Source: Amorphus orientalis
Lineage (GTDB): Bacteria; Pseudomonadota; Alphaproteobacteria; Rhizobiales; Amorphaceae
Assembly (NCBI RefSeq): GCF_030814015.1
Contig: NZ_JAUSUL010000001.1
Location: 1,578,001-1,642,000, forward strand
Length of the DNA: 64,000 bases
Direction of reading: 5' to 3'
Part shown: positions 1-64,000 of the stretch, piece by piece
Layout of the letters: every line of letters starts with the position of its first letter
Position numbering within the stretch: position 1 is the stretch's first letter
The notes under the pieces: generated by a model
Database searches by the model: none
What the model was told of the DNA's origin: nothing
The model's input: the letters and a program-made list of their open reading frames with translations, nothing else
Translations under genes and position numbers: made by a program

Positions 1-2
1 TG

Positions 3-461
3 CTCCTGCGCAGTCGCTACGGCCTCGCGTTGACCGCCATGCGCGACAATCCCGTCGCGGCGGCGAGCCAGGGTGTGGACGTCGCGCGGCTCCGCTTCCT
101 GGTGTTCGTCGCCGCTGCCGCCGGATCCGGCCTGGCCGGGGCCGTCTATTTCATGGCGCAGTTGCGGATCACGCCGCCATCGGCCTTCGATATCAACTGG
201 GCCAACCTTGCCATCTTCATCGTGATGGTGGGCGGTATCGGCAGCATCGAAGGCGTGCTGATCGGCTCGCTGATCTACTTCTTCGCCGATCGGTGGTTCG
301 GCGAGTACGGCTCCTCCTATTTGATCGTGCTTGGCCTGCTGACCCTATGCAGCGCGTTGTTCTTCCGCGAAGGGCTGTGGGGCCTTCTGCGCCGTGCGGT
401 GGATGCGCCTTGGTTTCCCACTCGCCGCATTCTCGTGCCGAAGGAAGGTCACCGCCAATGA
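3..461 (+). CDS. Branched-chain amino-acid-type ABC transporter permease (LivM family), C-terminal part
   Basis: The open frame runs in from the left edge, so only the last 152 residues are present. The text around residues 14-25 (AMRDNPVAAASQGV) matches the cytoplasmic loop of LivM permeases that contacts the ATPase. It is followed by hydrophobic spans and the family's G-G-I-G-S-I-E-G-V-L-I-G stretch. By family it forms one half of the inner-membrane channel of a high-affinity importer for amino acids, amides or related small solutes. The stop codon overlaps the next gene's ATG (ATGA), so the alcohol dehydrogenase gene belongs to the same operon. The substrate cannot be told from this piece. 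Confidence 0.88.
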   Translation, partial: LLRSRYGLALTAMRDNPVAAASQGVDVARLRFLVFVAAAAGSGLAGAVYFMAQLRITPPSAFDINWANLAIFIVMVGGIGSIEGVLIGSLIYFFADRWFGEYGSSYLIVLGLLTLCSALFFREGLWGLLRRAVDAPWFPTRRILVPKEGHRQ

Positions 462-1462
462 AAGCCGCAATCTTCGATGCATTCGGCAAGCCGCTTGTGA
501 TCGGCGAAAGGCCCGATCCGTCGCCGTCGCCTGACGAGGTGGTTCTGCGGATCTGCCGATGCGGCATCTGCGGCAGCGATCTCCACATGACCGAGGACGC
601 GACCTTCGGCCTGCAGGGTGGGGAAGTGATCGGCCACGAATTCTCGGGGGAGGTCATGGAGGTGGGCCGCAATGTGAGCGACATTAAGCCAGGCGATCTG
701 GTTGCAGCGGCCCCGCTCAAGGGCTGCGGCCGCTGCGCACCCTGCCGGGCGGGAGAGCCGGCCTGGTGCGAGCAGCAGATGGAGCTGATCGGCGGCGGAT
801 ATGCGGAGTATGCTGCGCTGACGGCACGGCAGGTCCGGCGGTTGCCCGCCGACGTTTCGCTGGCGGACGGCGCGCTGGCGGAGCCTCTGGCCGTTGCACT
901 GCACGGTCTTAGACGGGCGCGGGTCGCGCCCGGCGAGCGCGTGGTGGTCGTGGGGGCGGGCGCAATCGGTCTTGCCGTCGTGTTCTGGGCGCGCAGGCTC
1001 GGGGCCGGGGCAGTAGTCGCGGTGGATCTCCACGACCACCAGAGGGACCGGGCGGGCGAGCTCGGCGCGACGGACTTCGTGACCTCGGGACCGGAGATGC
1101 GGGAGCGGATCGAGAAGGCGTGCGGCGGCCTGCCGGACGTCGTATTCGAATGCGTGGGCAAGGTCGGCCTGATCGACCATTGCATCGACCTTGTCAGACC
1201 GCGCGGGCGGGTGTGCGTTCTCGGGCTGTGCACCGGGGTCGACCGGCTCGACAGCTTCCGGGCGATCTCCAAGGAAGTCGACGTGATAATGTCGGTCTTC
1301 TTCGACATGAACGAGTTCGCCATGTCGATTGAGGCGCTGGATGTGGGCCGATATTGTCCGCAAACCCTCGTCTCGGATGTGGTCGAGCTCAGCGACGCCC
1401 CCGAGGCCTTCGAGGCTTTGCGGCAACGAACGACCCAGTGCAAGGTCCTGATCGCTCCCTGA
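458..1462 (+). CDS. Zinc-dependent alcohol dehydrogenase, MDR superfamily (threonine/sorbitol dehydrogenase-like)
   Basis: The product has 334 residues, a normal length. The catalytic zinc ligands are visible as C38 and the H60-E61 pair. The structural zinc Cys quartet is C90, C93, C96 and C104. A Rossmann motif (VVVGAGAIGL) follows in mid-protein. By family it oxidises a secondary alcohol or polyol, or reduces the ketone, with NAD(P). The start is the ATG overlapping the permease stop, which makes the two genes translationally coupled, so the enzyme probably acts on the solute imported by that ABC system or on a product of it. The exact substrate is not inferable. Confidence 0.9.
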   Translation: MKAAIFDAFGKPLVIGERPDPSPSPDEVVLRICRCGICGSDLHMTEDATFGLQGGEVIGHEFSGEVMEVGRNVSDIKPGDLVAAAPLKGCGRCAPCRAGEPAWCEQQMELIGGGYAEYAALTARQVRRLPADVSLADGALAEPLAVALHGLRRARVAPGERVVVVGAGAIGLAVVFWARRLGAGAVVAVDLHDHQRDRAGELGATDFVTSGPEMRERIEKACGGLPDVVFECVGKVGLIDHCIDLVRPRGRVCVLGLCTGVDRLDSFRAISKEVDVIMSVFFDMNEFAMSIEALDVGRYCPQTLVSDVVELSDAPEAFEALRQRTTQCKVLIAP

Positions 1463-1645
1463 CACGCCGGCTGACGCCACCAATTCCAAACCACGTTTCG
1501 AGAGTGGCGTGACCGGGTTCCAGGTGGCCGAAGCTCATCGGATCGGGACCGGTCCGGCGCAGCTGCCGCTCAGATCGTGGGCAGATGAGGTCTCAGCCAC
1601 AGCAGGGCCTGGGCCCGCAGAGGGGCCGATTTCTAAGCGTTTTTG

Positions 1646-2740
1646 TCAGGTGCCTTCCGGATTTGAAACCACGTAGATCTGGGCGGTGCCGCTGCGATCG
1701 GAGGTGAACACGATCTGCCGGCCGTCCGGAGAGAAGCGGGGGTGCGGGTGGGTGTGCTGCGGCGCGAACACCTTCACCGGCCCGTTGGCATAGGGAAACG
1801 GCCCGGCCCAGTGCGCGCCCATCGAGCTCGACTCGGGGCGGCAGACGAACCGGGCGCACTGCCGGTCCTGTTCCGCAAGGTCGAGCAGGTGGATGCCGAT
1901 GTCGGGGAAGTTGGTGTCGCAGACCAGCCTCTCGCCGGACGTATCGGGCGCCCCGTGCCAGACCGGGAAGTCGGTCAGTGCCCGGACCTCGCCGGTGGCG
2001 ACGTCGATCTCGCCCACCCCGTTCGGCCAGTCGACGAACAGGATCGAGCGATGGCCCGGCCGCCAGACCTCGTGGGTGATCCACTGTAGATCATGGGTCC
2101 GCTCGTGCATGCGCCGGTCCTGCCGGCCGCTGCGGTCGGTCACCCAGACCCGGTCGGTCATCGGTCCCGCGTAGAGGATCAGGTCGTCGTCGTCCGGACA
2201 GAACTGGGGATGGCCGATGGTGGCCTTCTCCAGAAACACCTCGGCCGAGCCCCGTTCGGTATCGATCATCCAGAAACGGGTGACGGCGCCGTCGCGGACC
2301 GGAACCGCCCACCAGCGGCCGCTGGCCGACAGCGCTGTCGTGCCCATCGCCGCGCCGACCATGCCCGTCTCGCGCATTTCGGCCGCGCCGAACCGGATCA
2401 GGCACTCGCGCTCGCCGGTCGTCGTCGAGACCCGGTATCCGGCCTGGCCGGCGACATAATAGATCCAGCGCCCGTCCTTCGACGGAATGACGGACCATTC
2501 GGCGAGCGCCTCCTCCTCGGTGAGCTGGATCAGCTCAAGGCTTTCCTGATCCTCGACGAAGATCTCGGGACGGCCAGTGCGGTGAGAGACGAACACCAGC
2601 CGCCGCATCGCCCGATCGAACGCATCCACGAAAAAGAAGGGATGGTGGTGGATCGACGGATGGGTGGTGACCTGGCGCAGCGTGCGCCCGCCCTCGTCGG
2701 TCCGGGTCCGGCCTTCGGCAGGCCAAGTTCGCCACGCCAC
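1646..2740 (-). CDS. PL22 (oligogalacturonate lyase)-like seven-bladed propeller protein
   Basis: The 364-residue product lacks an evident signal peptide and has the WD40/TolB-like repeat pattern of PL22 proteins. It opens with a THPSIHHHPFFFVDAFD segment, has short blades ending in FVSHRTGRPEIF-like strands, and closes with HPHPRFSPDGRQIVFTSDRS. In characterised PL22 enzymes the His-rich site holds a metal and the protein cleaves unsaturated digalacturonate to keto-deoxyuronate in the cytoplasm. It starts with GTG four bases after the TRAP permease stop, with GGCGGAG just upstream, so it is the last gene of the operon. The TRAP and aldolase neighbours support a uronate or related sugar-acid substrate. 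The lyase activity itself is inferred. Confidence 0.7.
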   Translation of the reverse strand: MAWRTWPAEGRTRTDEGGRTLRQVTTHPSIHHHPFFFVDAFDRAMRRLVFVSHRTGRPEIFVEDQESLELIQLTEEEALAEWSVIPSKDGRWIYYVAGQAGYRVSTTTGERECLIRFGAAEMRETGMVGAAMGTTALSASGRWWAVPVRDGAVTRFWMIDTERGSAEVFLEKATIGHPQFCPDDDDLILYAGPMTDRVWVTDRSGRQDRRMHERTHDLQWITHEVWRPGHRSILFVDWPNGVGEIDVATGEVRALTDFPVWHGAPDTSGERLVCDTNFPDIGIHLLDLAEQDRQCARFVCRPESSSMGAHWAGPFPYANGPVKVFAPQHTHPHPRFSPDGRQIVFTSDRSGTAQIYVVSNPEGT

Positions 2741-2744
2741 GTCG

Positions 2745-4655
2745 CTACTCCGCCGGTTCGATGAAGAGGCGGTTGCCGACCGCTTGCCATCGAAGCCGGA
2801 AGGCGAGGTAGGCCGCCGCCAGCACGCCCCAGCCGACCGTCACTCCGGCGATCCAGAGCGGCGAACCGAATGGCTCCATCACAGCGACAATGCCGGCCAG
2901 CGCGACGAATGCGCGGAGCGGCAATGCCAGCGGTCGACCGCACCATCCCCCGAATGCGACGGCCCAAAGCGCGGTGGAGATCATCAGCGCCCCTGCGCTG
3001 GCTGCGATCTCGCCGGCGCTTCCCTGGCCGAGGATGGCGGGATCGAACACGAAGCCGAAGGGGATGAAGAAGGCGACGAGGCTCAGTCCGAACGCCGACA
3101 TGCTCGTCTTCATGGCAGACGCCTGCCCGACGCCGGCTGCGGCGAACGAGGCCAGCGCAACCGGTGGCGTGACCATCGACAGAACGCAGTAGTAGAAGAT
3201 GAAGAAGTGGGCCGCGAGTGGCTCTAGCCCGAGCTTCTGCAGGGCCGGTACATAGAGAACAGCGCCGATGATATAGGCGGCAACCGTCGGCAGGCCCATT
3301 CCCATGATGATGCAGCCGACCATTGCCAGCGCGAGCGAGGCGTAGATGGACCCTTCCGACAAAGACAGCAGCGACGCGGCGAATTTGAGTGCCAGGTTCG
3401 ACTGGACGGCGACCGCGATCACCAGTCCGATCGCGGCGATCGGCACCGCTACTTCGGCCGCCTGACGCGGGGCATTGCGCAGTCCATTGACGATTTTCTC
3501 GCCGCCGATCCACGTGCTCCGACGCAGATAGGGCACGACAAGGCAGCTGAGCGTCGCGAACACGGCGGCGTAGGAGGCCGAGTAGCCCTGGACGAGTGCG
3601 GTCACCAGAACGATCGGCGGCAGCAGCAGATGGATGCGCGGCATGAGCGGTGCCGTTTCGGCCACTTCCTCGGCTGTCATCGCGCGCTGGCCGTCGCGCC
3701 GTGCGATCAGGTCGACGACGAGGAGCAGAGCCAGATAGAAGGCGACGGCGGGAATGAGGCCCGCCAGCGCGATCTCCGCGTAGGGGACGTTCAGCATTTC
3801 CGCCATGATGAACGCGGCGACGCCCATAACCGGCGGCATCAACTGTCCGCCAGTCGACGCGATCGCCTCGATGCCGGACGCCTGATGACCCTTGAAGCCG
3901 CAGCGCTTCATCAGCGGGATCGTGAACACGCCTGTCGACACGACATTCGCCACTGCGCTGCCGGAGATGGACCCCATCAGGCTCGACGAGATGATCGCTG
4001 TCTTGGCGGTGCCGCCGACGGCGCGGCCGGCAAGCCGGATGGCGAGGTCGATGAACAGCTGACCGCCGCCAATGGCCGCATAGAAGGCGCCGAACAGGAT
4101 GAAATAGAAGACGAAGTCGACCGAGGTGGACGTCGTGATGCCGAGCACACCCGCCGTCGTCATGGTGCTGATCTCGATCGCGGCGTCGAGGGTGAAGCCG
4201 CGGAAGGACAGCCAACCGGGCAGGGCGCCGCCGAGGAAGGCGTAGGCGATGAACACCAGGAGCACTGCCACGAGGATCCAGCCGACCGCGCGGCGCGCGC
4301 CTTCGAGCAGCAGCCCGATCAGGAGGGCGCCGGCCCAGATGTCCACTGGGAAGATCGGCGAAACGTTCTCCATCCGGGTCGTGAGCCGCTCGAAGCCGGT
4401 CAGATAGTAGGCGGCGACCGCCAGCGTCGCTGCCAGAATCAGAACGTCGAGCCCGATCCGGATCGCCCGCGGCAGCCACTGCGCCTTCAGCGGCTGGCAC
4501 AGGAACAGCAGCACCAGCGCGAAACACAGATGGATCGGGCGCTGGAACATCGGCTGCTGCGGTTCCAGCAGGATCCAGCCCTGGAAGGCGATGAACGCCA
4601 GCCCGATCAGGAAGATCGCGGCACCGCGGGGGGAGGGAAGAGACGTTGAGGACAT
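2745..4655 (-). CDS. TRAP transporter fused permease subunit (TAXI type, DctQM fusion)
   Basis: The product has 636 residues and many hydrophobic spans. The N-terminal quarter resembles the small DctQ-like domain. The rest has the DctM/TRAP-T signature with SSSLMGSISGSAVANV and STGGQLMPPVMG, typical of 4TM/12TM fused permeases that pair with TAXI receptors. Such transporters use a sodium or proton gradient to import organic acids or sugar acids. The start at 4655 is preceded by GAGGAGG at good spacing; the longer open frame upstream is not used. It lies between the TAXI receptor and the propeller protein, all on the minus strand. The 73-nt gap to the receptor contains a strong hairpin. Confidence 0.93.
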   Translation of the reverse strand: MSSTSLPSPRGAAIFLIGLAFIAFQGWILLEPQQPMFQRPIHLCFALVLLFLCQPLKAQWLPRAIRIGLDVLILAATLAVAAYYLTGFERLTTRMENVSPIFPVDIWAGALLIGLLLEGARRAVGWILVAVLLVFIAYAFLGGALPGWLSFRGFTLDAAIEISTMTTAGVLGITTSTSVDFVFYFILFGAFYAAIGGGQLFIDLAIRLAGRAVGGTAKTAIISSSLMGSISGSAVANVVSTGVFTIPLMKRCGFKGHQASGIEAIASTGGQLMPPVMGVAAFIMAEMLNVPYAEIALAGLIPAVAFYLALLLVVDLIARRDGQRAMTAEEVAETAPLMPRIHLLLPPIVLVTALVQGYSASYAAVFATLSCLVVPYLRRSTWIGGEKIVNGLRNAPRQAAEVAVPIAAIGLVIAVAVQSNLALKFAASLLSLSEGSIYASLALAMVGCIIMGMGLPTVAAYIIGAVLYVPALQKLGLEPLAAHFFIFYYCVLSMVTPPVALASFAAAGVGQASAMKTSMSAFGLSLVAFFIPFGFVFDPAILGQGSAGEIAASAGALMISTALWAVAFGGWCGRPLALPLRAFVALAGIVAVMEPFGSPLWIAGVTVGWGVLAAAYLAFRLRWQAVGNRLFIEPAE

Positions 4656-4689
4656 GGACGGGCCTCCTCGGCCGGTGTGAGGCAGCAGC

Positions 4690-4719
4690 GGGTGGCGCGG
4701 GCAGAGGCCCACGCCACCC
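4690..4719 (-). terminator. Hairpin between TAXI receptor and TRAP permease genes
   Basis: An 8-bp outer stem (GGGTGGCG/CGCCACCC) is topped by an inner 4-bp GC stem with a 4-nt loop, directly after the receptor stop codon. There is no U-tract. This fits an attenuator or an mRNA 3'-end stabiliser that lets the receptor be made in excess of the permease. That role is inferred. Confidence 0.45.
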
Positions 4720-4728
4720 GGCGGGCGC

Positions 4729-5727
4729 TTACATCCAGCCGCGCTCCTTGTAGTAGCGGACCGCGCCGGGGTGCAGCTCGATGCCCACGTTTTCAGGCTT
4801 CCAGGCCTCTTCCGGCTTGAAGTTCCGCCACGCCGCATGGGCTTCGCCCATCGCGGGGGCATTCTCCACCAGCGTCTTGGTGATCTGGTAGGCCGTCTCC
4901 TCGTCGAGCGACTTGCTGGCGATCAGCACCGTGCCGAGATTGGCGCCGGTGTTGGCCTTGGTCTGATCCTCGAACCAGGGTCCATAGGTGCCCGGCTGCA
5001 GACCGTTCTTCGCGAGAAGATCCATGGCTTCCGGCGGGATGTCCAGAAACGCCACGTCGGCGGTCAGATTGACCTCCGTGATCGTCGGATGTCCCTTGAT
5101 CATGGTGTCGATGTAGATGTCGGCATTGCCGTTGCGCAGCTGGTCCGGGATCTGGGCAGCGGCCACCTGGATGACGTCTCCGCCGTCTTCCTTGATCTTG
5201 TCGAAGCTCGAGCCGTAGGCCTCGAGGATCATCTCGGCTGTCGGGACGGCGCTCGACCCGGTCGGCTTCATCAGTAGCCGGATCGGCTCACCCGACCGGA
5301 TGATCTCCGCAAGATCGTCGGTGCCGACGTTGTCTATGAAATCTTTCCTGGCGATCGCGCCGACATAGACACTGTTGAGCCCGCCGACGAGGGCACGGAT
5401 ATCGGGGGCCGACGCTCCCTGATAGAGGTCGGCACCGTCGCGGGCCCAGACTGCGGTGGCGACGTTCGACAGGGCTATTTCGGCCTTGCCGCTCTCCACC
5501 ACCATCGGATTGGCGACGCCGCCGCCCCGGGCGATCACCTCGACGGAATTGTCGCCGAGGATCGGCTCGATCATCTGTTCGAGCGTGGCGGCAAACACGT
5601 ACCAAGAGGAGCCTTCCCGCATGGCCCCGATGCGGATGTCCTGGGCCTGGGCAGGGGCCACAGCTGCGAGCGCCGCAGTGGCGGCGACAATCGCAGTGCC
5701 GAGGCGCATTTTCATAGAGTTGATCAC
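4729..5727 (-). CDS. TRAP transporter solute receptor, TAXI family
   Basis: The 332-residue product has a clear Sec signal peptide (hydrophobic segment ending in APAQAQ) and then IRIGAMREGSSWYVFAATLEQ, the family's opening strand and helix. The body carries ALSNVATAVWARDG, LLMKPTGSSAVPTAEMIL and the closing LHPGAVRYYKERGWM, all typical of TAXI receptors. It binds the imported carboxylate in the periplasm and hands it to the fused permease encoded next. The first codon is GTG with GGGAGGA seven bases upstream. It sits directly after the aldolase gene, separated by a hairpin, and looks co-transcribed from the operator region near 6780. Confidence 0.93.
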   Translation of the reverse strand: MINSMKMRLGTAIVAATAALAAVAPAQAQDIRIGAMREGSSWYVFAATLEQMIEPILGDNSVEVIARGGGVANPMVVESGKAEIALSNVATAVWARDGADLYQGASAPDIRALVGGLNSVYVGAIARKDFIDNVGTDDLAEIIRSGEPIRLLMKPTGSSAVPTAEMILEAYGSSFDKIKEDGGDVIQVAAAQIPDQLRNGNADIYIDTMIKGHPTITEVNLTADVAFLDIPPEAMDLLAKNGLQPGTYGPWFEDQTKANTGANLGTVLIASKSLDEETAYQITKTLVENAPAMGEAHAAWRNFKPEEAWKPENVGIELHPGAVRYYKERGWM

Positions 5728-5756
5728 GATTTCCTCCCTGAGTTCTGTTTTTGGGA

Positions 5757-5783
5757 CCGCGCCTCCCCAATCGGGAGGCGCGG
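5757..5783 (-). terminator. Hairpin between aldolase and TAXI receptor genes
   Basis: A perfect 11-bp GC-rich stem (CCGCGCCTCCC with its complement) carries a 5-nt CAATC loop, 21 bases downstream of the aldolase stop. No U-tract follows in the minus direction, so it may be a processing or stability element rather than a full terminator. Confidence 0.5.
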
Positions 5784-5803
5784 CCGGGTCTTGGAGCGCC
5801 GGA

Positions 5804-6748
5804 TCAGGCCGCCTGGGTTTGGCGCGCGGACGCGAACCCGGAGGCCTCCATCGCCGCCTGGATCTCCCGCTCGGCGGCCAGGCCCAGCGGCTGGAGCGGC
5901 TCGCGGACCGTGGCGTGATCCAGAATACCTCGATGGACGAGCCCGATCTTCAGCGCCACGGTTCCTTCCATATGTGACCCTCGATGATAGACCGCCTGGG
6001 TGACGGGGAGCATCCGGTCGTGGATCGCCTTCGCGGCGGCGTAGTCCTGGGCCTTGCCGGCCTTGATCAGGTCGACCAGCGGCTCCGGGGTTATCGAGCC
6101 GTATCCGACCAGGAGCCCGTCGACGTCGAACATCGTCGGCAGCAGCCACTCGTCGTGGCATGACAGGATCTGGAGATCCGGGTGGGCGGCCCGAAGCTTC
6201 GGGATCTCGGTGTACCAACGGCGCATGTTGCGGACGCCGTTCTTGGTGGCGACCACGCCCGGCTGGCCGGCGATCTCAAGCTGCGTGTCGAGATTGTAGC
6301 TGGCCTTGGTCGCGTCCGGGTACTGGAACAGGATGCACTGCAGCCCGGATTCCTCGTGGATGGCCCGGTAGCGCTCCTGTGGCGCGCCCTTCTGGTAGCC
6401 GAAGCGGAGCCAGCCGTGGTTCGGGTAGACCAGGGCGCCGGTGGCGCCGGCATCCTTGGCGCGCTTCGCCTCGAGCGCGGCCACCTTGGTGCCTTCGCCG
6501 GTGATGCCGGCAATGATCGGGATGCGGTTCTCGACGGCTTCGACGTAGGTGCGGATGAGCGCGACCTGCTCCTCGGACGTCAGGAACGTCCCTTCGCCGG
6601 CGTGGCCGAGGATCACGAGGCTCTTCACGCCGTCGATCGAGGCGAGCCAGCGGGCAACCTTGGCGTTGGCGTCGTGATCGACCTCGCCGGACTTGGTGAA
6701 AGCGGTAACCGGGGCGGGGTTCAGTCCGCGGAGATCCATGACAGACAT
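5804..6748 (-). CDS. Dihydrodipicolinate synthase/N-acetylneuraminate lyase family aldolase or dehydratase
   Basis: The product has 314 residues. The class I aldolase features are in place: Y143 in ILFQYPDAT, the Schiff-base lysine K169 in VVATKNGVRN, and a GHAGEGTFLTSEE segment (residues 48-60) replacing the usual GTTGE loop. Members not devoted to lysine synthesis cleave or dehydrate sugar acids such as keto-deoxy-gluconate or keto-deoxy-galactarate, giving pyruvate or ketoglutarate semialdehyde. The position at the head of a TRAP/PL22-like operon under a LacI-type regulator argues for that catabolic role. The start at 6748 has GGAGG at normal spacing. Upstream lie two identical palindromic operators. 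Confidence 0.85.
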   Translation of the reverse strand: MSVMDLRGLNPAPVTAFTKSGEVDHDANAKVARWLASIDGVKSLVILGHAGEGTFLTSEEQVALIRTYVEAVENRIPIIAGITGEGTKVAALEAKRAKDAGATGALVYPNHGWLRFGYQKGAPQERYRAIHEESGLQCILFQYPDATKASYNLDTQLEIAGQPGVVATKNGVRNMRRWYTEIPKLRAAHPDLQILSCHDEWLLPTMFDVDGLLVGYGSITPEPLVDLIKAGKAQDYAAAKAIHDRMLPVTQAVYHRGSHMEGTVALKIGLVHRGILDHATVREPLQPLGLAAEREIQAAMEASGFASARQTQAA

Positions 6749-6773
6749 CGGCTTTTCCTCCAGGATCGTTTTC

Positions 6774-6785
6774 GGGAACGTTCCC
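6774..6785. promoter_or_regulatory. Predicted LacI-family operator 1
   Basis: The perfect palindrome GGGAACGTTCCC has the central CG typical of LacI/GalR sites. It lies 26 bases upstream of the aldolase ATG, in the intergenic region shared with the regulator gene. An identical copy is 57 bp away. Confidence 0.75.
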
Positions 6786-6830
6786 ATTCCGGCGGCTGCG
6801 CGTTCGCACTTGCGAGAAGGGATCGTTTGT

Positions 6831-6842
6831 GGGAACGTTCCC
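6831..6842. promoter_or_regulatory. Predicted LacI-family operator 2
   Basis: This is the second exact copy of GGGAACGTTCCC, flanked by T and A that extend the symmetry to 14 bp. It lies about 78 bases upstream of the regulator start. The 57-bp centre-to-centre spacing would permit repression by looping and control of both divergent genes. Confidence 0.75.
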
Positions 6843-6919
6843 AAATTGAGGCTGGTTTGGATGCGAGTCAAGAAAAATGTGCGTAGTGCGTGCAAAGTGG
6901 CGAACGCGAGGAGAGACTG

Positions 6920-7948
6920 TTGAGCAGTGATATCGATCCGGTGGAGAGGAACTCGCGCGTCACCATTCTCGACGTCGCGGCCGCTGCAGGCGTGTCGAAA
7001 TCGACGGTTTCGCGGATCCTGGACGACCGGCTGCCCCGCTCCGACAGCGAGACCGCGCGAAGGGTGCGAAAGGTCGCGTCGGAACTCGGCTATATCCGCG
7101 ACGTCTCCGCAGCGAGTCTGCGCCGCGGTCGGACGATGACGATCGGTGTGATCGTGCCGCGCCTGACCGACACGGTGATGGCAATGCTCTACGAGTCGAT
7201 CGCCCGTGCGTGCGGCCGCACCGGTCAGTTCGCCGTGGTGGCCACCACGAACGACAATCCGGATGCCGGCCGGGAAGCGGCGGACACCCTGCTCAGCAGG
7301 GGGGTGGACGGGCTGATCCTCTCGACCACGCGCACGGACGACGACTTTCCGTCCGAGCTGGACCAGCGCGGGGTGAACTATGTGCTGACGCTGAGGACGG
7401 ACGGCCGCAGCCCGACATCGATCGGCGACGACCACCTCGGCGGCTATCTGGCCACCCGCCACCTGCTCGATCTGGGGCACCGCCGCATCGGTCTGATTGC
7501 GGGGCCGCCCTACGCCTCGAGTGCGGTCAGCCGGGTGGACGGCTATCGGCAGGCGATGACCGAAGCCGGTTTGGACATCGATCCGGATTGGATCGTGGGG
7601 TCGACCTTCGGTATCGATTCCGGTGGGGAGGCTGCCAATCACCTGATGGGGCTCACCCAAAGGCCGACGGCGATCTTCGCGGTGAACGACAATACGGCGA
7701 TCGGGGCCCTGTCGGCGATGTCGCGAATGGGCCTGTCCGTACCCGACGACATATCCCTCGTCGGGTACAATGACATTCCGCTGGTCAGCCGTCTGCCGAC
7801 GCCGCTAACCTCGGTCCGCGTTCCCTTCGACCAGATTGCCACGTCCGCGCTTGAGCTTCTGGATCTTGGCGCGGACCGGCAGGCGGACCGCCTCAGGGTC
7901 GCGACTCCGTCCCTCATTCCCCGTCAGTCGACCCGTCCGCTGAAGTAG
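6920..7948 (+). CDS. LacI/GalR-family transcriptional regulator
   Basis: With the TTG start the product has 342 residues. The helix-turn-helix is at residues 13-35 (VTILDVAAAAGVSKSTVSRI), followed by the hinge and a periplasmic-binding-protein-like effector domain ending in SLVGYNDIPL and TSVRVPFDQ. The TTG at 6920 is preferred because GAGGAGAG precedes it closely. A GTG at 6890 would add ten residues that are poorly conserved in the family. It is divergent from the aldolase-TRAP operon and shares two palindromes with it, so it most likely represses that operon and itself until a sugar-acid ligand binds. Confidence 0.9.
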   Translation: MSSDIDPVERNSRVTILDVAAAAGVSKSTVSRILDDRLPRSDSETARRVRKVASELGYIRDVSAASLRRGRTMTIGVIVPRLTDTVMAMLYESIARACGRTGQFAVVATTNDNPDAGREAADTLLSRGVDGLILSTTRTDDDFPSELDQRGVNYVLTLRTDGRSPTSIGDDHLGGYLATRHLLDLGHRRIGLIAGPPYASSAVSRVDGYRQAMTEAGLDIDPDWIVGSTFGIDSGGEAANHLMGLTQRPTAIFAVNDNTAIGALSAMSRMGLSVPDDISLVGYNDIPLVSRLPTPLTSVRVPFDQIATSALELLDLGADRQADRLRVATPSLIPRQSTRPLK

Positions 7949-8095
7949 AGCAACGCGACGTCGTCCTTTTCAGCTGTGGAGGAGGGAGCATCGCGACGAA
8001 ACGTTTCCGTCTCACAGCGTCCCCGGCGGTTCTTGATGGCGCGTCGGAACCCCGGCGGCGGATGACCCGCCACCGGGTACGGTCGTCGGATCCGA

Positions 8096-8245
8096 TCAGG
8101 CGGCCCTGACACGGGTCGGGAAGGCCTTGACCTGGGTCCGCAGGGCCTGAGACCGATTGGGGCGGTTTGCGGCGGCGCGGACGATCCCTGAGGAGACCTG
8201 CCCCGTCTCTCCGACTCGGCGGATGGTGTCGGAGATGCCTTCGCT
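8096..8245 (-). pseudogene. Remnant of a methyl-accepting chemotaxis protein C-terminus
   Basis: Minus-strand reading of the last about 45 codons gives ISDTIRRVGETGQVSSGIV followed by RAAANRPNRSQALRTQ and VKAFPTRVRAA, then stop. The pattern LR-x-x-V-x-x-F-x-x-x-VRAA at the very end is how many alphaproteobacterial chemotaxis receptors finish. The usual ELSRQSE helix is altered, and nothing upstream continues the signalling domain. It therefore looks like a decayed tail of a deleted receptor gene, not an active gene. Confidence 0.55.
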
Positions 8246-8665
8246 CGACCGGCCGCTTTGCGCCCATATTAGCCGTCGAGACGAGTTTGGCCATGGTCCA
8301 AAAGCAGACACTGCCAAGTCAACGGCGAAACTACTTGTAAAACACGCCATTTGGGGCGAGGTCCGTGCAAGCTGATGCAGCTCCGAAACGGCAGTTCGTC
8401 TATCGCGACCGATATCCTTGACGCTCTGAAACAGGCCCGACTGATGATCGAGGAGCCCCTGCCCGCCGCCGGCCGGCGCGTCGATCTCGGTCGTGTTCCA
8501 AGCGCGAGGCCGGTTTCGTGCGGAGTGAGGTTCGGTGACCAGAACTCGCCGAGTACCGAAACCTCGAACCCGATGGTTCCGACCGAGAGGCCTGCGTCGG
8601 CAACGGGCGCCGTCAGTCCCGCGAGGCGGCCTCCACCAGGCCGCTCGCGTCGATGCGAAGTCGCA
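8246..8665. other. Intergenic, probably decayed DNA
   Basis: No convincing gene is present. Minus-strand fragments in two different frames look protein-like (for example GLSVGTIGFEVSVLGEFW near 8525-8590), with a frame change in between. That suggests a degraded gene which I cannot name. Confidence 0.35.
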
Positions 8666-9562
8666 TCAAGACCAGAGCGGCGGAGAGGCTTTCGCTCGGC
8701 CCGTCGGCAGGCACTCGAGCCACTGAATCAGATGTCCCGAAAGGGGATCAGGCTTTTCGAGCGCTGCGATGTGGCCCGCGCGAGGCAATGCGATGAAGGG
8801 GGCGTTCATTGCGTTTGCCATTGCTTCCCCTTCCGCAATCGAGCGGGAGCGGTCCTGGCTGCTGGCAATGACCAGCGCCGGCGTTCGCAGCGTGGCAACG
8901 GCATCCAGGCGGTCCTCCCGGCCAAAGATCATCCGGCCGAGAGGAACGACACTGTCCATTAGGCGGCTGCGGTTCCAGCCGATGAGGCGGGTATGGAAAT
9001 CGGCGACGAGCTGCGGGGAGGATTGCTCCTGATCCGATGAGAAGAACAGGGGTGCCACAGCATCCGCCACGGGGGGCGGGACGCATCCGGCCGCCTCGAC
9101 GGTCGAAAGCACGGCATCGTAGCGAGCGAAAGTCGCCGGCGGCTCGGAGGTCAGCGCGCTGTTGACCAGCGCGACGCCGGCAACGCGGTCGGGGGCAATG
9201 AGCGCGAGTTCGGCCGCCCACATCGCGCCGATCGACAGGCCGATGACGGCGAAGCGGTCGATATTCATCCGGTCCATCAGTTCCAGGTGATGCTCTGCGA
9301 GTGCGCGCAGCGTCGTGCCGGGCGGCAATGCACCGGACCCGCCGTGGCCCCAGAGGTCCGGCGCAATCACGCGGTAGCACGGAGCGAGCGTTTCGATCTG
9401 CGGGCGCCACATCTCGGCATCCCAAAGGAAGCTGTGCCCCAGCAGCACCGCATCGCCCGAACCGATGTCGGTGACACGCATCTCGGACCCTCCGATGGGC
9501 GCGACGAACGTGGATCGCCGCGGGACGTGAGACATCAGGGTTTTTCTATGGTCCGTTTTCAC
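8666..9562 (-). CDS. Alpha/beta-fold hydrolase (enol-lactonase/esterase-like)
   Basis: The product has 298 residues. The fold markers are LLGHSFLWDAEMW (oxyanion region), DLWGHGGSG, the nucleophile elbow GLSIG with S110, and a late AGHIAALEKP carrying the catalytic His. The closest general resemblance is to 3-oxoadipate enol-lactonase-type hydrolases; the substrate is unknown. GTG at 9562 is chosen because AAAGGAG lies seven bases upstream. The ATG at 9535 has no such site. It is transcribed alone, with decayed sequence downstream and the peroxidase gene divergent upstream. Confidence 0.82.
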   Translation of the reverse strand: MKTDHRKTLMSHVPRRSTFVAPIGGSEMRVTDIGSGDAVLLGHSFLWDAEMWRPQIETLAPCYRVIAPDLWGHGGSGALPPGTTLRALAEHHLELMDRMNIDRFAVIGLSIGAMWAAELALIAPDRVAGVALVNSALTSEPPATFARYDAVLSTVEAAGCVPPPVADAVAPLFFSSDQEQSSPQLVADFHTRLIGWNRSRLMDSVVPLGRMIFGREDRLDAVATLRTPALVIASSQDRSRSIAEGEAMANAMNAPFIALPRAGHIAALEKPDPLSGHLIQWLECLPTGRAKASPPLWS

Positions 9563-9835
9563 TGGCGTACTCCTTTGCCGTGGCCGGCGGCGATCCGCCG
9601 GGCCGTCGCGCAAAGATGAGCCGCCCCGGTTACACGACCGCCTCGGATCGCGTGGAGAAAACTACGGTCGCAACGCGGACGCTGCGCCGGGCGCGATTTG
9701 TTACAGGCGAAACACAAGGGGGGGCTGTATCCGAAACACAGCGGACATACCGGACCGTACCTATGCGTATGGGGAGGCGAGCCAGCGCTCCGTGGGGCGA
9801 AAGGGCGCCTGCGCAGATCCGCATGGAGGTCTCCA
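9563..9835. other. Divergent intergenic region
   Basis: The region separates the hydrolase and peroxidase genes and should hold both promoters. I see no clear operator, repeat or RNA element in it. Confidence 0.4.
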
Positions 9836-9901
9836 ATGAGCAGGAAGACGGTCAAAGTCGTCGGGGCCATTGCTTTGCGAGCCGCCGCGTGCCGCCAGTG
9901 A
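9836..9901 (+). CDS. Putative 21-codon upstream peptide
   Basis: An ATG preceded by GGAGGT at ideal spacing opens a 21-residue frame, MSRKTVKVVGAIALRAAACR then Q and stop, which ends 17 bases before the peroxidase ATG in a different frame. It starts like a basic, hydrophobic export signal and then stops. It could be a leader peptide coupling translation to the peroxidase gene or the broken start of a lost gene. The only evidence is the strong ribosome-binding site. Confidence 0.35.
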   Translation: MSRKTVKVVGAIALRAAACRQ

Positions 9902-9918
9902 GGCTTTCGGGCGCCGCG

Positions 9919-10896
9919 ATGGTGTGCGCCATGTATTCGAGATCGATCGGGTTCGCTCTGGCGGTGACGGTGACCGGAGCAGCGATCGCTTGGTTCGTGC
10001 TATCCGGACATCGAGATGCTTCCGCGGAACCGAATGGTCCTGCCCACCTGCGGTCAGCGGAGCCGATCGTGCCGCTTCCGGCGGAGCCTGATCTCGACGA
10101 CGCACGCGTCGCATTGGGCGAGCGGCTGTTTCACGATCCGCGGCTTTCCGGTTCGGGCACGCTCAGATGTTCCTCGTGTCACGACCTCGGCAGCAACGGC
10201 GCCAGCAACGTGCCGCGGGACCTCGGTGACGGTGGCGAATTGCTGGCGGTCAATACGCCAACGGTGTTCAACGTCGGCTACAGCTTTCGGCTTGGCTGGG
10301 AGGGCCGTTTCCGACACTTGTCGGAGCACGCCGCAGCCCTCATCGAGAACCCGTTGATCATGGGAGTATCGCTGGACGAGGTCGTCGACCGGCTCAGGGT
10401 CGACCGCGAGCTGGTCGCGGCGTTCCAAAGAGCCTACGGGCGGCCCGTCGACAGGGCGAATCTCATAGACGCACTGGTCACTTTCGAGCGCTCACTTGTG
10501 ACACCGAACGCCCGGTTCGACAGCTGGCTCAATGGCGATCCGGACGCGCTGTCTGAGATCGAGATCGAAGGCTACCGGCTCTTCAAGTCGACGGGATGCG
10601 CGTCGTGCCACCAGGGGGTGGCCCTCGGCGCCAACCTGTTCCAGCGGCAGGGCGTGTTCGAACCGCTTGTCCCGCCGCCGCCCGACATCGTCAGGGTGCC
10701 GAGCCTGCGCAACATCGCGGCCACTGCGCCGTACTTCCATGACGGGAGCGCGGCGACGCTCGCGCAAGCGGTTCGCCGGATGGCAAGGGCGCAGCTCAAT
10801 TCCTCCCTTGCCGACGACGAGGTGGACAAGCTGGTCGCCTTCCTCGGCACGCTGACTGGCGAGTACCGCGGCGCTCCGGTTCACCCGGCGCCATGA
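9919..10896 (+). CDS. Diheme cytochrome c peroxidase / MauG-family protein
   Basis: The product has 325 residues. An N-terminal signal/anchor helix (about 7-28) precedes two c-type heme sites, C84-S-S-C-H88 and C227-A-S-C-H231, in the arrangement of bacterial diheme peroxidases. Other family markers are LGERLFHDPRLSGSGTLRC, NTPTVFNVG and APYFHDGS. It would act in the periplasm, reducing hydrogen peroxide or oxidising a protein or quinol partner in the MauG manner. An ATG at 9931 is an alternative start. Its stop overlaps the start of the sensor kinase gene by ATGA, an unusual coupling that suggests a sensory or protective role linked to that kinase. Confidence 0.88.
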   Translation: MVCAMYSRSIGFALAVTVTGAAIAWFVLSGHRDASAEPNGPAHLRSAEPIVPLPAEPDLDDARVALGERLFHDPRLSGSGTLRCSSCHDLGSNGASNVPRDLGDGGELLAVNTPTVFNVGYSFRLGWEGRFRHLSEHAAALIENPLIMGVSLDEVVDRLRVDRELVAAFQRAYGRPVDRANLIDALVTFERSLVTPNARFDSWLNGDPDALSEIEIEGYRLFKSTGCASCHQGVALGANLFQRQGVFEPLVPPPPDIVRVPSLRNIAATAPYFHDGSAATLAQAVRRMARAQLNSSLADDEVDKLVAFLGTLTGEYRGAPVHPAP

Positions 10897-13412
10897 GGAG
10901 GATCTGGCTCGCCGTGAGTGCGACATTGATCCTCCTCGCCCTGAGCTGGGCATGGCTTCACACGACCCGTATGGATGCGCGCGCCAATGCGCACGCAATG
11001 TCGGCTTTCACGGATTTCGTCAGCGCTGAGAACGGGCTGCATCGCGCGGTCCTGAGCGCCCGGTCAGGATCCCTCAGAAACTATGATTCGCTGGTGCGCG
11101 AGCTGGACGACATGCGGGCCGCGCTCGACAGGCTGAGACAGACAGCAGCGACCAGCGAAGTGCTCACACGGGAGTTCGCCGCGCTGACGGACCGCACAGA
11201 AGCCACGGAAGCCCTGGTCGAGCGGTTCAAAAGCACCAATGCGCTGCTTCATAACTCGCTGGCCTATTTCAGCCGTCTGCGCGAAGAGCTCGATGGGACC
11301 GAGCCTCCGGTGTCGCGCAAGGCCGACGGGCTCGCAACGGCGGTGCTCCGTCTTGTCGTCGATCCGTCGCCGGAAAGCCTTGACCTCCTCGACCAGGAGA
11401 TTGCCCGCATTGAACCAACCCATCCGGAGAGTCGCCCCGGCCTTTCCGCCTTGATCGCCCATGCCCGGCAGCTTCGCCTTGTCCTGCCGGACATGAACGC
11501 GACGCTGGTGGCCCTCGCGGGCCTTGGCACGGTGAGGGGCCTTGAAGCGGCACGGGCTGCGCTGTTGGCTCGACAGGCGACGATCACCGCGCGGGACGAT
11601 GCGGTCCGCCTCTTCCTCTATGCGCTTTCGCTGGTGCTTGTCGGCCTCCTCGCCTGGGCGGGCATTGAACTGCGGGAGAGGATCACGACACTGCGCCGAC
11701 GCGCGGCCATCGAGCATGTCATCGCGACGATCTCGCTGCGCTTTCTCAACGCCCCGCGGTGGAAGATGGATGCCCATCTCGCGACAGCGCTCGAGGAGCT
11801 GACTGACGGCTTTGGCGCGACGCGCGCTTATTTCACAGCGCCGGGCGTGCCAGAGCTGACCGTCACGCACGCGCGTGGCGGTCCTCCCTTTCCTGAAAGC
11901 TGGGGCCACGACGTCGCTGCGTACATGGCCGGCGCCCGGCTGGACGACAACGGCATTGTCCACATCGAAGATCTGAATGCGTACGCAGCGGGCTGTCCCG
12001 AACTTGCCCGATCCGGCATCGCGAGCTGCCTGTACATCGTGCGCCTCGGCGCTCCGGAAGGGACCGTCCAAGCGGTTCTGGGCTTCGACAGCCACCGCCC
12101 GCGCACTTTTCGCATGGCGGGAACCGATCAGCTTCTCATTCTGGCGTTCGATGCGCTGACCAATGCCGTCGCCAAGAGTGCGCTGGAAGATGAGCGAGAG
12201 CGGCTCGAGGCGCACCTGCTGCATGCCAGGCGTATGGAGACGGTCGGCGTCTTTGCCAGCGGCATCGCCCACAACTTCAACAACATCATCGGCGCCATCG
12301 CCGGTCATGCAGAAATGGCGGTAAGTCGGGTCGCGGCAGGTTCGTCTCTCGCCGGTCACATCGAGGCGATCCAGGTGGCGTCAGAACGCGCACGCGCTCT
12401 GGTGGATCAGATCCTCGGCTTCGGGCGCCGCAGCGAGAGCATGCGGCGAACGGTGCGGGTCGACGCACTGCTCGCCGAAACCGCCTCGCTGCTCGACACC
12501 TCCCTTCCGCCGAAGGCGCGGCTCGTCGTCGTGCCGGTTCCGAGCACCCTGGTCACGCAGGCGGACCCCGGACAGCTGCAGCAGGTCGTGCTCAACCTGT
12601 GCCACAACGCTGCCGACGCAATGGATGGGGACGGAACGGTTTCGGTCGCGGCCCGCGCGGCCCACCTCGCTCAGCCGCGAAGTTTCGCCGCGGATGTCCT
12701 GGCCCCCGGAGATTACGTCGTCATCTCAGTGGAGGACGATGGGCGCGGCATGGACGACGCGACCCTTTCCCGGATCTTCGAGCCCTTCTTCACGACGCGA
12801 CGCGAAGGCAACGGCCTTGGGCTCGCAACGGCGCTGGAGATCGCTCGCGGCCATCGCGGCACAATCACCGCGACGAGCAGACCCACGGCAGGCAGCTGCT
12901 TTGAAATCTGGCTGCCTGCGGCCTCAGCGGACACGATGACGGACGCGGGACACGCCGAAGGGCGGACGCTCCAATACGGCTCCGGAGAGACTGTGATGCT
13001 CGTCGAATGGGACGAGCGGCAGCGGATGCGATCGGAAGAGGTGCTTGCCGCGCTCGGCTACGAGCCCGTTTCATTCGCGGATTTGGAGCGTGCGGTCGAT
13101 GCCGTCCGTGCCGCGCCGGTGCGCTTCGATGCTGCCGTCATCTTCGCGCACGGCGGCGACTTTCCCGGCGCCCACCGCCCGGAGGGGCTTCACGAGGTCG
13201 CGCCACGGTTGCCGATCATCCTGTCCATAGAAGCCGCGCGGCACACCGACATCCTGCGGCTGTCGCATGCGGCCATCGCCGAGGTAATTCCTTACCCACC
13301 GACCTCTGCGCAGCTCGCGGATGCCCTGGCGGCCCGGTTGCAGGCCCGCCGCGATCCGCGGGCCAGCCTGGTGACGGACGGCCAAGCTTCGCCGCAGAAT
13401 TGGGGTCGCTGA
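10893..13412 (+). CDS. VirA-like hybrid sensor histidine kinase with degenerate receiver domain
   Basis: The 839-residue product has a TM helix near 4-21, a helical periplasmic region, a second TM near 230-250, a GAF-like domain (about 275-425), a HisKA box GIAHNFNNIIGAIAGHAE with H460, and an ATPase domain with LNLCHNAADAMDGDG, EDDGRGMDD and GNGLGLATALEIARGHRG. The C-terminal 130 residues have the outline of a receiver but lack both the phospho-acceptor Asp (DAAVIFAHGG) and the conserved Lys (IPYPPT), so this domain cannot take part in ordinary phosphotransfer. The architecture matches VirA-type kinases. A VirG/OmpR-type regulator is encoded at 17064-17882 and is a plausible partner. The gene overlaps the diheme peroxidase gene by four bases. 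Confidence 0.87.
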   Translation: MRRIWLAVSATLILLALSWAWLHTTRMDARANAHAMSAFTDFVSAENGLHRAVLSARSGSLRNYDSLVRELDDMRAALDRLRQTAATSEVLTREFAALTDRTEATEALVERFKSTNALLHNSLAYFSRLREELDGTEPPVSRKADGLATAVLRLVVDPSPESLDLLDQEIARIEPTHPESRPGLSALIAHARQLRLVLPDMNATLVALAGLGTVRGLEAARAALLARQATITARDDAVRLFLYALSLVLVGLLAWAGIELRERITTLRRRAAIEHVIATISLRFLNAPRWKMDAHLATALEELTDGFGATRAYFTAPGVPELTVTHARGGPPFPESWGHDVAAYMAGARLDDNGIVHIEDLNAYAAGCPELARSGIASCLYIVRLGAPEGTVQAVLGFDSHRPRTFRMAGTDQLLILAFDALTNAVAKSALEDERERLEAHLLHARRMETVGVFASGIAHNFNNIIGAIAGHAEMAVSRVAAGSSLAGHIEAIQVASERARALVDQILGFGRRSESMRRTVRVDALLAETASLLDTSLPPKARLVVVPVPSTLVTQADPGQLQQVVLNLCHNAADAMDGDGTVSVAARAAHLAQPRSFAADVLAPGDYVVISVEDDGRGMDDATLSRIFEPFFTTRREGNGLGLATALEIARGHRGTITATSRPTAGSCFEIWLPAASADTMTDAGHAEGRTLQYGSGETVMLVEWDERQRMRSEEVLAALGYEPVSFADLERAVDAVRAAPVRFDAAVIFAHGGDFPGAHRPEGLHEVAPRLPIILSIEAARHTDILRLSHAAIAEVIPYPPTSAQLADALAARLQARRDPRASLVTDGQASPQNWGR

Positions 13413-13455
13413 ACGCGGGACTGAGCGCACCTAAGCGACCCCAGCGTGGCGAACG

Positions 13456-15033
13456 TCAGATGCCGTGGGTCACGCGGATCATGTCCGCCGCGCGTTCGCC
13501 GATCACGACGCAAGGGGCCATCGTGTTGCCGCTGGGCACGTCCGGCAGCACCGACGCATCGGCGAGGCGCAGCCGCTCGATCCCGTAGACCTTCAGCTCT
13601 CCATCGACGACGGACATCTCGTCACATCCCATCTTGGCCGTACACGACTGGTGCCAGAAGGTCACCGCGGCGTTGCGCAGGTAGTCCTCCATCGCCGCGC
13701 GATCGAGCTTGCCCGGCAGGGCTTCGCCTTTCACGAGATCCCCGAACGCCGCGTCGGCGCCGAGCTCGCGCGCCAGCTCGACAGTCGTGAACGCCGCCGC
13801 GAGGTCGTCCGGATGCGACAGCGTGTTGGCCTCGATCCGGATGGGATCGAACACGTCGCAGCCTGTAAGGTGAAGGGAGCCGCGGCTTTTCGGGTGCGCC
13901 AGACCCGCGAACATGGTCCATCCGTGGGTGGGGACGGAAGCGCTCGCGGTTTCGGCGCTCGGGACCGGGAACTCCAGCTGGCAGTGGAAGAGGTCCGGCA
14001 CGCCGAGACGCGCGTCGCTCGTCCAGTAGAGCGTCGCCTCCGACCCGCCGTAGTTGACCAGCTGCGGCTCCCGGCACTCGAAAATGCAGCCGAACGCGAC
14101 GTGGTCCTGATGGTTCTGTCCGACCCCCGGCAGGTGCTGGATTACATCGATCCCGTGGCGGCGGAGCTCACCTTCCGGACCGATGCCCGACTGCATGAGG
14201 AGCTTGGGCGTATGGACGGCACCGAGCGAGACGATCACCTCGTGCTTCGCCTCGAAGTGGCGCTTTTCGCCGCCCGCGACAACCTCCACGCCGGTCACCG
14301 TGGTTCCGGAGACGATCAGGCGGCTGACGAGGGCGTTGGTCAGAACCGTCAGGTTCGGCTGTCCCATCCGTGGCCGGACGTAGGACCGGAACACGGAGGA
14401 ACGCTGTCCGTCGCGAACCAGCAAATCGGTGATCGCGGCGCCGCCGCGACCCTCCATCATCTCGCCGTTCGGACTGTCGAACGTCGGCAAGCCGAGCGAC
14501 CGTGCCGCCTCCACCATCGCGGCTGCGACCGGCTGCGGATCCTGAGCGGAGTTCACATAGATCGGACCACCATGGCCACGACGCTGCGGATCGCCGGCGC
14601 CTTGCCAGTCCTCGATCCGCCGGTAGATCTCGAGAACAGACTCATAGCTCCATTCCGCGTCGCCTGCGGCTTCCGCGAAGTGATCCCAGTCGTTCATATG
14701 GCCGCGGGCCCAGACGCCGACATTGATGCTCGAACCGCCGCCCAGGAGCCTGCCCATGTTCAGTGGGATGCGGCGGCCGTTGAGATGCGGATTGGGCTCG
14801 GCAGCGAAGGCCCAGTCGCGGGCGGAGCCGAGGTTCGCGGGCCATTGGCCGGGAGTGGTCACCTCCGGAACCTCGTCGCTTCCGCCGGCCTCGATCAGCA
14901 GCACCGTCACCTGAGGGTTCTCCGCCAGCCGCCCGGCGACGACCGAGCCCGCGGAGCCTGCGCCGCAGACGATGAAGTCATAGCCGCTGCCGACACGGTC
15001 CGAATCCGTTCCATTCGGGGAAGATTTCGTCAC
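13456..15033 (-). CDS. GMC-family FAD-dependent oxidoreductase (choline/alcohol dehydrogenase-like)
   Basis: The product has about 525 residues. Near the N-terminus is the ADP-binding motif FIVCGAGSAGSVVAGRLAE. It is followed by EPNPHLNGRRIPLNMGRLLG with GGSSINVGVWARG, and the C-terminal catalytic block runs from FWHQSCTAKMG to LPDVPSGNTMAPCVVIGERA. GMC enzymes oxidise primary alcohols or sugars using FAD. GTG at 15033 is preferred because GGAGG sits five bases before it; ATG at 15045 is the alternative. It faces the kinase gene convergently and is divergent from the hydrolase at 15427. Confidence 0.9.
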   Translation of the reverse strand: MTKSSPNGTDSDRVGSGYDFIVCGAGSAGSVVAGRLAENPQVTVLLIEAGGSDEVPEVTTPGQWPANLGSARDWAFAAEPNPHLNGRRIPLNMGRLLGGGSSINVGVWARGHMNDWDHFAEAAGDAEWSYESVLEIYRRIEDWQGAGDPQRRGHGGPIYVNSAQDPQPVAAAMVEAARSLGLPTFDSPNGEMMEGRGGAAITDLLVRDGQRSSVFRSYVRPRMGQPNLTVLTNALVSRLIVSGTTVTGVEVVAGGEKRHFEAKHEVIVSLGAVHTPKLLMQSGIGPEGELRRHGIDVIQHLPGVGQNHQDHVAFGCIFECREPQLVNYGGSEATLYWTSDARLGVPDLFHCQLEFPVPSAETASASVPTHGWTMFAGLAHPKSRGSLHLTGCDVFDPIRIEANTLSHPDDLAAAFTTVELARELGADAAFGDLVKGEALPGKLDRAAMEDYLRNAAVTFWHQSCTAKMGCDEMSVVDGELKVYGIERLRLADASVLPDVPSGNTMAPCVVIGERAADMIRVTHGI

Positions 15034-15426
15034 ATACGCCTCCATTGGCAGAAAGGTCGGGGGAAATTCCGACGGAGCCCAAGTAATGGAGGCGTGTTTC
15101 TCAGTAATTTCTCGACGGTTACGATCGTAACGCAAACAAGGCGAAAATTTCACGCTCGAAATCCGTCACCGGGCAGTTCTGGCTTTGTTGAGAGGCGGGA
15201 GCCGATTTCGCCAACAGACAGGGTACCGGAAAGCCGCTCTCGGCCTGCGGTCGGCATCTGCACCAATAGGCCGCCGCTTGGAGCGGCCGGCTACGTTCGT
15301 AGCCGGGTGGATCTCATCTGACACCGGCCGGTAGCCACCGGCTGTCCCCGTAGACCTTGGCTCGCGGTGGCGAGCGCGCTCAACCGTCCCGCGTCCAACC
15401 TGCGGGACATCACAGGACAGCCCTGC
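15034..15426. other. Divergent intergenic region with inverted repeat
   Basis: No gene is visible. The part nearest the GMC gene (about 15085-15155) is relatively AT-rich and is the likely promoter for it. A perfect 9-bp inverted repeat around TT (CCGGCTACG/CGTAGCCGG) lies at 15287-15306, upstream of the hydrolase gene. It could be an operator or a transcript hairpin. Confidence 0.4.
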
Positions 15427-16245
15427 ATGACCGGACAGACGTCCCTTTCCCTCGTCGAAACCTCTCACGGCGTCATCGCCGTCGAAGACACCCACAATCC
15501 CGGCACGCCGGTGCTGCTCATCCACGGCAACTCATCCTGCCGCGATGTCTTCCAGCACCAGCTCGATGCGCCGTTCGCGCGCCGTAAGCGGCTCGTGGCG
15601 ATCGACCTGCCCGGGCACGGGGACTCCGACGATGCGATCGATCCTGCGCGAACCTACACGCGGTCCGGCCTCGCGGACGCTGTCGATGAGCTCCTTGGCA
15701 TTATGGGGATGACGGACGCGGTCGTGGTGGGCTGGTCGCTCGGCGGCCACGTCGGCATCGACCTGCTGGTGCGCAGCGACCGGATCAAAGGGTTACTGAT
15801 CACGGGGACGCCGCCGGTGCGGAATGGGGGGATGGCCGAGGGATTCAACACGTCGCCCCGGTTCGGCCTGGCCGCACGCGCCGAACTTTCGGACGAAGAC
15901 GTCGCGGACTTCGCGCGCGCCATGCTCGGTAAGCCCGTGCCGCCGTTTCTGCCGTCGGCAATCCGCCGTACGGATCGCCGTTTCCGCCGGGTCCTCTTCG
16001 AGGCCGCGCGTGCCGGTACCGGAGCGGACCAGCGCCTCGCGGTCGAACGCACCAGGGTCCCGATTGCCGTCGTGAACGGCGCTGCCGATCCACTGCTGAA
16101 TCTGGATTATCTGGAAGGCGTCGCCTACGGAAATCTTTGGGATGGCCGCTGTTACCGCCTGCCGGGCGCAGGACACGCGCCCTTCTGGCAGGCGTCAGTG
16201 CAGTTCAACACCATTCTCGAGCGCTTTCTCGACGATCTCACGTGA
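15427..16245 (+). CDS. Alpha/beta-fold hydrolase
   Basis: The product has 272 residues. It shows LLIHGNSSCRDVF (oxyanion loop), DLPGHGDSDDA, the nucleophile elbow GWSLGG with S104, an acid residue in VVNGAADPLLNLDYL, and the histidine in PGAGHAPFWQ. The lid region is small. The specific reaction is unknown. An upstream in-frame Met at 15367 would add 20 residues without fold content, so 15427 is preferred. It may share regulation with the divergent GMC oxidoreductase, as such pairs often occur in small-molecule catabolism. Confidence 0.83.
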   Translation: MTGQTSLSLVETSHGVIAVEDTHNPGTPVLLIHGNSSCRDVFQHQLDAPFARRKRLVAIDLPGHGDSDDAIDPARTYTRSGLADAVDELLGIMGMTDAVVVGWSLGGHVGIDLLVRSDRIKGLLITGTPPVRNGGMAEGFNTSPRFGLAARAELSDEDVADFARAMLGKPVPPFLPSAIRRTDRRFRRVLFEAARAGTGADQRLAVERTRVPIAVVNGAADPLLNLDYLEGVAYGNLWDGRCYRLPGAGHAPFWQASVQFNTILERFLDDLT

Positions 16246-16477
16246 AAGGAGGGCTGGCGAGAACCCTCGGCATACTGCATCCGAAGCGCCCGGTTTCTCG
16301 GCCGCCTCATCCGAGGACCGCGAAGCCAACATTGCCTGGTCCGGTAGATGGACCGACTTCGCTTCGAGCCTTCAGGTTCGAGCCTAAACTCGTTCCACAC
16401 TTGGGTTTTCTGGCGGAGCGCGCCGCATTCACGCGCCCCGCCGGGCATAGCGTCCGACCCCGCGTCGGGCTGCCCTT

Positions 16478-16951
16478 CTACGCTCCGCCTCCATCGTGGT
16501 CCCTGCCAAACCGGGCGGATCTTCTGATCTCGTACCGCGAGATACCGATATCGCGAAGCATTCGCTCGTCGAGTCGCTCCAGCTGCCGGACCGCACATGC
16601 AATGCGATACTCTCGCTGCACCAGCTTCCAGACATGAAGCAGGCAGTCGGCGATCCCTGCCAGGCCGGAGCGGACCCGGGACAGCGCGCCGCGCTCTGCA
16701 ATCTCGCTTGCAGCAGAAGTGCCCGCAGCCGCAGGCGGCAACAGATCCGCTTTTACGTCGCGTTGGCGGTGCAGTTGGTCGATCGCAACGCCCGGGGCGC
16801 CGAACCCACCATGGGCAAGGATGAGTTCACGCCTTTCCGATGTCCACCAGGCGGTTCGTGTACGTGGCCGGGCGCCTGTGCCGTGGGCGGCCGATGTCCG
16901 CGACGCAGTGGCAGCCATATCGTTCTGCGTGGAAGAAAAGTGTCTCAGCAT
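16478..16951 (-). CDS. DUF1127-domain protein with long N-terminal extension
   Basis: The product has 157 residues. Its end (about 120-150) carries the DUF1127 pattern LERLDERMLRDIGISRYEIR, preceded by a hydrophobic stretch with a conserved tryptophan. Typical DUF1127 proteins are only 45-100 residues, and some have been linked to RNA maturation, phosphate and C/N metabolism in alphaproteobacteria. Here the first about 95 residues are Ala/Arg/Thr-rich and of unknown role. ATG 16951 follows GGGAG by nine bases. A later start giving a short protein is possible. Confidence 0.6.
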   Translation of the reverse strand: MLRHFSSTQNDMAATASRTSAAHGTGARPRTRTAWWTSERRELILAHGGFGAPGVAIDQLHRQRDVKADLLPPAAAGTSAASEIAERGALSRVRSGLAGIADCLLHVWKLVQREYRIACAVRQLERLDERMLRDIGISRYEIRRSARFGRDHDGGGA

Positions 16952-16992
16952 TTCCAAAACTCCCAAGGGTTAGCTCGGAAGCTTTTTCGGCG

Positions 16993-17020
16993 GGGCCGGC
17001 TACGCCGTTGTCGCCGGCCC
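16993..17020 (-). terminator. GC hairpin after response-regulator gene
   Basis: An 8-bp stem (GGGCCGGC/GCCGGCCC) carries a 12-nt loop, 43 bases downstream of the regulator stop. No U-run is seen in the minus direction, so termination is only suggested. Confidence 0.35.
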
Positions 17021-17063
17021 GCGCCATTGCGTTAGCGGTGTAACGAGGCGGGGGGGGCATGAC

Positions 17064-17882
17064 CTAGTACGGCTCGACCGGGTGAGCGAAGACGTACCCG
17101 ACGCCGCGTTCGGTCACGATCACCTGCGGGGCGCTCGCATCGGCCTCCAGCTTGCGACGCAATCGCAGCACCTGAACGTCGATGCTCCGATCGTAGACGT
17201 CTTCGTGGAGCCTCGTGAGTTGCAGGAGTTGCTCCCGGCTCAGTGGCCGCTGAGGGGAGGCGAGGAAGGCCAGCAGCAGCGAGTACTCGCCCTTCGTCAG
17301 AGGCACCAAGCGTCCCGTGGGATCGATCAGACGGCGCGCGCGCCGCTCGAGTTGCCACCCCAGGAACCGATACCCCCCGCGCTCCGGATCCTTGATCCGG
17401 GCCATCCGGCCGATTTCCTGGCGCCGGAGGATAGCGCGGATGCGTGCCAAAAGCTCATGGAGGCTGAAGGGCTTGGTGAGGTAGTCATCCGCTCCCAGCT
17501 CAAGTCCCACGACGCGGTCGATCTCGTCCCGCCTGTGGCCGGTCATGATAATGACAGGGACGTCGGAGCTGCTGCGGATCTCCCTAAGTATGTCGAGCCC
17601 GTCTTCTTGCCCGAGCTTGATGTCGAGAATGATCAGACTGGGGCTGGCGGAATTCATCTGTTTCCTGACCTCAGCCCGGTTGGCAGCGAACGTGGAGGGC
17701 AGGTTATGCTGCTCCAGGAACGTCGAGAGCACGGCCCGAAAGGCAGCATCATCGTCGACGATCAGGAATCCGCCTCCTCTGAGCGCCGACGGGGGGCTCG
17801 AACGGGAGTCTTTCCCGGGATCGAACCGGTCGCCGCGGCTCACATGGTCTGCGAGCGACCTGTTCGGGCTGCTTGCGTCCAT
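17064..17882 (-). CDS. OmpR/VirG-type response regulator
   Basis: The product has 272 residues. A receiver domain (about 38-152) has the acidic cluster VDDD, phospho-acceptor D87 in IILDIKLGQEDG, T in IIMTGHR, and K in YLTKPFS. A winged-helix DNA-binding domain (about 175-270) ends with SIDVQVLRLRRKLEAD and VIVTERGVGYVF. The 37 residues before the receiver are extra and Ser/Arg-rich, so a later start is possible. There is no adjacent kinase; the nearest is the VirA-like hybrid kinase at 10893-13412, which could be its partner. The intergenic stretch upstream is long. Confidence 0.9.
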   Translation of the reverse strand: MDASSPNRSLADHVSRGDRFDPGKDSRSSPPSALRGGGFLIVDDDAAFRAVLSTFLEQHNLPSTFAANRAEVRKQMNSASPSLIILDIKLGQEDGLDILREIRSSSDVPVIIMTGHRRDEIDRVVGLELGADDYLTKPFSLHELLARIRAILRRQEIGRMARIKDPERGGYRFLGWQLERRARRLIDPTGRLVPLTKGEYSLLLAFLASPQRPLSREQLLQLTRLHEDVYDRSIDVQVLRLRRKLEADASAPQVIVTERGVGYVFAHPVEPY

Positions 17883-18456
17883 CGCCTCAGCCCTTCTTCC
17901 GCCGGGAGCTGCGCGGCCTTGAGGACCTAGTCCACGACACCTTCGATTTCATCTTTCTTCACACCCGAACAATGCGGATTCATCGGGAAAGTCAGCCCAG
18001 TCAAGAAGTATTTTTCCGCGACCTGCAGGTCATTATTCGAGGAAATCGTGTTTTTACAGCCTGAATTCTGGGCTCTATAAACCCGAACCATGCAGTCAGG
18101 TGAAGATGACGCTTAGCACCCCTGTGGGAACGCAGTGACGCGCGCTGGCCATTCTCCGACGCGCGCGAGGCTTCCGCTGTTTTCTGCGATCGCGGACCAG
18201 ACCTGGTCGAAGGCCGGACCTGCGTCAGCGACCGCCAGTATGGTCGCGCAGCGAACATCCCCATTCATGCTCCGTTCCTTCCGGCTTCTCGGTCATCGCA
18301 GTGCCCGCCCCGGGGCGGGCGGATCCTGCTCTTTGGCGGGCAGGCTATGACCGCTACGCTTCCTGACAGTTGCGCCCCCGGATCAACGGATTGCAGATGT
18401 AACCGTCACCTGCGTGGCAGGGCCGCCCGTCGTCCTGACGTTGCGCCAGGACGCGA
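17883..18456. other. Long intergenic region
   Basis: No gene is recognised. Positions 17940-18080 are distinctly AT-richer than the surroundings and probably contain the promoter of the response regulator. An 18-bp perfect GC palindrome lies at 18303-18320 without a T-tract. Confidence 0.4.
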
Positions 18457-19257
18457 TCAGTCGGGCTGCTTCGCCTTCTGTGAGATACCGCGCGCGGCGC
18501 CGTCGATCACATCGGCGACCTCGAGCGGCCGGGTCATGAAGACCGCGTGGCTTGCCGGCACCTCCGTCACCGTTGCTCCGATCCGCTCTGCCATAGTTTG
18601 GAGCATCTGCTGATCGAAGGCCCTGTCCTGCGTCGCAATGACGGCCCAACTCGGCTTCATCCGCCACGCGGCATTCTCCAGCTTCGTTTCGAAGGCAGAC
18701 AGGGCGATGGGGACCTGGGAATCGCGCAGGAACGCGGCATCCGCGTCGCTGGTGTCGGCGGCAAATCCGGCCTTGAAATGCTCGGGGCTGAGGAAGGCGA
18801 AGCCGTCGCCCTGCGCCTCCAGGACGAATTCCGGTGGAGTGGTAAAGCCCTTGTACTGCTCAGCGGTCGTCTCTCCGGCGTCCGGCGATAGCGCCGAGAC
18901 ATAAACGAGGCCGGCCACATTCTCGTGGACCCCCGCCTCCGTGATGACGGTTCCGCCCCAGCTGTGCCCGACCAGGATTGTGGGGCCGTCCTGCCGGTCC
19001 AGCGCCCGGGTCGTCGCCGACACATCGTCGGCGAGCGACGTGAGCGGATTCTGGACGATGGTGACGCTGTATCCGCGCGACGTCAGTTCGTCATAGACGC
19101 CGCGCCACCCCGAACCGTCGACGAAGGCGCCGTGCACCAGCACGACGTTTCGTACCGTCTGAACATCCGGGATCGGCTGGACAGGCGCCGCTTCGGCATA
19201 GCCGATGAGGCCGGCGGCTGTCGCCGCGGCGGCAGTGGCGCGAAGGGTGTTGATCAT
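18457..19257 (-). CDS. Secreted alpha/beta-fold hydrolase
   Basis: The product has 266 residues. The N-terminus (MINTLRATAAAATAAGLIGY then AEA) is a signal peptide, so the enzyme is periplasmic or secreted. The fold markers are VVLVHGAFVDGSGW, the nucleophile elbow VGHSWGG, and a late His in PASHAVFMTRP. This layout resembles the salicylate/methyl-ester hydrolase group of small alpha/beta hydrolases. ATG 19257 follows AAAGGA by nine bases. It lies downstream of, and on the same strand as, another hydrolase (19415-20257), with 157 bases between them. Confidence 0.82.
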   Translation of the reverse strand: MINTLRATAAAATAAGLIGYAEAAPVQPIPDVQTVRNVVLVHGAFVDGSGWRGVYDELTSRGYSVTIVQNPLTSLADDVSATTRALDRQDGPTILVGHSWGGTVITEAGVHENVAGLVYVSALSPDAGETTAEQYKGFTTPPEFVLEAQGDGFAFLSPEHFKAGFAADTSDADAAFLRDSQVPIALSAFETKLENAAWRMKPSWAVIATQDRAFDQQMLQTMAERIGATVTEVPASHAVFMTRPLEVADVIDGAARGISQKAKQPD

Positions 19258-19414
19258 GTCGCAAATCCTTTCATGAGTTGGTTTCGGGCTGGTCAGTTGA
19301 GCAGGGAGATTCTGCGACCGCTCTGCCTGGTGAGGCGACGAAGGCGCATCGCGCTTGCCGCACCGGTGAGCGTCAGCCACCACGACCGTCGTACCGGACC
19401 GCTTTGCTGCCTGC

Positions 19415-20257
19415 TCAGGCTTCGATGAAGGAGAGGAGGTCCTTGTTGAGCGTGTCGGCATTGATGGTCAGCATGCCGTGACTGAAACCGGGATAGGTCT
19501 TCAGCGTCCCATTCTGCAGCAGCTTGACCGCCAGCCTGGCGCTGTTGTCGATCGGAACGATCTGGTCGTCCTCGCCATGAAGTACGAGTGTCGGCACGGA
19601 GATCGCCTGCAGGTCCTCAGTCTGGTCGGTTTCCGAGAAAGCTCTGATGCCGTCATAGTGAGCTTTGGCGCCGCCCATCATTCCCTGCCGCCACCAGTTC
19701 ATGATGACGCCCTGATGCACGACGGCATCCGGCCGGTTGAACCCGTAAAAGGGGCCGCTCGGCACATCGAGGAAGAACTGAGCCCGGTTCGCTGCAAGAG
19801 CCTGACGGAAGCCGTCGAACACCTCGATCGGCAGCCCGCCGGGATACCGTTCGGTCCTGACCATGATCGGTGGGACGGCGCCGACGAGAACGGCCTTCGC
19901 CACTCGGCCCTCGGGCTGCCCGTGCCGGGCGACATACCGCGCCACCTCGCCGCCCCCGGTGGAGTGCCCGATGTGGACTGCGTTGCGCAGGTCCAGATGC
20001 TGGACGACAGCGGCCGCATCCGCCGCATAGTTGGTGAGCGTGTGGCCCTCGGCAACCTGATCGGAGCGGCCATGGCCGCGGCGATCGTGAGCGACCACGC
20101 GGTACCCCTTCGACAGGAAGTACAGCATCTGTGGATCCCAATCGTCAGACGAAAGAGGCCACCCGTGATGAAACATGATGGGCTGTGCGTCTTTGGGGCC
20201 CCAGTCCTTATAGAAGATACGAATGTCGTCCTGCGTCGTCGCAAAGCCGTTCGTCAT
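19415..20257 (-). CDS. Alpha/beta hydrolase, non-heme chloroperoxidase/arylesterase type
   Basis: The product has 280 residues. Family-specific motifs are FHHGWPLSSDDWDPQM, VAHDRRGHGRSDQ, the elbow IGHSTGGGEVARYVARHG, VPTLVLHGEDDQIVPI, and the His in YPGFSHGM. These cofactor-free enzymes act as esterases and can perform perhydrolysis. No signal peptide is seen. ATG 20257 follows an AGGAGCC site. It is divergent from the Lrp/AsnC regulator at 20500, which may control it. Confidence 0.9.
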   Translation of the reverse strand: MTNGFATTQDDIRIFYKDWGPKDAQPIMFHHGWPLSSDDWDPQMLYFLSKGYRVVAHDRRGHGRSDQVAEGHTLTNYAADAAAVVQHLDLRNAVHIGHSTGGGEVARYVARHGQPEGRVAKAVLVGAVPPIMVRTERYPGGLPIEVFDGFRQALAANRAQFFLDVPSGPFYGFNRPDAVVHQGVIMNWWRQGMMGGAKAHYDGIRAFSETDQTEDLQAISVPTLVLHGEDDQIVPIDNSARLAVKLLQNGTLKTYPGFSHGMLTINADTLNKDLLSFIEA

Positions 20258-20499
20258 CGAAGAGGCTCCTTCGTCTTGATTTGGAGTTGATGCTGAAAGC
20301 AACCGGTTGCGGAAGACTGACGGCGGCCGCCACGACGGCAGTGGTGCGGTGGCGTGGATCAAGGCGCTGATCCCGTCATCCATGGTGTCGATGATAGGGA
20401 AGCCGAAGCGAAAGGTGCTCTCTAAATTCGCTCATCGATTTCTTTCAAAGACTGCTATACCCATTGGAATTCTATTTTCTCCTCAGGCTGGGGATCGAA

Positions 20500-20976
20500 A
20501 TGAAAGAATCTTCCGAGCCCGATCTGGACCGGGTCGATATGAGGATCCTGCGTGCGCTCCATGCCGAGGGCCGACTGACGAATGCCGAGCTGGCGACGCG
20601 TGTGGGCGTCAGTCCTGCGACCTGTTACCGACGGACGCAGCGACTGTTCGACGAGGGTCACATCACCGGTGTCAGGGCAGACGTCGCGCCAGCTTCGGTC
20701 GGCCTGGGTGCCCTCGTGATGGTGGGCGTCATGCTCGACCGTTCCACGCCTGACAGCCGCTATGCCTTCGAAGAGGCCGTGCTGAAGGTGAAGGAGGTGC
20801 TCGACTGCATCCTGGTGGCGGGCGAGTTCGACTACTTCATCAAGATCCGGGCGCGCGACATGGCGGATTTCAACAAGCTGCAGGGCGAGACCCTGATCGC
20901 CTTGCCAGGCGTCCGGAACACCCGGACCTTCTTCGTCATGAGAGAGGTCAAGGAAAACGCCCGGTTGCAGTTCTGA
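20500..20976 (+). CDS. Lrp/AsnC-family transcriptional regulator
   Basis: The product has 158 residues. The N-terminal helix-turn-helix (LDRVDMRILRALHAEGRLT then NAELATRVGVSPATCYRRTQ) is followed by a RAM ligand domain (DCILVAGEFDYFIKIRARDM) and ends in TFFVMREVKENARL. Such proteins bind DNA as octamers and sense amino acids or related small molecules. The start at 20500 is chosen to match family length; an ATG 36 bases upstream is possible. It is divergent from the chloroperoxidase-type hydrolase and convergent with the SDR gene. Confidence 0.9.
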   Translation: MKESSEPDLDRVDMRILRALHAEGRLTNAELATRVGVSPATCYRRTQRLFDEGHITGVRADVAPASVGLGALVMVGVMLDRSTPDSRYAFEEAVLKVKEVLDCILVAGEFDYFIKIRARDMADFNKLQGETLIALPGVRNTRTFFVMREVKENARLQF

Positions 20977-20986
20977 CGGCACCGGC

Positions 20987-21766
20987 CTACGCCGTCGGAA
21001 CCGTGCCTCCGTCGATCACATACTCCACGCCCGTGATCGATCCGGCCCGGTCCGAGGCGAGGAATGCGATAAGGTTCGCGACTTCGTCCGGCCTCGAGAA
21101 CCGCCCGATCGGCACGCCGCCGAGCGATTCCATGATGACCCTCTTGCCGTGTTCGATGTCACCTCCGACCTCGGCGCCGAGGCGCTCGGCCAGCCGCAAC
21201 GAACCTTCTGTCTCGATTCCGCCCGGAGAGACGCGAACCACGCGCACCCCGTTCGGCGAAACCTCCTTCGACAGGCTCTTGCTGTAGGTCGAAAGCGCCG
21301 CCTTGGCGGCCGCATAGGCGGTCGTCGATGCCGGAAGCGGCAGTTCGCGCTGGATGGAGGTGACGTGAATAACCACCCCTTGGCCTAGCGCCACCATCGC
21401 GGGCACCAGTTCGCGGTCTAGCCTCACCGCCGGCATCAGGTTGAGGTCGATCTCTTTCGCCCATTCGGCGTCGCTCAGCACCTGATAGCCGCCGGCCGGA
21501 GCAGAGGAGCCGCCGAGCATGTGGACGACGATGTCCACCCTTCCCAGACGTTCACGTGCGGCTTCGGCGAGCCTGTCGCAGCCTTCCCGCGTGGTGAGGT
21601 CGGCAGCGACGAACATCGCTTCGGGAAGGCCCTCCGGCCGCGATCGTGCGGTCGTCAGGACCTGGGCGCCGAGCTCGCGGAACAGCGAAACGGTGGCTGC
21701 GCCCGCGCCGCGCGTGCCGGAGGTGACGAGGGCTTTCTTGCCCTCCAGCGTCAGGAATGCGCTCAT
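20987..21766 (-). CDS. Short-chain dehydrogenase/reductase
   Basis: The product has 259 residues. Its cofactor motif is [10 protein letters not shown], a variant of TGxxxGxG with S in place of the first G. The active site consists of Ser in VTSIQ and the Y-x-x-x-K of YAAAKAAL. The C-terminus [17 protein letters not shown] is a standard SDR ending. It uses NAD(P)H on an unknown carbonyl or alcohol. It overlaps the upstream NTF2-like gene by ATGA, and both are divergent from a LysR regulator that probably controls them. Confidence 0.9.
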
Positions 21767-22086
21767 GCGGTGATCTCCAGCCGCGTGATCCAGTTGTGCT
21801 CGAGGCGGAAGGCGAAGGTCAGCACGGCCGGACTGCCGGGGAAATTGCCCGTTACCTGCGCCCGCACGCGGTATTCGTCGTGCTCATTCGTGCAGTCGAG
21901 GGGTTTGGCAACGGGCTGATACTGCGCCTTGGCCGCCCGCCACCACGCTTCGATCTCTTGGCATCCGCGGTGCGTCTTGCCTTCGTCTTTGACGATAGCG
22001 TCGGTCAAGAAGACCTGAAGCACGGCCTCGGCGTCATTGCGGCTGTCGGCATTGAAGTATGTCTCGATCGGTTGGGGCAGGTTCAT
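21763..22086 (-). CDS. NTF2-like/SnoaL-like protein
   Basis: The product has 107 residues of the alpha+beta cone fold. Typical features are [20 protein letters not shown], then [16 protein letters not shown] and a final set of strands. Family members are small isomerases, hydrolases or binding proteins in secondary or aromatic metabolism. ATG 22086 follows GGAG by seven bases. The gene heads a two-gene operon with the SDR (four-base overlap), under a palindrome-rich promoter shared with the LysR gene. Confidence 0.85.
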
Positions 22087-22142
22087 GCCACCGCTCCATT
22101 TGTCTCGTTTCACGCTGTCCACATCTAGTCGTGGACGGGCGT

Positions 22143-22160
22143 CCCGATAATCGGGATTAT
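22143..22160. promoter_or_regulatory. Predicted LysR-type operator
   Basis: Two interlocked palindromes overlap here: CCCGATAATCGGG (22143-22155) and ATAATCGGGATTAT (22147-22160). They lie in the 104-bp divergent region, 31 bases before the LysR start. Their position fits the autoregulatory recognition site of a LysR-type regulator. Confidence 0.6.
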
Positions 22161-22190
22161 GTGGGATGAGACGTTGCGAGGAGCGGGATA

Positions 22191-23114
22191 ATGTATCAGC
22201 CCGGACTGAATGATCTGGAGGCGGTGCTGGCCATCTCTCGTAGAAGCTCGTTCCGCACAGCAGCCGTCGATCTCGGCATGTCGACGACTGCGCTCAGCAA
22301 TGCGATCGGAAAGCTTGAACGTGAGCTCGGCGTTCGCCTCTTCAACCGGACCACGCGCAGTGTCTCGCTGACCGACGCGGGCCGCCGGTTCGTCGACCAG
22401 ATCGGGCCACCCCTTCAGGACATCCGCGACGCCATGAACGGAGTGCGTTCGCAGCAGGCGATCCCGTCAGGAACGCTCCGCATCAACACATTCGCCACGG
22501 CAGCGCGCGAGATCCTGTCGCCGCTCGTGCTTGCGTTTCTACGCACTCACCCTCAGGTGCATGTCGACCTCGTGACCGAGGGGCGGTTGGTCGATATCGT
22601 AGCCGAGGGCTTCGACCTGGGCGTCCGGTCCGCCGATCTGGTCCCGAGCGACATGATAGCGATCCCGCTCGGTCCTCCGCAGCGCTATGCCGTGGTCGGG
22701 TCACGGGACTACTTCGACGTTCACGACAGGCCGCGCGTTCCGCCCGACCTCGCCGGCCACAAATGCATCCGTGTTCGGCTGCCGAACGGAGCCCTTTACC
22801 GGTGGGCGCTCCGGAAAGGCGATCAGAGCGCGCAGATCGACGTGGAAGGGCCGATCACCCTGGACGAGGCGAGCCTGGCGCGGACCGCGGTTCTGGAGGG
22901 CATCGGTCTCGGCTTCTTCATCGAGGCGAACGTCCGAGCCGACATCGAGGCGGGAACCCTGATCCGGGTGCTGGAGGACTGGACGCCACCGCTCGCGCCG
23001 CTCGCCCTCTACTATCCGGGACGGCGCAATCCGTCCGCCGCCCTCAAGACCTTCATCGGTATGGCGCGTGAACTCGGCAGAGGCTCAGGTCCTGATGCTC
23101 TGGCGCCAGAGTGA
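22191..23114 (+). CDS. LysR-family transcriptional regulator
   Basis: The product has 307 residues. The N-terminal winged helix ([20 protein letters not shown] then [18 protein letters not shown]) is complete, followed by a type 2 periplasmic-binding-like effector domain ([28 protein letters not shown]). It is divergent from the NTF2-like/SDR operon and is probably its activator. GAGCGGGATA precedes the ATG. The effector is unknown. Confidence 0.92.
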
Positions 23115-23315
23115 CGTAATCAGATAAACATCTCTTCATATCCCTCCTGACGGAAGTGGGATACGGGCCGCCTTCCACCGTCGTGGTTCCGCGGCTGCCG
23201 TCGGCCGTCGGCTCGCTGAGTTGGGATCGAGGCGGGTAGCGTTTAGGTCGACAGGAGGGAGGGGATGTCGATGGCTGTTCAAGGCTGTCCGCTCTTCTCA
23301 AGCAGATATCCCTGA

Positions 23316-23861
23316 GCTGTCAGTCCGATCTCGGCCAACCCGTGGCTCGACCAGAAGCGCCGCCTCCGGGACCGGGCGTTGTTCGACCTCGCGATCGACA
23401 GCAGATTGCGCGGCTGCGATGTCCTGAAGGTTCGGATCGGCGAGCTTGTCAGCGGCGGCCAGGTAAGAGCTCGCGCGCTGGTAATCCAGCAGAAGACCGG
23501 CCGGCCGGTTCGGTTCGAGCTCCTCGAGCCAGCGCGGACGACCAGTCTCGATTGGCTCGAGCGACGCGGAGGAACGCTGGACGACTACGCCTCCCCGAGC
23601 CGCATCGACCACTCCGACCACATCAGCACCCGTCAGTACGCCCGGCTCGTTGATGAGTGGGTGACAGGCATTGGTCTGCGCCGTGAGGACTACGGAACCC
23701 ATTCCCTCCGCCGGACCAAGGCTTCGATCATCTACAAGGCCACAGGCAATTTGAGAGCCGTGCAGATCCTGCTCGGCCACACCAAGATCGAGAGCACCGT
23801 GCGCTATCTCGGCGTAGATATTGAAGATGCCTTGGCTCTCGCTGAGGCGACAGAGGTGTAG
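23316..23861 (+). pseudogene. Truncated tyrosine recombinase/integrase catalytic domain
   Basis: The frame opens after a TGA at 23313 and has no ATG; the first usable codon would be TTG 23379. The catalytic residues are all present: Arg in SRLRGCDVLKV, the H-x-L-R box in GTHSLRRTK, LLGHTKIEST, and the Tyr in VRYLGV. The usual N-terminal DNA-binding domain is missing. Short integrases of this kind are common in Hyphomicrobiales and may be partly functional, but this copy lacks a proper start. It marks past integration near the end of an accessory zone. Confidence 0.72.
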
Positions 23862-24239
23862 CGCGGGAAGGCTCCCCGGCGATGGCGTTGGGGAGCCCGG
23901 CGCTGCCGGACGGCTTAGCGCCCAAGACAGGCACAGAAGCCAGCTGGACCGTTTCCGAAAGCGGTCATCCCCGGCGCCGAGACCTGCAGAAAAGAAAAAG
24001 AACTGATTGACGTGTTTCTCGACAAGTTGAGATGGCCGGCGGCGACGCTTGCGAAGGCGCAGCCGCAGCTTGGCTTGCCGATGGCATGAGCGCGAAGCAG
24101 GCCGCGACGGTGGACTGCCATCCGGTGGCCGGGGCGCTACCGGGAGAGGAATAGTGCGCCAAATTCCAGTCCTGTCGATCAACCTCGAATAAGATGATCC
24201 GAGCGTATTCCACATCTGGCTCTTCAGAGGTCGCCGATG
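23862..24239. other. Intergenic region after integrase remnant
   Basis: I see no gene here. No tRNA or obvious attachment repeat is recognisable next to the integrase remnant. Confidence 0.4.
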
Positions 24240-24983
24240 TTACGTGGTCGCGCTGGTTATGATGAGATGGGAGAGGGCGTCGGCGTCCAACCCGTCGGTT
24301 GAATGGGACTCCACCGAGCGGCCGCCGCTGAAGATCGTCACCCGGTCGGCGACCGCGACCACGTCCTTCATGTTGTGGCTGATCAGGATCACCGTGACGC
24401 CGTTCGAGCGCAGCGTGCGGATCAGCTTCAGCACCTGCTCGGTTTCGCGGACGCCGAGGGCGGCGGTGGGCTCGTCCATGATGATGATCTCGGCCTTCCA
24501 GCGCAGCGCCCGGCAGATCGCCACCGCCTGCCGCTGGCCGCCCGACAGGTTCTCGACCGGCGCCGTCATGTCCTCGAGCGTCGAGTTCAGCTGGCCGAGA
24601 TAGCCCCGTGCCTCCTCGATCATCGCCTTGCGGTCGAGCACCTTGATGCCGAACCGGCGCCGTTCCAGTTCCGAACCCATGAACACGTTCTGGTAGATGC
24701 TCATGCGCGGAGCCAGCCCGAGATCCTGATGGATCGTGGCGATGCCGGCCGCCAGGGCCTCGCGCGGGTTGGAGAAGCGCGACACGGCGCCCTTAACCGC
24801 GATCTCCCCTTCGTCGGCGGTTTCCACGCCTGAAATCAGCTTGATGAACGTGGATTTGCCGGCGCCGTTGTCACCGCAGATCGCGTGCACTTCGCCCCAG
24901 GTTACGGACAGGTCGGCGCCGCGCAGCGCCACGACCGCGCCGTACGATTTCTTCGCGCCGCGCACCGACAGGATCTCGGACAT
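24240..24983 (-). CDS. Sugar ABC transporter ATP-binding protein (single-domain, FrcA-like)
   Basis: The product has 247 residues with one nucleotide-binding domain. It shows Walker A GDNGAGKST, the signature LSGGQRQ, Walker B IIIMDEPTAALG and the switch His in LISHN. Most ribose/xylose-type systems have a double-length RbsA-like ATPase, and single-domain forms such as FrcA occur in alphaproteobacteria. It energises uptake by the permease and binding protein encoded upstream. ATG follows GGAGGGG by five bases. It is the last gene of the operon, and a hairpin lies between it and the binding-protein gene. Confidence 0.93.
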   Translation of the reverse strand: MSEILSVRGAKKSYGAVVALRGADLSVTWGEVHAICGDNGAGKSTFIKLISGVETADEGEIAVKGAVSRFSNPREALAAGIATIHQDLGLAPRMSIYQNVFMGSELERRRFGIKVLDRKAMIEEARGYLGQLNSTLEDMTAPVENLSGGQRQAVAICRALRWKAEIIIMDEPTAALGVRETEQVLKLIRTLRSNGVTVILISHNMKDVVAVADRVTIFSGGRSVESHSTDGLDADALSHLIITSATT

Positions 24984-25104
24984 GGGTCCCCTCCGACCTG
25001 AAGCCCTTCATCCCTTCACGGAAAGGGTGAAAGGCTCCAACCATTTGACTTTACGCGTTTCCGGACGGCGAACCGGGTTCCACTTCGCCGGGGAACGCGC
25101 CAGC

Positions 25105-25124
25105 GGGGCGGCCTGGGCCGCCCC
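25105..25124 (-). terminator. Hairpin downstream of sugar-binding protein gene
   Basis: An 8-bp pure GC stem (GGGGCGGC/GCCGCCCC) carries a 4-nt loop, eight bases after the binding-protein stop. It most likely acts as partial terminator or 3' stabiliser, giving more binding protein than ATPase. Confidence 0.55.
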
Positions 25125-25132
25125 GACGCTCT

Positions 25133-26077
25133 CTACTGCAGGAACTGGTCGACGTTGGTCTGATCGACCACGTCGGCGTTCATGAACAGGTAGGGGCCGG
25201 CCGTGATGTCCGACTTCGGCTCTCCCTTGACGGCAATCCGGTCCATCGCGTCCACCGCGGCCTCACCCATCGCCTCGAACGGGATCGCGACGGTCGCCGT
25301 CAGCATCGAATTCGGGTCCTTGATCCGGCGGTAGGTTTCCGGGCCTCCGTCGATCGAGATGATCGCGATGTCGCCCTTCTGCATGCCCTGCTCCTTCAGC
25401 AGGTCGTCGATGATGAAGGCCTGCCCGTCGAACGACGCCCAGATGCCCTGGAAGTTCCCCGCATTCTGGAGAAGCAGAGCGTTCATGCCGCTGCGCACGT
25501 CGTCTCGCCAGCTTTGCGTGCGGGCCATGGAGTGGGAACCGACCACCTGAACGTTGGTGTTCTCGCCGAGTACGACGTCGAGGATCTTGCCGCGGATCCG
25601 GGTTCCGACGTTCGAATCGAACCGCTCCGTCAGAATGTTCCCTGAATAGCCAAGCTCGCCGAGAAGGTAGAGGGCGGCGTCCGCACCAACGGCATATTCG
25701 TTGACCTGGATGTCGAACAGTGCATCCGGACTCGCGCCACTCATCACGGTGATCACCGGAATGTCGGCCTCCTTCGCCTCCTTTATCTGGGCTTCGAACT
25801 GAACCGGCTTCGACATGGCCAGCACGATCCCATCGACGCCGCGCTGGATCAGGCTCTCGATCTGTTCGGCATGGGTCGGGAGAGCGCCGTTCGAATTGAG
25901 GACAACAACGTCCCAGCCTTTTTCCTCGGCCGCCTCTTCGACCGCGTTCGCGACGCGGGCATGGGTTTCGGAGGACATCTGGAACGCCACGACGCCAAGC
26001 TCGAAGGCCTGCGCGGCGATGGGCTGGCAGATCGCCAGGACCGACGCTGCCGCGGCGAGGATCAGTTTCTGTTTCAT
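25133..26077 (-). CDS. Sugar ABC transporter substrate-binding protein (RbsB type)
   Basis: The product has 314 residues. A signal peptide (KLILAAAASVLAICQPIAAQ then A) precedes a two-lobed periplasmic-binding fold with GVVAFQMSSETHARVANAVE, SLIQRGVDGIVLAMS, IPVITVMSGA and IAIISIDGGPETYRRIKD. It would capture a monosaccharide or sugar derivative in the periplasm. ATG follows GGAGAAC. It lies between the permease and ATPase genes; the substrate is not obvious, but the co-encoded FGGY kinase and BtpA/SgcQ protein suggest an uncommon pentose or polyol. Confidence 0.92.
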   Translation of the reverse strand: MKQKLILAAAASVLAICQPIAAQAFELGVVAFQMSSETHARVANAVEEAAEEKGWDVVVLNSNGALPTHAEQIESLIQRGVDGIVLAMSKPVQFEAQIKEAKEADIPVITVMSGASPDALFDIQVNEYAVGADAALYLLGELGYSGNILTERFDSNVGTRIRGKILDVVLGENTNVQVVGSHSMARTQSWRDDVRSGMNALLLQNAGNFQGIWASFDGQAFIIDDLLKEQGMQKGDIAIISIDGGPETYRRIKDPNSMLTATVAIPFEAMGEAAVDAMDRIAVKGEPKSDITAGPYLFMNADVVDQTNVDQFLQ

Positions 26078-26126
26078 CTCTTGTTCTCCACTGGCTCCGT
26101 CTCGGGTTTTGGATTCAGCGACTGCG

Positions 26127-27068
26127 TCAGACGGAAAACGCAGCCTTCTTCAGGACGCTGGCCGACACGCTGACCGATCCGATCACGATGAGGCCAAGCA
26201 TGATGTCTTGCAGGTAATAGGGGGCGCCGAGCAGAACGAGGCCGTTGCCGAGCACCGAGATGATCAGGGCGCCGACGAAGGTTCCAGCCATGTTCGGCCG
26301 ACCCGGTTCGAACATCGTCATGCCGAGAAGCACGGCCGCGATGGCATTGAGGAGGAAGTCGCCCGCCATTTGCGGAGCTGCGGAGCTGAGGTTCGCCACC
26401 AGGAGCACGGCGGTCAGCCCGGCTGCGAAGCCGGACAGGGTCAGGCCGATCCGCTTCATGCGCTGTGTCTGCACGCCGGCCCGGCGTGCTGCGTCCTGGG
26501 CTTCGCCGGTGGCCAGCATGTGGACGCCGAGCTTGAGACGCTTGGTCATGAACCAGGCGACGAGCACCGCGGCGGCCATGAAGAAAATCAGTACGGGAAA
26601 GCCGTGTACGCGGCCGCGCGCCAGCGCTAGGAAGGCCGGGTCCCAGCTTCCGACGAAGGCGACGCCGCCGGTGATCATGAAGGCGAAGCCGTTCGCCACA
26701 GAGGCGCTGCCGAGGGTCGCGATCAGCGACGGCACCTTGGCGACGGTCACCAGCAGGCCGTTCAGGTAGCCGCCGGCGGTACCAACGGCGAGGCCGGCGA
26801 GGATCGCCAGCGGCCAATAAGTGCCGCCGTAGATGAGTCCGCCCGTCACCACGGCGGCCAGACTGCACAGACTGGCGAACGACAGGTCAAGCTCGGAGGT
26901 GATCAGGGCGAAGGTGAAGCCGAGCGCCAAAATCGTCAGGAAGCTCATCTGCTTCAGAACGTTGAGCAGATTCGCCTGGGACGCGAAATTGCGCGCGAAC
27001 AGGACAAAGAAGATCAGCACCGCAAGGCCGGCGAGCGCTGTTCCGTATTTGGCGATGAACAGCTTCAC
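26127..27068 (-). CDS. Sugar ABC transporter permease (RbsC type)
   Basis: The product has 313 residues and about ten hydrophobic segments. The RbsC-family marks are LGFTFALITSELDLSFASLC near 52-71, NGLLVTVAKVPSLIATLG, and the EAQDAARRAGVQTQRMKRIG loop. It is the inner-membrane channel of the sugar importer. GTG at 27068 shares one base with the stop of the SDR gene, and AGAGG lies eight bases upstream, so it is translationally coupled to the SDR. Confidence 0.93.
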   Translation of the reverse strand: MKLFIAKYGTALAGLAVLIFFVLFARNFASQANLLNVLKQMSFLTILALGFTFALITSELDLSFASLCSLAAVVTGGLIYGGTYWPLAILAGLAVGTAGGYLNGLLVTVAKVPSLIATLGSASVANGFAFMITGGVAFVGSWDPAFLALARGRVHGFPVLIFFMAAAVLVAWFMTKRLKLGVHMLATGEAQDAARRAGVQTQRMKRIGLTLSGFAAGLTAVLLVANLSSAAPQMAGDFLLNAIAAVLLGMTMFEPGRPNMAGTFVGALIISVLGNGLVLLGAPYYLQDIMLGLIVIGSVSVSASVLKKAAFSV

Positions 27069-27829
27069 TAATTTGCCTCTAGAAGTTTTCCGATTGGCGG
27101 GAGCAATTCCAGGCCGCCGGTAACGGGTACCGTCGCGCCCGTGATGAAGCTGGCCCGATCGGAGAGAAGAAAGGCAGCCAGTTCTGCGACGTCCCCGGCC
27201 TGGCCAAGCCGTCTGAGCGGCGTGCGGGCCGAGGCCGCCGCTTCCAGACGGGCAAAGGCGTCGTCGGGAAAGGCGCCGCGCACCATGTCCGTGGCGATGA
27301 TCCCGGGGGCGATCGCATTCGCCCGGACGCCCTGCGGCCCCATGGCCTGGGCGATGTTGAACGTCAGCGTGTTGATCCCTGCCTTGGCCGCGCCATAGCC
27401 GGGATTGGCGCCCCCGCTGAGCCAGGCGATCGACGAGATGAACACCATCGCCCCGCCGTGTGCGCTGGCGGCGAGCGCCTTGCCGACGGCCTTTGCCATG
27501 CGATGGGCGGCGGAGAGGTTGATGTCGATGACCCGATCCCAGTCGTCGTCTTCCTGGTTGGGGAAGGCGGCGACATGCGATGTTCCCGCGCAGTGCACGA
27601 GACCGTCGATACGGCCGAACCGGCCGATGGCGGCCTCTACGATGTGGGCGGGGGCGGTCCGGTCGAGAAGATCCGCCGCCACGAAGAGGTCCCCGTGGCC
27701 GTCGTCCGACGGCGCGCCTGCGAGGTCGGTGGCGCAGATGCGCCAGCCGTCCCGCTTCAGGGCCGCGATCGTGGCGCGGCCGATGCCGCCGGCCGCACCG
27801 GTGACGAGGGCGACGGGAGCTTCGCTCAT
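27068..27829 (-). CDS. Short-chain dehydrogenase/reductase in sugar operon
   Basis: The product has 253 residues. The cofactor motif is VTGAAGGIGRA, active-site Ser is in FISSIAWLSGG, the Tyr/Lys pair is in YGAAKAG, and the end is FITGATVPVTGGLELLPP. It probably oxidises or reduces the imported sugar, polyol or sugar acid. ATG overlaps the stop of the BtpA/SgcQ gene by four bases, and its stop overlaps the permease start, so it is embedded in one transcript. Confidence 0.92.
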   Translation of the reverse strand: MSEAPVALVTGAAGGIGRATIAALKRDGWRICATDLAGAPSDDGHGDLFVAADLLDRTAPAHIVEAAIGRFGRIDGLVHCAGTSHVAAFPNQEDDDWDRVIDINLSAAHRMAKAVGKALAASAHGGAMVFISSIAWLSGGANPGYGAAKAGINTLTFNIAQAMGPQGVRANAIAPGIIATDMVRGAFPDDAFARLEAAASARTPLRRLGQAGDVAELAAFLLSDRASFITGATVPVTGGLELLPPIGKLLEAN

Positions 27830-28626
27830 GCCGCCAGCGCCGCCGTCAGCGCCTGCGCCCGGTGGGGATCGACCGGGTTCAGCGTCTTTCCGTCCTGCTT
27901 GATCGAGGTGCCAACGATGAAGGCATCGGCGACCGTCGCCAGCTGCGCGATGTTGGCCGACGACACGCCGGTCCCCACGACGACCGGCGTATCCGGAACC
28001 GCGTTCGCGACCGCGCTCACGGCCTGAAGTTCCGCTTCGACGCCGGCCGCCGGACCGGAAACGCAAACGGCGTCAGCCAGGCCGAGGAAGACCGCGCCTT
28101 TCGCGGCCTCGGTCACCGAGCGGGTGTCGAGGTTGATGGAGAAGCCGGGCGTGACGTTGGAGATGATCGCGATGTCGGTCGCGTCGAGGTCCGCGCGCAG
28201 CTTGAGGACACGAGCGGCGTCAGGGATGTACTGGCCGAGGTCGCCGACATAGGCGCCGGTGAGGAAGCAGCGGACGAAGCCGCCTCCGGTGGCGTGGGCG
28301 ATCGAGATCGAGGCGATCGGGTCGATCAGCATGTTGACCCCGTGCGGCAGGTCGATCTCGGCCCGGCACTCGGCGATCAGATCGGCCATGGCGGCAACCG
28401 TCTCGACCGGGTTGTTCTGCCGGTACGGCATGTCGGACTCGTTGCAGTACATGATCGAGTGGAATCCCGTGTCCCGCAGAATCCTGGCCTCGGCCTGGGC
28501 CTGGCGCACCACCTTCCGCATGCCGCCGGTGCGATCGTACAGCGGGGAGCCGGGCATGGGCAGGGTGTGCACCATGCCGATCAACAGCTTGGCCTCGCCA
28601 TAGCGGTCCTGAAACAACGTCTTCAT
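27826..28626 (-). CDS. BtpA/SgcQ family protein
   Basis: The product has 266 residues. It carries KLLIGMVHTLPMPGSPLYD, YCNESDMPY, LPHGVNMLIDPIASISIA and VVVGTGVSSANIAQLA, which define the BtpA/SgcQ TIM-barrel family. BtpA was named from photosystem I biogenesis in cyanobacteria, while SgcQ belongs to a poorly understood sugar gene set in E. coli. In sugar operons like this one it is likely an enzyme or ligand-binding barrel acting on the phosphorylated intermediate. The reaction is not established. It is coupled by ATGA overlaps to both neighbours. Confidence 0.88.
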   Translation of the reverse strand: MKTLFQDRYGEAKLLIGMVHTLPMPGSPLYDRTGGMRKVVRQAQAEARILRDTGFHSIMYCNESDMPYRQNNPVETVAAMADLIAECRAEIDLPHGVNMLIDPIASISIAHATGGGFVRCFLTGAYVGDLGQYIPDAARVLKLRADLDATDIAIISNVTPGFSINLDTRSVTEAAKGAVFLGLADAVCVSGPAAGVEAELQAVSAVANAVPDTPVVVGTGVSSANIAQLATVADAFIVGTSIKQDGKTLNPVDPHRAQALTAALAA

Positions 28627-30161
28627 GCGGATGCAACTCCTTGGCTCTGCGCGGATGTCCTCGCCGGGCTTGCAAAGCAGCTGCGCCCGATGTCGGCGAG
28701 GCGATGGGAGGTGGTGGCGACGGCCTCGTGACTGTCCTGAAAGACGTCGAACAGCGCGTCGTAGCGGGCGCGGGCCACCGGGTTGGGGTCGAAGCGGTCG
28801 AAGTCGGTGGCGATCGTGTCTCCGGCGGTACCGATGTCCGGGTCGAGCCCGAGGCCGACGCGCGCGATCGCGAGGCAACCCTGCAGTCCCATTTGCCGAT
28901 CCGGGGCGGCGAGCACCGGCCGGCCGAGAATGTCGGCGCGGATCTGGTTCCACACGGCGCTGCGACCGCCGCCGCCGGCGATGCGGATCTCCGTGGCCCG
29001 GTCTCCGCCGGCGGTCTCCGCGCGCTCGAGCACCGTCCGGTTGACGAAGGCGACGCCTTCCATCACGGCACGGATCATGTCGCCCGGCCCGTGCGCCGCT
29101 GTCAGCCCGAAGAAGCTGCCGCGCAGGTCGCTGTCCCAGAACGGGGTGCGCTCGCCGTGCAGGTAGGGATGGAACAGAAGCGGCCGCTTGCTTGTGGATC
29201 GGGCGAGCAGCGCGGCAAGTCGGTCGGAGAACGGGCCGTCGCCCGGGTTGAGCAGGTCGGTGAAATAGGTGAGCGCGTTGGCACCGTTCTGGCCGGGGCC
29301 GCCGATCTGCCAGGTGTCTTCCCCCCAGGCAATGGTGATCAGTCCGGCGGCGTCGGCGGGGCGCGTGCTGATCAGGCCGAAAACCTCGGAAGATCCGGAA
29401 ATGCAGTAGGCGCGTCCCGGGTGCAGGGCGCCGAGGCCGGCGACGCCGGTCCAGGTGTCGTTGCTGCCGCAGAAGACGCGGGCGCCGGCGAGCCGCGCGA
29501 GCGGCCCCGGAAGATCGGGAAGGACCTCGCCGACGGCGTCGTGCGGTGTGCCGATCTCGGGAAGGACGTCCCGGTCGATGCCGGCGACCTCGGCCAGCGA
29601 GGGCGAGCCGCCGCGCAGGCTCATCAGCAGCCAGTGCTGGGATATCCGATCCGAGCGGGCGTGACCGGTCAGGCGCAGGTTGAGGTAATCCTTCGGGTCG
29701 AGGACCAGGCGCGTCGCCGCCCAGGCTTCCGGTTCGTTGTGCTTGAGCCACAACAGCCGCGACATCGGATGGAAGGCGTTCAGATGATCTGCCGCCGGAT
29801 GCGACGCGACGGAGGGGCTTGCCAGCGCCTCCCTGGCGGGACCGAGGGCGCGGGTGTCGCGGAAGCCGATGGCCGGGCGCAGGACCTGCCGGCGCGCCCC
29901 GAGAAAGACCTGCGTGCGCGTCAGACCGCAGATCGCGACCGCGGCCACATCGTCGAAGGCGGTCGCGCTGGTCTCCGCGATCTCGGAGGCGCAGCGCACC
30001 AGCGCCTGCCACCAGACGTCCGGATCCTGCTCCGACCGTCCGGTCGGGTCCTCGTCGAAGGACAGCGGCACGGAAGCCTGTCCGTGCACGTCGCCCTCGG
30101 GGCCGAACAGGCAGGCCTTCAGCGCCGACCCGCCGAGATCGACGGCCAGGATGGAGCTCAT
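28623..30161 (-). CDS. FGGY-family carbohydrate kinase
   Basis: The product has 512 residues. It starts with the phosphate-binding loop ILAVDLGGSALKACLF and includes GRSEQDPDVWW, a DPKDYLNLRLTG segment, CISGSSEVFG, YLHGERTPFWDSDLRG and the adenosine motif IRIAGGGGRSAVWNQIRADI. It resembles xylulokinase and related pentulose or erythritol kinases and would phosphorylate the imported sugar in the cytoplasm. ATGA overlaps join it to the GntR gene upstream and the BtpA/SgcQ gene downstream. Confidence 0.93.
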   Translation of the reverse strand: MSSILAVDLGGSALKACLFGPEGDVHGQASVPLSFDEDPTGRSEQDPDVWWQALVRCASEIAETSATAFDDVAAVAICGLTRTQVFLGARRQVLRPAIGFRDTRALGPAREALASPSVASHPAADHLNAFHPMSRLLWLKHNEPEAWAATRLVLDPKDYLNLRLTGHARSDRISQHWLLMSLRGGSPSLAEVAGIDRDVLPEIGTPHDAVGEVLPDLPGPLARLAGARVFCGSNDTWTGVAGLGALHPGRAYCISGSSEVFGLISTRPADAAGLITIAWGEDTWQIGGPGQNGANALTYFTDLLNPGDGPFSDRLAALLARSTSKRPLLFHPYLHGERTPFWDSDLRGSFFGLTAAHGPGDMIRAVMEGVAFVNRTVLERAETAGGDRATEIRIAGGGGRSAVWNQIRADILGRPVLAAPDRQMGLQGCLAIARVGLGLDPDIGTAGDTIATDFDRFDPNPVARARYDALFDVFQDSHEAVATTSHRLADIGRSCFASPARTSAQSQGVASA

Positions 30162-30880
30162 CGTCCGAATTCCTCGATCGAGCCGGAGAAGGAGAAATAG
30201 TAGCGGTCCGCCCGGACAAAATTATTGGAAAGTTCGACCACACGGCCCGCGGCGTCGCGGGCGATACGGTGGGTGTTGAAGATCGCGATGCCGGGTTCGA
30301 TACCCATCACCTGAGCGACGTCGCCATCGGCGTTCACGGCCTCAAGCGTCTCGTCGACGTCGGAGACAACCAGCTCGAAGCGGGACGACAACAGAGCATA
30401 GAGCGAGGTGTTCTCGAAATCGGAGCGCTTCAGGTCCTGAATGCCGACATGGCACAGCACAGAGATCTGGAACACCGTCGGCTGGCCGTTGAGCAGCCTC
30501 AGCCGCCTCAGCTCGACGACCCCTCCGCGGGCCTCGGGACCAAAGATCGCCCGTTCCGAAATGGTGGCGTTGCGCGCGGTGAAGGAGAGGGCGCGGGTGG
30601 AGGGCATCTGCCCGTGCGTGCGGCCCTCCGTATGGAAATCGACCCGGCTCGAAATCGACTTGCCAATCTTGCGGGAGCGGTAGAACGACCCGAGACCCTG
30701 GCGGCGTTCGATGTGTCCGTCGCGCTCCAGCAGGGCGAGGGCGCGGCGCACCGTCGTTCGGCTGATGCCGAAGGTCTCCTGCAGGTGCGCCTCGGAGGGG
30801 ATCATCGCTCCTTCGCGCCATGCGCCGGACTCCAGCTCGGTCAGAAGTCGGTCTGCAGTGTCCCGATAGAGCGACGTCAT
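30158..30880 (-). CDS. GntR-family regulator, HutC/UTRA type
   Basis: The product has 240 residues. The N-terminal winged helix (IPSEAHLQETFGISRTTVRR then ALALLERDG) is followed by a UTRA effector domain (GVVELRRLRLLNGQPTVFQI, SLYALLSSRFELVVSDVDETLEA). It is the first gene of the seven-gene sugar operon, a common arrangement for an autorepressor sensing a sugar phosphate. GGGGAGAT precedes the ATG. Repeated GATAGAG elements in the promoter and at the start of the coding region are candidate binding sites. Confidence 0.93.
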   Translation of the reverse strand: MTSLYRDTADRLLTELESGAWREGAMIPSEAHLQETFGISRTTVRRALALLERDGHIERRQGLGSFYRSRKIGKSISSRVDFHTEGRTHGQMPSTRALSFTARNATISERAIFGPEARGGVVELRRLRLLNGQPTVFQISVLCHVGIQDLKRSDFENTSLYALLSSRFELVVSDVDETLEAVNADGDVAQVMGIEPGIAIFNTHRIARDAAGRVVELSNNFVRADRYYFSFSGSIEEFGR

Positions 30881-30952
30881 TTGTATCTCCCCTCTATCAC
30901 TATCGGCGAAACAAGAGAGACAAGTAAACGGGAACGCGACGATAGAGCGACG
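30864..30952. promoter_or_regulatory. Candidate GntR operator region with repeated GATAGAG elements
   Basis: CGATAGAGCGACG occurs twice in direct orientation (30864-30876 within the first codons of the regulator gene and 30940-30952 upstream). An inverted CTCTATC lies at 30892-30898 between them. The arrangement flanks the presumed start site and suits autorepression of the sugar operon. Confidence 0.5.
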
Positions 30953-31246
30953 AATTCTGCTAACAATTACAGATATTTATTAAATTGGTCGCGTTCCGCC
31001 TGTATCCAAACTGCGTCGAGTTGGAGAGCATGGCCGTGGAGGCTGGCGGGTCTTGGCTCCCGGTCGTCGGGCGCTCGCCTTTACGATGCGCAGGTCCGCC
31101 GCCCAACCGGGCCATTGCCAAACGTGCTGAGAGGACGAGTAACCGCGGCTTGTCCTTTTGAAACCCGAGATCCGATGGAAAAGCGTGACGTGGACCGGAC
31201 GCACGGAGACCAGGCAGGCGGCCTGGCCCTGATGAGGCCGGCCGGC
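30953..31246. other. Intergenic region between sugar operon and response-regulator gene
   Basis: The left part (30953-30995) is markedly AT-rich and is probably the core promoter of the GntR-led operon. The remainder shows no gene, repeat or clear terminator for the response-regulator gene. Confidence 0.4.
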
Positions 31247-32383
31247 TCAGCCGGTTTCGGGCGAGACGGCGGCAAGTCCGACCAGAAGCAGTGCCACCAG
31301 GTCGGCCTGGCGATGCGTGCCGGTCTTCTGGAAGAGGTTGCGCATGTGAAAGGCGACGGTCGTCTGCGAGATGCCGAACTCGCGGGCGATGTCCTCGCGC
31401 CGCTTGCCTTCGGCGAGCGCCAGCGCCAGCTGCGATTCCGCCGACGTCAGCCCGAACAGGGGAGCGATGAACGCGTCGGAGAAGGCGGGGCGGCGATCGG
31501 GGTCCGACAGGAAGACGATCGACGTCGGTCCTCCGTCTCCGGTCGCAGCCTCCTGCGGCAAGGCGCAGATGATCGCGAGCAGGTCGCGCCGGCCGGACGG
31601 ACGCGGCAGGCTGAGCCCGATCTGCTCCTCGTTTCCGCGCGCGGCCAGCTCGGCGACACGGCGCAAGGCTGCGCTCAGCCGTCCCGTCGCGTCCGGCGAC
31701 GCCGGTTGCAGCGTCGTCCCGATGCCGATCCCGTCGTCTTCCTCGGCCAGGCGCCTGGCGGCGCGATTGGCGAAGACGACCTGGCGCGACCGGTCGGTCA
31801 GCACGACCCCGACCGCAATCAGGTCGAGCGCGCCGGCGGCAGCGGCCGTCCAGTCCTCGCCGCCGCCCTGCAAGCCGCCGACGGCCCGCCTGGCGGTCTC
31901 CAGTTCGTCACGCACCTTCCCGCGCACGCGCCTGACCTGGCTGAGACGCGCCTCGATGCTCGCCAGCATCAGGTCGAAGTCGACCGGCTTCACCAGGTAG
32001 TCGTCAGCCCCGGCGAGCTTGCCCGACAGGATGTCGTCACGGCTGCTGAGGGCCGTCAGGAACACGAACGGCACGTCGGCCAGCTCGGGATGCTTCAGCC
32101 GTGCGGACTTCATCAGCTCGTAGCCGTCGAGGCGGGGCATGGTGATGTCGCACAGGATGAGGTCGGGGCGGGTCGTCTGGAGTTCCGTGAGGGCCTCGAG
32201 CCCGTCGGAGGCCTGACGCACATCGTATCCGCTCGAGGCGAGCTCTTCCGCGATGTCACGGCGAAGGTCGGCCTCGTCCTCGACGCAGAGGATGATCGGC
32301 CTGCCGGCGTCACTGGCACTGGATAGCACGGATTTGTCCTCGCATGGCCGCTGGCCGGACTGAGATTCGAGACTGACCGACAC
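31247..32383 (-). CDS. Response regulator: receiver, PAS-like and LuxR-type HTH domains
   Basis: The product has 378 residues. The receiver (about 29-150) has VEDE, phospho-acceptor D79 in LILCDITMPRLDG, and K in DDYLVKPVDF. A short coiled linker leads to a PAS-like domain (about 180-295, GVVLTDRSRQVVFANRAARRL). The C-terminal LuxR/GerE helix-turn-helix has FGLTSAESQLALALAEGK and REDIAREFGISQTTVAFHMR then NLFQKTG. It starts with GTG. It is divergent from the membrane-protein gene at 32545; the orphan sensor kinase at 34199 in the same locus is its probable partner, by position only. Confidence 0.9.
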   Translation of the reverse strand: MSVSLESQSGQRPCEDKSVLSSASDAGRPIILCVEDEADLRRDIAEELASSGYDVRQASDGLEALTELQTTRPDLILCDITMPRLDGYELMKSARLKHPELADVPFVFLTALSSRDDILSGKLAGADDYLVKPVDFDLMLASIEARLSQVRRVRGKVRDELETARRAVGGLQGGGEDWTAAAAGALDLIAVGVVLTDRSRQVVFANRAARRLAEEDDGIGIGTTLQPASPDATGRLSAALRRVAELAARGNEEQIGLSLPRPSGRRDLLAIICALPQEAATGDGGPTSIVFLSDPDRRPAFSDAFIAPLFGLTSAESQLALALAEGKRREDIAREFGISQTTVAFHMRNLFQKTGTHRQADLVALLLVGLAAVSPETG

Positions 32384-32544
32384 ATTTTCTCGCTATGGAG
32401 CCGGAGTCACGGGGTGTGATGCAGTGTCGTACGTCACGGCATTGACGATGCGCCGGTGCCTGTCCGTTCGGACGGGGACACGCACCCCATCCCCGGCTAA
32501 GGACCGACGTGAACGGCCCGCGGGCCACGGAGGAGAGAGCAGAG

Positions 32545-33528
32545 ATGTGGGATTTCTCGATTGCGCGGGCCCTCAGCCTGATGGTCCGGACGATGCCCTT
32601 CATCCTGTTGAGGATGGCGATCTATTTTGGCGCGGCGGTGGCCTACGTGCTCGTCACCGGCGTCGGCGCGGGCGTCGGATGGGGCGTCGGCGGGTTCGGA
32701 GACGCCGACTTCCAGGCGACCACGACGTTCTGGGGCGGGATCATCGGCTTCGGTGGCGTCGCCGCGGTGATGTATCTCCTGCGCAGCTACATCCTCTATA
32801 TCGTGAAGGCCGGGCACATCGCGGTGCTGGTGGAGCTGCTCGACGGCCGCGAGATGCCGCAGGGCCGCTCGCAGATCGGGCATGCAAGGCACGTCGTCAC
32901 CGAACGCTTCGGGCAGGCGAGCATCCTCTTCGGCGTCGACCGGCTGATCGCCGGCGTCATCCAGGCGATCACGGGCCTGGTGCGCGGCGTTCTCACGCTG
33001 GTGCCGATCCCCGGCGTGCAGCAGCTCGTCGGCGTCGCGCATGCGTTCCTGCGCATCGCGGTGGGCTTCGTCGACGAGGTGATCCTCGCTTATGCGATCC
33101 GCACCCGCTCGACCAATGCCTGGGAGTCCGCGCGCGAAGGGCTGGTCCTCTACGGCCAGAACTACAGGCCGATGTTCAAGAACGCCGCCTGGCTGGCCGT
33201 CTTCGTCTACGGCCTGTCCTTCCTGGTCTTCCTCGTCATGCTGGCGCCGGCGGCGCTTGCCGTCTACGTCATCCCGGGCGCCTGGTCGGCTGGCGGGCTC
33301 GTCTTCGCGCTCCTCTTCGCCTGGAGCGTCAAGGCGGCCCTTCTCGAGCCGTTCGCCATCACCTGCATGATGGAGGTTTATTTCCGGACGATCGAGGGAC
33401 AGGAGCCGGATCCGGCCTGGGATGCGAAACTCGAGCAGCTTTCCGGCAAGTTCCGCCGGCTGAAGGAGCAGGCGATGCAGGGCGGCACGGCTGCGCCGTC
33501 CGCGGACGCGCCGGCCCCCGCCGAGTAA
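32545..33528 (+). CDS. Multi-spanning inner-membrane protein, function unknown
   Basis: The product has 327 residues. Hydrophobic segments lie near 17-40, 58-85, 215-240 and 245-268. In between is an amphipathic helical region with a stretch of glycine/isoleucine (LIAGVIQAITGLVRGVLTLV) that may re-enter the membrane. The C-terminus is a charged cytoplasmic tail rich in Ala/Pro. I do not recognise a named family. GGAGAGAGCAGAG precedes the ATG. It opens the plus-strand locus of signalling and VWA genes and is divergent from the REC-LuxR regulator, suggesting that the regulator may control it. Confidence 0.75.
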   Translation: MWDFSIARALSLMVRTMPFILLRMAIYFGAAVAYVLVTGVGAGVGWGVGGFGDADFQATTTFWGGIIGFGGVAAVMYLLRSYILYIVKAGHIAVLVELLDGREMPQGRSQIGHARHVVTERFGQASILFGVDRLIAGVIQAITGLVRGVLTLVPIPGVQQLVGVAHAFLRIAVGFVDEVILAYAIRTRSTNAWESAREGLVLYGQNYRPMFKNAAWLAVFVYGLSFLVFLVMLAPAALAVYVIPGAWSAGGLVFALLFAWSVKAALLEPFAITCMMEVYFRTIEGQEPDPAWDAKLEQLSGKFRRLKEQAMQGGTAAPSADAPAPAE

Positions 33529-33626
33529 CACAGAACCATCGGCACGAATTTCTGCCCGGCCATGGACACGCGCGGCCGGTTTTGGTGTGCTTCGACGCGC
33601 GCATCATCGGCGCGTGGGGAGACGTG

Positions 33627-34202
33627 ATGCAGGCGAGAGGGAAGGATCCGGCGGCAAGGGGGTCGGGCCCGGGAGCCGCTGGCCTGCGGCGGCTTATGGT
33701 GCCGCTCGTCGTCGCACTGTCCGTTCTGTCGGTGTCGACCCCGCGCTCTGCGGAGGCTGCGTGCGACCTGCCGGAACCGACCGGAAAAGTCCTGCTGGAG
33801 ATTTCCGGGTCGATCGACTGCACCAATGACGGCGACACGGCGGTGTTCGATCGAGACGGGCTGACGGCCTTGCCGCAGCACACGCTGAAGACCACCACTG
33901 TCGTCACCGACGGTGTGAAGACTTTCCGCGGCTTCCGGATGCAGGACCTGCTGGACGCGGTCGGGGCGCACGGCGAAACGGCGGTGGCGCACGCCCTCAA
34001 CGACTATGTCGTCGACATCCCGCTGGACGACTTTTCCCGCTTCGAGGTGCTGGTGGCGCTGCGGATGGACGGCAAGCGGCTGACGGCGCGCGACAAGGGT
34101 CCGCTCTGGATCGTCTACCCGCGCGACCAGTACGCCGAGCTGCAGGACATCCGCTACGACTACCGATGGGTCTGGCAGCTCGACCGGCTGAAGATCCGAT
34201 GA
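33627..34202 (+). CDS. Exported molybdopterin-oxidoreductase-fold (SUOX-like) protein, sensor-associated
   Basis: The product has 191 residues, including a signal peptide (LMVPLVVALSVLSVSTPRSA then EA). The mature part has GLTALPQHTLKTTTVVTDG, FRGFRMQDLLDAVGA and DKGPLWIVYPRDQYAELQDI. These are hallmarks of the sulfite-oxidase/YedY molybdopterin-binding fold, here much shorter than the enzymes and without a clear Cys molybdenum ligand, so probably a ligand-sensing domain. GGGGAG precedes ATG 33627. Its stop overlaps the kinase start by ATGA, so it is probably an extracytoplasmic partner of that kinase. Confidence 0.75.
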   Translation: MQARGKDPAARGSGPGAAGLRRLMVPLVVALSVLSVSTPRSAEAACDLPEPTGKVLLEISGSIDCTNDGDTAVFDRDGLTALPQHTLKTTTVVTDGVKTFRGFRMQDLLDAVGAHGETAVAHALNDYVVDIPLDDFSRFEVLVALRMDGKRLTARDKGPLWIVYPRDQYAELQDIRYDYRWVWQLDRLKIR

Positions 34203-35629
34203 TCGGCGGCAGGAAGGCCCGGCTCGCCTTTTCCGTCTCAGGTGTCGCGATATTCGCATTCGTCATGCTGCTCGTCTTCGCGCTCGTCCGGCTCTGGGGG
34301 CCGGCGGCCGAGACGCGCCGCCACGTCGACAACAACATGCTGTGGGCGCTCTCCCAGGCGCATGCCGCGACGCTGCTTCTCGACAGCGCGGTGGCGCGGC
34401 GCGCGGGGGGCGTGCCCGGCGACGTGGCGCTCGAGCGGCGCTACAACGTGCTGCTGAGCCGCCTCAACCTGCTGACCCAGGGGCCGCAAGCCCGCTATCT
34501 GGCCGATCGCGGCTTTGCCGAACCTATCGAGAGGCGGAAGCAGGACGTACTCGCCCTGGATCCCCAGGTCTCCTCGCTGTCGGTGGGAGACGTCGAGCTG
34601 GCCGGCCGCATCCACGGCGTGCTGGGGCCTCTCGAACAACTGCTCGGCCGGGCTGCCAACAAGGCCATGGTCAGTCAGTGGAACGCCATCGGGGAACGGC
34701 TCGACGCAGAGCATTCCGCCATCGTTCAGGTGATCGCCTCGATCCTCGCCATCGCCGGGCTCGGCGGCATGATCTCCATCCTGATGGTGCGGGCCGTGCT
34801 CGCCAATCAGCAGGCGCAGCAGGCCCTGCGCCGGGAAACCGAGATGCGCGAGGCGTATCGCAGCTTCGTCGACCTGGTGTCGCATCAGTTCCGGACGCCG
34901 CTGTCGGTCATGGACGCCTCGATGCAGCGCATCCTGCGGCGCGGAGAGCTGATGCCGCGCGAGGAGATCGCGCAGCGCGTGCGCAGGATGCGCCACTTGA
35001 TCGGGGACCTGACGACGCTGATCGACACCACGCTCGATGGCATGCAGGCCGATGCCGGAAAGATCGAGGTTTGCGAGCAGGTCTGCGATCCGGTGGCGCT
35101 CCTGGAAAACGTCCGGCATCGACAGCTTGAGGCCACGCCGGGACGCCTGGTCGACCTGAACGTCGGTGCCAACGTGCCGCGCCGGGTGCTCAGCGATCCC
35201 GTTCTCGTCGAGCAGGTGCTCGCCAATCTCCTGTCGAATGCCATCAAGTATTCGCCGGAGGGCGAGCGCGTCGTCGTCACGCTGCAGGCTGATGGCGATT
35301 CGCTCGCCTTTTCGGTGCGGGACGACGGGATCGGCATTCCCGACGATGAGCAGGGGCAGGTGTTCAGCCGCTTTTTTCGTGCCCGCACCGCGGCCGGCTA
35401 TCCCGGCACCGGCGTCGGGCTCAACGTCTCGCGCAGGATCGCCGAAACGCTGGGCGGCTCGCTGAGCCTTCGCTCCAAGCAAGGGCTCGGCTCGACCTTC
35501 ACGCTCCAGCTGCCGCTCGTCCCCGCCGAGCTCGGCGAAGACCACGCCAGCGCCCCGCCCTCGGGTCGCAGCCACAAGACACGCCGGCAGCCCGTCCGAA
35601 CGAACGGGGCGGGCTGGGAGCGTCCGTAG
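34199..35629 (+). CDS. Membrane sensor histidine kinase
   Basis: The product has 476 residues. TM helices lie at about 11-30 and 175-197, enclosing a 140-residue all-helical periplasmic sensor. The HisKA box FVDLVSHQFRTPLSVMDAS holds H229. The ATPase domain shows LLSNAIKYSPEGE, RDDGIGIPDDEQ, FSRFFRA and GTGVGLNVSRRIAETLGG. A basic Arg/Pro-rich tail follows. It overlaps the SUOX-like periplasmic protein gene and has no regulator gene directly downstream; the REC-LuxR gene about 2 kb upstream on the other strand is the nearest candidate. Confidence 0.92.
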   Translation: MIGGRKARLAFSVSGVAIFAFVMLLVFALVRLWGPAAETRRHVDNNMLWALSQAHAATLLLDSAVARRAGGVPGDVALERRYNVLLSRLNLLTQGPQARYLADRGFAEPIERRKQDVLALDPQVSSLSVGDVELAGRIHGVLGPLEQLLGRAANKAMVSQWNAIGERLDAEHSAIVQVIASILAIAGLGGMISILMVRAVLANQQAQQALRRETEMREAYRSFVDLVSHQFRTPLSVMDASMQRILRRGELMPREEIAQRVRRMRHLIGDLTTLIDTTLDGMQADAGKIEVCEQVCDPVALLENVRHRQLEATPGRLVDLNVGANVPRRVLSDPVLVEQVLANLLSNAIKYSPEGERVVVTLQADGDSLAFSVRDDGIGIPDDEQGQVFSRFFRARTAAGYPGTGVGLNVSRRIAETLGGSLSLRSKQGLGSTFTLQLPLVPAELGEDHASAPPSGRSHKTRRQPVRTNGAGWERP

Positions 35630-35725
35630 TAGAGCCTCCTCAGCATCGGTTCGGCCGGCGGCGTGTCCGCGAGCCGGGCTGGAGTGCCGTTCGCGGCCGG
35701 CGAAGGGAGCCACGAGAAATCCACC

Positions 35726-36322
35726 ATGAGTGTCTGGTTCTGGGTGATCGGCCCCATTGTGCTGGTCATCGGCTATATTTGGTACGCGACCCTGATCCGG
35801 CGGCGGAACAGGGCTCAGGAGGCGCTGTCGTCCATCGACGTGCAGTTGCGCAAGCGCCACGACCTTCTGCCCAACATCCTCAAGCTCGCCGACCGCTTCA
35901 TGGCGCACGAGCGTGACCTGCTCACGCGGGTGACGGACCTGCGCAACCAGGCGCAGAAGCCCTACGACCCGAACCAGCAGGCGGAGGTGCGCGAGCATCT
36001 CGACGCGGAAGGTTCGCTCCAGGCCGGCGTCCGCCAACTTTTCGCGCTGGCAGAGAACTATCCGGAGCTGCGTTCCAGCGAGACGGTCGTGCAGGCGCAG
36101 GAGACGTTCAACGAGGTCGAGGGGCACATCTCCGCAGCGCGGCGCTTCTACAATTCCGCCGTCACCGACCTGAACAGCGCCATCCAGGTTTGGCCCGGCC
36201 CGCTCATCGCCGGCATCGCGGGTGTCCAGGCCATGCCGTTCTTCGAGATCGAGGACGAGGCGGTGCGCCGGCCGATCGACGCCGACAGCTACATCAACCT
36301 GCCGAAAGCCTCGACCGAGTGA
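35726..36322 (+). CDS. LemA family membrane protein
   Basis: The product has 198 residues. One N-terminal TM helix (about 3-22) is followed by RNRAQEALSSIDVQLRKRHD and LLPNILKLADRF, the LemA core, and ends with FNEVEGHISAARRFYNSAVT then DLNSAIQVWP. LemA proteins form helical bundles anchored in the inner membrane; their function is poorly known. It directly precedes a DUF3137 gene (14-base gap), a recurrent pairing in Gram-negative bacteria. Confidence 0.93.
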   Translation: MSVWFWVIGPIVLVIGYIWYATLIRRRNRAQEALSSIDVQLRKRHDLLPNILKLADRFMAHERDLLTRVTDLRNQAQKPYDPNQQAEVREHLDAEGSLQAGVRQLFALAENYPELRSSETVVQAQETFNEVEGHISAARRFYNSAVTDLNSAIQVWPGPLIAGIAGVQAMPFFEIEDEAVRRPIDADSYINLPKASTE

Positions 36323-36336
36323 GAATGAGGGGAAGA

Positions 36337-37386
36337 ATGAAGAGCGTGGCAAGCCGCGAAGAGACCGGATTCGACCGTGCCGACTTCGGTGCCTACTACG
36401 AGGCCGAGATTGCCCCCGATCTGGCGCAGATCGAGGGACGCCGCAAGCTCATGGCTTTCGGCGTCAGGGCGTTGTGGGGCCTCTCAGGCGTGGGGCTGCT
36501 GCTGTTCCTGTCGGCCGGCATGCTGGCGCCGAGCCTCGGGATGGACCGCGATACGCTCGGCTTCGCCGGCGGCGCGCTCCTGTTCGGGGGGATCGGCGGT
36601 GCGATCCTGCTCGGCAAGCTCGCGCGCGCTCCGTTCAAGCGGATCCTGGTGGGCCGGACGTGTGCCTTTTTCGGCCTCGACTACAAGACGAAAGGCTTCG
36701 ACTTCCCGATTGACGCTTTCCGCGACGCCGAGATCCTTCCGCGCTTCGACAAGCACCGGCTGCGCGACGGGATTTCCGGCAGGCATCGGGGCGTCGATAT
36801 CCAGATCTGCGAGGCTGTGCTGACGAGAGTCCGCGACAACAGCCGCGGCAATTCCATCGACAGGAAGAGCGAGGAAGCCTTCGATGGCCTGCTGCTGGCC
36901 TATGGCTTTGCCGAGCCCTTCAGCGGCGACACCGTGGTGCTGTCGGACATGACCTGGCTCGGCAACAAGCTGAAGGGGCTGACGCAGAGCGGCGAACGCG
37001 TGACGCTCGAGGATCCCGAGTTCGAGCGCCAGTTCGAGGTCTATTCCGACGATCAGGTCGAGGCGCGCTACCTGCTTCAGCCTCGTTTCATGGAGCGGCT
37101 GGTCTCGCTCGCCGGGCGGCTGAACGCCGGCAAGCGCATGTCGCTCGCCTTTCGCGGCAACCGTCTCCTGGTGGCGTTGCGAACGGACGCCGACTTCTTC
37201 GAGGGCGGTGCCGTGGGCAAGGACGCCACCGACCGCGAGCGGGCGGAAGAACTGCTCAGGGAAATCCAGATGATCTTCAACGTCGTCGACGTGCTCGACC
37301 TCGGCGAACGCCGCACCGGCGGCGAGGGTGGCAAGGGCGACGGCACGCGCGCGGGCGGGATCTCCGCCGCCTTTGCTGGCGGCTAG
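36337..37386 (+). CDS. DUF3137 membrane protein
   Basis: The product has 349 residues. Two adjacent TM helices (about 35-60 and 67-85) are followed by a large cytoplasmic domain containing FPIDAFRDAEILPRFDKHR, VLTRV, FDGLLLAYGF and DPEFERQFEVYSDDQVEARY, the pattern of DUF3137 proteins. Their role is unknown, and they are often next to LemA genes. ATG 36337 is preceded by AGGGGAAGA. An ATG at 36325 is also possible. Confidence 0.88.
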   Translation: MKSVASREETGFDRADFGAYYEAEIAPDLAQIEGRRKLMAFGVRALWGLSGVGLLLFLSAGMLAPSLGMDRDTLGFAGGALLFGGIGGAILLGKLARAPFKRILVGRTCAFFGLDYKTKGFDFPIDAFRDAEILPRFDKHRLRDGISGRHRGVDIQICEAVLTRVRDNSRGNSIDRKSEEAFDGLLLAYGFAEPFSGDTVVLSDMTWLGNKLKGLTQSGERVTLEDPEFERQFEVYSDDQVEARYLLQPRFMERLVSLAGRLNAGKRMSLAFRGNRLLVALRTDADFFEGGAVGKDATDRERAEELLREIQMIFNVVDVLDLGERRTGGEGGKGDGTRAGGISAAFAGG

Positions 37387-37428
37387 GCGATCCCGATGCG
37401 GAACCAGCGAACAGAAGGGGGAATCCAC

Positions 37429-39708
37429 ATGCTCCGAGCCATATGCCTCGGTCTCATCGCCTGCACGCTGACGCTTGGCGGTACGGGAAGCGCGCGGGCG
37501 GCGGATGACGTCATGGTCATCTTCGACGGGTCGAACTCGATGTGGGGCCAGATCGACGGCACCGCGAAGATCGAGATTGCGCGCGACGCGATGACCGAGC
37601 TTGTCGGGGCGTGGGACAAGGACACGAATCTCGGCCTGATGGCCTACGGCCATCGCCGCGAGGCGGACTGCTCGGACATCGAGACGATCATTCCGCCTCG
37701 CCCGATGGATCGGGACGCGTTCATGTCGAACGTCGAGGGCATCGTGCCGCGCGGCAAGACCCCTCTCACCTCCGCGATCGAGCAGGCGGCGGAGACGCTG
37801 TCCTATCGCGACAACCCGGCGACCGTTGTCGTCATCTCCGACGGGATCGAGAGCTGCAACCGCGATCCGTGCGCGCTCGCCGGACAGCTCAAGCGCAGCG
37901 GCGTGCGCTTTACCGCCCACGTCATCGGCTTCGGCCTCGACAGCGCGGAGGAGCAGAAGGGCCTTGCCTGCATTGCCGAGGAGACGGGAGGCCGGTTCCT
38001 GACCGCGGCGAACGCCGGTGAGTTGCGCGATGCCTTCAAGGAAGTGGGCTCCGAAGTCACGCAGGCAGCGCCGGAACCCGAGCCCGAGCCGGAGCCGACC
38101 GAGGACATCGAGGTGACGGCTCCGGCAAGCATTCCGGCGGGTGGCGACTTCGAAGCCTCGTGGAGCAAGACGCTCGACGACAGCGACATCCTGACGATCG
38201 TGCCGACCGGAGCCGACGACGACCAGATCGGCAACCATGAGCGGGCGAGCGACGGCAATCCGGTCACGCTTCGGGCGCCGGCCGAAACCGGCATGTACGA
38301 GGTGCGCTATGTCTCGAACGAGGGGCGCGAGGTGCTGGGCTCCGCCTCCGTCGAGGTGACGGATCCCCAGGTCGAGATTTCGGCGCCCGACAGCGTGACG
38401 CGGGGCGGCGAGCTCGAGGTGTCCTGGAGCGGCACGGTGAACGGCCGGGATATCCTGACGATCGTGCCGGCGGGCTCGGACGACGACCGGATCGGCAACC
38501 ACGAGCGGGTGAACGACGGCAATCCGGTGACGCTGCGGGCGCCGGCCGAGCCCGGCATGTACGAGGCGCGCTACGTGCTCGATGAGGGGCGCCGCGTGCT
38601 TGCCTCGGTGCCGGTCGAGGTGACCGACGCGCAGGTGCAGGTTTCTGCGCCGGACAGCGTGGTTGCGGGAAGCTCGTTCGAGGTGTCGTGGAGCGGCACG
38701 GTGAACGGCCGGGATATCCTGACGATCGTGCCGGCGGGCTCGGACGACGACCGGATCGGCAACCATGAGCGGGTGAACGACGGCAAGCCGGTGACGCTGC
38801 GGGCGCCGGCCGAGCCCGGCATGTACGAAGCGCGCTATGTGCTCGACGAAGGGCGCCGTGTGCTGGCCTCGGTGCCGGTCGAGGTGACCGACGCGCAGGT
38901 CCAGATTTCTGCTCCGGACAGCGTGGTCGCGGGAAGTTCATTCGAGGTGTCGTGGAGCGGCACGGTGAGCGGCCGCGACATCCTGACGATCGTTCCCATG
39001 GGGGCGGAAGCGGACGAGATCGGCAACCACGAACGGGTGAACGACGGCAACCCGGCGAAGCTGCGGGCTCCCGGCAAGCCCGGCCTCTATCAGGTGCGCT
39101 ACGTGCTCGACGAGGGCCGGCGTCCGCTTGCCGATGCGACCGTCGAGGTGACGGAGCCGGACGTCTCGGTGTCGGCCACGGACACGGTCCGGGCCAAGGG
39201 AGAGATTGAGGTCAGCTGGACCGGTACCGCGCCGAGCGGACGCGACATTATCACGGTGGTTCCGGCGGGTTCCGAGGAGGACGAGATCGGCAATCACGAG
39301 CGGGTCGGCGACGGCGACGCCACCACGCTGCGTGCGCCCGAGAAGCCGGGCCTCTACGAAGTGCGCTACGTGCTCGACGAAGGCCGGCGGATGCTGGCTA
39401 GCACGCAGGTGGAGATCGTGCCGGAGACGGCGGCCCTCGATGCCGGCGCCTCGCTTGACGTGCCGAAGACGGCCAGCCCCGGGGAGGAGATCCAGGTGGG
39501 CTGGACGGGAGGTTCCGACAGCGCCGACCAGCGGATCGCGCTCGCCAAGGCTGACCAGGCCGACTTCACATGGATCGAGGTGCACAAGGTCGGCAACGAG
39601 CCGCCGATGAGCTTCACCATGCCGGACGCGCCGGGATCTTACGAGTTTCGGTTCCTCGACATCCCGGGGCAGGCGGTGCTGAGCCGGGCGATAATCGAAG
39701 TGAAGTAG
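37429..39708 (+). CDS. Secreted von Willebrand A protein with tandem 88-residue repeats
   Basis: The product has 759 residues. A signal peptide (ends GSARA) is followed by a VWA domain (about 27-215) with the metal-binding DGSNSMWG motif, GLMAYGHRREADCSDIE and VVISDGIESCN. An acidic Glu-Pro linker leads to five similar repeats of about 88 residues (DNA units begin at 38107, 38371, 38635, 38899 and 39163) plus a divergent sixth. Each repeat has SWSGT, RDILTIVP, IGNHER, LRAP, GMYEARYVLDEGRRVLAS and looks like an all-beta domain. It is probably a periplasmic or surface protein that binds a protein or polymer. GGGGGAA precedes the ATG. It follows LemA and DUF3137 genes. Confidence 0.88.
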   Translation: MLRAICLGLIACTLTLGGTGSARAADDVMVIFDGSNSMWGQIDGTAKIEIARDAMTELVGAWDKDTNLGLMAYGHRREADCSDIETIIPPRPMDRDAFMSNVEGIVPRGKTPLTSAIEQAAETLSYRDNPATVVVISDGIESCNRDPCALAGQLKRSGVRFTAHVIGFGLDSAEEQKGLACIAEETGGRFLTAANAGELRDAFKEVGSEVTQAAPEPEPEPEPTEDIEVTAPASIPAGGDFEASWSKTLDDSDILTIVPTGADDDQIGNHERASDGNPVTLRAPAETGMYEVRYVSNEGREVLGSASVEVTDPQVEISAPDSVTRGGELEVSWSGTVNGRDILTIVPAGSDDDRIGNHERVNDGNPVTLRAPAEPGMYEARYVLDEGRRVLASVPVEVTDAQVQVSAPDSVVAGSSFEVSWSGTVNGRDILTIVPAGSDDDRIGNHERVNDGKPVTLRAPAEPGMYEARYVLDEGRRVLASVPVEVTDAQVQISAPDSVVAGSSFEVSWSGTVSGRDILTIVPMGAEADEIGNHERVNDGNPAKLRAPGKPGLYQVRYVLDEGRRPLADATVEVTEPDVSVSATDTVRAKGEIEVSWTGTAPSGRDIITVVPAGSEEDEIGNHERVGDGDATTLRAPEKPGLYEVRYVLDEGRRMLASTQVEIVPETAALDAGASLDVPKTASPGEEIQVGWTGGSDSADQRIALAKADQADFTWIEVHKVGNEPPMSFTMPDAPGSYEFRFLDIPGQAVLSRAIIEVK
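38107..39162 (+). repeat. Four tandem 264-bp repeats within the VWA gene
   Basis: Units start at 38107, 38371, 38635 and 38899, each exactly 264 bp. Units 2 and 3 are almost identical at DNA level over most of their length, and unit 4 is nearly as close in its first half. A more diverged fifth unit follows. The pattern indicates recent expansion and probable slippage or recombination. Confidence 0.85.
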
Positions 39709-39942
39709 GCGAGGGCGGGAGCCCGCGTGGCGATTTCCGACGGAAGCGTATCGGCAACGGACGGATCGAGCTCCGCGCGGAGCAGGTGGCGCTGCAGATC
39801 CGCGATGTTCGCGGCGAGGGACGTGACGATCTCCTAAGTGCCCAGAGCCGAGCAGCTGATGGGTGCACCTGCACAACGACAGCCCCGCGACCTGCGCGTC
39901 AGGTCCGCGCTTGAGCCAATGAACAGCAAGGGAAGCCAAGAC

Positions 39943-41259
39943 ATGCAGCGATGGATGATGCTAGCGACGCTGGGTGCGCTCTGCCTCTCCGCCGCACCGG
40001 CGAGTGCGCAGCCGGAGACCTCGAGCGAGACGACCATGATCGTGCTCGACGGATCCGGCTCGATGTGGGGCCAGATCGACGGCACGTCCAAGATCGAGAT
40101 CGCTCGAGAGGCGATCGGACGGCTGGTCGCCGACTGGCCGGAGGGCCGGGCTCTCGGGCTGATGGCCTACGGGCATCGCCGGGAAGCCGACTGCGGCGAC
40201 ATCGAAACCCTGGTCGCGCCCGGCCCGCTCGACATGGATACCGTCAACGCGGCCGTGTCCGAGGTAACGCCGCGCGGCAAGACTCCGATCGGCGGCTCGG
40301 TGCGTGCCGCCTCCGATGCGATCGGCGACGCGATGTCCTCGTCGGTTATCGTCGTCACCGACGGGTTGGAGAATTGCGGCGCCGATCTGTGCGCTCTCGG
40401 CGATGAACTGGCGGCCGGTGGCACCGGTCTCAAGACACATGTGATCGGCTTCGATATCGCAGAGAGCACCGACCAGCTTGCGTGTCTGGCCGAGGCGACC
40501 GGCGGTCGCTACCTCGCGGCCGAGGATGCCGAAAGCCTGACCGGCGCGCTGCAGGAGGTCGCCGCGGAGCCTGAACCGGAGCCGGCCGGACCGATCGCGG
40601 TCGACGAGTTCGATCGCGCCGAACTCGGAGCGGGATGGGAAATCGCGCACCCCGCTCCGCAGAACTATGTGCTGGACGGTGGCAAGCTCGTGGCGCTGAC
40701 CGCTCGGCCCGGCAACATCGACGATCCGGAGCAGCCGAATGTCTTCCGCTGGCGTGAGGCGGAGCTTCCGGAGGGTGACTGGGAGATCGCAGCCGAGTTC
40801 AGGGCCGAACTGGGTGAAGTGCAAACACTCGGCGGCCGTAAGGCGGTGGTCGAGGTGGCGTTGTTCTCCGATCCGGAAAACAACATCGTCGCGCGGATCT
40901 ACCGGCAGGGCAATTCCAACGATGACATGCACCTGCAGATCACCAGCACTTCAGGTGGCAACGCAACCAGCGATTCCGTTGAGATCGCCGGCGACATTCG
41001 TGGCTACGACCTCGCGCGCATTCTCACCGACTTCAAGGAGAAGGGCGTCCGCCTGGTGCTTGCCAAGCAAGGACGGGAGTATCGAGCCCGATTGGAGATG
41101 AATGGCTGGGCGATGACCGACGGGGGGCCGGAGGTGATCGAGACCGAGCCGGTGCAGGTGCTGCGGGCGGCCGGCGATCCGGCCCTTTTTGCAGGTACGT
41201 GGGGCGATAAGCAGACCGTGGTGGAGTTCGACCGGATCGAGATCCTGGCGGCCGAATAG
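39943..41259 (+). CDS. Secreted von Willebrand A protein with beta-rich C-terminal domain
   Basis: The product has 438 residues. A signal peptide ending ASAQ is followed by a VWA domain (about 28-210) with DGSGSMWGQIDGTSKIEIAR, GLMAYGHRREADCGDIE and VVTDGLENCG. This domain is clearly paralogous to the VWA domain of the preceding gene. After a Glu-Pro linker comes a different domain (about 220-438) with DEFDRAELGAGWEI, EGDWEIAAEF, NNIVARIYRQGNS and an ending VVEFDRIEILAAE, resembling a jelly-roll sugar- or polymer-binding sandwich. AGGGAAG lies upstream of ATG 39943; 39919 is an alternative. Confidence 0.85.
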   Translation: MQRWMMLATLGALCLSAAPASAQPETSSETTMIVLDGSGSMWGQIDGTSKIEIAREAIGRLVADWPEGRALGLMAYGHRREADCGDIETLVAPGPLDMDTVNAAVSEVTPRGKTPIGGSVRAASDAIGDAMSSSVIVVTDGLENCGADLCALGDELAAGGTGLKTHVIGFDIAESTDQLACLAEATGGRYLAAEDAESLTGALQEVAAEPEPEPAGPIAVDEFDRAELGAGWEIAHPAPQNYVLDGGKLVALTARPGNIDDPEQPNVFRWREAELPEGDWEIAAEFRAELGEVQTLGGRKAVVEVALFSDPENNIVARIYRQGNSNDDMHLQITSTSGGNATSDSVEIAGDIRGYDLARILTDFKEKGVRLVLAKQGREYRARLEMNGWAMTDGGPEVIETEPVQVLRAAGDPALFAGTWGDKQTVVEFDRIEILAAE

Positions 41260-41383
41260 GTCGGTTGGGGGAAGGCGGAAGTTCGAAGTCCGGGAACCCG
41301 CCCGATGGCCCCGGCCGCGGCGCCGGCCGCGGGGATCCCAATCGCGAAAGGGCACGACTGACAACAAATCCTGGAGAGCCTCG

Positions 41384-42367
41384 ATGAAATCATTCCCCGC
41401 AAGCCTTGCCGCAACGGGCACCCTTGCCGTGCTGTTGGTGCCGGCCTGTGCTTTGGCCCAAAGCCCGTCAGCGGATCTGCCCGCCCTGGATGCACTCGGC
41501 CCCGGCCAGTATTCGCTCTGGGTCAGCGGAGCCGCTGAGGCCGAAGCGACGACCGTCCCGGTGACGACGGCCGATGCCAGTACGCCGAAAACGGGGATCA
41601 TCTCCGGCGAGGCCAGTCAGCGCGCGCGCTACACCTATGACGACTTTGCCCCGGACGCGACCAACGAGACCGGCCCTTTCGTGATCTCGATGGCGCTCGG
41701 GTCCGCCCTGGTGGAGATGGAAGGGGTGGACAACCCCGGCGTCACCGTCGGTCTTCATGTGACCGACGCGGTGGAGCCCGGCATGCACGCGGTCGAAGAG
41801 GCCTTTTTCGACGTCGGACCGAGCGCGGTTCCGCTCGCCGTCTCCGCGGTCGCCGGTCCGCTCGGTGGCCGGCCGACCCCGTTTGCATCGGATCCGGAAG
41901 GCGCGGTGGAGATCGTGCGGATGGATCGGGACGGCGCCACCGGCCGCTTCGCCCTAACGATGGGCCCGCTGATGGGTGACGGCGATGCAATCACCGTGCG
42001 CGGTGCCTTCAAGGGAATCCCTTATGCGCCCGGCCTGGAGGCGTCGATCAGCGGCAGCGGAAAGCTCGAAGGGCCCGCGTTCGACACGGTCAAGACGGAC
42101 GTGAGCGGCGCCGGCCCTGCCTTCTCCCTCTCGACCGGGTTCCACGACGAGCCAGCGGCGCACATTGCTTTTTCCGAAGAGCCGGAGATCGGTACCTACG
42201 AGCCGGGCAACGACGGCCTGCTGACGGCGCGGGTCAACGGCGAGCCCGCCGCCGGGTCCGTCACGATCACCCGCACGGGCGAGAGCTACGGGGCGGAATT
42301 CGATCTTCGCGCGGACGCGGAAGGGGCTGGCATCAGCGGCTCTTTCGACCACGCCCGGCCGGAATAG
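41384..42367 (+). CDS. Secreted protein of unknown function
   Basis: The product has 327 residues. A signal peptide ends ACALA; a cysteine precedes the cleavage site, but the lipobox is poor. The mature protein is acidic, rich in Ala/Gly/Val and probably all-beta, with no catalytic motif that I recognise. GGAGAGCC precedes the ATG. It lies 124 bases after the second VWA gene on the same strand, so it is likely part of the same export-linked locus. Confidence 0.7.
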   Translation: MKSFPASLAATGTLAVLLVPACALAQSPSADLPALDALGPGQYSLWVSGAAEAEATTVPVTTADASTPKTGIISGEASQRARYTYDDFAPDATNETGPFVISMALGSALVEMEGVDNPGVTVGLHVTDAVEPGMHAVEEAFFDVGPSAVPLAVSAVAGPLGGRPTPFASDPEGAVEIVRMDRDGATGRFALTMGPLMGDGDAITVRGAFKGIPYAPGLEASISGSGKLEGPAFDTVKTDVSGAGPAFSLSTGFHDEPAAHIAFSEEPEIGTYEPGNDGLLTARVNGEPAAGSVTITRTGESYGAEFDLRADAEGAGISGSFDHARPE

Positions 42368-42550
42368 TTCGGATTGAGGCACGAACAACAGCCCCGTCCG
42401 CGTCTGTCTGACTGACAATGTCGGTTGTTTGGCCTTGCGTCTCTTCCGGACAGCTTTGTCCGTTCGGAAGTGCGTTCGTAGCCGCCTCGAATTGACAGCG
42501 TTGCGGGTTCCGTGACGGGTTATCCGATCGCAAGAGACCGTCAATCGAGC

Positions 42551-42564
42551 TTGTCGAAGCGCAA
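42551..42564. promoter_or_regulatory. Candidate NnrR/DNR box upstream of the DUF1858 gene
   Basis: TTGTCGAAGCGCAA has the TTG-N8-CAA framework of the Crp/Fnr superfamily. It is centred about 60 bases before the DUF1858 ATG and resembles the boxes before pseudoazurin and nirK. Confidence 0.55.
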
Positions 42565-42586
42565 CGTCGGACGGGCGCACACGCGC

Positions 42587-42600
42587 TTTCCTGCAGGAAA
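42587..42600. promoter_or_regulatory. 14-bp perfect palindrome before the DUF1858 gene
   Basis: TTTCCTGCAGGAAA lies just upstream of the ribosome-binding site. It may be an operator or a small 5' hairpin; no regulator is assigned. Confidence 0.35.
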
Positions 42601-42616
42601 CCGGCAGGAGCTTGGA

Positions 42617-42847
42617 ATGACAGACCCGTGCGCGGTGGGCCCCGACATGGTCCTCGATGACCTCATGCGAACCTGGCCCGCCACGATAGGCGTTCTCATA
42701 CGGTACCGGATGCTGTGCATCGGATGTCCGATCAACGCGTTCCACACCGTGGCGGAGGCATGTGCCGCGCACGGGGTCGACGAAGCGTGCTTCACCGCCG
42801 ATCTCATCGAGGCGGCTGTCGGCGGTGAGCGGGCGGACACGGGTTAA
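42617..42847 (+). CDS. DUF1858 small redox-disulfide protein
   Basis: The product has 76 residues. The domain reads DDLMRTWPATIGVLIRYRML then CIGCPINAFHTV, with a C-x-x-C pair in the typical position. DUF1858 proteins resemble the N-terminal domain of ScdA/YtfE and often sit near nitrogen-oxide genes. The function is unknown and may involve redox or metal handling under nitrosative stress. GGAGCTTGGA directly precedes the ATG. A TTG-N8-CAA box lies upstream. Confidence 0.88.
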   Translation: MTDPCAVGPDMVLDDLMRTWPATIGVLIRYRMLCIGCPINAFHTVAEACAAHGVDEACFTADLIEAAVGGERADTG

Positions 42848-42887
42848 AGGCTAGGCCCGGCATTCACGCGCCGAAGGGCGCGCGGCG

Positions 42888-43589
42888 CTAGCCCTTCTTC
42901 CGGGCTTCGGCGATCAGAAGCAGCCCGTGGGCATCGGTCACGACCACCTTCTTGCGGGCGCTGCGCACGAGACCCTCGTCCTCCCACGCGCTGAGCAGGC
43001 GGCTGACGGTGTGAAGCGTCGTACCGGTCATCTCCGCGATGTCCTGGCGGGTGATCGGAAAGTCGATCTCGATGCCATCGGCGATCTTCCGTCCCGACTG
43101 ATTGACGAGACGAAGCAGGGTGTGGGCGACGCGTTGCTCGACCTGCTCCGTGGACGCCTCGACCACCCGGGCCTGTGTTTCCTGGAGGCGGGCGCCGATG
43201 GTCTCGTAGGCGGCGTGACCGACCGACGGCAGTCGGGATTGCAGTTCGTTCCAGAAGCCGTTCGGCCAGGCCAGTGCCACGGAATCGACCGCCGCGACGG
43301 CGCTGGCCGGATAGGTCGGCATGCCGAGTGCCACCCCTATGCCGAACAGTTCGCCTTCGTTGATGTAGCGGGCGATCACCTGATGGCCGTCAGGGGATGT
43401 CTTCACCACGCGGAGGTGACCGGACAGGAGCAGAAAGAAGGAGCGGTTCTCTTCGCCCTGGCCGAACACCTCGCTGCCGGCCGGATAGTGCGCCGACCAG
43501 GCGCGAGACAGGATCAGGTCGAGATCGTCTGCTTCAAGCCCGCGAAACGACGGCAGATCGCGAATGAGCGAACGGTCGAGCGTCGGCAT
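42888..43589 (-). CDS. Crp/Fnr-family regulator, NnrR/DNR-like
   Basis: The product has 233 residues. The cyclic-nucleotide-binding-like beta barrel (residues 15-125) contains GEENRSFFLLLSGHLRV. The winged helix near the end has ITRQDIAEMTGTTLHTVSRL then LSAWEDEG. There are no cysteines near the N-terminus, so it is not an FNR-type iron-sulfur sensor, which fits the NO/heme-responsive NnrR/DNR groups. In the recognition helix His stands where FNR has Glu. AAGGAG precedes the ATG. It is divergent from pseudoazurin and within reach of nirK, whose promoters share a matching box. Confidence 0.85.
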   Translation of the reverse strand: MPTLDRSLIRDLPSFRGLEADDLDLILSRAWSAHYPAGSEVFGQGEENRSFFLLLSGHLRVVKTSPDGHQVIARYINEGELFGIGVALGMPTYPASAVAAVDSVALAWPNGFWNELQSRLPSVGHAAYETIGARLQETQARVVEASTEQVEQRVAHTLLRLVNQSGRKIADGIEIDFPITRQDIAEMTGTTLHTVSRLLSAWEDEGLVRSARKKVVVTDAHGLLLIAEARKKG

Positions 43590-43698
43590 GGAGGGCTCCT
43601 TCAGTGCCGCGTGCCGTGAATGGCGCCGGCGGACCAGCACCACGGTCCGACGAGTCCGGCCCCGCGCAGGCCTTCTGTCAAGCCTACCGCCGCGGAGT

Positions 43699-43712
43699 TT
43701 GCGAAAGCACAA
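43699..43712. promoter_or_regulatory. Candidate NnrR/DNR box upstream of pseudoazurin
   Basis: TTGCGAAAGCACAA is a near-symmetric TTG-N8-CAA element centred about 84 bases before the pseudoazurin ATG, in the region shared with the divergent Crp/Fnr gene. It differs little from the nirK box (TTGCAGAACCACAA on the minus strand). Confidence 0.68.
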
Positions 43713-43789
43713 AAAAGACGGCCGCTGCAGGTCTACTCCTTCCTCAACGGCAAGACGCCGTCGTGCTCCAGACAGGAAGGACCAGAACC

Positions 43790-44233
43790 ATGAACAAGAC
43801 AATCGCAGCCGTGGCGCTTGGAGCGCTCGTTGGCTTCGCCGGCGCGGCCAACGCCGCCGAATTCGAGATCAAGATGCTGAACAAGGGCGAAGCCGGCGTG
43901 ATGGTGTTCGAGCCCGCCTATGTGAAGGCCGCGCCCGGCGACACCGTCCGGTTCGTCGCGACCGACAAGGGACACAACGCGGAGACCATCAAGGGCATGG
44001 TTCCCGATGGCGCGCAGCCGTTCAAGGGCAAGTTCAACGAAGAGGTCGTCGTGACCCTCGATCAGGAAGGCATCTACGGCATCAAATGCATGCCCCACTA
44101 CGCCATGGGCATGGTCGCGGTCATCGAGGTCGGCGAGCCCACGAACCTCGCCGAGGCGCAGGACGTGAGGCATCCGGGCAAGGCCAAGACGGTCTTCGCC
44201 GACATCTTCTCCACCCAGGTGGCGGCGAAATAG
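43790..44233 (+). CDS. Pseudoazurin, blue copper electron carrier
   Basis: The product has 147 residues. A signal peptide ends ANAA, and the mature protein starts EFEIKMLNKGEAGVMVFEPA. The type 1 copper ligands are H in DKGHNAE, and C, H and M in IKCMPHYAMGM. It carries electrons in the periplasm from the cytochrome bc1 complex to NirK, encoded in this same cluster. AGGAAGG precedes the ATG. An NnrR-like box lies upstream, and the gene is divergent from the Crp/Fnr regulator. Confidence 0.96.
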   Translation: MNKTIAAVALGALVGFAGAANAAEFEIKMLNKGEAGVMVFEPAYVKAAPGDTVRFVATDKGHNAETIKGMVPDGAQPFKGKFNEEVVVTLDQEGIYGIKCMPHYAMGMVAVIEVGEPTNLAEAQDVRHPGKAKTVFADIFSTQVAAK

Positions 44234-44307
44234 CCGGGCCCGGCCGCGGACCGGCAGGATCGCGCAGTCGCCGGGCCGGGGCCAATCGGAAATCAGGTCC
44301 CAATCCC

Positions 44308-44343
44308 GCCGTCCGGGGGACGAAGCTCTCGGTCCCGGACGGC
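44308..44343. terminator. Bidirectional hairpin between pseudoazurin and napC
   Basis: A 10-bp stem (GCCGTCCGGG/CCCGGACGGC) carries a 16-nt loop, immediately after the napC stop and 75 bases after the pseudoazurin stop. The genes converge here, so it may end both transcripts. Confidence 0.6.
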
Positions 44344-44344
44344 G

Positions 44345-45031
44345 CTACCCGTCGATGGTTGCCGCGTAGCGCTTGAGTTCATCGATCCGGCGTGCCTGAG
44401 GCAGCGGCTCGTCGGCTGTCCCGTGCGGCGGTTGCCAGCCGGGCTCCACGCCCTCCATGTTCGGAAGCTGATGGGCGATGCCCTTGTGGCAGTCGATGCA
44501 GGTGGCTTTGCCGGACATCAGGTAGCGCTGGTGGATCTCCGCGGCACGTTCGGTCTGCTTGGAGAGATCCATCGCCACTTCCGAATGGCAGTTCCGGCAT
44601 TCCAGGCTGTCGTTGGCCTTGAGCCGCGCCCATTCCCGCTTCGCCATCGCAAGGCGATGGTCGAGAAACTTCCGCCGCGTGTCGATAGAGCCGAAGATGT
44701 GGCCCCAGACCTCCTTGGAGGCCTGCATCTTGCGCGCGATCTTGTCGGTCCAGTCGTGCGGCACATGGCAGTCGGGGCAGGAGGCCCGAACGCCGGACCG
44801 GTTGGTGAAGTGGACCGTCCTGGTCAGCTCCTCGAACACGTTGCTCTCCATCTCGTGGCAGGAGATGCAGAACTGTTCGGTGTTGGTCATTTCCAACGCG
44901 GTGTTGAACGCGCCCCAGAAGATGACGCCTCCGACGAAACCGCCCAGCGTGAGGAACCCAAGGCTGAGCTTTCCGGCCGGCGAGGAGACGATCCGCCAGG
45001 CCTGGAGAAGAAAGGCTTTGAGGCGGCCCAT
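44345..45031 (-). CDS. napC: Membrane-anchored tetraheme cytochrome c NapC
   Basis: The product has 228 residues. An N-terminal TM anchor (about 20-42) is followed by four heme motifs: CISCH, CPDCH, CRNCH and CIDCH. NapC/NirT cytochromes take electrons from quinol in the membrane and pass them to NapB and NapA. The C-terminal [16 protein letters not shown] is typical. It is the last nap gene, three bases after napB, and a hairpin follows. Confidence 0.96.
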
Positions 45032-45034
45032 CTC

Positions 45035-45526
45035 CTACTCATCCCCGGCTTTGCCGACACCGAGATCACTCATGTCGACGAAGGTGTTGCCGACCAGCGG
45101 CTGAACGTCGGCCTGAGGCACATGACACTCGGTGCAGAAGTAGCGACGCGGCGACACGTCAGCGAGCATCTGGCCTTCGCGGTCCATGTAGTGGGTCACG
45201 CTGATCATCGGCGCGCCCGAAGCCTGGGTGAATTCCCGCTTGTGGCAGGTCATGCAGCGGTTGGCGTTGACCGTGAGCTGGTAGCCTTCGATCGAGTGCG
45301 GGATCACCGGAGGCTGCTCGGGATAGGCCCGCATCTTTCGCACGTCATCGGTCACCCAGCGGGGCAACGGCTCCGCCGCCGAGGGTTCGGATGGGGGCGT
45401 CGGCCCGACGAGTTCTTCGGGTCCCATCTGGGCGAGGGCCGCCGTCGCCAACAGCAGAGTTGCGGCGGCGGCGACGATCGGCAGCCGATGCCGGGCGATC
45501 AGGCGGGAACGATCTTGACCGCGCAT
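45035..45526 (-). CDS. napB: Periplasmic nitrate reductase diheme subunit NapB
   Basis: The product has 163 residues. A signal peptide (ends AALAQ) is followed by [20 protein letters not shown], heme sites CMTCH and CTECH, and [17 protein letters not shown]. It transfers electrons from NapC to NapA in the periplasm. The start lies 28 bases inside the end of napA, consistent with coupled translation. Confidence 0.96.
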
Positions 45527-48000
45527 TTCTTGAAATCCGTCTGCTTGGAGATGGGATCGGTCGCGTCGAGCGTCGTGCGGTTGATCAACTGGCTGGCGTC
45601 GAACCAGGGCACGAAGATCACTCCGGAGGGCATCCGGTTTCGGCCGCGGGTCTCTACCCGGGAGCGGATCTCGCCGCGCCGGGATATGATGCGCACTTCG
45701 GCGCCCTGGTTGAGGCCGCGCTCACGGGCATCGACAGCGTTCATGAAGCAGCGGGCGCCGGGGAAAGCCTTATAGAGTTCCGGCACGCGCAGCGTCATCG
45801 AGCCGGAATGCCAGTGCTCGAGGACCCGGCCCGTCACAAGCCAGAGGTCGTAGTCCTCGTCCGGGCTTTCCGCAGGCGGTTCGTAGGGAACGGCGAGGAT
45901 CACAGCTTTGCCATCGGGCTTGCCGTAGAAATGCACGCCGCGACCGGGCTCGACGTAAGGGTCGTAGCCCTCGCGGAACCGCCACCGCGTCTCGTCGCCG
46001 TCGACGACGGGCCAGCGCAGGCCGCGCACTTCATGGTAGCGGTCGTAGGGTGCGAGATCGTGGCCATGGCCGCGGCCGAAGGCGGCGTACTCCTCGAACA
46101 GGCCCTTCTGGATGTAGAAGCCGAAGTCGTCGGCTTCGGCATTGGCATAGTCGGGATCGATCTCCTCAAGCGGATACCGGTCGACATTGCCGTTGGCGAA
46201 AAGCACCTCGTAGAGGGTCTTCCCCCGATAGTCGGGATTGGCGTCGAGAATCTCTGACGGCCAGACCTCGTCCGTGGTGAAGCGCTTGGAAAACTCCACC
46301 AGCTGCCAGAGGTCCGATCGGGATTCCCCCGGGGCGTCGACCAGCTGATGCCAGGTGTGGGTGCGCCGTTCGGCATTGCCGTAGGCCCCTTCCTTCTCCA
46401 CCCACATGGCCGCAGGCAGGATGAGATCGGCGGCCATCGCGGTGACGGTCGGATAGGCATCCGAAACGACGATGAAATTCTCGGGATTGCGATAGCCCGG
46501 ATAGGTCTCGTTGCCGCTGTTGGGCGCTGCCTGCAGGTTGTTGTTGACCTGGATCCAGTAGAAGTTGAGCTTTCCGTCCTTCAGCATCCGGTCCTGCAGC
46601 ACCGCGTGGTAGCCCGGCTTGTCAGGCAACAGGCCGTCCGGAAGCTTCCAGATCTCTTCCGCGTGGTGACGATGCTCCGGGTTGGTGACCACCATGTCGG
46701 CCGGCAGCCGATGGGCGAACGTACCGACTTCACGCGCCGTCCCGCAGGCGGACGGCTGGCCGGTGAGCGAGAACGGGCTGTTGCCCGGCTCGGAGATTTT
46801 GCCGGTCAGAAGGTGGATGTTGTAGACCATGTGATTGGCCCACACGCCCCGGACATGCTGATTGAAGCCCATCGTCCAAAGCGACATCACCTTCCGATCC
46901 GGGTCGGCGTAGAGCTCGGCCAGTTCTTCCAGAAAGCCCGCTTCGACGCCGGAAAGCTCGGAGACCCGGTCCAGGGTGTATTCCGAGACCAGCTCACGGA
47001 AAGCCTCGAAATCGATCGGCTCCATGTCGCCGGGATTGTCGGCCCCCGTCGCTTCCTGCTGAAGCGGATGTTCCGGTCTGAGCCCGTAGCCGATGTTGGT
47101 GGCGCCGCGCATGAAGGTCGTGTTCTTGCGCACGAACTCCTCGTTCACCCGGCCGGTCTCGATGATGTGGTTGGCGATGTAGTTGAGGATCGCCAGATCG
47201 GTGCCGGGGCGGAAGATGATCGGGATGTCGGCCAGATCCATCGAGCGGTGGGTATAGGTCGACAGGACGGCGCAGCGCACGTGCTCGTGGCCAAGCCTGC
47301 GGTCGGCAAGCCGGGTCCAGAGGATCGGATGCATCTCCGCCATGTTGGAGCCCCAGAGGACGAAGGCGTCGGCATGTTCGAAGTCGTCGTAGCACCCCAT
47401 CGGCTCGTCGATACCGAAGGCGCGCATGAAGGTGGTTGCGGCGGATGCCATGCAGTGACGGGCATTCGGGTCGAGGTTGTTGGACCGGAAGCCCGCCCGC
47501 ATCAGCTTGGAGGCGGCGTAGCCCTCGAAGATCGTCCACTGGCCGGAACCGAACATCCCGATCGCCGAGGGACCCTTGTCGGCAAGCGTCGCTTTGGCCT
47601 TCTCAGCCATGACGTCGAAGGCCTCGTCCCAGGAGACGGGCTCGAACTCGCCGTCCTTGTCGTAGACGCCGTTGCGCTTGCGCAGGAGCGGCGTGGTGAG
47701 ACGGTCCTCGCCATACATGATCTTCGACAGGAAGTAGCCTTTCACGCAGTTGAGGCCGCGATTGACCTCCGCCTGCATGTCGCCATGGGTGGCGACCACT
47801 TGGCCTTCCTTCACGCCGACCATGACACCGCAGCCTGTCCCGCAGAAGCGGCACGGAGCCTTGGACCATTTGATCTGGAGTGACTCGACGCCACCGGTGA
47901 CCGGCTGGGCGTCAGCCGGCAGCGATATCCCGGCGGTGGCCGCGGCGACGGCGGCGGCCTGTGCCTTGAGGAGGTCGCGGCGATTGATGTCTGCCGTCAT
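45499..48000 (-). CDS. napA: Periplasmic nitrate reductase catalytic subunit NapA
   Basis: The product has 833 residues, full length. A twin-arginine signal ([19 protein letters not shown]) directs export of the folded protein. The 4Fe-4S motif is [18 protein letters not shown] with a later Cys in LNCVKG. The molybdenum-ligand Cys lies in ARHCMASAA, with the bis-MGD contacts around. It reduces nitrate to nitrite in the periplasm. It lies between napD (two bases upstream) and napB in the order napEFDABC. Confidence 0.97.
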
Positions 48001-48002
48001 GC

Positions 48003-48260
48003 TCAGATGGCCTCCGTGTCAATGATCTGTTCGAACACCATGTTGGCCGCGATCACGCCGTTGATCCCGGCGATCGCGTTCAGCCGATTTCCCAACTCAC
48101 CAGCGGATTTGCCTTCCAGCACCACGATGACCCGGCCGCTTTCGGCGGCATGAACCTCTGTCGCTTCCATCGCGGCGATCTCGGCTGCCACCGCGTTCAT
48201 GCACTCCGGGCGCGTTATGACCACGGCACTTGAGACGTGATGCGCGTTGGGATCAGGCAT
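48003..48260 (-). CDS. napD: NapA maturation chaperone NapD
   Basis: The product has 85 residues and opens [20 protein letters not shown], the family's first strand and helix. NapD binds the Tat signal of NapA and delays export until the cofactor is in place. The start at 48260 is inside the end of napF (8-base overlap), and the stop is two bases from napA. Confidence 0.9.
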
Positions 48261-48771
48261 CGGCGGGCTCCGTCGGCTCGGTGGACACCGAAATCGCATC
48301 GACGGGACAGGGCGCGATGCATGCGCCGCAACCCGTGCAGCGTTCGGCATCGATTTCCGGAAGGAACGGGCCGCCGATCCGCGGGCGGAGCGTGACCGCC
48401 TCGGAAGGGCAGGCGTCCCGGCAGGTCATGCAGGCGATGCCCGCCTGGACGAGGCAGGTGTCCGAAATCTCTACCGTGTGCGGGAAGGTCGGGGGTCCGG
48501 TGTCTTCGAATACCGGCTCCGGACATGCCTCGGCGCAGCCACCGCAGAAGACGCATTCGCCGATCGAAAAATCCACGCCGGGTACTTCCTCGACCAGCCG
48601 GATGATGCCGGTCGGGCATGCGTCCACGCAGGCGCCGCATCCGGTGCAGGCTTCGATCCAGTCGGATCGTACTCCGGGAGGTGCGATTGCAGGTGGTGCG
48701 ACGTGCGCCGTGGTCGCCGTTCGTCCGCCGGTCAGAAAGGCCCTGCGGCTGAGCGTCGACGCGGTCGCCAT
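48253..48771 (-). CDS. napF: Iron-sulfur protein NapF
   Basis: The product has 172 residues. Four ferredoxin-like Cys clusters are visible (CTGCGACVDACP, CVFCGGCAEACP, CMTCRDACP and CTGCGACIAPCP). The N-terminus has SRRAFLTGG, an RR element in a short non-cleaved leader typical of NapF. It is a cytoplasmic protein thought to help assemble or load iron-sulfur into NapA. Confidence 0.94.
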   Translation of the reverse strand: MATASTLSRRAFLTGGRTATTAHVAPPAIAPPGVRSDWIEACTGCGACVDACPTGIIRLVEEVPGVDFSIGECVFCGGCAEACPEPVFEDTGPPTFPHTVEISDTCLVQAGIACMTCRDACPSEAVTLRPRIGGPFLPEIDAERCTGCGACIAPCPVDAISVSTEPTEPADA

Positions 48772-48772
48772 A

Positions 48773-48961
48773 TCAGCCCCCCGGTGGTCCGGGTGGTCCG
48801 AAGACCATCTGCCACATCCACACGAGGAAACCGTAGCCGCCGACGACGGCGACGGCCACGACCGGCCAGATCAGAAAGGCGAGGACAACGAACGCGATCA
48901 GCTCCGCTCGGCGCGAAGCCTGAGGCACGGCGTCCGGTGATGCGGATGCATCTTCGGTCAT
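48773..48961 (-). CDS. napE: Small membrane protein NapE
   Basis: The product has 62 residues. A short polar N-terminus precedes RRAELIAFVVLAFLIWPVVAV, which runs into a single TM helix, and the end WQMVFGPPGPPGG is the NapE signature. Function unknown; it is found at the head of nap operons in alpha- and gammaproteobacteria. GGGAGGAGG precedes ATG 48961. The 244 bases upstream to nnrS contain the operon promoter but no clear TTG-N8-CAA box. Confidence 0.92.
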   Translation of the reverse strand: MTEDASASPDAVPQASRRAELIAFVVLAFLIWPVVAVAVVGGYGFLVWMWQMVFGPPGPPGG

Positions 48962-49187
48962 GGCCTCCTCCCGTCCCGACAGGGGCGCCACGACCTGGTT
49001 CAGGCGGACGCGTCCTTCCGTCAGGCTAGGTTGAAACTAGACGAATTCGAGCTCCGTTCATACCCCCGGGAGAGTTCGGAGGAGCCTGCCCCCCGAACCC
49101 TTTCGTGCTCGACGGAGCCGTTCATCGGGGAGAATACGACCGTGAAACCAATGGCTTGAGTGACTTTATGGAGGTTGTGCCCCGCCG

Positions 49188-49211
49188 GCCTGACCAGAAT
49201 TCTGGTCAGGC
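49188..49211. promoter_or_regulatory. 24-bp perfect palindrome at the nnrS end, upstream of nap
   Basis: Two 12-bp arms meet with no spacer (left arm GCCTGACCAGAA, right arm its exact complement reversed). The element overlaps the nnrS stop codon and lies 227 bases before napE. No T-tract follows in either direction. It could terminate nnrS, or be an operator for the nap operon. Confidence 0.55.
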
Positions 49212-50474
49212 TCGGGCAGTCGCGCGTCTGCCCCAGAGGATTGGCCCGAACCGGACCGCAAACCCCAGAAAGGCTCCACTCCACAGGATACCCCCGACGA
49301 CCAGGATCGGCCCGTAGGCCCCGGCGGCGAACGGCGCTGCGACCCGGGCCAGCGCTCCCAAAGTGACGGCCGCGTAGATCGCGACCGTCCAGCCATCGGC
49401 CTCGATCGGACGCCCGGTGTGGCCGAGGCTCGCCCGCGTCATCACGGCGAGGGTCATTGTGCCGACGGCCCCGGCGGTGAGGGCATGGAGCGCGGCGCTC
49501 GCCGGTATCATCGCGGGCGCCAGGACCGCGAGCCCCAGAAGCGCGAGCGATGCGGCCAGCCAAGCGTAACCGATGTGCAGGATCGCCAGGATGGGTTCGC
49601 GCATCACGCTTTGCCCCTGCCAGCGGGCCAAGCGCGCTGCGATCAGCCCGCCGGCCGCGAGCAGCAGTCCTCCGGTGACCGGCCGGTCCGGCACAGCGAT
49701 CCAGAACAGGGCAGCGAGGGCCGTGGTCAGAAGAGCAATCCTGTCGAGCCGACCCATGCTCGCCGGCAGCCGGTCTGCGCCAGCCTTCACGAGCCAGTTG
49801 CGCGTGAAGCTCGGCACGATACGGCCGCCGATCAGGGCGATCAGCATGGCGATGACCCCAAGGGTCAGACGGACACCCGCGTCGCTCTGCAGAAGGCCGA
49901 TGTTGCCGGCATGGTGGGCGGCGTTGCCCAGCGCGAACAAGGTCAGCATCGCTGCAATCGGCGCATTCTTCCAGTTCCGGCCGGCGATTACCTCGCGCCA
50001 GACCGAGGCCATCAGCGCCAGCGGGAAAAGAAGGTCGAGCCCCGCCGCGGCCCAGGGGTTGGCAACCACCGCGCAGGCGAGCCGCCCGATGAGCCAAAGG
50101 CCCGCCAGGACGGCAAGCGGAGCGCCGCTCAGGGGCAGTCTGCCCGTCCAGTTCGGGATCGCGGTCAGGATGAAACCGGCGACGACGGCAGCCAGATAGC
50201 CGAACAGCATCTCATGGATGTGCCATGTCAGGCCGGAAAAGGAGCCGGGCATGGCGTGGCCGCCGAAATAGAGCCAGAGCCAGACCGGAATCGCGAGACC
50301 GGCATACAGGGCGCCGGCGAAGAAGAACGGTCGAAAGCCGTAGGAGAGGATCGGCGGTGCGGCGAGCAGACGCCCCCGACCGTCTCGCGACAGATCGCCG
50401 GCGCGGCGGCGCCGACGCGGAACCGAGCGGTCGCTGTCGGGGAAGGACGGGCTGGTCGGGAACGGTATGGACAT
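49206..50474 (-). CDS. nnrS: NnrS family heme-copper membrane protein
   Basis: The product has 422 residues and about 12 TM helices. It shows YGFRPFFFAGALYAGLAIPV, WHIHEMLFGYLAAVVAGFIL then TAIPNWTG, HHAGNIG and RIVPSFTRNWL, which are NnrS landmarks including the conserved His residues. NnrS is linked to NO tolerance and is induced with denitrification genes. A cytoplasmic N-terminus of about 35 basic residues is longer than usual. It is 205 bases downstream of nirK and beyond a strong hairpin. Confidence 0.94.
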   Translation of the reverse strand: MSIPFPTSPSFPDSDRSVPRRRRRAGDLSRDGRGRLLAAPPILSYGFRPFFFAGALYAGLAIPVWLWLYFGGHAMPGSFSGLTWHIHEMLFGYLAAVVAGFILTAIPNWTGRLPLSGAPLAVLAGLWLIGRLACAVVANPWAAAGLDLLFPLALMASVWREVIAGRNWKNAPIAAMLTLFALGNAAHHAGNIGLLQSDAGVRLTLGVIAMLIALIGGRIVPSFTRNWLVKAGADRLPASMGRLDRIALLTTALAALFWIAVPDRPVTGGLLLAAGGLIAARLARWQGQSVMREPILAILHIGYAWLAASLALLGLAVLAPAMIPASAALHALTAGAVGTMTLAVMTRASLGHTGRPIEADGWTVAIYAAVTLGALARVAAPFAAGAYGPILVVGGILWSGAFLGFAVRFGPILWGRRATARA

Positions 50475-50636
50475 GAGGGTCTCCAGACGGTCGGAGGATG
50501 GGCAGCGCGGGCGCCGGTCGAACCACCCGGGAGTGGTGCTGCGGGGGGCTCGGCACGGCTGTGGCGAGCGAGGCGGACGCCGGAAAGCCGGTCGGCAGGT
50601 TGGGGACGGTGCTGTCGACAGGTCGGTCCCAAGCGA

Positions 50637-50663
50637 CTGAGCCCGGCGGATTGCCGGGCTCAG
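50637..50663 (-). terminator. Terminator-like hairpin after nirK
   Basis: A perfect 11-bp stem (CTGAGCCCGGC with its complement) carries a 5-nt loop, 17 bases after the nirK stop. No U-tract, but it is the strongest hairpin near the nirK/nnrS boundary. Confidence 0.6.
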
Positions 50664-50679
50664 GTTTGACGTGTCCGCA

Positions 50680-51783
50680 TCAGTTGACCGGGATCGGTCC
50701 GGGAGCTTCGAGCTGTTTCATCAGGTTGTCGTTCCAGTCGCCCTCGACCATGAAGTGGGCAGCGGCGCCGAGTTCCACGGCTTCGATCAGGTTGTGGTTC
50801 ACGTAGGCGTAGAGGCCGGGCTGGCGGAAGGTGTAGAGCGCCGCGCCGGCGGATCCTCCGCGAATGAACCAGGTCTCGAGATCCTTGGCGGGCGGGTTGG
50901 CGAACTTGCCTTCTTCCCAGACATAGTCGCCGTGGCCGCCGATCAGGTGAGGCCGGGTGTCCCGGTTGGCCTGGGAATGGACGATCAGCACCTTTTCGCC
51001 GACCTTCGCCGTCATGGCGTTGTCGCCGGTCAGCGCCCCTTTGGCGCCGTTGAACACGACGTGGGTGGGAATCAGGCCGCGCATGACCTCGACCGTGTCG
51101 GCGTACGCTTCTCCGGGCGATCCGTAGCTCTTGAAGTTGCTGTCGCCGTCACGCGGAACGTAGAAGTCGTTCTCGCCGATATAGAAGATCTTGTCGTAGG
51201 TCAGCGGGTTGCCGGCCTCGTCCTTGAGCCCGTCGCGCGGCAGCACCATGATCGTGCCGCTCATGCCGGAGACGACGTGCCAGGGGATCATCGGCCCTTC
51301 CGGCGCGCAGTGATAGACGAAGGTGCCGGAGCGGGTCGCCTTGAACCGCAGCTTCACCTGCTCGCCCGGCCCGACCAGGGTGAGCGCGCCGCCGCCGAGG
51401 GCCCCGGTGGCCGCATGGAAGTCGATGTTGTGGGGCAGCGAGTTGGTCGCCGCATTGATCAGCGTCAGCTCGACATAGTCGCCTTCGTGGACGACCATCA
51501 TCGGGCCGGGGATCGAGCCGTCGAAGGTCATGCCCTGGAGGGTCGTGCCCTGATCATCGATGACGACCGGCTTCTCCTCGATCTCCATGGTGAACTCGAC
51601 AACCTTCGGACCGCTCCGGGCGACCTGATCGTGCGCATGAACGAAAGGCGGGGCCACCAGCGTCACCTTCTCACGCGGAAGCGATGCGGCGGCCGATTCT
51701 TGTGCGAGCGCGGCGGCGGGAGGCATGACGGCCAGCATCGCGGCCGCCGCTGCGCCCATCAGGGTCTGGCGTCTGGTGAACAT
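50680..51783 (-). CDS. nirK: Copper-containing nitrite reductase NirK
   Basis: The product has 367 residues. A signal region with TRRQ start ([20 protein letters not shown]) suggests Tat or Sec export. Two cupredoxin domains follow. The ligands are visible: type 1 copper H, C, H and M around [12 protein letters not shown] and [20 protein letters not shown], and type 2 copper His in FHA, YHC and PTHVVFNG. It reduces nitrite to NO in the periplasm, fed by pseudoazurin. AAGGAGAGAG precedes the ATG. An NnrR-like box is centred about 73 bases upstream. No nirV follows. Confidence 0.97.
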
Positions 51784-51849
51784 CTTCTCTCTCCTTCGAA
51801 TGAGGCGGTTTCGATGGAGGGAAGCTAGGCCCGCACCGGCGACCCTTCT

Positions 51850-51863
51850 TTGTGGTTCTGCAA
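51850..51863. promoter_or_regulatory. Candidate NnrR/DNR box upstream of nirK
   Basis: On the minus strand it reads TTGCAGAACCACAA, a TTG-N8-CAA element centred about 73 bases before the nirK ATG. It matches the pseudoazurin box at 11 of 14 positions. This supports shared control by the cysteine-free Crp/Fnr regulator encoded at 42888-43589. Confidence 0.68.
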
Positions 51864-52316
51864 ACTTCTGCGCGAACGCGAAGCGCTGGCGCATGGCCGG
51901 ATCAGGCCGGCCTGAACGAAAAGGACTTGCTCAAATGATTGAAACCGGGGCGCGCTTCTTGGTGCTCGAACATCTCTTTCTGAACGGCGACGGATCGTGA
52001 CCGCCCGAATGCCCCAACGTACGGCTGCGATTGCTCAGTGGCTTCACAAAACCGGTCAGTCCGCTTTCGACTGAGGCGGGCGGCAAATCCCCTGGATTTA
52101 TTCCTTGCAGCAGGCGCTCCGTGAGCGTGTGAACCGGCAGTCTGGATGCGTTGGAGCGGAGCCCGCTTCGACACCCGCCGCCCTCCGCCTGCCGCCCGCC
52201 ACCTGCGCGGATACTCGGTCTCTGTCGCCTTCTGCGGCATCCCGCGATCGCACCCTCTCCCCGCTCACGACGCGCCAATATCGCCCTTGCCAGTCATCAA
52301 CGCAGTTGCTAGGTGA
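51864..52316. other. Intergenic region between nirK and the zinc operon
   Basis: The region separates two divergent transcription units. It shows no gene that I can support. The NnrR-like box lies at its left edge and the Zur-like box at its right edge. Confidence 0.45.
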
Positions 52317-52336
52317 TGTAACGTTATAACATTACA
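52317..52336. promoter_or_regulatory. Predicted Zur box
   Basis: The 20-bp element TGTAACGTTATAACATTACA is a palindrome with one mismatched pair. It fits the AT-rich Zur consensus around GTTATAAC and ends 17 bases before the first gene of the zinc operon, so Zur bound here would block transcription. No second copy is seen within the operon. Confidence 0.82.
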
Positions 52337-52353
52337 TTTAGAGATGTGCGACA

Positions 52354-53571
52354 ATGACCGATCCCCGCCTTCCCGTGACCGTCCTGTCCGGCTTTCTCGG
52401 AGCCGGAAAGACGACCCTTCTCAATCATATCCTGAACAACCGCGAGGGCCGCCGGGTCGCCGTGATCGTCAACGACATGAGCGAGGTGAACATCGACGCC
52501 GACCTGGTTCGCGGCGGCGGTGCCGATCTGTCACGGACCGATGAGCGGCTCGTCGAGATGACCAACGGCTGCATCTGCTGCACGCTGCGGGAGGATCTCC
52601 TGACCGAGGTCCGGCGGCTCGCCGACGACGGCCGGTTCGACTACCTGCTGATCGAGGGCACGGGCATCGCCGAGCCGCTGCCGGTGGCGGCCACTTTCGA
52701 GTTCCGGGACGAAGAGGGGCAGTCGCTGGCCGACATCGCCCGCCTCGACACCATGGTGACCGTGGTCGACGCGGCCAACCTGCTCCGCGACTACGCCAGC
52801 CACGATTTCCTGCGCGACCGGGGCGAGACGGCGGGGGAGGGGGACGACCGTTCGATCGTCGACCTCCTCGTCGATCAGATCGAGTTCGCCGACGTCATCG
52901 TCGCCAACAAGATCTCGGAGCTGGACGCCGGCGGTCGGGACGCCGTCAGGGCCGTGATCAAGGCCCTCAATGCGGATGCGAAGCTGATCGAGACGGACTT
53001 CGCCCGCGTGCCGCTTTCCGACGTCCTCGATACCGGCCGGTTCGACTTCGAACGCGCCCACGAGCATCCGCTCTGGTTCAAGGAGCTGTACGGCTTCGCC
53101 GACCACACGCCGGAGACGGAAGAGTACGGCGTTTCCAGCTTCGTCTACCGCGCGCGACGGCCGTTTCACCCCCAGAAGTTTGCCGCGTTCACCGGCCGCT
53201 TCTGGCCGGGGCTGATCCGGGCCAAGGGGCTGTTCTGGCTGGCAACCCGGCCGGAGTGGGTCGGCGACTTCAGCCTGGCGGGCGCGATCGTGCGCACCGA
53301 AGCGATGGGCTTCTGGTGGGCTGCCGTTCCGAAGGAGCGCTGGCCGGATCATCCGGAGTGGCGGGCCATGCTGGATCGGCACTGGGCCCCGGTGTGGGGC
53401 GACCGGCGGCAGGAGCTCGTCTTCATCGGCAACGGGATGGACGAGGCGGCGATCCGGGCAGCCCTCGACGACTGCCTGGCCGATGCGCCGTTGGGCGACC
53501 GGTTCGACAGCGCGGACTACCGCAATCTCCCCGATCCCTTCCCGGCATGGAGGCGGGCCGATGCGGCATGA
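52354..53571 (+). CDS. COG0523 (CobW/ZNG-like) metallochaperone GTPase
   Basis: The product has 405 residues. GTP-binding loop GFLGAGKTT (residues 13-21), the metal site C73-I-C-C76, Walker B/switch region [22 protein letters not shown] and the base-specificity motif ANKISEL are clear. The C-terminal domain has [17 protein letters not shown]. Zinc-regulated COG0523 proteins deliver or allocate zinc under starvation. It is the first gene after the Zur box, and its end overlaps the DUF1826 gene by 11 bases. Confidence 0.93.
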
Positions 53572-54253
53572 AGCCGTCCGCGCGGATCCGATTTCGTGCC
53601 CGCTTCAGGATGCGCCCCTGAGCAGCCTCGAAAGGGCCGGCCCGATCTCGATCTTTCAGCGATCTCTGGATCACGTGATCGCGGGAGCGATCGACGAACT
53701 GCCGGCAGCACTCCTTCCTTCGATCAGGATCGATGGCGACTTGGCGGCGATTGATCGGGCGTTGCGGTCGGCGCTGACGGATCTTCGCCAATGGCAGTCC
53801 TGGCTCGAGGCCTGGCTACGCGAGGACATTGCCTTTCTGGCTCGACTGTTCACCGAGTTGACCGGTGCCGCATCGCTTGCGGTGCGCCTGGAACCCGTCT
53901 CCGACGACGCGTGCAGCCGGTTCCACGCCGACAACATGACCCATCGACTGGTCACCACCTATAGGGGCCCGGGCACGGAATGGGTCTCGCCGCGCGACGC
54001 CCATCTGGTGCAGGACGGCATCCTCACAGAGGTCTCCGCCGGCCGGCAACTCGAGCGTGGCTGGGTCGGTGTCCTGCGCGGCGCGAAGCGGGCGTCGCCG
54101 GATGCACCGGCTCTGCTGCATCGGTCGCCGCCGCTGCGGAAGTCTGACGAGATCCGGCTCTTCCTCGCAATTGACGACGCCCGCGACTGGCCGGGCGGTC
54201 AGCCCGGTGCCGTTGGCTCTTCCGGTAATCGAGAGATGCCCCATGAAAGCTAG
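53561..54253 (+). CDS. DUF1826 protein, Zur-regulon type
   Basis: The product has 230 residues. Characteristic stretches are [26 protein letters not shown] and [19 protein letters not shown], the DUF1826 core with a possible metal site (H-x-D near 130). The family is often found beside COG0523 and Zur genes, and its function is unknown. GGAGG precedes ATG 53561. It overlaps both neighbours by 11 bases. Confidence 0.88.
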
Positions 54254-54707
54254 CAGCGGCCGCCCGGCCCGGCGGGCCCGGGACCATGTCCAAGGCCGGA
54301 TGCGGAAAGAAGTCATCTCGGTTCTGCGCGAAGAGGGCCGCATCCTCACGGCTTATCAGATCCTGCGCCGGCTTCGCGCGAAGCTGGGTCGGCCGATCGC
54401 TCCGACGTCGATCTATCGCTGCCTCACCGACCTGATCGAGCGCGGCCTCGTCATGCGGGTGGAATCGCTCAACGCCTATGTCGCGGCGGGGGATATGGCT
54501 TCTGTCAGCGATCGCTTCCTTCTCGTCTGCAAGGGCTGCGGCGAAACCCGCTCTCTGCTCGACGGCGAGGTGAAGGCGCGTCTGCAGACCGACGCCGACC
54601 GTATCGGGTTCACGATCGATCGGTCGGTACTGGAACTCCTTGGTACGTGCCGTTCCTGTCAGAACGAGACCGAGCCCCGCCTGCTTGGTGCCGGGACCGG
54701 CGCATGA
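54243..54707 (+). CDS. zur: Zinc uptake regulator Zur (Fur family)
   Basis: The product has 154 residues. A winged helix (ILTAYQILRRLRAKLGRPIA then PTSIYRCLTDLIERGLV) is followed by a dimerisation domain with the structural zinc cysteines CKGCGE and CRSC. The N-terminus is basic. It represses zinc import when zinc is sufficient. Its gene lies inside the operon that it presumably controls through the box at 52317, giving negative feedback. The stop overlaps the small membrane peptide start. Confidence 0.93.
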   Translation: MKASSGRPARRARDHVQGRMRKEVISVLREEGRILTAYQILRRLRAKLGRPIAPTSIYRCLTDLIERGLVMRVESLNAYVAAGDMASVSDRFLLVCKGCGETRSLLDGEVKARLQTDADRIGFTIDRSVLELLGTCRSCQNETEPRLLGAGTGA

Positions 54708-54820
54708 AGGACGGCTCGACACTGCGCGCCTCGGCGCTGGACAGGATCGTGCTCGCGCTCGTCCTGAGCGCGGTCATCTGGCTGGGTGTCGCGTGGGCGC
54801 TCGGATGGATCGTGCCATGA
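54704..54820 (+). CDS. 38-residue single-TM peptide between zur and znuC
   Basis: The frame starts at the ATG overlapping the zur stop (ATGA) and ends in the TGA overlapping the znuC start (ATGA again). The peptide is MKDGSTLRASALDRIVLALV then LSAVIWLGVAWALGWIVP: a polar basic N-terminus and one hydrophobic helix (about 15-37). Overlap at both ends and an obvious membrane segment argue that it is translated. It could modulate ZnuB or help the transporter assemble. I know of no name for it. Confidence 0.7.
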   Translation: MKDGSTLRASALDRIVLALVLSAVIWLGVAWALGWIVP

Positions 54821-55566
54821 GTGCCGCGCCCACGATCCGCTTTGACGACGTGACGCTGGCCTATCGGCGCCATCCCGTCGTCCATCACCTTTCGGGCGCG
54901 TTCGAGCCGGGGAGCTTCACCGCCGTCGTCGGTCCGAACGGGGCTGGCAAGTCGACGCTTCTGAAAGCCATTGTCGGGGCGCTCCGCATCGACGACGGCC
55001 TTATCCGGATCGAGGGGATCGACCGGCGCGACATCGCCTATCTGCCGCAACAGAACGAGCTCGACCGGGCCTTTCCGATTCAGGTGCTGGACCTGGTTGC
55101 ACTGGGGCTCTGGCGGCGGGTCGGTCCCTTCCGCCGGGTCGACGGGGCGGATCTCGCCCGCGCCGCCGATGCCTTAAAGGCGGTCGGGCTGGAGGGGTTC
55201 GAGCGGCGGACGATTGGAACTCTGTCGGGCGGTCAGATGCAGCGGGCGCTGTTTGCGCGGATGCTGCTTCAGGACGCCAGAGTACTCCTCCTGGACGAGC
55301 CGTTCACGGCTATCGACTCCCGAACGACCGCGGACCTGCTTCAGCTCGTCCATCGCTGGCACGGGGAAGGGCGCAGCGTGGTCGCCGTGCTGCACGACCT
55401 GGAGATCGTGCGCCAGGAGATCCCGGACACGCTGCTGCTCGCCCGCGAGCCGATTGCGTGGGGCAAGACCGCAGACGTGCTCGGCGCGGAGAACCTGCTG
55501 CGCGCGCGCCGGATGAGCGAGGCCTTCGCCGAAGACGCGCCGGTCTGCAAGCGGGGGGCGGCATGA
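54817..55566 (+). CDS. znuC: Zinc ABC transporter ATP-binding protein ZnuC
   Basis: The product has 249 residues. Walker A is GPNGAGKST, the Q-loop is YLPQQNELD, the signature is LSGGQMQRALFARMLLQD, Walker B is VLLLDEPFTAID and the switch His is in VLHDLE. It powers high-affinity zinc import through ZnuB. It overlaps the small peptide upstream and znuB downstream by four bases each. Confidence 0.94.
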   Translation: MSAAPTIRFDDVTLAYRRHPVVHHLSGAFEPGSFTAVVGPNGAGKSTLLKAIVGALRIDDGLIRIEGIDRRDIAYLPQQNELDRAFPIQVLDLVALGLWRRVGPFRRVDGADLARAADALKAVGLEGFERRTIGTLSGGQMQRALFARMLLQDARVLLLDEPFTAIDSRTTADLLQLVHRWHGEGRSVVAVLHDLEIVRQEIPDTLLLAREPIAWGKTADVLGAENLLRARRMSEAFAEDAPVCKRGAA

Positions 55567-56435
55567 CGCTGTCGGAGTTCCTGTTCGAGCCCTTTGCGAC
55601 CTACGGCTTCATGCGCCGGGCGCTCGTCGGCTGCGTGGCGCTCAGCATCGGTTCCGTTCCGCTCGGCTTGCTCCTGATCATCCGGCGCATGAGCCTGATG
55701 GGCGACGCCATGGCCCACGCGATCCTGCCCGGTGCGGCGGTGGCGTTTTTGTTCGCGGGCCTGTCGCTCTGGTCGATGACGATTGGCGGGGTCGTCGCCG
55801 GTCTGACGGTCGCCCTTCTGGCCGGTCTGGTCTCGCGGGTGACCCCGCTCCGGGAGGACGCGAGCTTCGCCGCCTTCTACCTGATCTCGCTCGGTCTCGG
55901 CGTGCTGCTGGTCTCCACCCGCGGCTCCAACGTCGACCTGATGCACGTCCTGTTCGGCACCGTGCTGGCGCTCGACGACGCCTCGATCCTGCTGATCGCC
56001 GTGGTCACCACCCTCACCGTGACGATCCTCGCGATCGTCTATCGGCTGCTGGTCGCGGAGTGCTTCAATCCGGGATTTCTGCGCGCGGTCGGCGGGGCAG
56101 GGCGCGCCGTCCACCTGGCGTTTCTCACCCTCGTGGTCCTCAATCTCGTCTCCGGCTTTCAGGCCCTCGGCACGTTGATGGTCGTCGGCATCATGATGCT
56201 GCCGGCGGCCGCCGCGCGGTTCTGGTCGGAGGCGATCTCCGGCCAGTTCGTCGCCGGTGTCCTGTTCGGGATCGTCTCGTCGGTCGCCGGCCTGCTCGCC
56301 TCCTACCACGCGCATCTGCCGTCCTCCCCCGCGATCATTCTCGGGGCCGGCGCGGTCTATGCGCTGTCGGTGCTGATCGGGCCTCGCGGGAGCATCCTCT
56401 CCGAGACCCTTCGTCTCCCCCACCTCCAACGATAG
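55563..56435 (+). CDS. znuB: Zinc ABC transporter permease ZnuB
   Basis: The product has 290 residues and about eight TM helices. The metal-ABC permease signature is RRMSLMGDAMAHAILPGAAVAF; FQALGTLMVVGIMMLPAAAA is also typical. It forms the inner-membrane pathway for zinc delivered by ZnuA. ATG overlaps the znuC stop. Confidence 0.95.
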   Translation: MTLSEFLFEPFATYGFMRRALVGCVALSIGSVPLGLLLIIRRMSLMGDAMAHAILPGAAVAFLFAGLSLWSMTIGGVVAGLTVALLAGLVSRVTPLREDASFAAFYLISLGLGVLLVSTRGSNVDLMHVLFGTVLALDDASILLIAVVTTLTVTILAIVYRLLVAECFNPGFLRAVGGAGRAVHLAFLTLVVLNLVSGFQALGTLMVVGIMMLPAAAARFWSEAISGQFVAGVLFGIVSSVAGLLASYHAHLPSSPAIILGAGAVYALSVLIGPRGSILSETLRLPHLQR

Positions 56436-56453
56436 CAACTGAAAGGAAAACCC

Positions 56454-57470
56454 ATGCTGTCACGCCGCATGTTCGTCGGCGCTGCGTCGGCGCTCGCACT
56501 CACCGTTTCCATGACCGGCGGTGCCGTTGCACAGGACAAGCTCGACGTCGTCGCAAGCTTCTCGATCCTCGGAGACATGGTCCACCAGATCGGCGGCGAT
56601 GCCGTGTCGGTCACCACCCTCGTGGGTCCCGACGGCGACGCCCACGTCTACGAGCCGACGCCCGCCGACGCCAAGGCGCTCTCCCAGGCGGACGTCCTCG
56701 TGGTCAATGGCCTCGACTTCGAAGGCTGGCTTCCCCGCCTGGTGGAAGCCTCAGAGTTTTCCGGCCGACAGGTCGTCGCCAGCACGGGCATCGACGCGCT
56801 GACCTGGGCCGAACCGGAAGAGGGCCACGACCACGATCACGATCACGAGGCGCATGATCACGGCGAGCACGAGCACAATCATGCGGAACACGATCACGAC
56901 CATGAGGAGCACGCCGAAGAGGGGCATCACCACCACGGCGACTATGATCCCCATGCCTGGCAGAGCCTTGGCAACGGCATGATCTACGCCAACAACATCG
57001 CCAAGGCGCTCGCAGAGGCCGATCCGGCCCATGCCGACGGCTACCAGGAGCGCGCCGAAGCCTATGTGGCTGAGCAACAGGCGCTGGATGCGAAGCTGAA
57101 GAAGGAATTCGGAGCGCTGCCGGAGGCCCACCGAAAGGTCGTCACCTCCCACGACGCCTTCCAGTATTTCGGCAAGGCCTACGGCGTGCAGTTCATCGCA
57201 CCGGAAGGCATCAGCACCGAGGCGGAGCCGTCCGCAGCCGACATCGCCCGGATCATCGACCAGATCCGCGACGAACAGATCGCGGCCGTGTTCGTGGAGA
57301 ACATCAGCGACAACCGCGTGATCGAGCAGATCACCCGCGAGACCGGTGCCAAGGTCGGCGGAGAACTTTACTCCGACGCGCTCTCCGGACCGGACGGCCC
57401 CGCGCCGACCTATGTCGACATGTTCGACTACAACTCCAGGCAGCTTCTCGGCGCGCTCAGCGGCAGCTGA
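56454..57470 (+). CDS. znuA: Zinc-binding periplasmic protein ZnuA
   Basis: The product has 338 residues. A signal peptide (ends GAVAQ) is followed by VVASFSILGDMVHQIGG. A His/Asp/Glu-rich loop lies at about 125-161. The metal-site residues are H64 (GDAHVYEP), H167 (DYDPHAW), His in SHDAFQYF and the late Asp. The loop is the usual zinc-acquisition and sensing element of ZnuA. AAAGGAAAA precedes the ATG. It is the last gene of the zinc operon. Confidence 0.95.
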   Translation: MLSRRMFVGAASALALTVSMTGGAVAQDKLDVVASFSILGDMVHQIGGDAVSVTTLVGPDGDAHVYEPTPADAKALSQADVLVVNGLDFEGWLPRLVEASEFSGRQVVASTGIDALTWAEPEEGHDHDHDHEAHDHGEHEHNHAEHDHDHEEHAEEGHHHHGDYDPHAWQSLGNGMIYANNIAKALAEADPAHADGYQERAEAYVAEQQALDAKLKKEFGALPEAHRKVVTSHDAFQYFGKAYGVQFIAPEGISTEAEPSAADIARIIDQIRDEQIAAVFVENISDNRVIEQITRETGAKVGGELYSDALSGPDGPAPTYVDMFDYNSRQLLGALSGS

Positions 57471-57560
57471 TCGAGGAGCCCGGCCTTCGGCTGCTTATGC
57501 CGGAGGCCGCTTCCAAACGCCGGGCCATGCCCTCGGATCATCCGCAGCTCACACGGTGGA

Positions 57561-57660
57561 TTGGGCAGTGGGTTCGAGCACCCGTTGAGCGGACCGGACC
57601 ATTTCCTCGCAATGGTCGTCGTCGGGCTGTGGGGCGCGCTGACGGGCGGGCGGCCCGTCA
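57561..57660 (+). pseudogene. Fragment of a HupE/UreJ-like membrane protein
   Basis: One frame reads GFEHPLSGPDHFLAMVVVGL then WGALTGGRPV, the unmistakable H-P-L-x-G-x-D-H-x-L-A-M core of the HupE/UreJ metal-transport family. It lacks a signal peptide upstream and all other TM helices downstream; nearby fragments appear in other frames. It is a truncated and frame-disrupted remnant, lying just after znuA, and may have been a metal transporter once in the same regulon. Confidence 0.68.
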
Positions 57661-57825
57661 AGTCCACGCTTCGGGTTTCGACCATGCGACTGCCGCCGAG
57701 GTGGCAGAGCGCGACCTCGACGCGGTCGCCGACATGGTCAGGCTGGACCTCGAGGTGCCCCACGTTCAGGTCCAGTTCAAAGCCTCCCCAAAGCTGTCAT
57801 GCGCGCCGAAGCGGGGCCCTTTTCG
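57661..57825. other. Intergenic, probably decayed
   Basis: Together with the HupE/UreJ fragment this fills the 355-base gap between znuA and the FAH gene. A plus-frame stretch (VAERDLDAVADMVRLDLEVP) looks protein-like but cannot be assigned. Confidence 0.3.
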
Positions 57826-58686
57826 CTACCATTTTCCACGGATAGCGATTTCGGTCTCGCCGATGCCCTCGATCCAGCCGTGCATGACGTCACCGGGGAT
57901 GACCGGGGCGACGCCCTCCGGCGTTCCGGTCATGATCACGTCGCCGGGATGGAGCGTGTAGGCCTTGGAGGCGAGCGCAATCAACTTCGGAACATTGAAG
58001 ACGAGAAGGCTGGTGTTCGACTTCTGCCGCGTCTCGCCGTTGACCTTGAGCTCGAAGTCGAGGGCACTGGCGTCGGGAAGCTCGTCGGCGGTGACGACCC
58101 AGGGGCCGAGCACAGAGAACGTGTCGAGGGACTTGCGGTAGCTGCGATCCTCAGTGCCGCGGATGGTCATGTCGAAGCCCATCGTGTAGCCGGCGACGTG
58201 CGACAGCGCGTCCTGCTCGGAGATCCGAAATCCCTTCTTGCCGATGACCACGGCAAGCTCGAGCTCATGGTCGATGCGCCGGTCGGACCAATCGGCGACG
58301 ACGCCTTCGCCCGGACCGACGAGAGAGCTTGTCGCCTTCAGGAAGACGCCGCATTCGGCGATCGTCTTCACGCTGGACCCGAAGTTGATGCCCGTGTCGA
58401 CGCGGGATTCATCGAGATGGAGCTGGTAGTTCACCGGCGCGGCGACGATCTTGCCGGGATTGGCGATGGGGCTGAGGAGCTTCACCTCCTTCAGCGGCTT
58501 CGCGGGCGCGTCCCTGGCGAGGCGTTCCATCTCGGCGCGCATGGCGTCGAAGTGGGTCATGAACAGATCGCCGTGGGGCAGCGGCCAGCGGAGCTGGGGG
58601 AGAAGGTCGGTGGCAGCGGTCACGTCACGGACCGTCTCTCCGTCCACGATGCCGAGGCGGTTGTCGTCGAAGCGGCAGAATCGCAT
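57826..58686 (-). CDS. Fumarylacetoacetate hydrolase family protein
   Basis: The product has 286 residues. The FAH core has IVAAPVNYQLHLDESRVD, an acidic metal site around DHELELAVVIGKKG, YTMGFDMTIRGTED, and VIMTGTPEGVAPVIPGDV. With gentisate dioxygenase next to it, the probable reaction is hydrolysis of fumarylpyruvate or maleylpyruvate to fumarate/maleate and pyruvate. It lies 85 bases after the dioxygenase gene on the same strand. Confidence 0.9.
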   Translation of the reverse strand: MRFCRFDDNRLGIVDGETVRDVTAATDLLPQLRWPLPHGDLFMTHFDAMRAEMERLARDAPAKPLKEVKLLSPIANPGKIVAAPVNYQLHLDESRVDTGINFGSSVKTIAECGVFLKATSSLVGPGEGVVADWSDRRIDHELELAVVIGKKGFRISEQDALSHVAGYTMGFDMTIRGTEDRSYRKSLDTFSVLGPWVVTADELPDASALDFELKVNGETRQKSNTSLLVFNVPKLIALASKAYTLHPGDVIMTGTPEGVAPVIPGDVMHGWIEGIGETEIAIRGKW

Positions 58687-58771
58687 GCGTCTCTCGTGTT
58701 GCTTGTCGGGCGTTTCGGTCTCGCGGCAGTCCCCGTCCGACACGGCCGGACGGCGATGCGCGCGCGTGATG

Positions 58772-59839
58772 TCAGCCGCGTTCCTCGCGGAAGAAGCCGA
58801 GCTTTTCCTGGGCCACGCGATCGGAAATGCAGAACAGGAAGGAGTCCTCTTCCGCCTTGAACGAGCGCCAGGCCCAGGCCGGCAGGACGATCACGTCGCG
58901 GGGGGCATAGGAGAAGGTCTTGTCGCCGGTCGTGATCTGGCCACGGCCCTCCGCCACGCACAACACGATGCCGTCGGTGGAGCGCATCCGTTTCGTCTCG
59001 AAGCCCTTCTCCACGTGGGTCATCCAGGCCGACATGGTCGGCATGGTCCAGCCGCCATCGACCGGGTTGGCGTAGCGCAGCGTCGTGGCGAGATGCGGAT
59101 CGGGCGCCTCCCCCTTGGCGGCCGCGACCAGCGCCTCTCGGGTGCGCTCGTAGGGATAGTTGAAGATCGGGGTGGTCTGGCCGTAGCGCCGGCCGGAGTC
59201 GTCGAGCGGCAGCATACGGCTGCCAAAGCGGGCGAGCGCGTCGCCCTCGGGCCGGGTCAGACTCTGGCTCTTGTCGTTGTAGCCCTCGGAGAACACCGTC
59301 TCGAAGAAGCGCACCATCGGGATGTCGAGCCCGTCGAGCCAGGCACAGGGACCGGACCCCTCGTTGCCGTGGTCATGGAAGGCCCAGTTCGGCGTGATGA
59401 CGAAGTCGCCCGCGCGCATGGTGGTTCGCTCGCCGCCGACGGCGGTGAAGGCGCCTTCGCCCTCCAGCATGAAGCGCAGCGCCGAGGGGGTGTGGCGGTG
59501 CGCCGGGGCCGTCTCGCCCGGCATGATGAGCTGGAGCCCGGCATAGATCGTTGCGGTGGCGCGGCTTTCGCCGGGAAAGGCGGGATTCTCCAGGACCAGC
59601 ACCCGACGTTCCGCCTCCTCGGCGGTGAGCAGGTCGCCGGACTCCATGAGGAGCGGCCGGACCTCTTCGTAGCGCCATTGATGCGGAACCGCCTTCGACG
59701 TCGGCTCCGGCGGCATCAGGCCCTTCAGGACCTCCCACAAGGGAGCGAGATTTTTCGGAGCCAGGCGGTCGTAGAAGTCCTGACGCTTCGCCCGTGTTGC
59801 GTCATCGGAGTGGTTCGTCGCGTGCGCTGTCTGGGTCAT
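58772..59839 (-). CDS. Gentisate 1,2-dioxygenase
   Basis: The product has 355 residues, typical for the bicupin enzyme. The first cupin carries ETAPAHRHTPSALRFMLEGE, GDFVITPNWAFHDHGNEG and PCAWLDGLDIPMVRFFE with the Fe-binding His residues; the second has SYAPRDVIVLPAWAWRSFKA. It cleaves gentisate (2,5-dihydroxybenzoate) or a close salicylate-type substrate to maleylpyruvate. It is co-directional with the FAH gene downstream and the SDR gene upstream. Confidence 0.92.
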   Translation of the reverse strand: MTQTAHATNHSDDATRAKRQDFYDRLAPKNLAPLWEVLKGLMPPEPTSKAVPHQWRYEEVRPLLMESGDLLTAEEAERRVLVLENPAFPGESRATATIYAGLQLIMPGETAPAHRHTPSALRFMLEGEGAFTAVGGERTTMRAGDFVITPNWAFHDHGNEGSGPCAWLDGLDIPMVRFFETVFSEGYNDKSQSLTRPEGDALARFGSRMLPLDDSGRRYGQTTPIFNYPYERTREALVAAAKGEAPDPHLATTLRYANPVDGGWTMPTMSAWMTHVEKGFETKRMRSTDGIVLCVAEGRGQITTGDKTFSYAPRDVIVLPAWAWRSFKAEEDSFLFCISDRVAQEKLGFFREERG

Positions 59840-60000
59840 GCTCGTCCTCCCGTGTCACCGCTCTCGTTCACGAGATCTGGTGTCTTTTTGCCCCGACCAT
59901 GCCGTCGAGAGTGAATGAAATGACCAGTATCGACCATCTTCAGGTTGAGGTGGGCGGGATGCGGCCCTCTTCCGGGAACGGATCGATCCCGCCGGTGGTC

Positions 60001-60789
60001 TCATCGCGCCGACATACCGCCGTCGATCGGGATCGTCGTGCCGGTCATGAAGCTTGACGCCGGCGACGACAGCAACAGAAGCAATCCCTTGATCTCGTCG
60101 GGTTCGGCGATCCGTCCGAGCGGCACCATCCCCGAGAAGGCCGCTTCCACGTCCGGGTTTTGAAGGCGCCCGCCGGCGATGTTGGTGCGGAAGGGCCCGG
60201 GCGCGACGGCGTTGATCAGCACGCCGTGCGGCGCGAGTTCCATCGCCGCCTGCCGCACCAGGTTGACCAGCGCTGCCTTGGTCGCCGCATAGGCGTAGCC
60301 GACCATCGGATCGGACTTCAGCCCGGCGACGGAGGCGATCACCACGATGCGACCGCTGCCTTGGTTCTTCATGGGGCCGGCTGCCCCCTGGACCGTGGCG
60401 AACACGCCGGAGAGATTGATTCCGACCACCTTGTCCCAGGCGGAATCCGCGATCGCGCCGATCTGGCCGGCTTCGGTGCGATAGCTCGGGCCGGCGGTGA
60501 TGCCGGCGCTTGCGATCACGATGTCGAGGCGACCGTACCGGGCCGCGACATCTTCCGTGGCTTGGCGGATCGCTGGCCGGTCGGAAACGTCGAGCGTGAG
60601 CGGCTCGGCCCGACCGCCCGCAGCCGAGATCGTTTCGGCGACGGCTGCCAGTCCGCTCTCGTCGATATCGGCAAGCACGACGGTCGCACCCGCTTCAGCA
60701 AGCACTTCCGCAGCTGCCTTGCCCAGACCGCTCGCGGCCCCCGTGACCATTGCGATCTGGCCGTCCAGCGAAAACCGATCCACGACCAT
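60001..60789 (-). CDS. Short-chain dehydrogenase/reductase
   Basis: The product has 262 residues. The cofactor motif is VTGAASGLGKAAAEVLAEAG. The catalytic Ser is in VIASVAG and the Tyr/Lys pair is in YAYAATKAALVNL. The end is SFMTGTTIPIDGGMSAR. The substrate is unknown; its neighbours suggest a role in peripheral steps of aromatic catabolism. It is divergent from the hydrolase at 61023, with a GGTAT-N3-ATACC element between them. Confidence 0.92.
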   Translation of the reverse strand: MVVDRFSLDGQIAMVTGAASGLGKAAAEVLAEAGATVVLADIDESGLAAVAETISAAGGRAEPLTLDVSDRPAIRQATEDVAARYGRLDIVIASAGITAGPSYRTEAGQIGAIADSAWDKVVGINLSGVFATVQGAAGPMKNQGSGRIVVIASVAGLKSDPMVGYAYAATKAALVNLVRQAAMELAPHGVLINAVAPGPFRTNIAGGRLQNPDVEAAFSGMVPLGRIAEPDEIKGLLLLLSSPASSFMTGTTIPIDGGMSAR

Positions 60790-60814
60790 GGCCTCCCCCT
60801 CAGTTATTGTGTTT

Positions 60815-60827
60815 GGTATTCCATACC
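60815..60827. promoter_or_regulatory. Candidate FadR-type GntR operator
   Basis: GGTATTCCATACC is a perfect 5-bp inverted repeat with a 3-bp spacer, 25 bases before the SDR start and in the divergent promoter region. A related element (GGCATACGATACG) lies at 63868, before the partial SDR gene. Both may be sites for the FadR-type regulator at 63000-63707. Confidence 0.45.
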
Positions 60828-61022
60828 GCCCGGCTGGCTATAAGGCAAGGACGGGGTTGAGAGAGTTAAATCTATTAAAATCAGATATTTATAATTTTGA
60901 TGCGGAGTTTGTTCGATTTTCCATCTGAGGCAGCTTGACGCAGCCTGCGAAGAAAGGTGTACAATTCTGAAAACGGCGCCAGGTCCGAAATCGGCGTCAG
61001 ATTCAAGGGAGGGCTCGCATCG

Positions 61023-61799
61023 ATGTCTCATGTCGAGACGATGGAAACCGTTGCCGGCTGCCGCATCCGCGTGATGCGCAAGGGGGAGGGGGCGCCGCTC
61101 CTGTTCCTGCACGGCGCGGGTGGGGCGGGGGCGTGGCTTCCGTTCATGGACGAACTGGCCGAGCGCTACGACGTGATCGTGCCCGAGCATCCCGGCTTCG
61201 GCGGGTCGGAGACGCCCGAGTGGCTCGATAACGTGGGCGATCTCGCCTACTTCTATCTCGACCTGATCGACCATTTCGGCCTCGACGGTGTGCATCTGGT
61301 CGGCACCTCGATCGGCGGCTGGATCGCCGCGGAGATGGCGACGCGCAGCTGTGCCAGCCTGAAGACGCTGACCTTGGTGGCGCCTGCCGGCATCCACGTG
61401 CCCGGCGTCAAGCGCGGCGACATGTTCACCTGGTCGCCCGAGCAGCTCACCAGCAACCTCTTCCACAACCAGGACATCGCCCGAACCGTGCCGCCGCCGG
61501 CCGACGAGGAGGCGCTGATGGTCGTGCTGAAGAACCGGCTGACGACCGCGAAGCTCGGCTGGAGCCCGCGGATGCACAATCCGGACCTCAAGAAGTGGCT
61601 GCACCGGATCTCGGTGCCGACGCTGATCGTCTGGGGCACCGAGGACAAGCTGCTGCCGGCCGAATACGGCCCGGCCTACCGCGATCTCATTCCCGGCGCC
61701 GCCCTCGAGGTTTTCCCCGAATGCGGGCATCTGCCCCACGTGGAGAAGGCGAACGAGTTCACGTCCAAGGTGGTGCGCTTCATCGAGGGAGCCGCGTGA
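61023..61799 (+). CDS. Alpha/beta-fold hydrolase
   Basis: The product has 258 residues. Its motifs are LLFLHGAGGAGAWLPFMDEL, PEHPGFGGSETPEW, the elbow GTSIGGWIA, WGTEDKLLPAEYG, and His in CGHLPHVEK. The pattern is that of C-C bond (meta-cleavage) or ester hydrolases. AT-rich sequence (60860-60900) upstream probably holds the promoter. Its stop overlaps the LLM monooxygenase start. Confidence 0.85.
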   Translation: MSHVETMETVAGCRIRVMRKGEGAPLLFLHGAGGAGAWLPFMDELAERYDVIVPEHPGFGGSETPEWLDNVGDLAYFYLDLIDHFGLDGVHLVGTSIGGWIAAEMATRSCASLKTLTLVAPAGIHVPGVKRGDMFTWSPEQLTSNLFHNQDIARTVPPPADEEALMVVLKNRLTTAKLGWSPRMHNPDLKKWLHRISVPTLIVWGTEDKLLPAEYGPAYRDLIPGAALEVFPECGHLPHVEKANEFTSKVVRFIEGAA

Positions 61800-62965
61800 T
61801 GAAATTCTATCTCATGCATCTGATGCCGTATCTGCACCTGGATCCGGATTACGATCAGATCCACGATTCCGCCTGGGTGACGCTGCCGAACAGCTACTAC
61901 GACCCGAAAAAGGGCGCGAAGCTCTACAACCGCTATCTGGATGAACTGGAGTACGGCGATCAGCTCGGTTTCGACGGCGTCTGCGTCAACGAGCATCATC
62001 AGACCGCCTACGGGCTGATGCCGCAGCCGGGCGTGATGGCCGGTGCGCTCGCCCGGCGCACCAAGAAGGTCAAGATCGCGATCCTCGGTCGCGCGCTGCC
62101 GCTGCTCAACAACCCGGTCACCGTCGCGGAAGAGTTCGCGATGGTCGACAACATCACCGAGGGCCGTTTCATCGCCGGCTTCGTCCGCGGCATCGGCTCG
62201 GAATACCATTCCTGGAGCGCGAATCCGGCGCTGTCCCACGACCGCTTCCACGAGGCGCACGACCTGATCGTCCGCGCCTGGACCGAGACGGGGCCGTTCG
62301 CGTTCGAGGGCAAGCACTACCAGTTCGAGTACGTGAACCTGTGGCCGCGGCCCTATCAGGAGCCGCATCCGCCGATCTGGATCCCGTCCCAGGGTTCCAG
62401 CGAGACCATCGAGTGGGCCTCGCACCCGGACCGGCGCTACACCTACCTGCAGACGTTCACGCCGGTGGCGATGCTCGCCAAGTACATGCAGATGTACCGC
62501 GACAAGGCGGCGGAGCACGGCTACGAGGCGACCGAGGAACAGCTCGGCTGGTCGGTGCCGATGTACGTGGCGGAGACCGACGAGGCCGCGCGCCGGGAGG
62601 CGAAGCCGCACATCGAGGCCTTCCTCAACAAGTTCCTTCGCATGCCGAAGGAGATGCTGCTGCCGCCGGGCTACCTCTCGCTCAAGTCGATGATGGGCGT
62701 GATGAAGGCGAAGTCGGCCATCGGCGGCAAGCAGACCATCGACGACGTCATCGACAAGGGCATGTTCATCTGCGGCAGCCCGGAGACGGTGCGCCAGCAG
62801 CTCGAGGAGTACCGCAAGCAGATCGGCTTCGGGCATCTCCTGTCGCTGTTGCAGTTCGGCACGCTGCCGGCCGACCTCACGCGCAAGAACATGGAGCTCT
62901 ATGCCGGCGAGGTGATGCCCTATCTGAGGCAGAGCGCCGCCGCTGCGGTCGAGGCGGCGCAATGA
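61799..62965 (+). CDS. LLM-class flavin-dependent oxidoreductase (luciferase-like)
   Basis: The product has 388 residues. Bacterial luciferase-fold features are FDGVCVNEHHQTAYGLMPQP, KKVKIAILGRALPLLNNPVT, EEFAMVDNITEGRFIAGFVR then GIGSE, the PHPPIWIPSQGSSETIEWA segment, and GSPETVRQQLEEY. It would use reduced FMN and oxygen to hydroxylate or cleave a small organic molecule. Its start shares a base with the hydrolase stop (TGATG), so the two enzymes probably act in sequence. Confidence 0.92.
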   Translation: MKFYLMHLMPYLHLDPDYDQIHDSAWVTLPNSYYDPKKGAKLYNRYLDELEYGDQLGFDGVCVNEHHQTAYGLMPQPGVMAGALARRTKKVKIAILGRALPLLNNPVTVAEEFAMVDNITEGRFIAGFVRGIGSEYHSWSANPALSHDRFHEAHDLIVRAWTETGPFAFEGKHYQFEYVNLWPRPYQEPHPPIWIPSQGSSETIEWASHPDRRYTYLQTFTPVAMLAKYMQMYRDKAAEHGYEATEEQLGWSVPMYVAETDEAARREAKPHIEAFLNKFLRMPKEMLLPPGYLSLKSMMGVMKAKSAIGGKQTIDDVIDKGMFICGSPETVRQQLEEYRKQIGFGHLLSLLQFGTLPADLTRKNMELYAGEVMPYLRQSAAAAVEAAQ

Positions 62966-62999
62966 GCAGCGGCTTCCGCCTGCGATCGTGGGGACGGGC

Positions 63000-63707
63000 C
63001 TACCAGCCCTCCGGATCGGGGGCGGGATCGACCAGGATGGAGAACAGGTGGGCGGCCATCGCCGCCTCCGCCCAGTCCGGGTTGCGCATTCTGAGCGCGG
63101 AGAGGATCTCGTGATGCTGGCGATGGGTCCGCTGCGTCCGCTGGTCGACCGGCTCGGCATAGGTGTTGAAGATCGACGCCGGCAGCTCCAGCGAGGCGGC
63201 CAGAATCCGCTCCAGCCGCGGGCTGTCCGCCGCCCGCGCGATCGTCGCGTGGAACTCGTTGTTGAGCTCGTCGAACCGCGCCAGGTGGCGGTGCCAGCCG
63301 ACTTCGTCGAAATGGGCCTCCATCTCCGCCTCGACCGCCTCCAGATGGGCGATCTGCTCCGGCGTGATGCGCAGCGCCGCCCGCCGCGCGCCGTGGGCCT
63401 CGAGCTTGGCGCGGAGCCGGAAGATCTCGGCCACGTCGGCGAGCGAGAAGCTCGCCACCTGGCCGCGCCGGTAGCGCTCCAGCACGACCAGCCCCTCGTT
63501 GTTGAGTCGGCTCAACGCCTCGCGGACCGGGGTGCGGCTCAGTCCGATCGCCTTGGCGAGCTTCGCCTCCTGCAGCGTCTCGCCCGACTTGAGGTCGCCG
63601 GAGATGATCGCGTTGCGGATGTAGCGGTAGGCGGTTTCCACCGCGCCGCTGGCGTCGGCGCCGCGGGTGGGCCCGGTGTCGTCCGGGGCGTTTCTTGTAT
63701 CCGTCAT
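63000..63707 (-). CDS. GntR-family regulator, FadR/VanR type (FCD domain)
   Basis: The product has 235 residues. The winged helix contains GETLQEAKLAKAIGLSRTPVR then EALSRLNNEG. A C-terminal FCD helical domain follows, with EIFRLRAKLEAHGARRAALR, a His/Asp metal-site pattern around FDELNNEFHATIARAA, and HRQHHEILSALR. Such proteins repress aromatic or fatty-acid catabolic genes and are released by an organic-acid ligand. AAGGA precedes the ATG. It is convergent with the LLM gene and divergent from the SDR at the right edge. Confidence 0.92.
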   Translation of the reverse strand: MTDTRNAPDDTGPTRGADASGAVETAYRYIRNAIISGDLKSGETLQEAKLAKAIGLSRTPVREALSRLNNEGLVVLERYRRGQVASFSLADVAEIFRLRAKLEAHGARRAALRITPEQIAHLEAVEAEMEAHFDEVGWHRHLARFDELNNEFHATIARAADSPRLERILAASLELPASIFNTYAEPVDQRTQRTHRQHHEILSALRMRNPDWAEAAMAAHLFSILVDPAPDPEGW

Positions 63708-63867
63708 CGGTCCTTCGGTCGGCTCGGGCGGTCTGGTCGCGCCTTCGGTTCTAGGGCGCCGTCGGCGCAATGGTATGCGAAGCCGGTCTCCGGCGCGACC
63801 GTCCGCGCGTCCGGGGCAACAAATTCCGGGGCGTTGTGCATCAGCGGGATTGAACGGTCCCGCCACT

Positions 63868-63880
63868 GGCATACGATACG
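63868..63880. promoter_or_regulatory. Second candidate FadR-type site
   Basis: GGCATACGATACG resembles the element at 60815 (GG-Y-AT, three bases, ATAC). It lies 40 bases before the partial SDR gene at the window edge. The match is modest. Confidence 0.35.
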
Positions 63881-63920
63881 GGATGACGTGTCGCAGAAGA
63901 CGGCGCGCGAGGGGGAGTGA

Positions 63921-64000
63921 ATGGACATTCAGGCGGGCATGGCTGCCTACGTTTCGGGCGCGGGCTCGGGCATCGGACGCGGGATCGCGCGGGTGCTCGC
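63921..64000 (+). CDS. Short-chain dehydrogenase/reductase, N-terminal part
   Basis: Only the first 26 codons are present. The start MDIQAGMAAYVSGAGSGIGR and the following GIARVL contain the SDR dinucleotide-binding motif, with VSG in place of the usual VTG. GAGGGGGAGTGA precedes the ATG. It is divergent from the FadR-type regulator gene. Confidence 0.8.
   Translation, partial: MDIQAGMAAYVSGAGSGIGRGIARVL

Follow-up and report, generated by a model that had tools for sequence, protein, structure and literature searches.

PruR proteins are periplasmic, are often annotated as molybdopterin oxidoreductases, and are without the molybdenum-binding cysteine; their partners are either DcpA, in c-di-GMP signaling, or a TorS/BaeS-like kinase (the PruR-DTB pairs), and the periplasmic domain of the kinase carries the motif WX7E (PMC13259868). 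The glutamate of this motif is reported to be conserved in DcpA and DTB partners, and attachment of Agrobacterium is under PruR control (PMC13259868). In the portions of that account on which we draw, the Agrobacterium c-di-GMP branch is treated in detail and no target genes are named for the kinase branch; the account nowhere mentions VWA or LuxR. PruR-DTB pairs, LemA, DUF3137, and VWA proteins are already known. In TorT-TorS, the kinase receives its information through a helical periplasmic domain from a separate protein of the periplasm, TorT, which has the periplasmic-binding-protein fold.

A search of the open-access literature gave no description of the combination of genes reported here, of the membrane protein that we call MEM, or of the operator-like site associated with them. 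PruR-type sensors are widespread, and the locus provides their kinase branch with candidates for the response regulator and the operator, and with a defined set of targets.

Nine contiguous genes

A first-pass annotation of the window, a 64,000-nucleotide stretch of the Amorphus orientalis genome, had described nine contiguous genes at 31247–42367, and all nine open reading frames are found there. The response regulator gene (RR; 31247–32383) is read from the minus strand and diverges from the eight remaining genes, all on the plus strand; in many relatives, too, it is divergent from the gene for MEM (32545–33528 here). Pfam resolves RR into Response_reg (87 bits), PAS_4 (26 bits; cut-off 23), and GerE (41 bits), that is, a REC-PAS-LuxR protein. 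The sensor histidine kinase (HK; 34199–35629) scores 105 for HATPase_c and 26.4 for HisKA, just below the cut-off of 26.9. The phosphorylation aspartate of RR and the kinase histidine and N-box of HK are all present. Searches of PADLOC-DB with seven window proteins (all except RR and HK) and three cargo proteins gave 0 anti-phage matches, the phage-family search gave no match, and searches for sigma-70 promoters, terminators, and Rfam families yielded nothing useful. Downstream of the locus, at 43–52 kb, lie nap, nnrS, and pseudoazurin genes.

A PruR-type protein and its kinase

The gene at 33627–34202 (alternative start 33696) had been described as encoding a short exported protein of SUOX fold coupled to the sensor kinase. 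The coupling is borne out by the overlap of its stop codon with the HK start (ATGA at 34199–34202); the fold label can be refined, since the protein resembles PruR and not an enzyme. Its N-terminus is a hydrophobic segment ending in AEA, a predicted export signal, and the product is 168–191 amino acids long depending on the start. Pfam Oxidored_molyb matches at 31 bits with only partial coverage. A profile of 21 relatives, by contrast, matches the PDB entries 7kos, 7kou, 7rkb, 7kom, and 7kp2, all titled "Pterin Binding Protein," over almost the whole domain (E 2e-52 to 4e-34), and its matches to molybdenum-cofactor enzymes (sulfite oxidases) are marginal (E 0.001 or worse). In the alignment of these 21 sequences a conserved cysteine is absent, the motifs ALNDY and WQ are conserved, and the Asn, Tyr, and Trp of the pterin site, whose roles we take as described (PMC13259868), are kept. 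Profile and residues together place the protein in the PruR family of periplasmic pterin-binding proteins.

The Pfam name and the nearby nap, nnrS, and pseudoazurin genes could suggest instead a molybdenum-cofactor enzyme or its redox partner, in a locus belonging to the neighboring denitrification region. We rejected the enzyme, because the molybdenum cysteine is not conserved and the best relatives are PruR proteins rather than YedY or sulfite oxidases; in other genomes, moreover, the set of genes described below is flanked by unrelated genes, and a denitrification role seems very improbable.

The kinase gene lies directly downstream of pruR, and TorS is among the best NCBIfam matches to its core. 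In its helical periplasmic domain the tryptophan of the WX7E motif is kept and the glutamate is replaced by alanine (WALSQAHAA), a substitution found across the window's clade. The motif is intact in loci L126 and L083/L084 and in the relatives without MEM (L169–L171); Paracoccus PD1222, Rhizobium, and Sulfitobacter are among the sources of relatives that keep it. Since the glutamate is lost in the window kinase, we regard PruR-HK as a pterin sensor pair of PruR-DTB type by homology, and not as a strict member of that class.

Like the described PruR-DTB pairs (PMC13259868), the window has an exported PruR in a two-gene operon overlapping a TorS-like kinase gene, with the periplasmic tryptophan kept; it differs from them in the alanine of its clade and in the linked REC-PAS-LuxR regulator, conserved operator-like site, MEM, and VWA proteins. 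It shares the PruR subunit, and perhaps by analogy the sensing step, with PruA-PruR-DcpA of Agrobacterium tumefaciens, but its output would be a histidine kinase and response regulator acting on other targets, and not a c-di-GMP cyclase/phosphodiesterase. The pairing of a separate periplasmic protein with a helical sensor kinase recalls TorT-TorS, although PruR has the SUOX fold.

A cassette built around MEM

MEM is a polytopic protein without Pfam, NCBIfam, PDB, PHROG, or PADLOC match, and we chose it as the anchor of a recurrence survey because it has no named family. A single-sequence structure prediction (pLDDT 52) gave no meaningful fold match, and no relatives were found in viral contigs, which were searched to deepen the alignment. 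A resemblance of MEM to choline-transporter-like proteins was not borne out by profile searches of Pfam and PDB. It occurs in 35 of 249 genomes of the order and in 4 of the 385 in the class sample, with distant relatives in haloarchaea.

The gene maps reveal three settings for MEM: alone; beside a VWA gene and an AraC-type or REC-less LuxR regulator; and with PruR-HK-RR, with or without VWA, in 17 loci including the window. Several of the MEM-VWA loci with AraC-type or REC-less regulators have no PruR, so the MEM-VWA pair does not require pterin control. RR, MEM, PruR, HK, and VWA1, five of the nine families, make up a cassette that is met again across several families of the order and, among plasmids, on those of Rhodobacterales and Hyphomicrobiales. 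Within the order, PruR-HK-RR lies within 10 kb of MEM in 7 of 36 loci, against about 0.09 expected. PruR-like genes occur in 82 of 199 genomes of the order; the cassette's own subfamily (>235 bits; next best 199) is confined to 7, all 7 of which have MEM, side by side with PruR in 6. In genome G157, PruR-HK-RR is present and MEM is not adjacent.

The cassette proteins also diverge together. Distances for MEM correlate with those for RR (r 0.68), PruR (0.62), HK (0.73), and VWA (0.87), and RR with HK (0.81), all with p at most 4e-4 by Mantel permutation, values to which shared ancestry contributes. The locus also defines MEM as a conserved membrane protein of an unnamed family that co-diverges with exported VWA/Ig-repeat proteins.

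It had been proposed that, if the families failed to co-occur beyond close relatives, the locus would be a chance arrangement. Indeed, the genus has one other genome, which lacks the cassette, and nowhere else in the family is the cassette complete; with synteny broken, no empty site could be demonstrated in the same-genus genome. Chance is contradicted by the co-divergence of the five core families, by their return in distant genomes and on plasmids, and by the conserved operator-like site, and we give it next to no credence. The neighborhood comparison thus upholds linkage for RR, MEM, PruR, HK, and VWA1, and not for all nine families: LemA-DUF3137 and VWA2 are loosely associated, and no relative of SEC, the last gene, was found.

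A candidate operator

Comparison of the 300 bp upstream of MEM across loci first brought out a 26-bp inverted repeat, a site that precedes genes for MEM, VWA, PruR, RR, or secreted proteins. From 14 of the sites ahead of MEM a first weight matrix was made, and it picked up sites it had not seen: before VWA genes (L057 4405, L078 23672, L129 5512), before genes for exported proteins (L078 18318, L082 8131, L132 12717), before PruR (L077 11519, L083/84 9315), and, in the window, upstream of LemA (35588); those in L057, L077, L078, L082, L083, L129, and the window score 24–31 bits, against a null maximum of 14.2 over 2.1 million positions in other loci. With symmetrised leave-one-out matrices the best site reaches at least 21.7 bits in 18 of 18 loci with RR, which are related and partly near-copies (L083/L084) and so do not amount to 18 independent observations. 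In 47 other loci, among them MEM-VWA loci with AraC-type or REC-less regulators, the best site is at most 13.2 bits. Most sites lie 36–125 bp upstream of the next start, typically 64–86 bp before MEM.

The window holds two such sites. Site 1 (GGTGCCTGTCCGTTCGGACGGGGACA; 32455–32480) lies in the divergent region between RR and MEM, 77 bp upstream of MEM, a position matching that in relatives; its leave-one-out score, 16.1 bits, is the weakest of the set. Site 2 (GCAGCCCGTCCGAACGAACGGGGCGG; 35587–35612; 21.7 bits) falls inside the 3′-terminal part of the HK gene and precedes LemA by about 126 bp. When 0.77 Mb of the same genome was scanned, a single additional site turned up, within a LysR open reading frame (22.3 bits). 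Scores near 21 are therefore not unique genome-wide; the operator argument rests on position and conservation. An IUPAC scan of the whole window found 2 sites against 0.55 expected, a mild enrichment. Two copies of the 12-mer TGTCCGTTCGGA are present in the window; with two mismatches allowed, this 12-mer does not exceed the chance level, and it is the longer inverted repeat that is shared.

We infer that the inverted repeat is a candidate operator bound by RR. It could instead be the site of another regulator, or a conserved promoter or attenuator, with the two-component system acting elsewhere. In favor of this alternative, the sites are G+C-rich inverted repeats and the link to RR comes from sequence comparison; against it, sites accompany RR in all 18 loci, none are found in MEM-VWA loci with an AraC-type or REC-less regulator, and they stand upstream of genes from different families. 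We consider the alternative improbable. Since window sites precede both MEM and the LemA-DUF3137-VWA1-VWA2-SEC run, all nine genes plausibly form one regulon.

Exported proteins and the LemA-DUF3137 pair

The first-pass annotation spoke of two secreted proteins with VWA domains, and both VWA1 (37429–39708) and VWA2 (39943–41259) have a signal peptide and a VWA/VWA_2 domain above the Pfam cut-off with the MIDAS residues (DxSxS, T, D) intact. For VWA1 the description needs correction: the VWA domain is followed by six repeats of about 88 amino acids each (38104–39705; DNA period 264 bp). A prediction from the window repeats alone, aligned in six rows, gives the unit the fold of an all-beta Ig-like domain (mean pLDDT 92). 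Its best structural matches are SKICH (Z 10.7), the Bap BSP domain (Z 9.7), and other Ig-like domains, which in a predicted model indicate an Ig-like sandwich and not a function. The same annotation was right that no MoxR-type ATPase accompanies the VWA proteins; Pfam detects none among the nine genes. VWA1 and VWA2 thus share the VWA domain and MIDAS with the MoxR/BatA type and fall outside it, having no MoxR ATPase and possessing a signal peptide and, in VWA1, Ig-like repeats.

VWA2 ends in an unnamed domain and is loosely associated with the cassette, relatives of that domain being located elsewhere. SEC (41384–42367), an exported protein, has no Pfam family, and neither 249 genomes nor the plasmids yielded a relative. 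In other loci small exported proteins of three families without Pfam names lie downstream of MEM-VWA, and SEC occupies their position in the window; comparison with these secreted families (A, B, and C) detected no homology.

LemA (35726–36322; Pfam 137 bits) has a hydrophobic N-terminal helix by sequence together with the LemA domain, and the DUF3137 membrane protein (36319–37386; Pfam 119 bits) may start at 36319, 36325, or 36337. Adjacent and co-oriented, the two resemble other LemA-DUF3137 pairs, but here VWA1-VWA2-SEC stand behind them and a cassette operator-like site ahead. One might therefore divide the locus into two unrelated units, the PruR-HK-RR-MEM(-VWA1) cassette and an independent downstream LemA-DUF3137(-VWA2-SEC) envelope operon, particularly as LemA-DUF3137 is found in the class mostly without the other genes, commonly as a lone pair, and as no relative of SEC was found and the relatives of the VWA2 C-terminal domain are located elsewhere. 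However, VWA1, a core cassette gene, sits between DUF3137 and VWA2, and site 2 stands just upstream of LemA. LemA-DUF3137 also adjoins the cassette in L014 (after RR; in the window it follows HK), the only other such locus, and a VWA1-type protein in L015. Five of 9 genomes with DUF3137 have MEM, above expectation (Fisher p 0.003; 0.013 without this genome). We think two unrelated units unlikely and regard LemA-DUF3137 as a looser partner of the cassette; the operator-like sites of the window still argue that LemA-DUF3137-VWA1-VWA2-SEC is under the same control as the cassette here.

Proposed mechanism

Gene content, PruR membership, recurrence, co-divergence, mobility, and motif conservation are established by computation, and with them in hand we think it fairly probable that here a two-component sensory system of pterin type drives a single regulon of envelope proteins. 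Judging from family membership, a periplasmic pterin would bind the exported PruR-type protein, which would then dock on the helical periplasmic domain of HK. Gene order and intact residues suggest that HK phosphorylates or dephosphorylates the divergent RR. The strict co-occurrence of site and regulator suggests that RR binds the inverted repeat CCCCSTYCRWWYGRASGGGG, of about 20–26 bp, about 70 bp upstream of MEM and here also upstream of LemA. Binding would set how MEM and the LemA-DUF3137-VWA1-VWA2-SEC run are expressed. From where the operator-like sites lie, and from the signal peptides and domains, we suggest that the products, a membrane protein and exported VWA/Ig-repeat proteins, act on the surface or in the periplasm of the cell, probably in attachment or envelope remodeling.

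The envelope role is what we infer from these features, and the combination of an exported VWA domain with Ig-like repeats suggests adhesion or envelope work. The function of the regulon products is the weakest step of the mechanism: no anchor, secretion machine, or phenotype was found that ties the VWA proteins to attachment. Also counted against the mechanism were the lost WX7E glutamate, the weak site 1, the LysR-internal site, the mild IUPAC enrichment, genome G157, the MEM-VWA loci that have other regulators and no PruR, and the joining of LemA-DUF3137 to the cassette in only two loci and at different places. The locus had been put forward as possibly an undescribed envelope-sensing or surface-assembly system; recurrence supports the grouping, and the sensing half is not wholly undescribed, given the PruR-DTB pairs (PMC13259868).

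Spread of the cassette

MEM is found on 87 plasmid records, chiefly of Pseudosulfitobacter (62), Roseibium, Labrenzia, Paracoccus, Nitratireductor, Sulfitobacter, Maritalea, and Roseovarius. In the MEM tree, every MEM linked to VWA or to the two-component system falls in one clade (98/98), with solitary MEM proteins basal. The window MEM groups with that of G126, a genome of another family (99/93), inside an eight-locus two-component clade that includes plasmids (100/99), and that of G183, from the window genome's own family, falls in another subclade, which points to horizontal spread.

We speculate further, and more tentatively, that this is a mobile system in which extracellular pterin, through PruR, the two-component system, and a dedicated operator, switches a MEM-VWA machine. 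MEM might handle or anchor the exported VWA/Ig-repeat proteins at the envelope, the secreted cargo might be exchangeable, and LemA-DUF3137 might be a module added here.

The cassette moves between marine and soil bacteria on plasmids, which puts it within reach in laboratory isolates. A segment of about 9.8 kb, whose ends match the cassette, is common to Paracoccus denitrificans HAMBI_2443 and a Pseudosulfitobacter plasmid at 94–97.5% DNA identity; this segment is one recent transfer.

The Cassette and Its Neighbors in Other Genomes

Approximately 9.8 kb of the cassette is shared, at 94-97.5% identity, between Paracoccus denitrificans HAMBI_2443 and a plasmid of Pseudosulfitobacter pseudonitzschiae (loci L083 6472-16227 and L084 6400-15960), and on the plasmid IS110-type transposases lie on the flanks of the shared stretch. 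In the window, a denitrification-type block (43604-52000) lies directly 3′ of the nine-gene locus and encodes pseudoazurin, NapC, a NapB-like protein, NapA, NnrS, a multicopper oxidase, a Crp/Fnr protein, and a DUF1858 protein. This block, like the cassette, looks acquired, because no close NapA was found in the family's nine other genomes.

The cassette's components also occur in other combinations. At seven loci (L079, L080, L058, L087, L134, L135, and L139) the membrane protein MEM and the VWA protein are accompanied, in place of PruR, the histidine kinase, and the REC-PAS-LuxR regulator, by either an AraC-type regulator or a LuxR regulator that lacks the REC domain. Genome G157 carries those three genes, of the same subfamily as the cassette's, with MEM not nearby (locus L175); a copy of the putative operator (13120) follows the regulator gene, upstream of candidate short exported proteins and near a gene that by eye resembles an L,D-transpeptidase. 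On conjugative plasmids of E. coli and Klebsiella (L167 and L168), a gene for a PruR-like protein overlaps that for a hybrid histidine kinase, and the pair adjoins a helix-turn-helix gene and type IV secretion or relaxase genes; a site scan of both loci found no operator, and a motif check of both kinases found no periplasmic WX7E motif. Distant relatives of MEM are carried by the haloarchaea Natrononativus and Natronococcus, and one (L089) adjoins histidine kinase genes.

Further upstream, the window encodes a DAHL-domain sensor histidine kinase (10893-13412). The 12.5-23 kb portion of the window is partially syntenic with C16 of G183, a genome of the same family, in which the corresponding stretch lies a few kilobases from the MEM-VWA pair.

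Follow-up and report, generated by a model that had tools for sequence, protein, structure and literature searches.

Architecture of the locus

The DNA analysed here, hereafter the window, is a stretch of 64,000 nt from Amorphus orientalis (assembly GCF_030814015.1, contig NZ_JAUSUL010000001.1, positions 1,578,001–1,642,000, forward strand). On its forward strand lies an ORF of 770 aa (37396–39708), hereafter the VWA-repeat gene, for which the ORF list, Pfam, and a fold model together delineate a signal-like N-terminus, a VWA head, five Ig-like repeats, and a cap. The N-terminal segment was judged signal-like by eye, and an alternative ATG start at 37429 is placed directly at it. Pfam is confident for the VWA domain only (aa 38–215; 37507–38040; PF00092 with 47.0 bits against a cut-off of 23.8 and PF13519 with 47.5 bits against 27; E 3e-12 to 4e-12). 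This domain retains an intact DxSxS...T...D metal site, and D33, S35, S37, T111, and D138 (numbering from 37429), which we take to be the VWA metal-site residues (motif DxSxS / T / D), are invariant in a 12-row alignment of full-length relatives, as are C81, C143, C148, and C181. With an E value of 3e-12 and a complete set of metal-site residues, the designation as a VWA protein in an earlier note on this DNA is well founded.

The head is followed by a tandem array (38098–39420), in which units 1 to 4 (38098–38361, 38362–38625, 38626–38889, and 38890–39153; 88 aa each) follow one another with a period of exactly 264 bp (TRF score 1257), and unit 5 (39154–39420) is a specialized last unit of 89 aa (267 bp) carrying an RA motif near residues 13–14. 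Behind it lies the cap (39439–39705), a divergent sixth unit that is conserved between proteins, shares 26% identity with unit 3 (E 3e-4), and is found again with profiles. The array had previously been recognized correctly but placed at 38107–39423 with all units at 264 bp, a length that holds for the first four only, and the cap had been missed. The repeats belong to no Pfam family, and NCBIfam names nothing above its cut-off; a Pfam scan of 74 repeat units at E ≤ 0.01 returned only PPC, weakly, in two units (best E 0.0026), in keeping with the earlier remark that the motif could not be named. The unit query has no further match elsewhere in the genome (13 contigs, 97% complete), which encodes two other VWA proteins, one directly downstream and devoid of the repeats (39907–41259, forward strand) and one at C1:1261775.

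Five genes precede the VWA-repeat gene on the same strand, encoding a membrane-type protein of ~330 aa without a Pfam family (32509–33528), whose relatives adjoin VWA-repeat genes at nine other loci, a molybdopterin-binding-domain protein (PF00174; 33600–34202, ORF start uncertain), a histidine kinase (34166–35629; HATPase_c, with HisKA just under the cut-off), a LemA family protein (35663–36322), and a DUF3137 protein (36334–37386). Elsewhere in the window are a histidine kinase with a DAHL domain (10893–13412), adjacent genes for a DUF1858 protein, a Crp/Fnr-type regulator, and an azurin-type copper protein (42512–44233), and a ZnuA-type zinc-binding protein (56454–57470) with a short His/Asp/Glu-rich tandem stretch (56828–56913).

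Predicted fold of the repeat

The earlier note had proposed to predict the fold of one repeat and to search fold databases with it, and this yields a confident Ig-like sandwich: the AlphaFold model of a single unit, built from the 74 aligned units, is a seven-strand sandwich with a pLDDT of 90.5 and a pTM of 0.80. Foldseek finds no match to this model at E ≤ 0.001. VIA-align ranks the SKICH domain of NDP52 first (Z 10.8, 1.9 Å, 86 residues), followed by GH66 and Bap domains (8.9; Bap being 7c7u) and by PKD (~8); the ranking applies to the families on the fold-search list, and families absent from it may also be relatives of the repeat. The SKICH domain of NDP52 is eukaryotic and cytosolic. Membership of the repeat in this family was considered and rejected because the two share the fold but no sequence link: a sequence profile run against the PDB at E ≤ 1 recovers no solved relative of the repeat and no NDP52 chain, and Pfam recognizes nothing besides PPC in the 74 units. 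NDP52/CALCOCO2 is thus the best structural neighbor of the unit, which is modeled as an Ig-like sandwich, and the fold match implies no function. In a full-length model (759 residues, 12 sequences), each unit is predicted to form a β sandwich with short linkers in between, and Foldseek pairs it with multi-Ig arrays at low TM-score. The domains reach a pLDDT of 83 with a pTM of 0.39, so a rod arrangement is not established by the model.

Age and constraint of the duplication

Compared in register, units 2 and 3 agree at 237 of 264 nt (89.8%) and at 79 of 88 aa (90%), and 19 of the 27 differences fall within the first 63 nt. Silent differences occur in 13 codons for the same residue, and 44 of 51 fourfold sites agree. 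A closer resemblance appears once the register is shifted: the youngest tandem duplication, 264+264 bp (38440–38967, forward strand), does not follow the boundaries of the domain units, and its halves (38440–38703 and 38704–38967) are identical at 250 of 264 nt (94.7%) and 86 of 88 aa, with 13 of the 14 differences at third positions and agreement at 49 of 55 fourfold sites. This block holds the longest run of exact tandem identity in the window's array, 77 bp; given its shortness, assembly collapse is less likely in the window.

When synonymous codons of the same gene were drawn at random, the shifted block was expected to show 214.6 ± 5.5 identical bases (maximum 236 in 5000 draws). Since the observed value exceeds every draw, chance and codon bias are excluded for this block, and its likeness is due to true shared ancestry. 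By the Nei–Gojobori method, the halves differ by a dN of 0.010 and a dS of 0.198 (dN/dS ~0.05), showing by computation that the window's own duplicate is under strong purifying constraint. All other unit pairs have 57–78% aa identity and a dS of 0.49–0.79. The youngest duplication is therefore genuine and constrained but not very recent. Of the earlier description of units 2 and 3 as nearly identical even at silent sites, the shared ancestry stands, but the near-identity does not, given 13 silent codon changes and a dS of ~0.20 even in the best block; likewise, "recently expanded" is apt relative to the other units but not for a duplication of that dS.

Relatives and repeat number

Within the genus (two genomes searched, own included), the other Amorphus genome lacks the VWA-repeat gene; of 10 genomes searched in the family, only the window's own carries the array and one other gives a weak match; at the level of the class, the repeat profile finds matches in 15 of 289 genomes. 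A scan of contigs located seven loci with relatives. VWA, repeats, and cap occur together in Rhodobacteraceae, a Roseovarius, and the gammaproteobacterium Sediminihaliea, and a Desulfobacteraceae MAG encodes a VWA domain with five repeats and no recognized cap. Among plasmid records, a further 60 have matches, including some from Deinococcus. Complete relatives have three to nine repeats each by profile, weaker units counted. Two of the matching records, NZ_CP066787.1 and CP070277.1, agree in length (166,348 bp), match, and sample source but are filed as Martelella lutilitoris (Alphaproteobacteria) and as a Dysgonomonadaceae bacterium, so that one of the labels is probably wrong. In literature coverage that left out most subscription journals, no description was found, whether for Rhodobacteraceae or for alphaproteobacteria at large, of VWA proteins whose repeats are tandem or Ig-like, nor of VWA domains with repeat number variation or COG2304-type proteins; titles retrieved for VWA/LemA/DUF3137 held nothing of evident relevance.

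Duplicates fresher than that of the window are found among these relatives. Exact tandem matches of 116–320 bp occur in six loci of the same type (L071, L073, L074, L075, L079, and L080), with the period staying at 264/267 bp; L074 has two identical 264-bp stretches and the 320-bp exact tandem match, and the matches in L080, L073, and L071 measure 200, 150, and 143 bp, respectively. The Deinococcus plasmids L082 and L083 carry VWA-repeat genes of the same family, whose exact tandem matches, one per species, measure 162 and 58 bp. Seven draft loci (L017, L018, L020, L021, L065, L066, and L067) have their array interrupted by a contig end or an N gap, as is expected with near-identical repeats, and counts from short-read drafts are therefore lower bounds.

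A change in repeat number is seen directly in one pair of plasmid genes. L071 (Pseudosulfitobacter pseudonitzschiae) and L076 (Paracoccus denitrificans HAMBI_2443) encode four repeats plus cap and five repeats plus cap, respectively, the genes being separated by one clean, in-frame gap of 267 bp; outside it, only 35 of 2301 positions differ (98.5% identical), with four of these differences in the initial 945 nt, which make up the VWA part, and five in the last 288 nt. The likeness extends over 4802 bp (L071 1–4802, L076 2602–7403; 97.6% identical) across genera, which, as judged from the sequences, points to recent transfer between them. In other comparisons the number is constant. The 30 Pseudosulfitobacter records with a match, probably a single clonal group, do not differ anywhere in the gene. 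In Deinococcus taeanensis and D. deserti, the repeat number is the same and the units are orthologous by position (94–95% vs 76–78%), and the congeneric L058 and L059 both have five repeats, of which units 2, 4, and 5 pair by position (support 97, 99, and 88) and the forks for units 1 and 3 are open. The ongoing copy-number change suggested earlier is thus found in the family, in the L071/L076 pair and the fresh duplicates of L074, but not for the window's own gene, whose youngest duplication already has a dS of ~0.20 and which has no orthologue in the other genome of the genus. Phase variation in the on/off sense, with phase-variable surface proteins named earlier as a parallel, is not supported, because steps of 264/267 bp, like the observed indel, keep the frame and so alter length rather than switch expression. 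Split frames in two arrays of one genome (L065 and L066 of G168) were considered as frameshift or phase variation and rejected, both being 100-N scaffold gaps in near-identical repeats.

Similarity of inner units, last unit, and cap

In a tree of 98 units (88 columns), in which many forks are open, the five units of the window form one clade (support 97), the five from L016 form another (98), and the caps cluster together (96; 100 without L055). A mosaic comparison of 15 proteins, chosen for having a cap and thus not a random sample, resolves identity by position within the unit. Over residues 25–88, inner units share 0.81 identity within a protein versus 0.50 between proteins. Over residues 9–24, the last unit is closer to its counterparts in other proteins (0.45) than to the inner units of its own (0.37), and over residues 25–60 the relation is reversed (0.40 vs 0.60). 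The RA motif near residue 13 is present in 15 of 15 last units and in none of the 15 penultimate ones. Given that units group by protein and caps across proteins, the array is homogenized; we read this as an inner array homogenized by recombination or conversion, with a terminal unit and cap that seem to be fixed and selected.

Genes accompanying the array

Neighbors were clustered at 33 loci (the window, 13 plasmid loci, and 19 others), with L022, L059, L067–L070, L072, L076, and L086 left out. The membrane-type family occurs at 10 of these loci, window included, an SH3-like exported family at seven, an exported family of ~180 aa at seven, and the molybdopterin-domain protein together with the histidine kinase at four, again including the window; the latter pair is also present at L076. 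Many loci have no shared neighbors, meaning that the repeat gene also stands alone. At some loci, then, a membrane protein, a histidine kinase, and small exported proteins are encoded alongside the gene, an association suggestive of a role in envelope sensing or attachment. LemA and DUF3137 occur at none of 50 other loci searched (tblastn, E ≤ 1e-5; 39 of the 50 carry a match of the VWA-repeat type), and a universal operon with these two genes was accordingly rejected. The membrane protein is found in only four of the 289 genomes of the class, three of which are among the 15 with repeats. In G024 and G168, it does not adjoin the repeat gene in the stretches fetched, and the link is thus only partial. 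A cluster of membrane protein, molybdopterin-domain protein, and histidine kinase, corresponding to 32509–35629 of the window, is also present in a stretch of G168 (L094) that holds no VWA-repeat gene. A role in anti-phage defense was considered and set aside, as PADLOC, run on ten proteins taken from the locus and its relatives, gave nothing convincing, the only hits being weak ones to a histidine kinase and PglX.

Interpretation

The explanation that we favor, and to which we give a little better than an even chance, is that the gene product is an exported protein whose VWA head is carried by an exchangeable stalk of Ig-like domains ending in a conserved cap, and which would work like a Periscope Protein at a putative surface site and on a putative ligand. 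Whole domains would be gained or lost when units undergo unequal homologous recombination or conversion, with breakpoints anywhere inside the unit, and the stalk would thereby change in length with the frame intact; the head would bind a protein or glycan ligand via its metal site, the stalk would set reach or avidity, and the protein would reside in the periplasm or at the cell surface. Neither an outer-membrane anchor nor a secretion partner was recognized for it, which counts against this explanation, since a protein confined to the periplasm could not act as a periscope. The constant repeat number of several relatives, the orthologue missing from the other genome of the genus, and the full-length pTM of 0.39 weigh on the same side.

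The analogy is drawn from what two sources (PMC8201768, PMC9704523) describe for Periscope Proteins such as SasG, Rib, Sgo_0707, and CdrA. As there, an N-terminal domain of a functional type is followed by tandem, highly similar, individually folded domains, the individual folding being predicted here by the one-unit model; the number of whole units differs between near-identical family members in one pair (L071/L076) and is constant in others, and similar repeat DNA is expected to feed recombination. Unlike the proteins described there, that of the window is Gram-negative, has no sortase signal and no recognized autotransporter or other anchor, and combines a VWA head with a repeat family absent from Pfam; it has just one in-register unit pair above 80% aa identity (2/3), and length variation is known from its relatives rather than from A. 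orientalis. We do not assign the protein to this class and say only that it would work, by analogy, like its members, since its surface location is putative and repeat number is seen to differ between genera rather than within a species. Also close are bacterial secreted VWA proteins with Ig-like domains, such as those of COG2304. They share the Sec-type N-terminus, the VWA domain, and Ig-like modules with the protein studied here, which differs in its defined, homogenized tandem array, its conserved cap, and a module unnamed in Pfam and NCBIfam. Bap and other bacterial Ig-like stalk domains likewise present an Ig-like sandwich in repeat arrays (7c7u, Z 8.9), with no sequence relation detected; to our knowledge, Bap has no VWA head.

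Among the alternatives, the most serious, although we consider it unlikely on the whole, is that the protein stays in the periplasm and serves an envelope signaling locus as a structural or scaffold component, in which the repeats are generic spacers whose copy number drifts neutrally through recombination, with length unselected. The lack of a recognized surface anchor, the equal repeat number in several pairs, and a neighborhood of histidine kinase, molybdopterin-domain protein, and membrane protein are all consistent with it, but a dN/dS of ~0.05 and the special conservation of last unit and cap argue that the array is not a featureless spacer. It is also possible that the VWA-repeat protein is an adhesin. 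A specific form of this idea, a biofilm matrix or adhesin protein whose repeats themselves bind polysaccharide or cell wall and whose VWA domain is regulatory or serves assembly, gains from fold neighbors that include a biofilm-associated protein domain and carbohydrate-binding sandwiches, and from periscope-type proteins in which the repeats bind ligand, LysM being an example in PMC8201768. We nevertheless hold it improbable, because sandwich folds of many unrelated functions score a comparable Z, no conserved binding-site signature beyond core residues was identified in the units, and no exopolysaccharide genes were recognized among the neighbors examined. Least credible of all is that strong protein constraint and biased codon use alone, without duplication or conversion, made the repeats alike: high-GC codon bias does lift the expected identity, to 214.6 of 264, but the 250 observed surpass all 5000 draws, and the 77-bp exact run, the clustering of units within proteins, and the one-unit indel in relatives all speak against it.

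The stalk interpretation favored above can be carried further, to a speculative picture that we regard as rather unlikely in its entirety: an alphaproteobacterial, plasmid-travelling envelope module, whose VWA receptor, with its metal site, would stand on an Ig-like stalk of tunable length and be read by the linked pair of histidine kinase and molybdopterin-domain protein, with recombination setting the reach and the kinase signaling. The repeat would then be a new domain family, and the last unit with its RA motif would, together with the cap, be a fixed docking end.

Length-varying stalk proteins are best described for Gram-positive surface proteins, and the gene studied here adds to them a Gram-negative case in which a VWA domain is joined to a repeat that belongs to no Pfam family. 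The conserved unnamed neighbors, namely, the membrane protein of ~330 aa and the small exported proteins, make up a testable functional module. In L071 and L076, moreover, there is a natural pair of near-identical plasmid genes, from two genera and one domain apart, that is suited to asking whether the length of the stalk affects binding.
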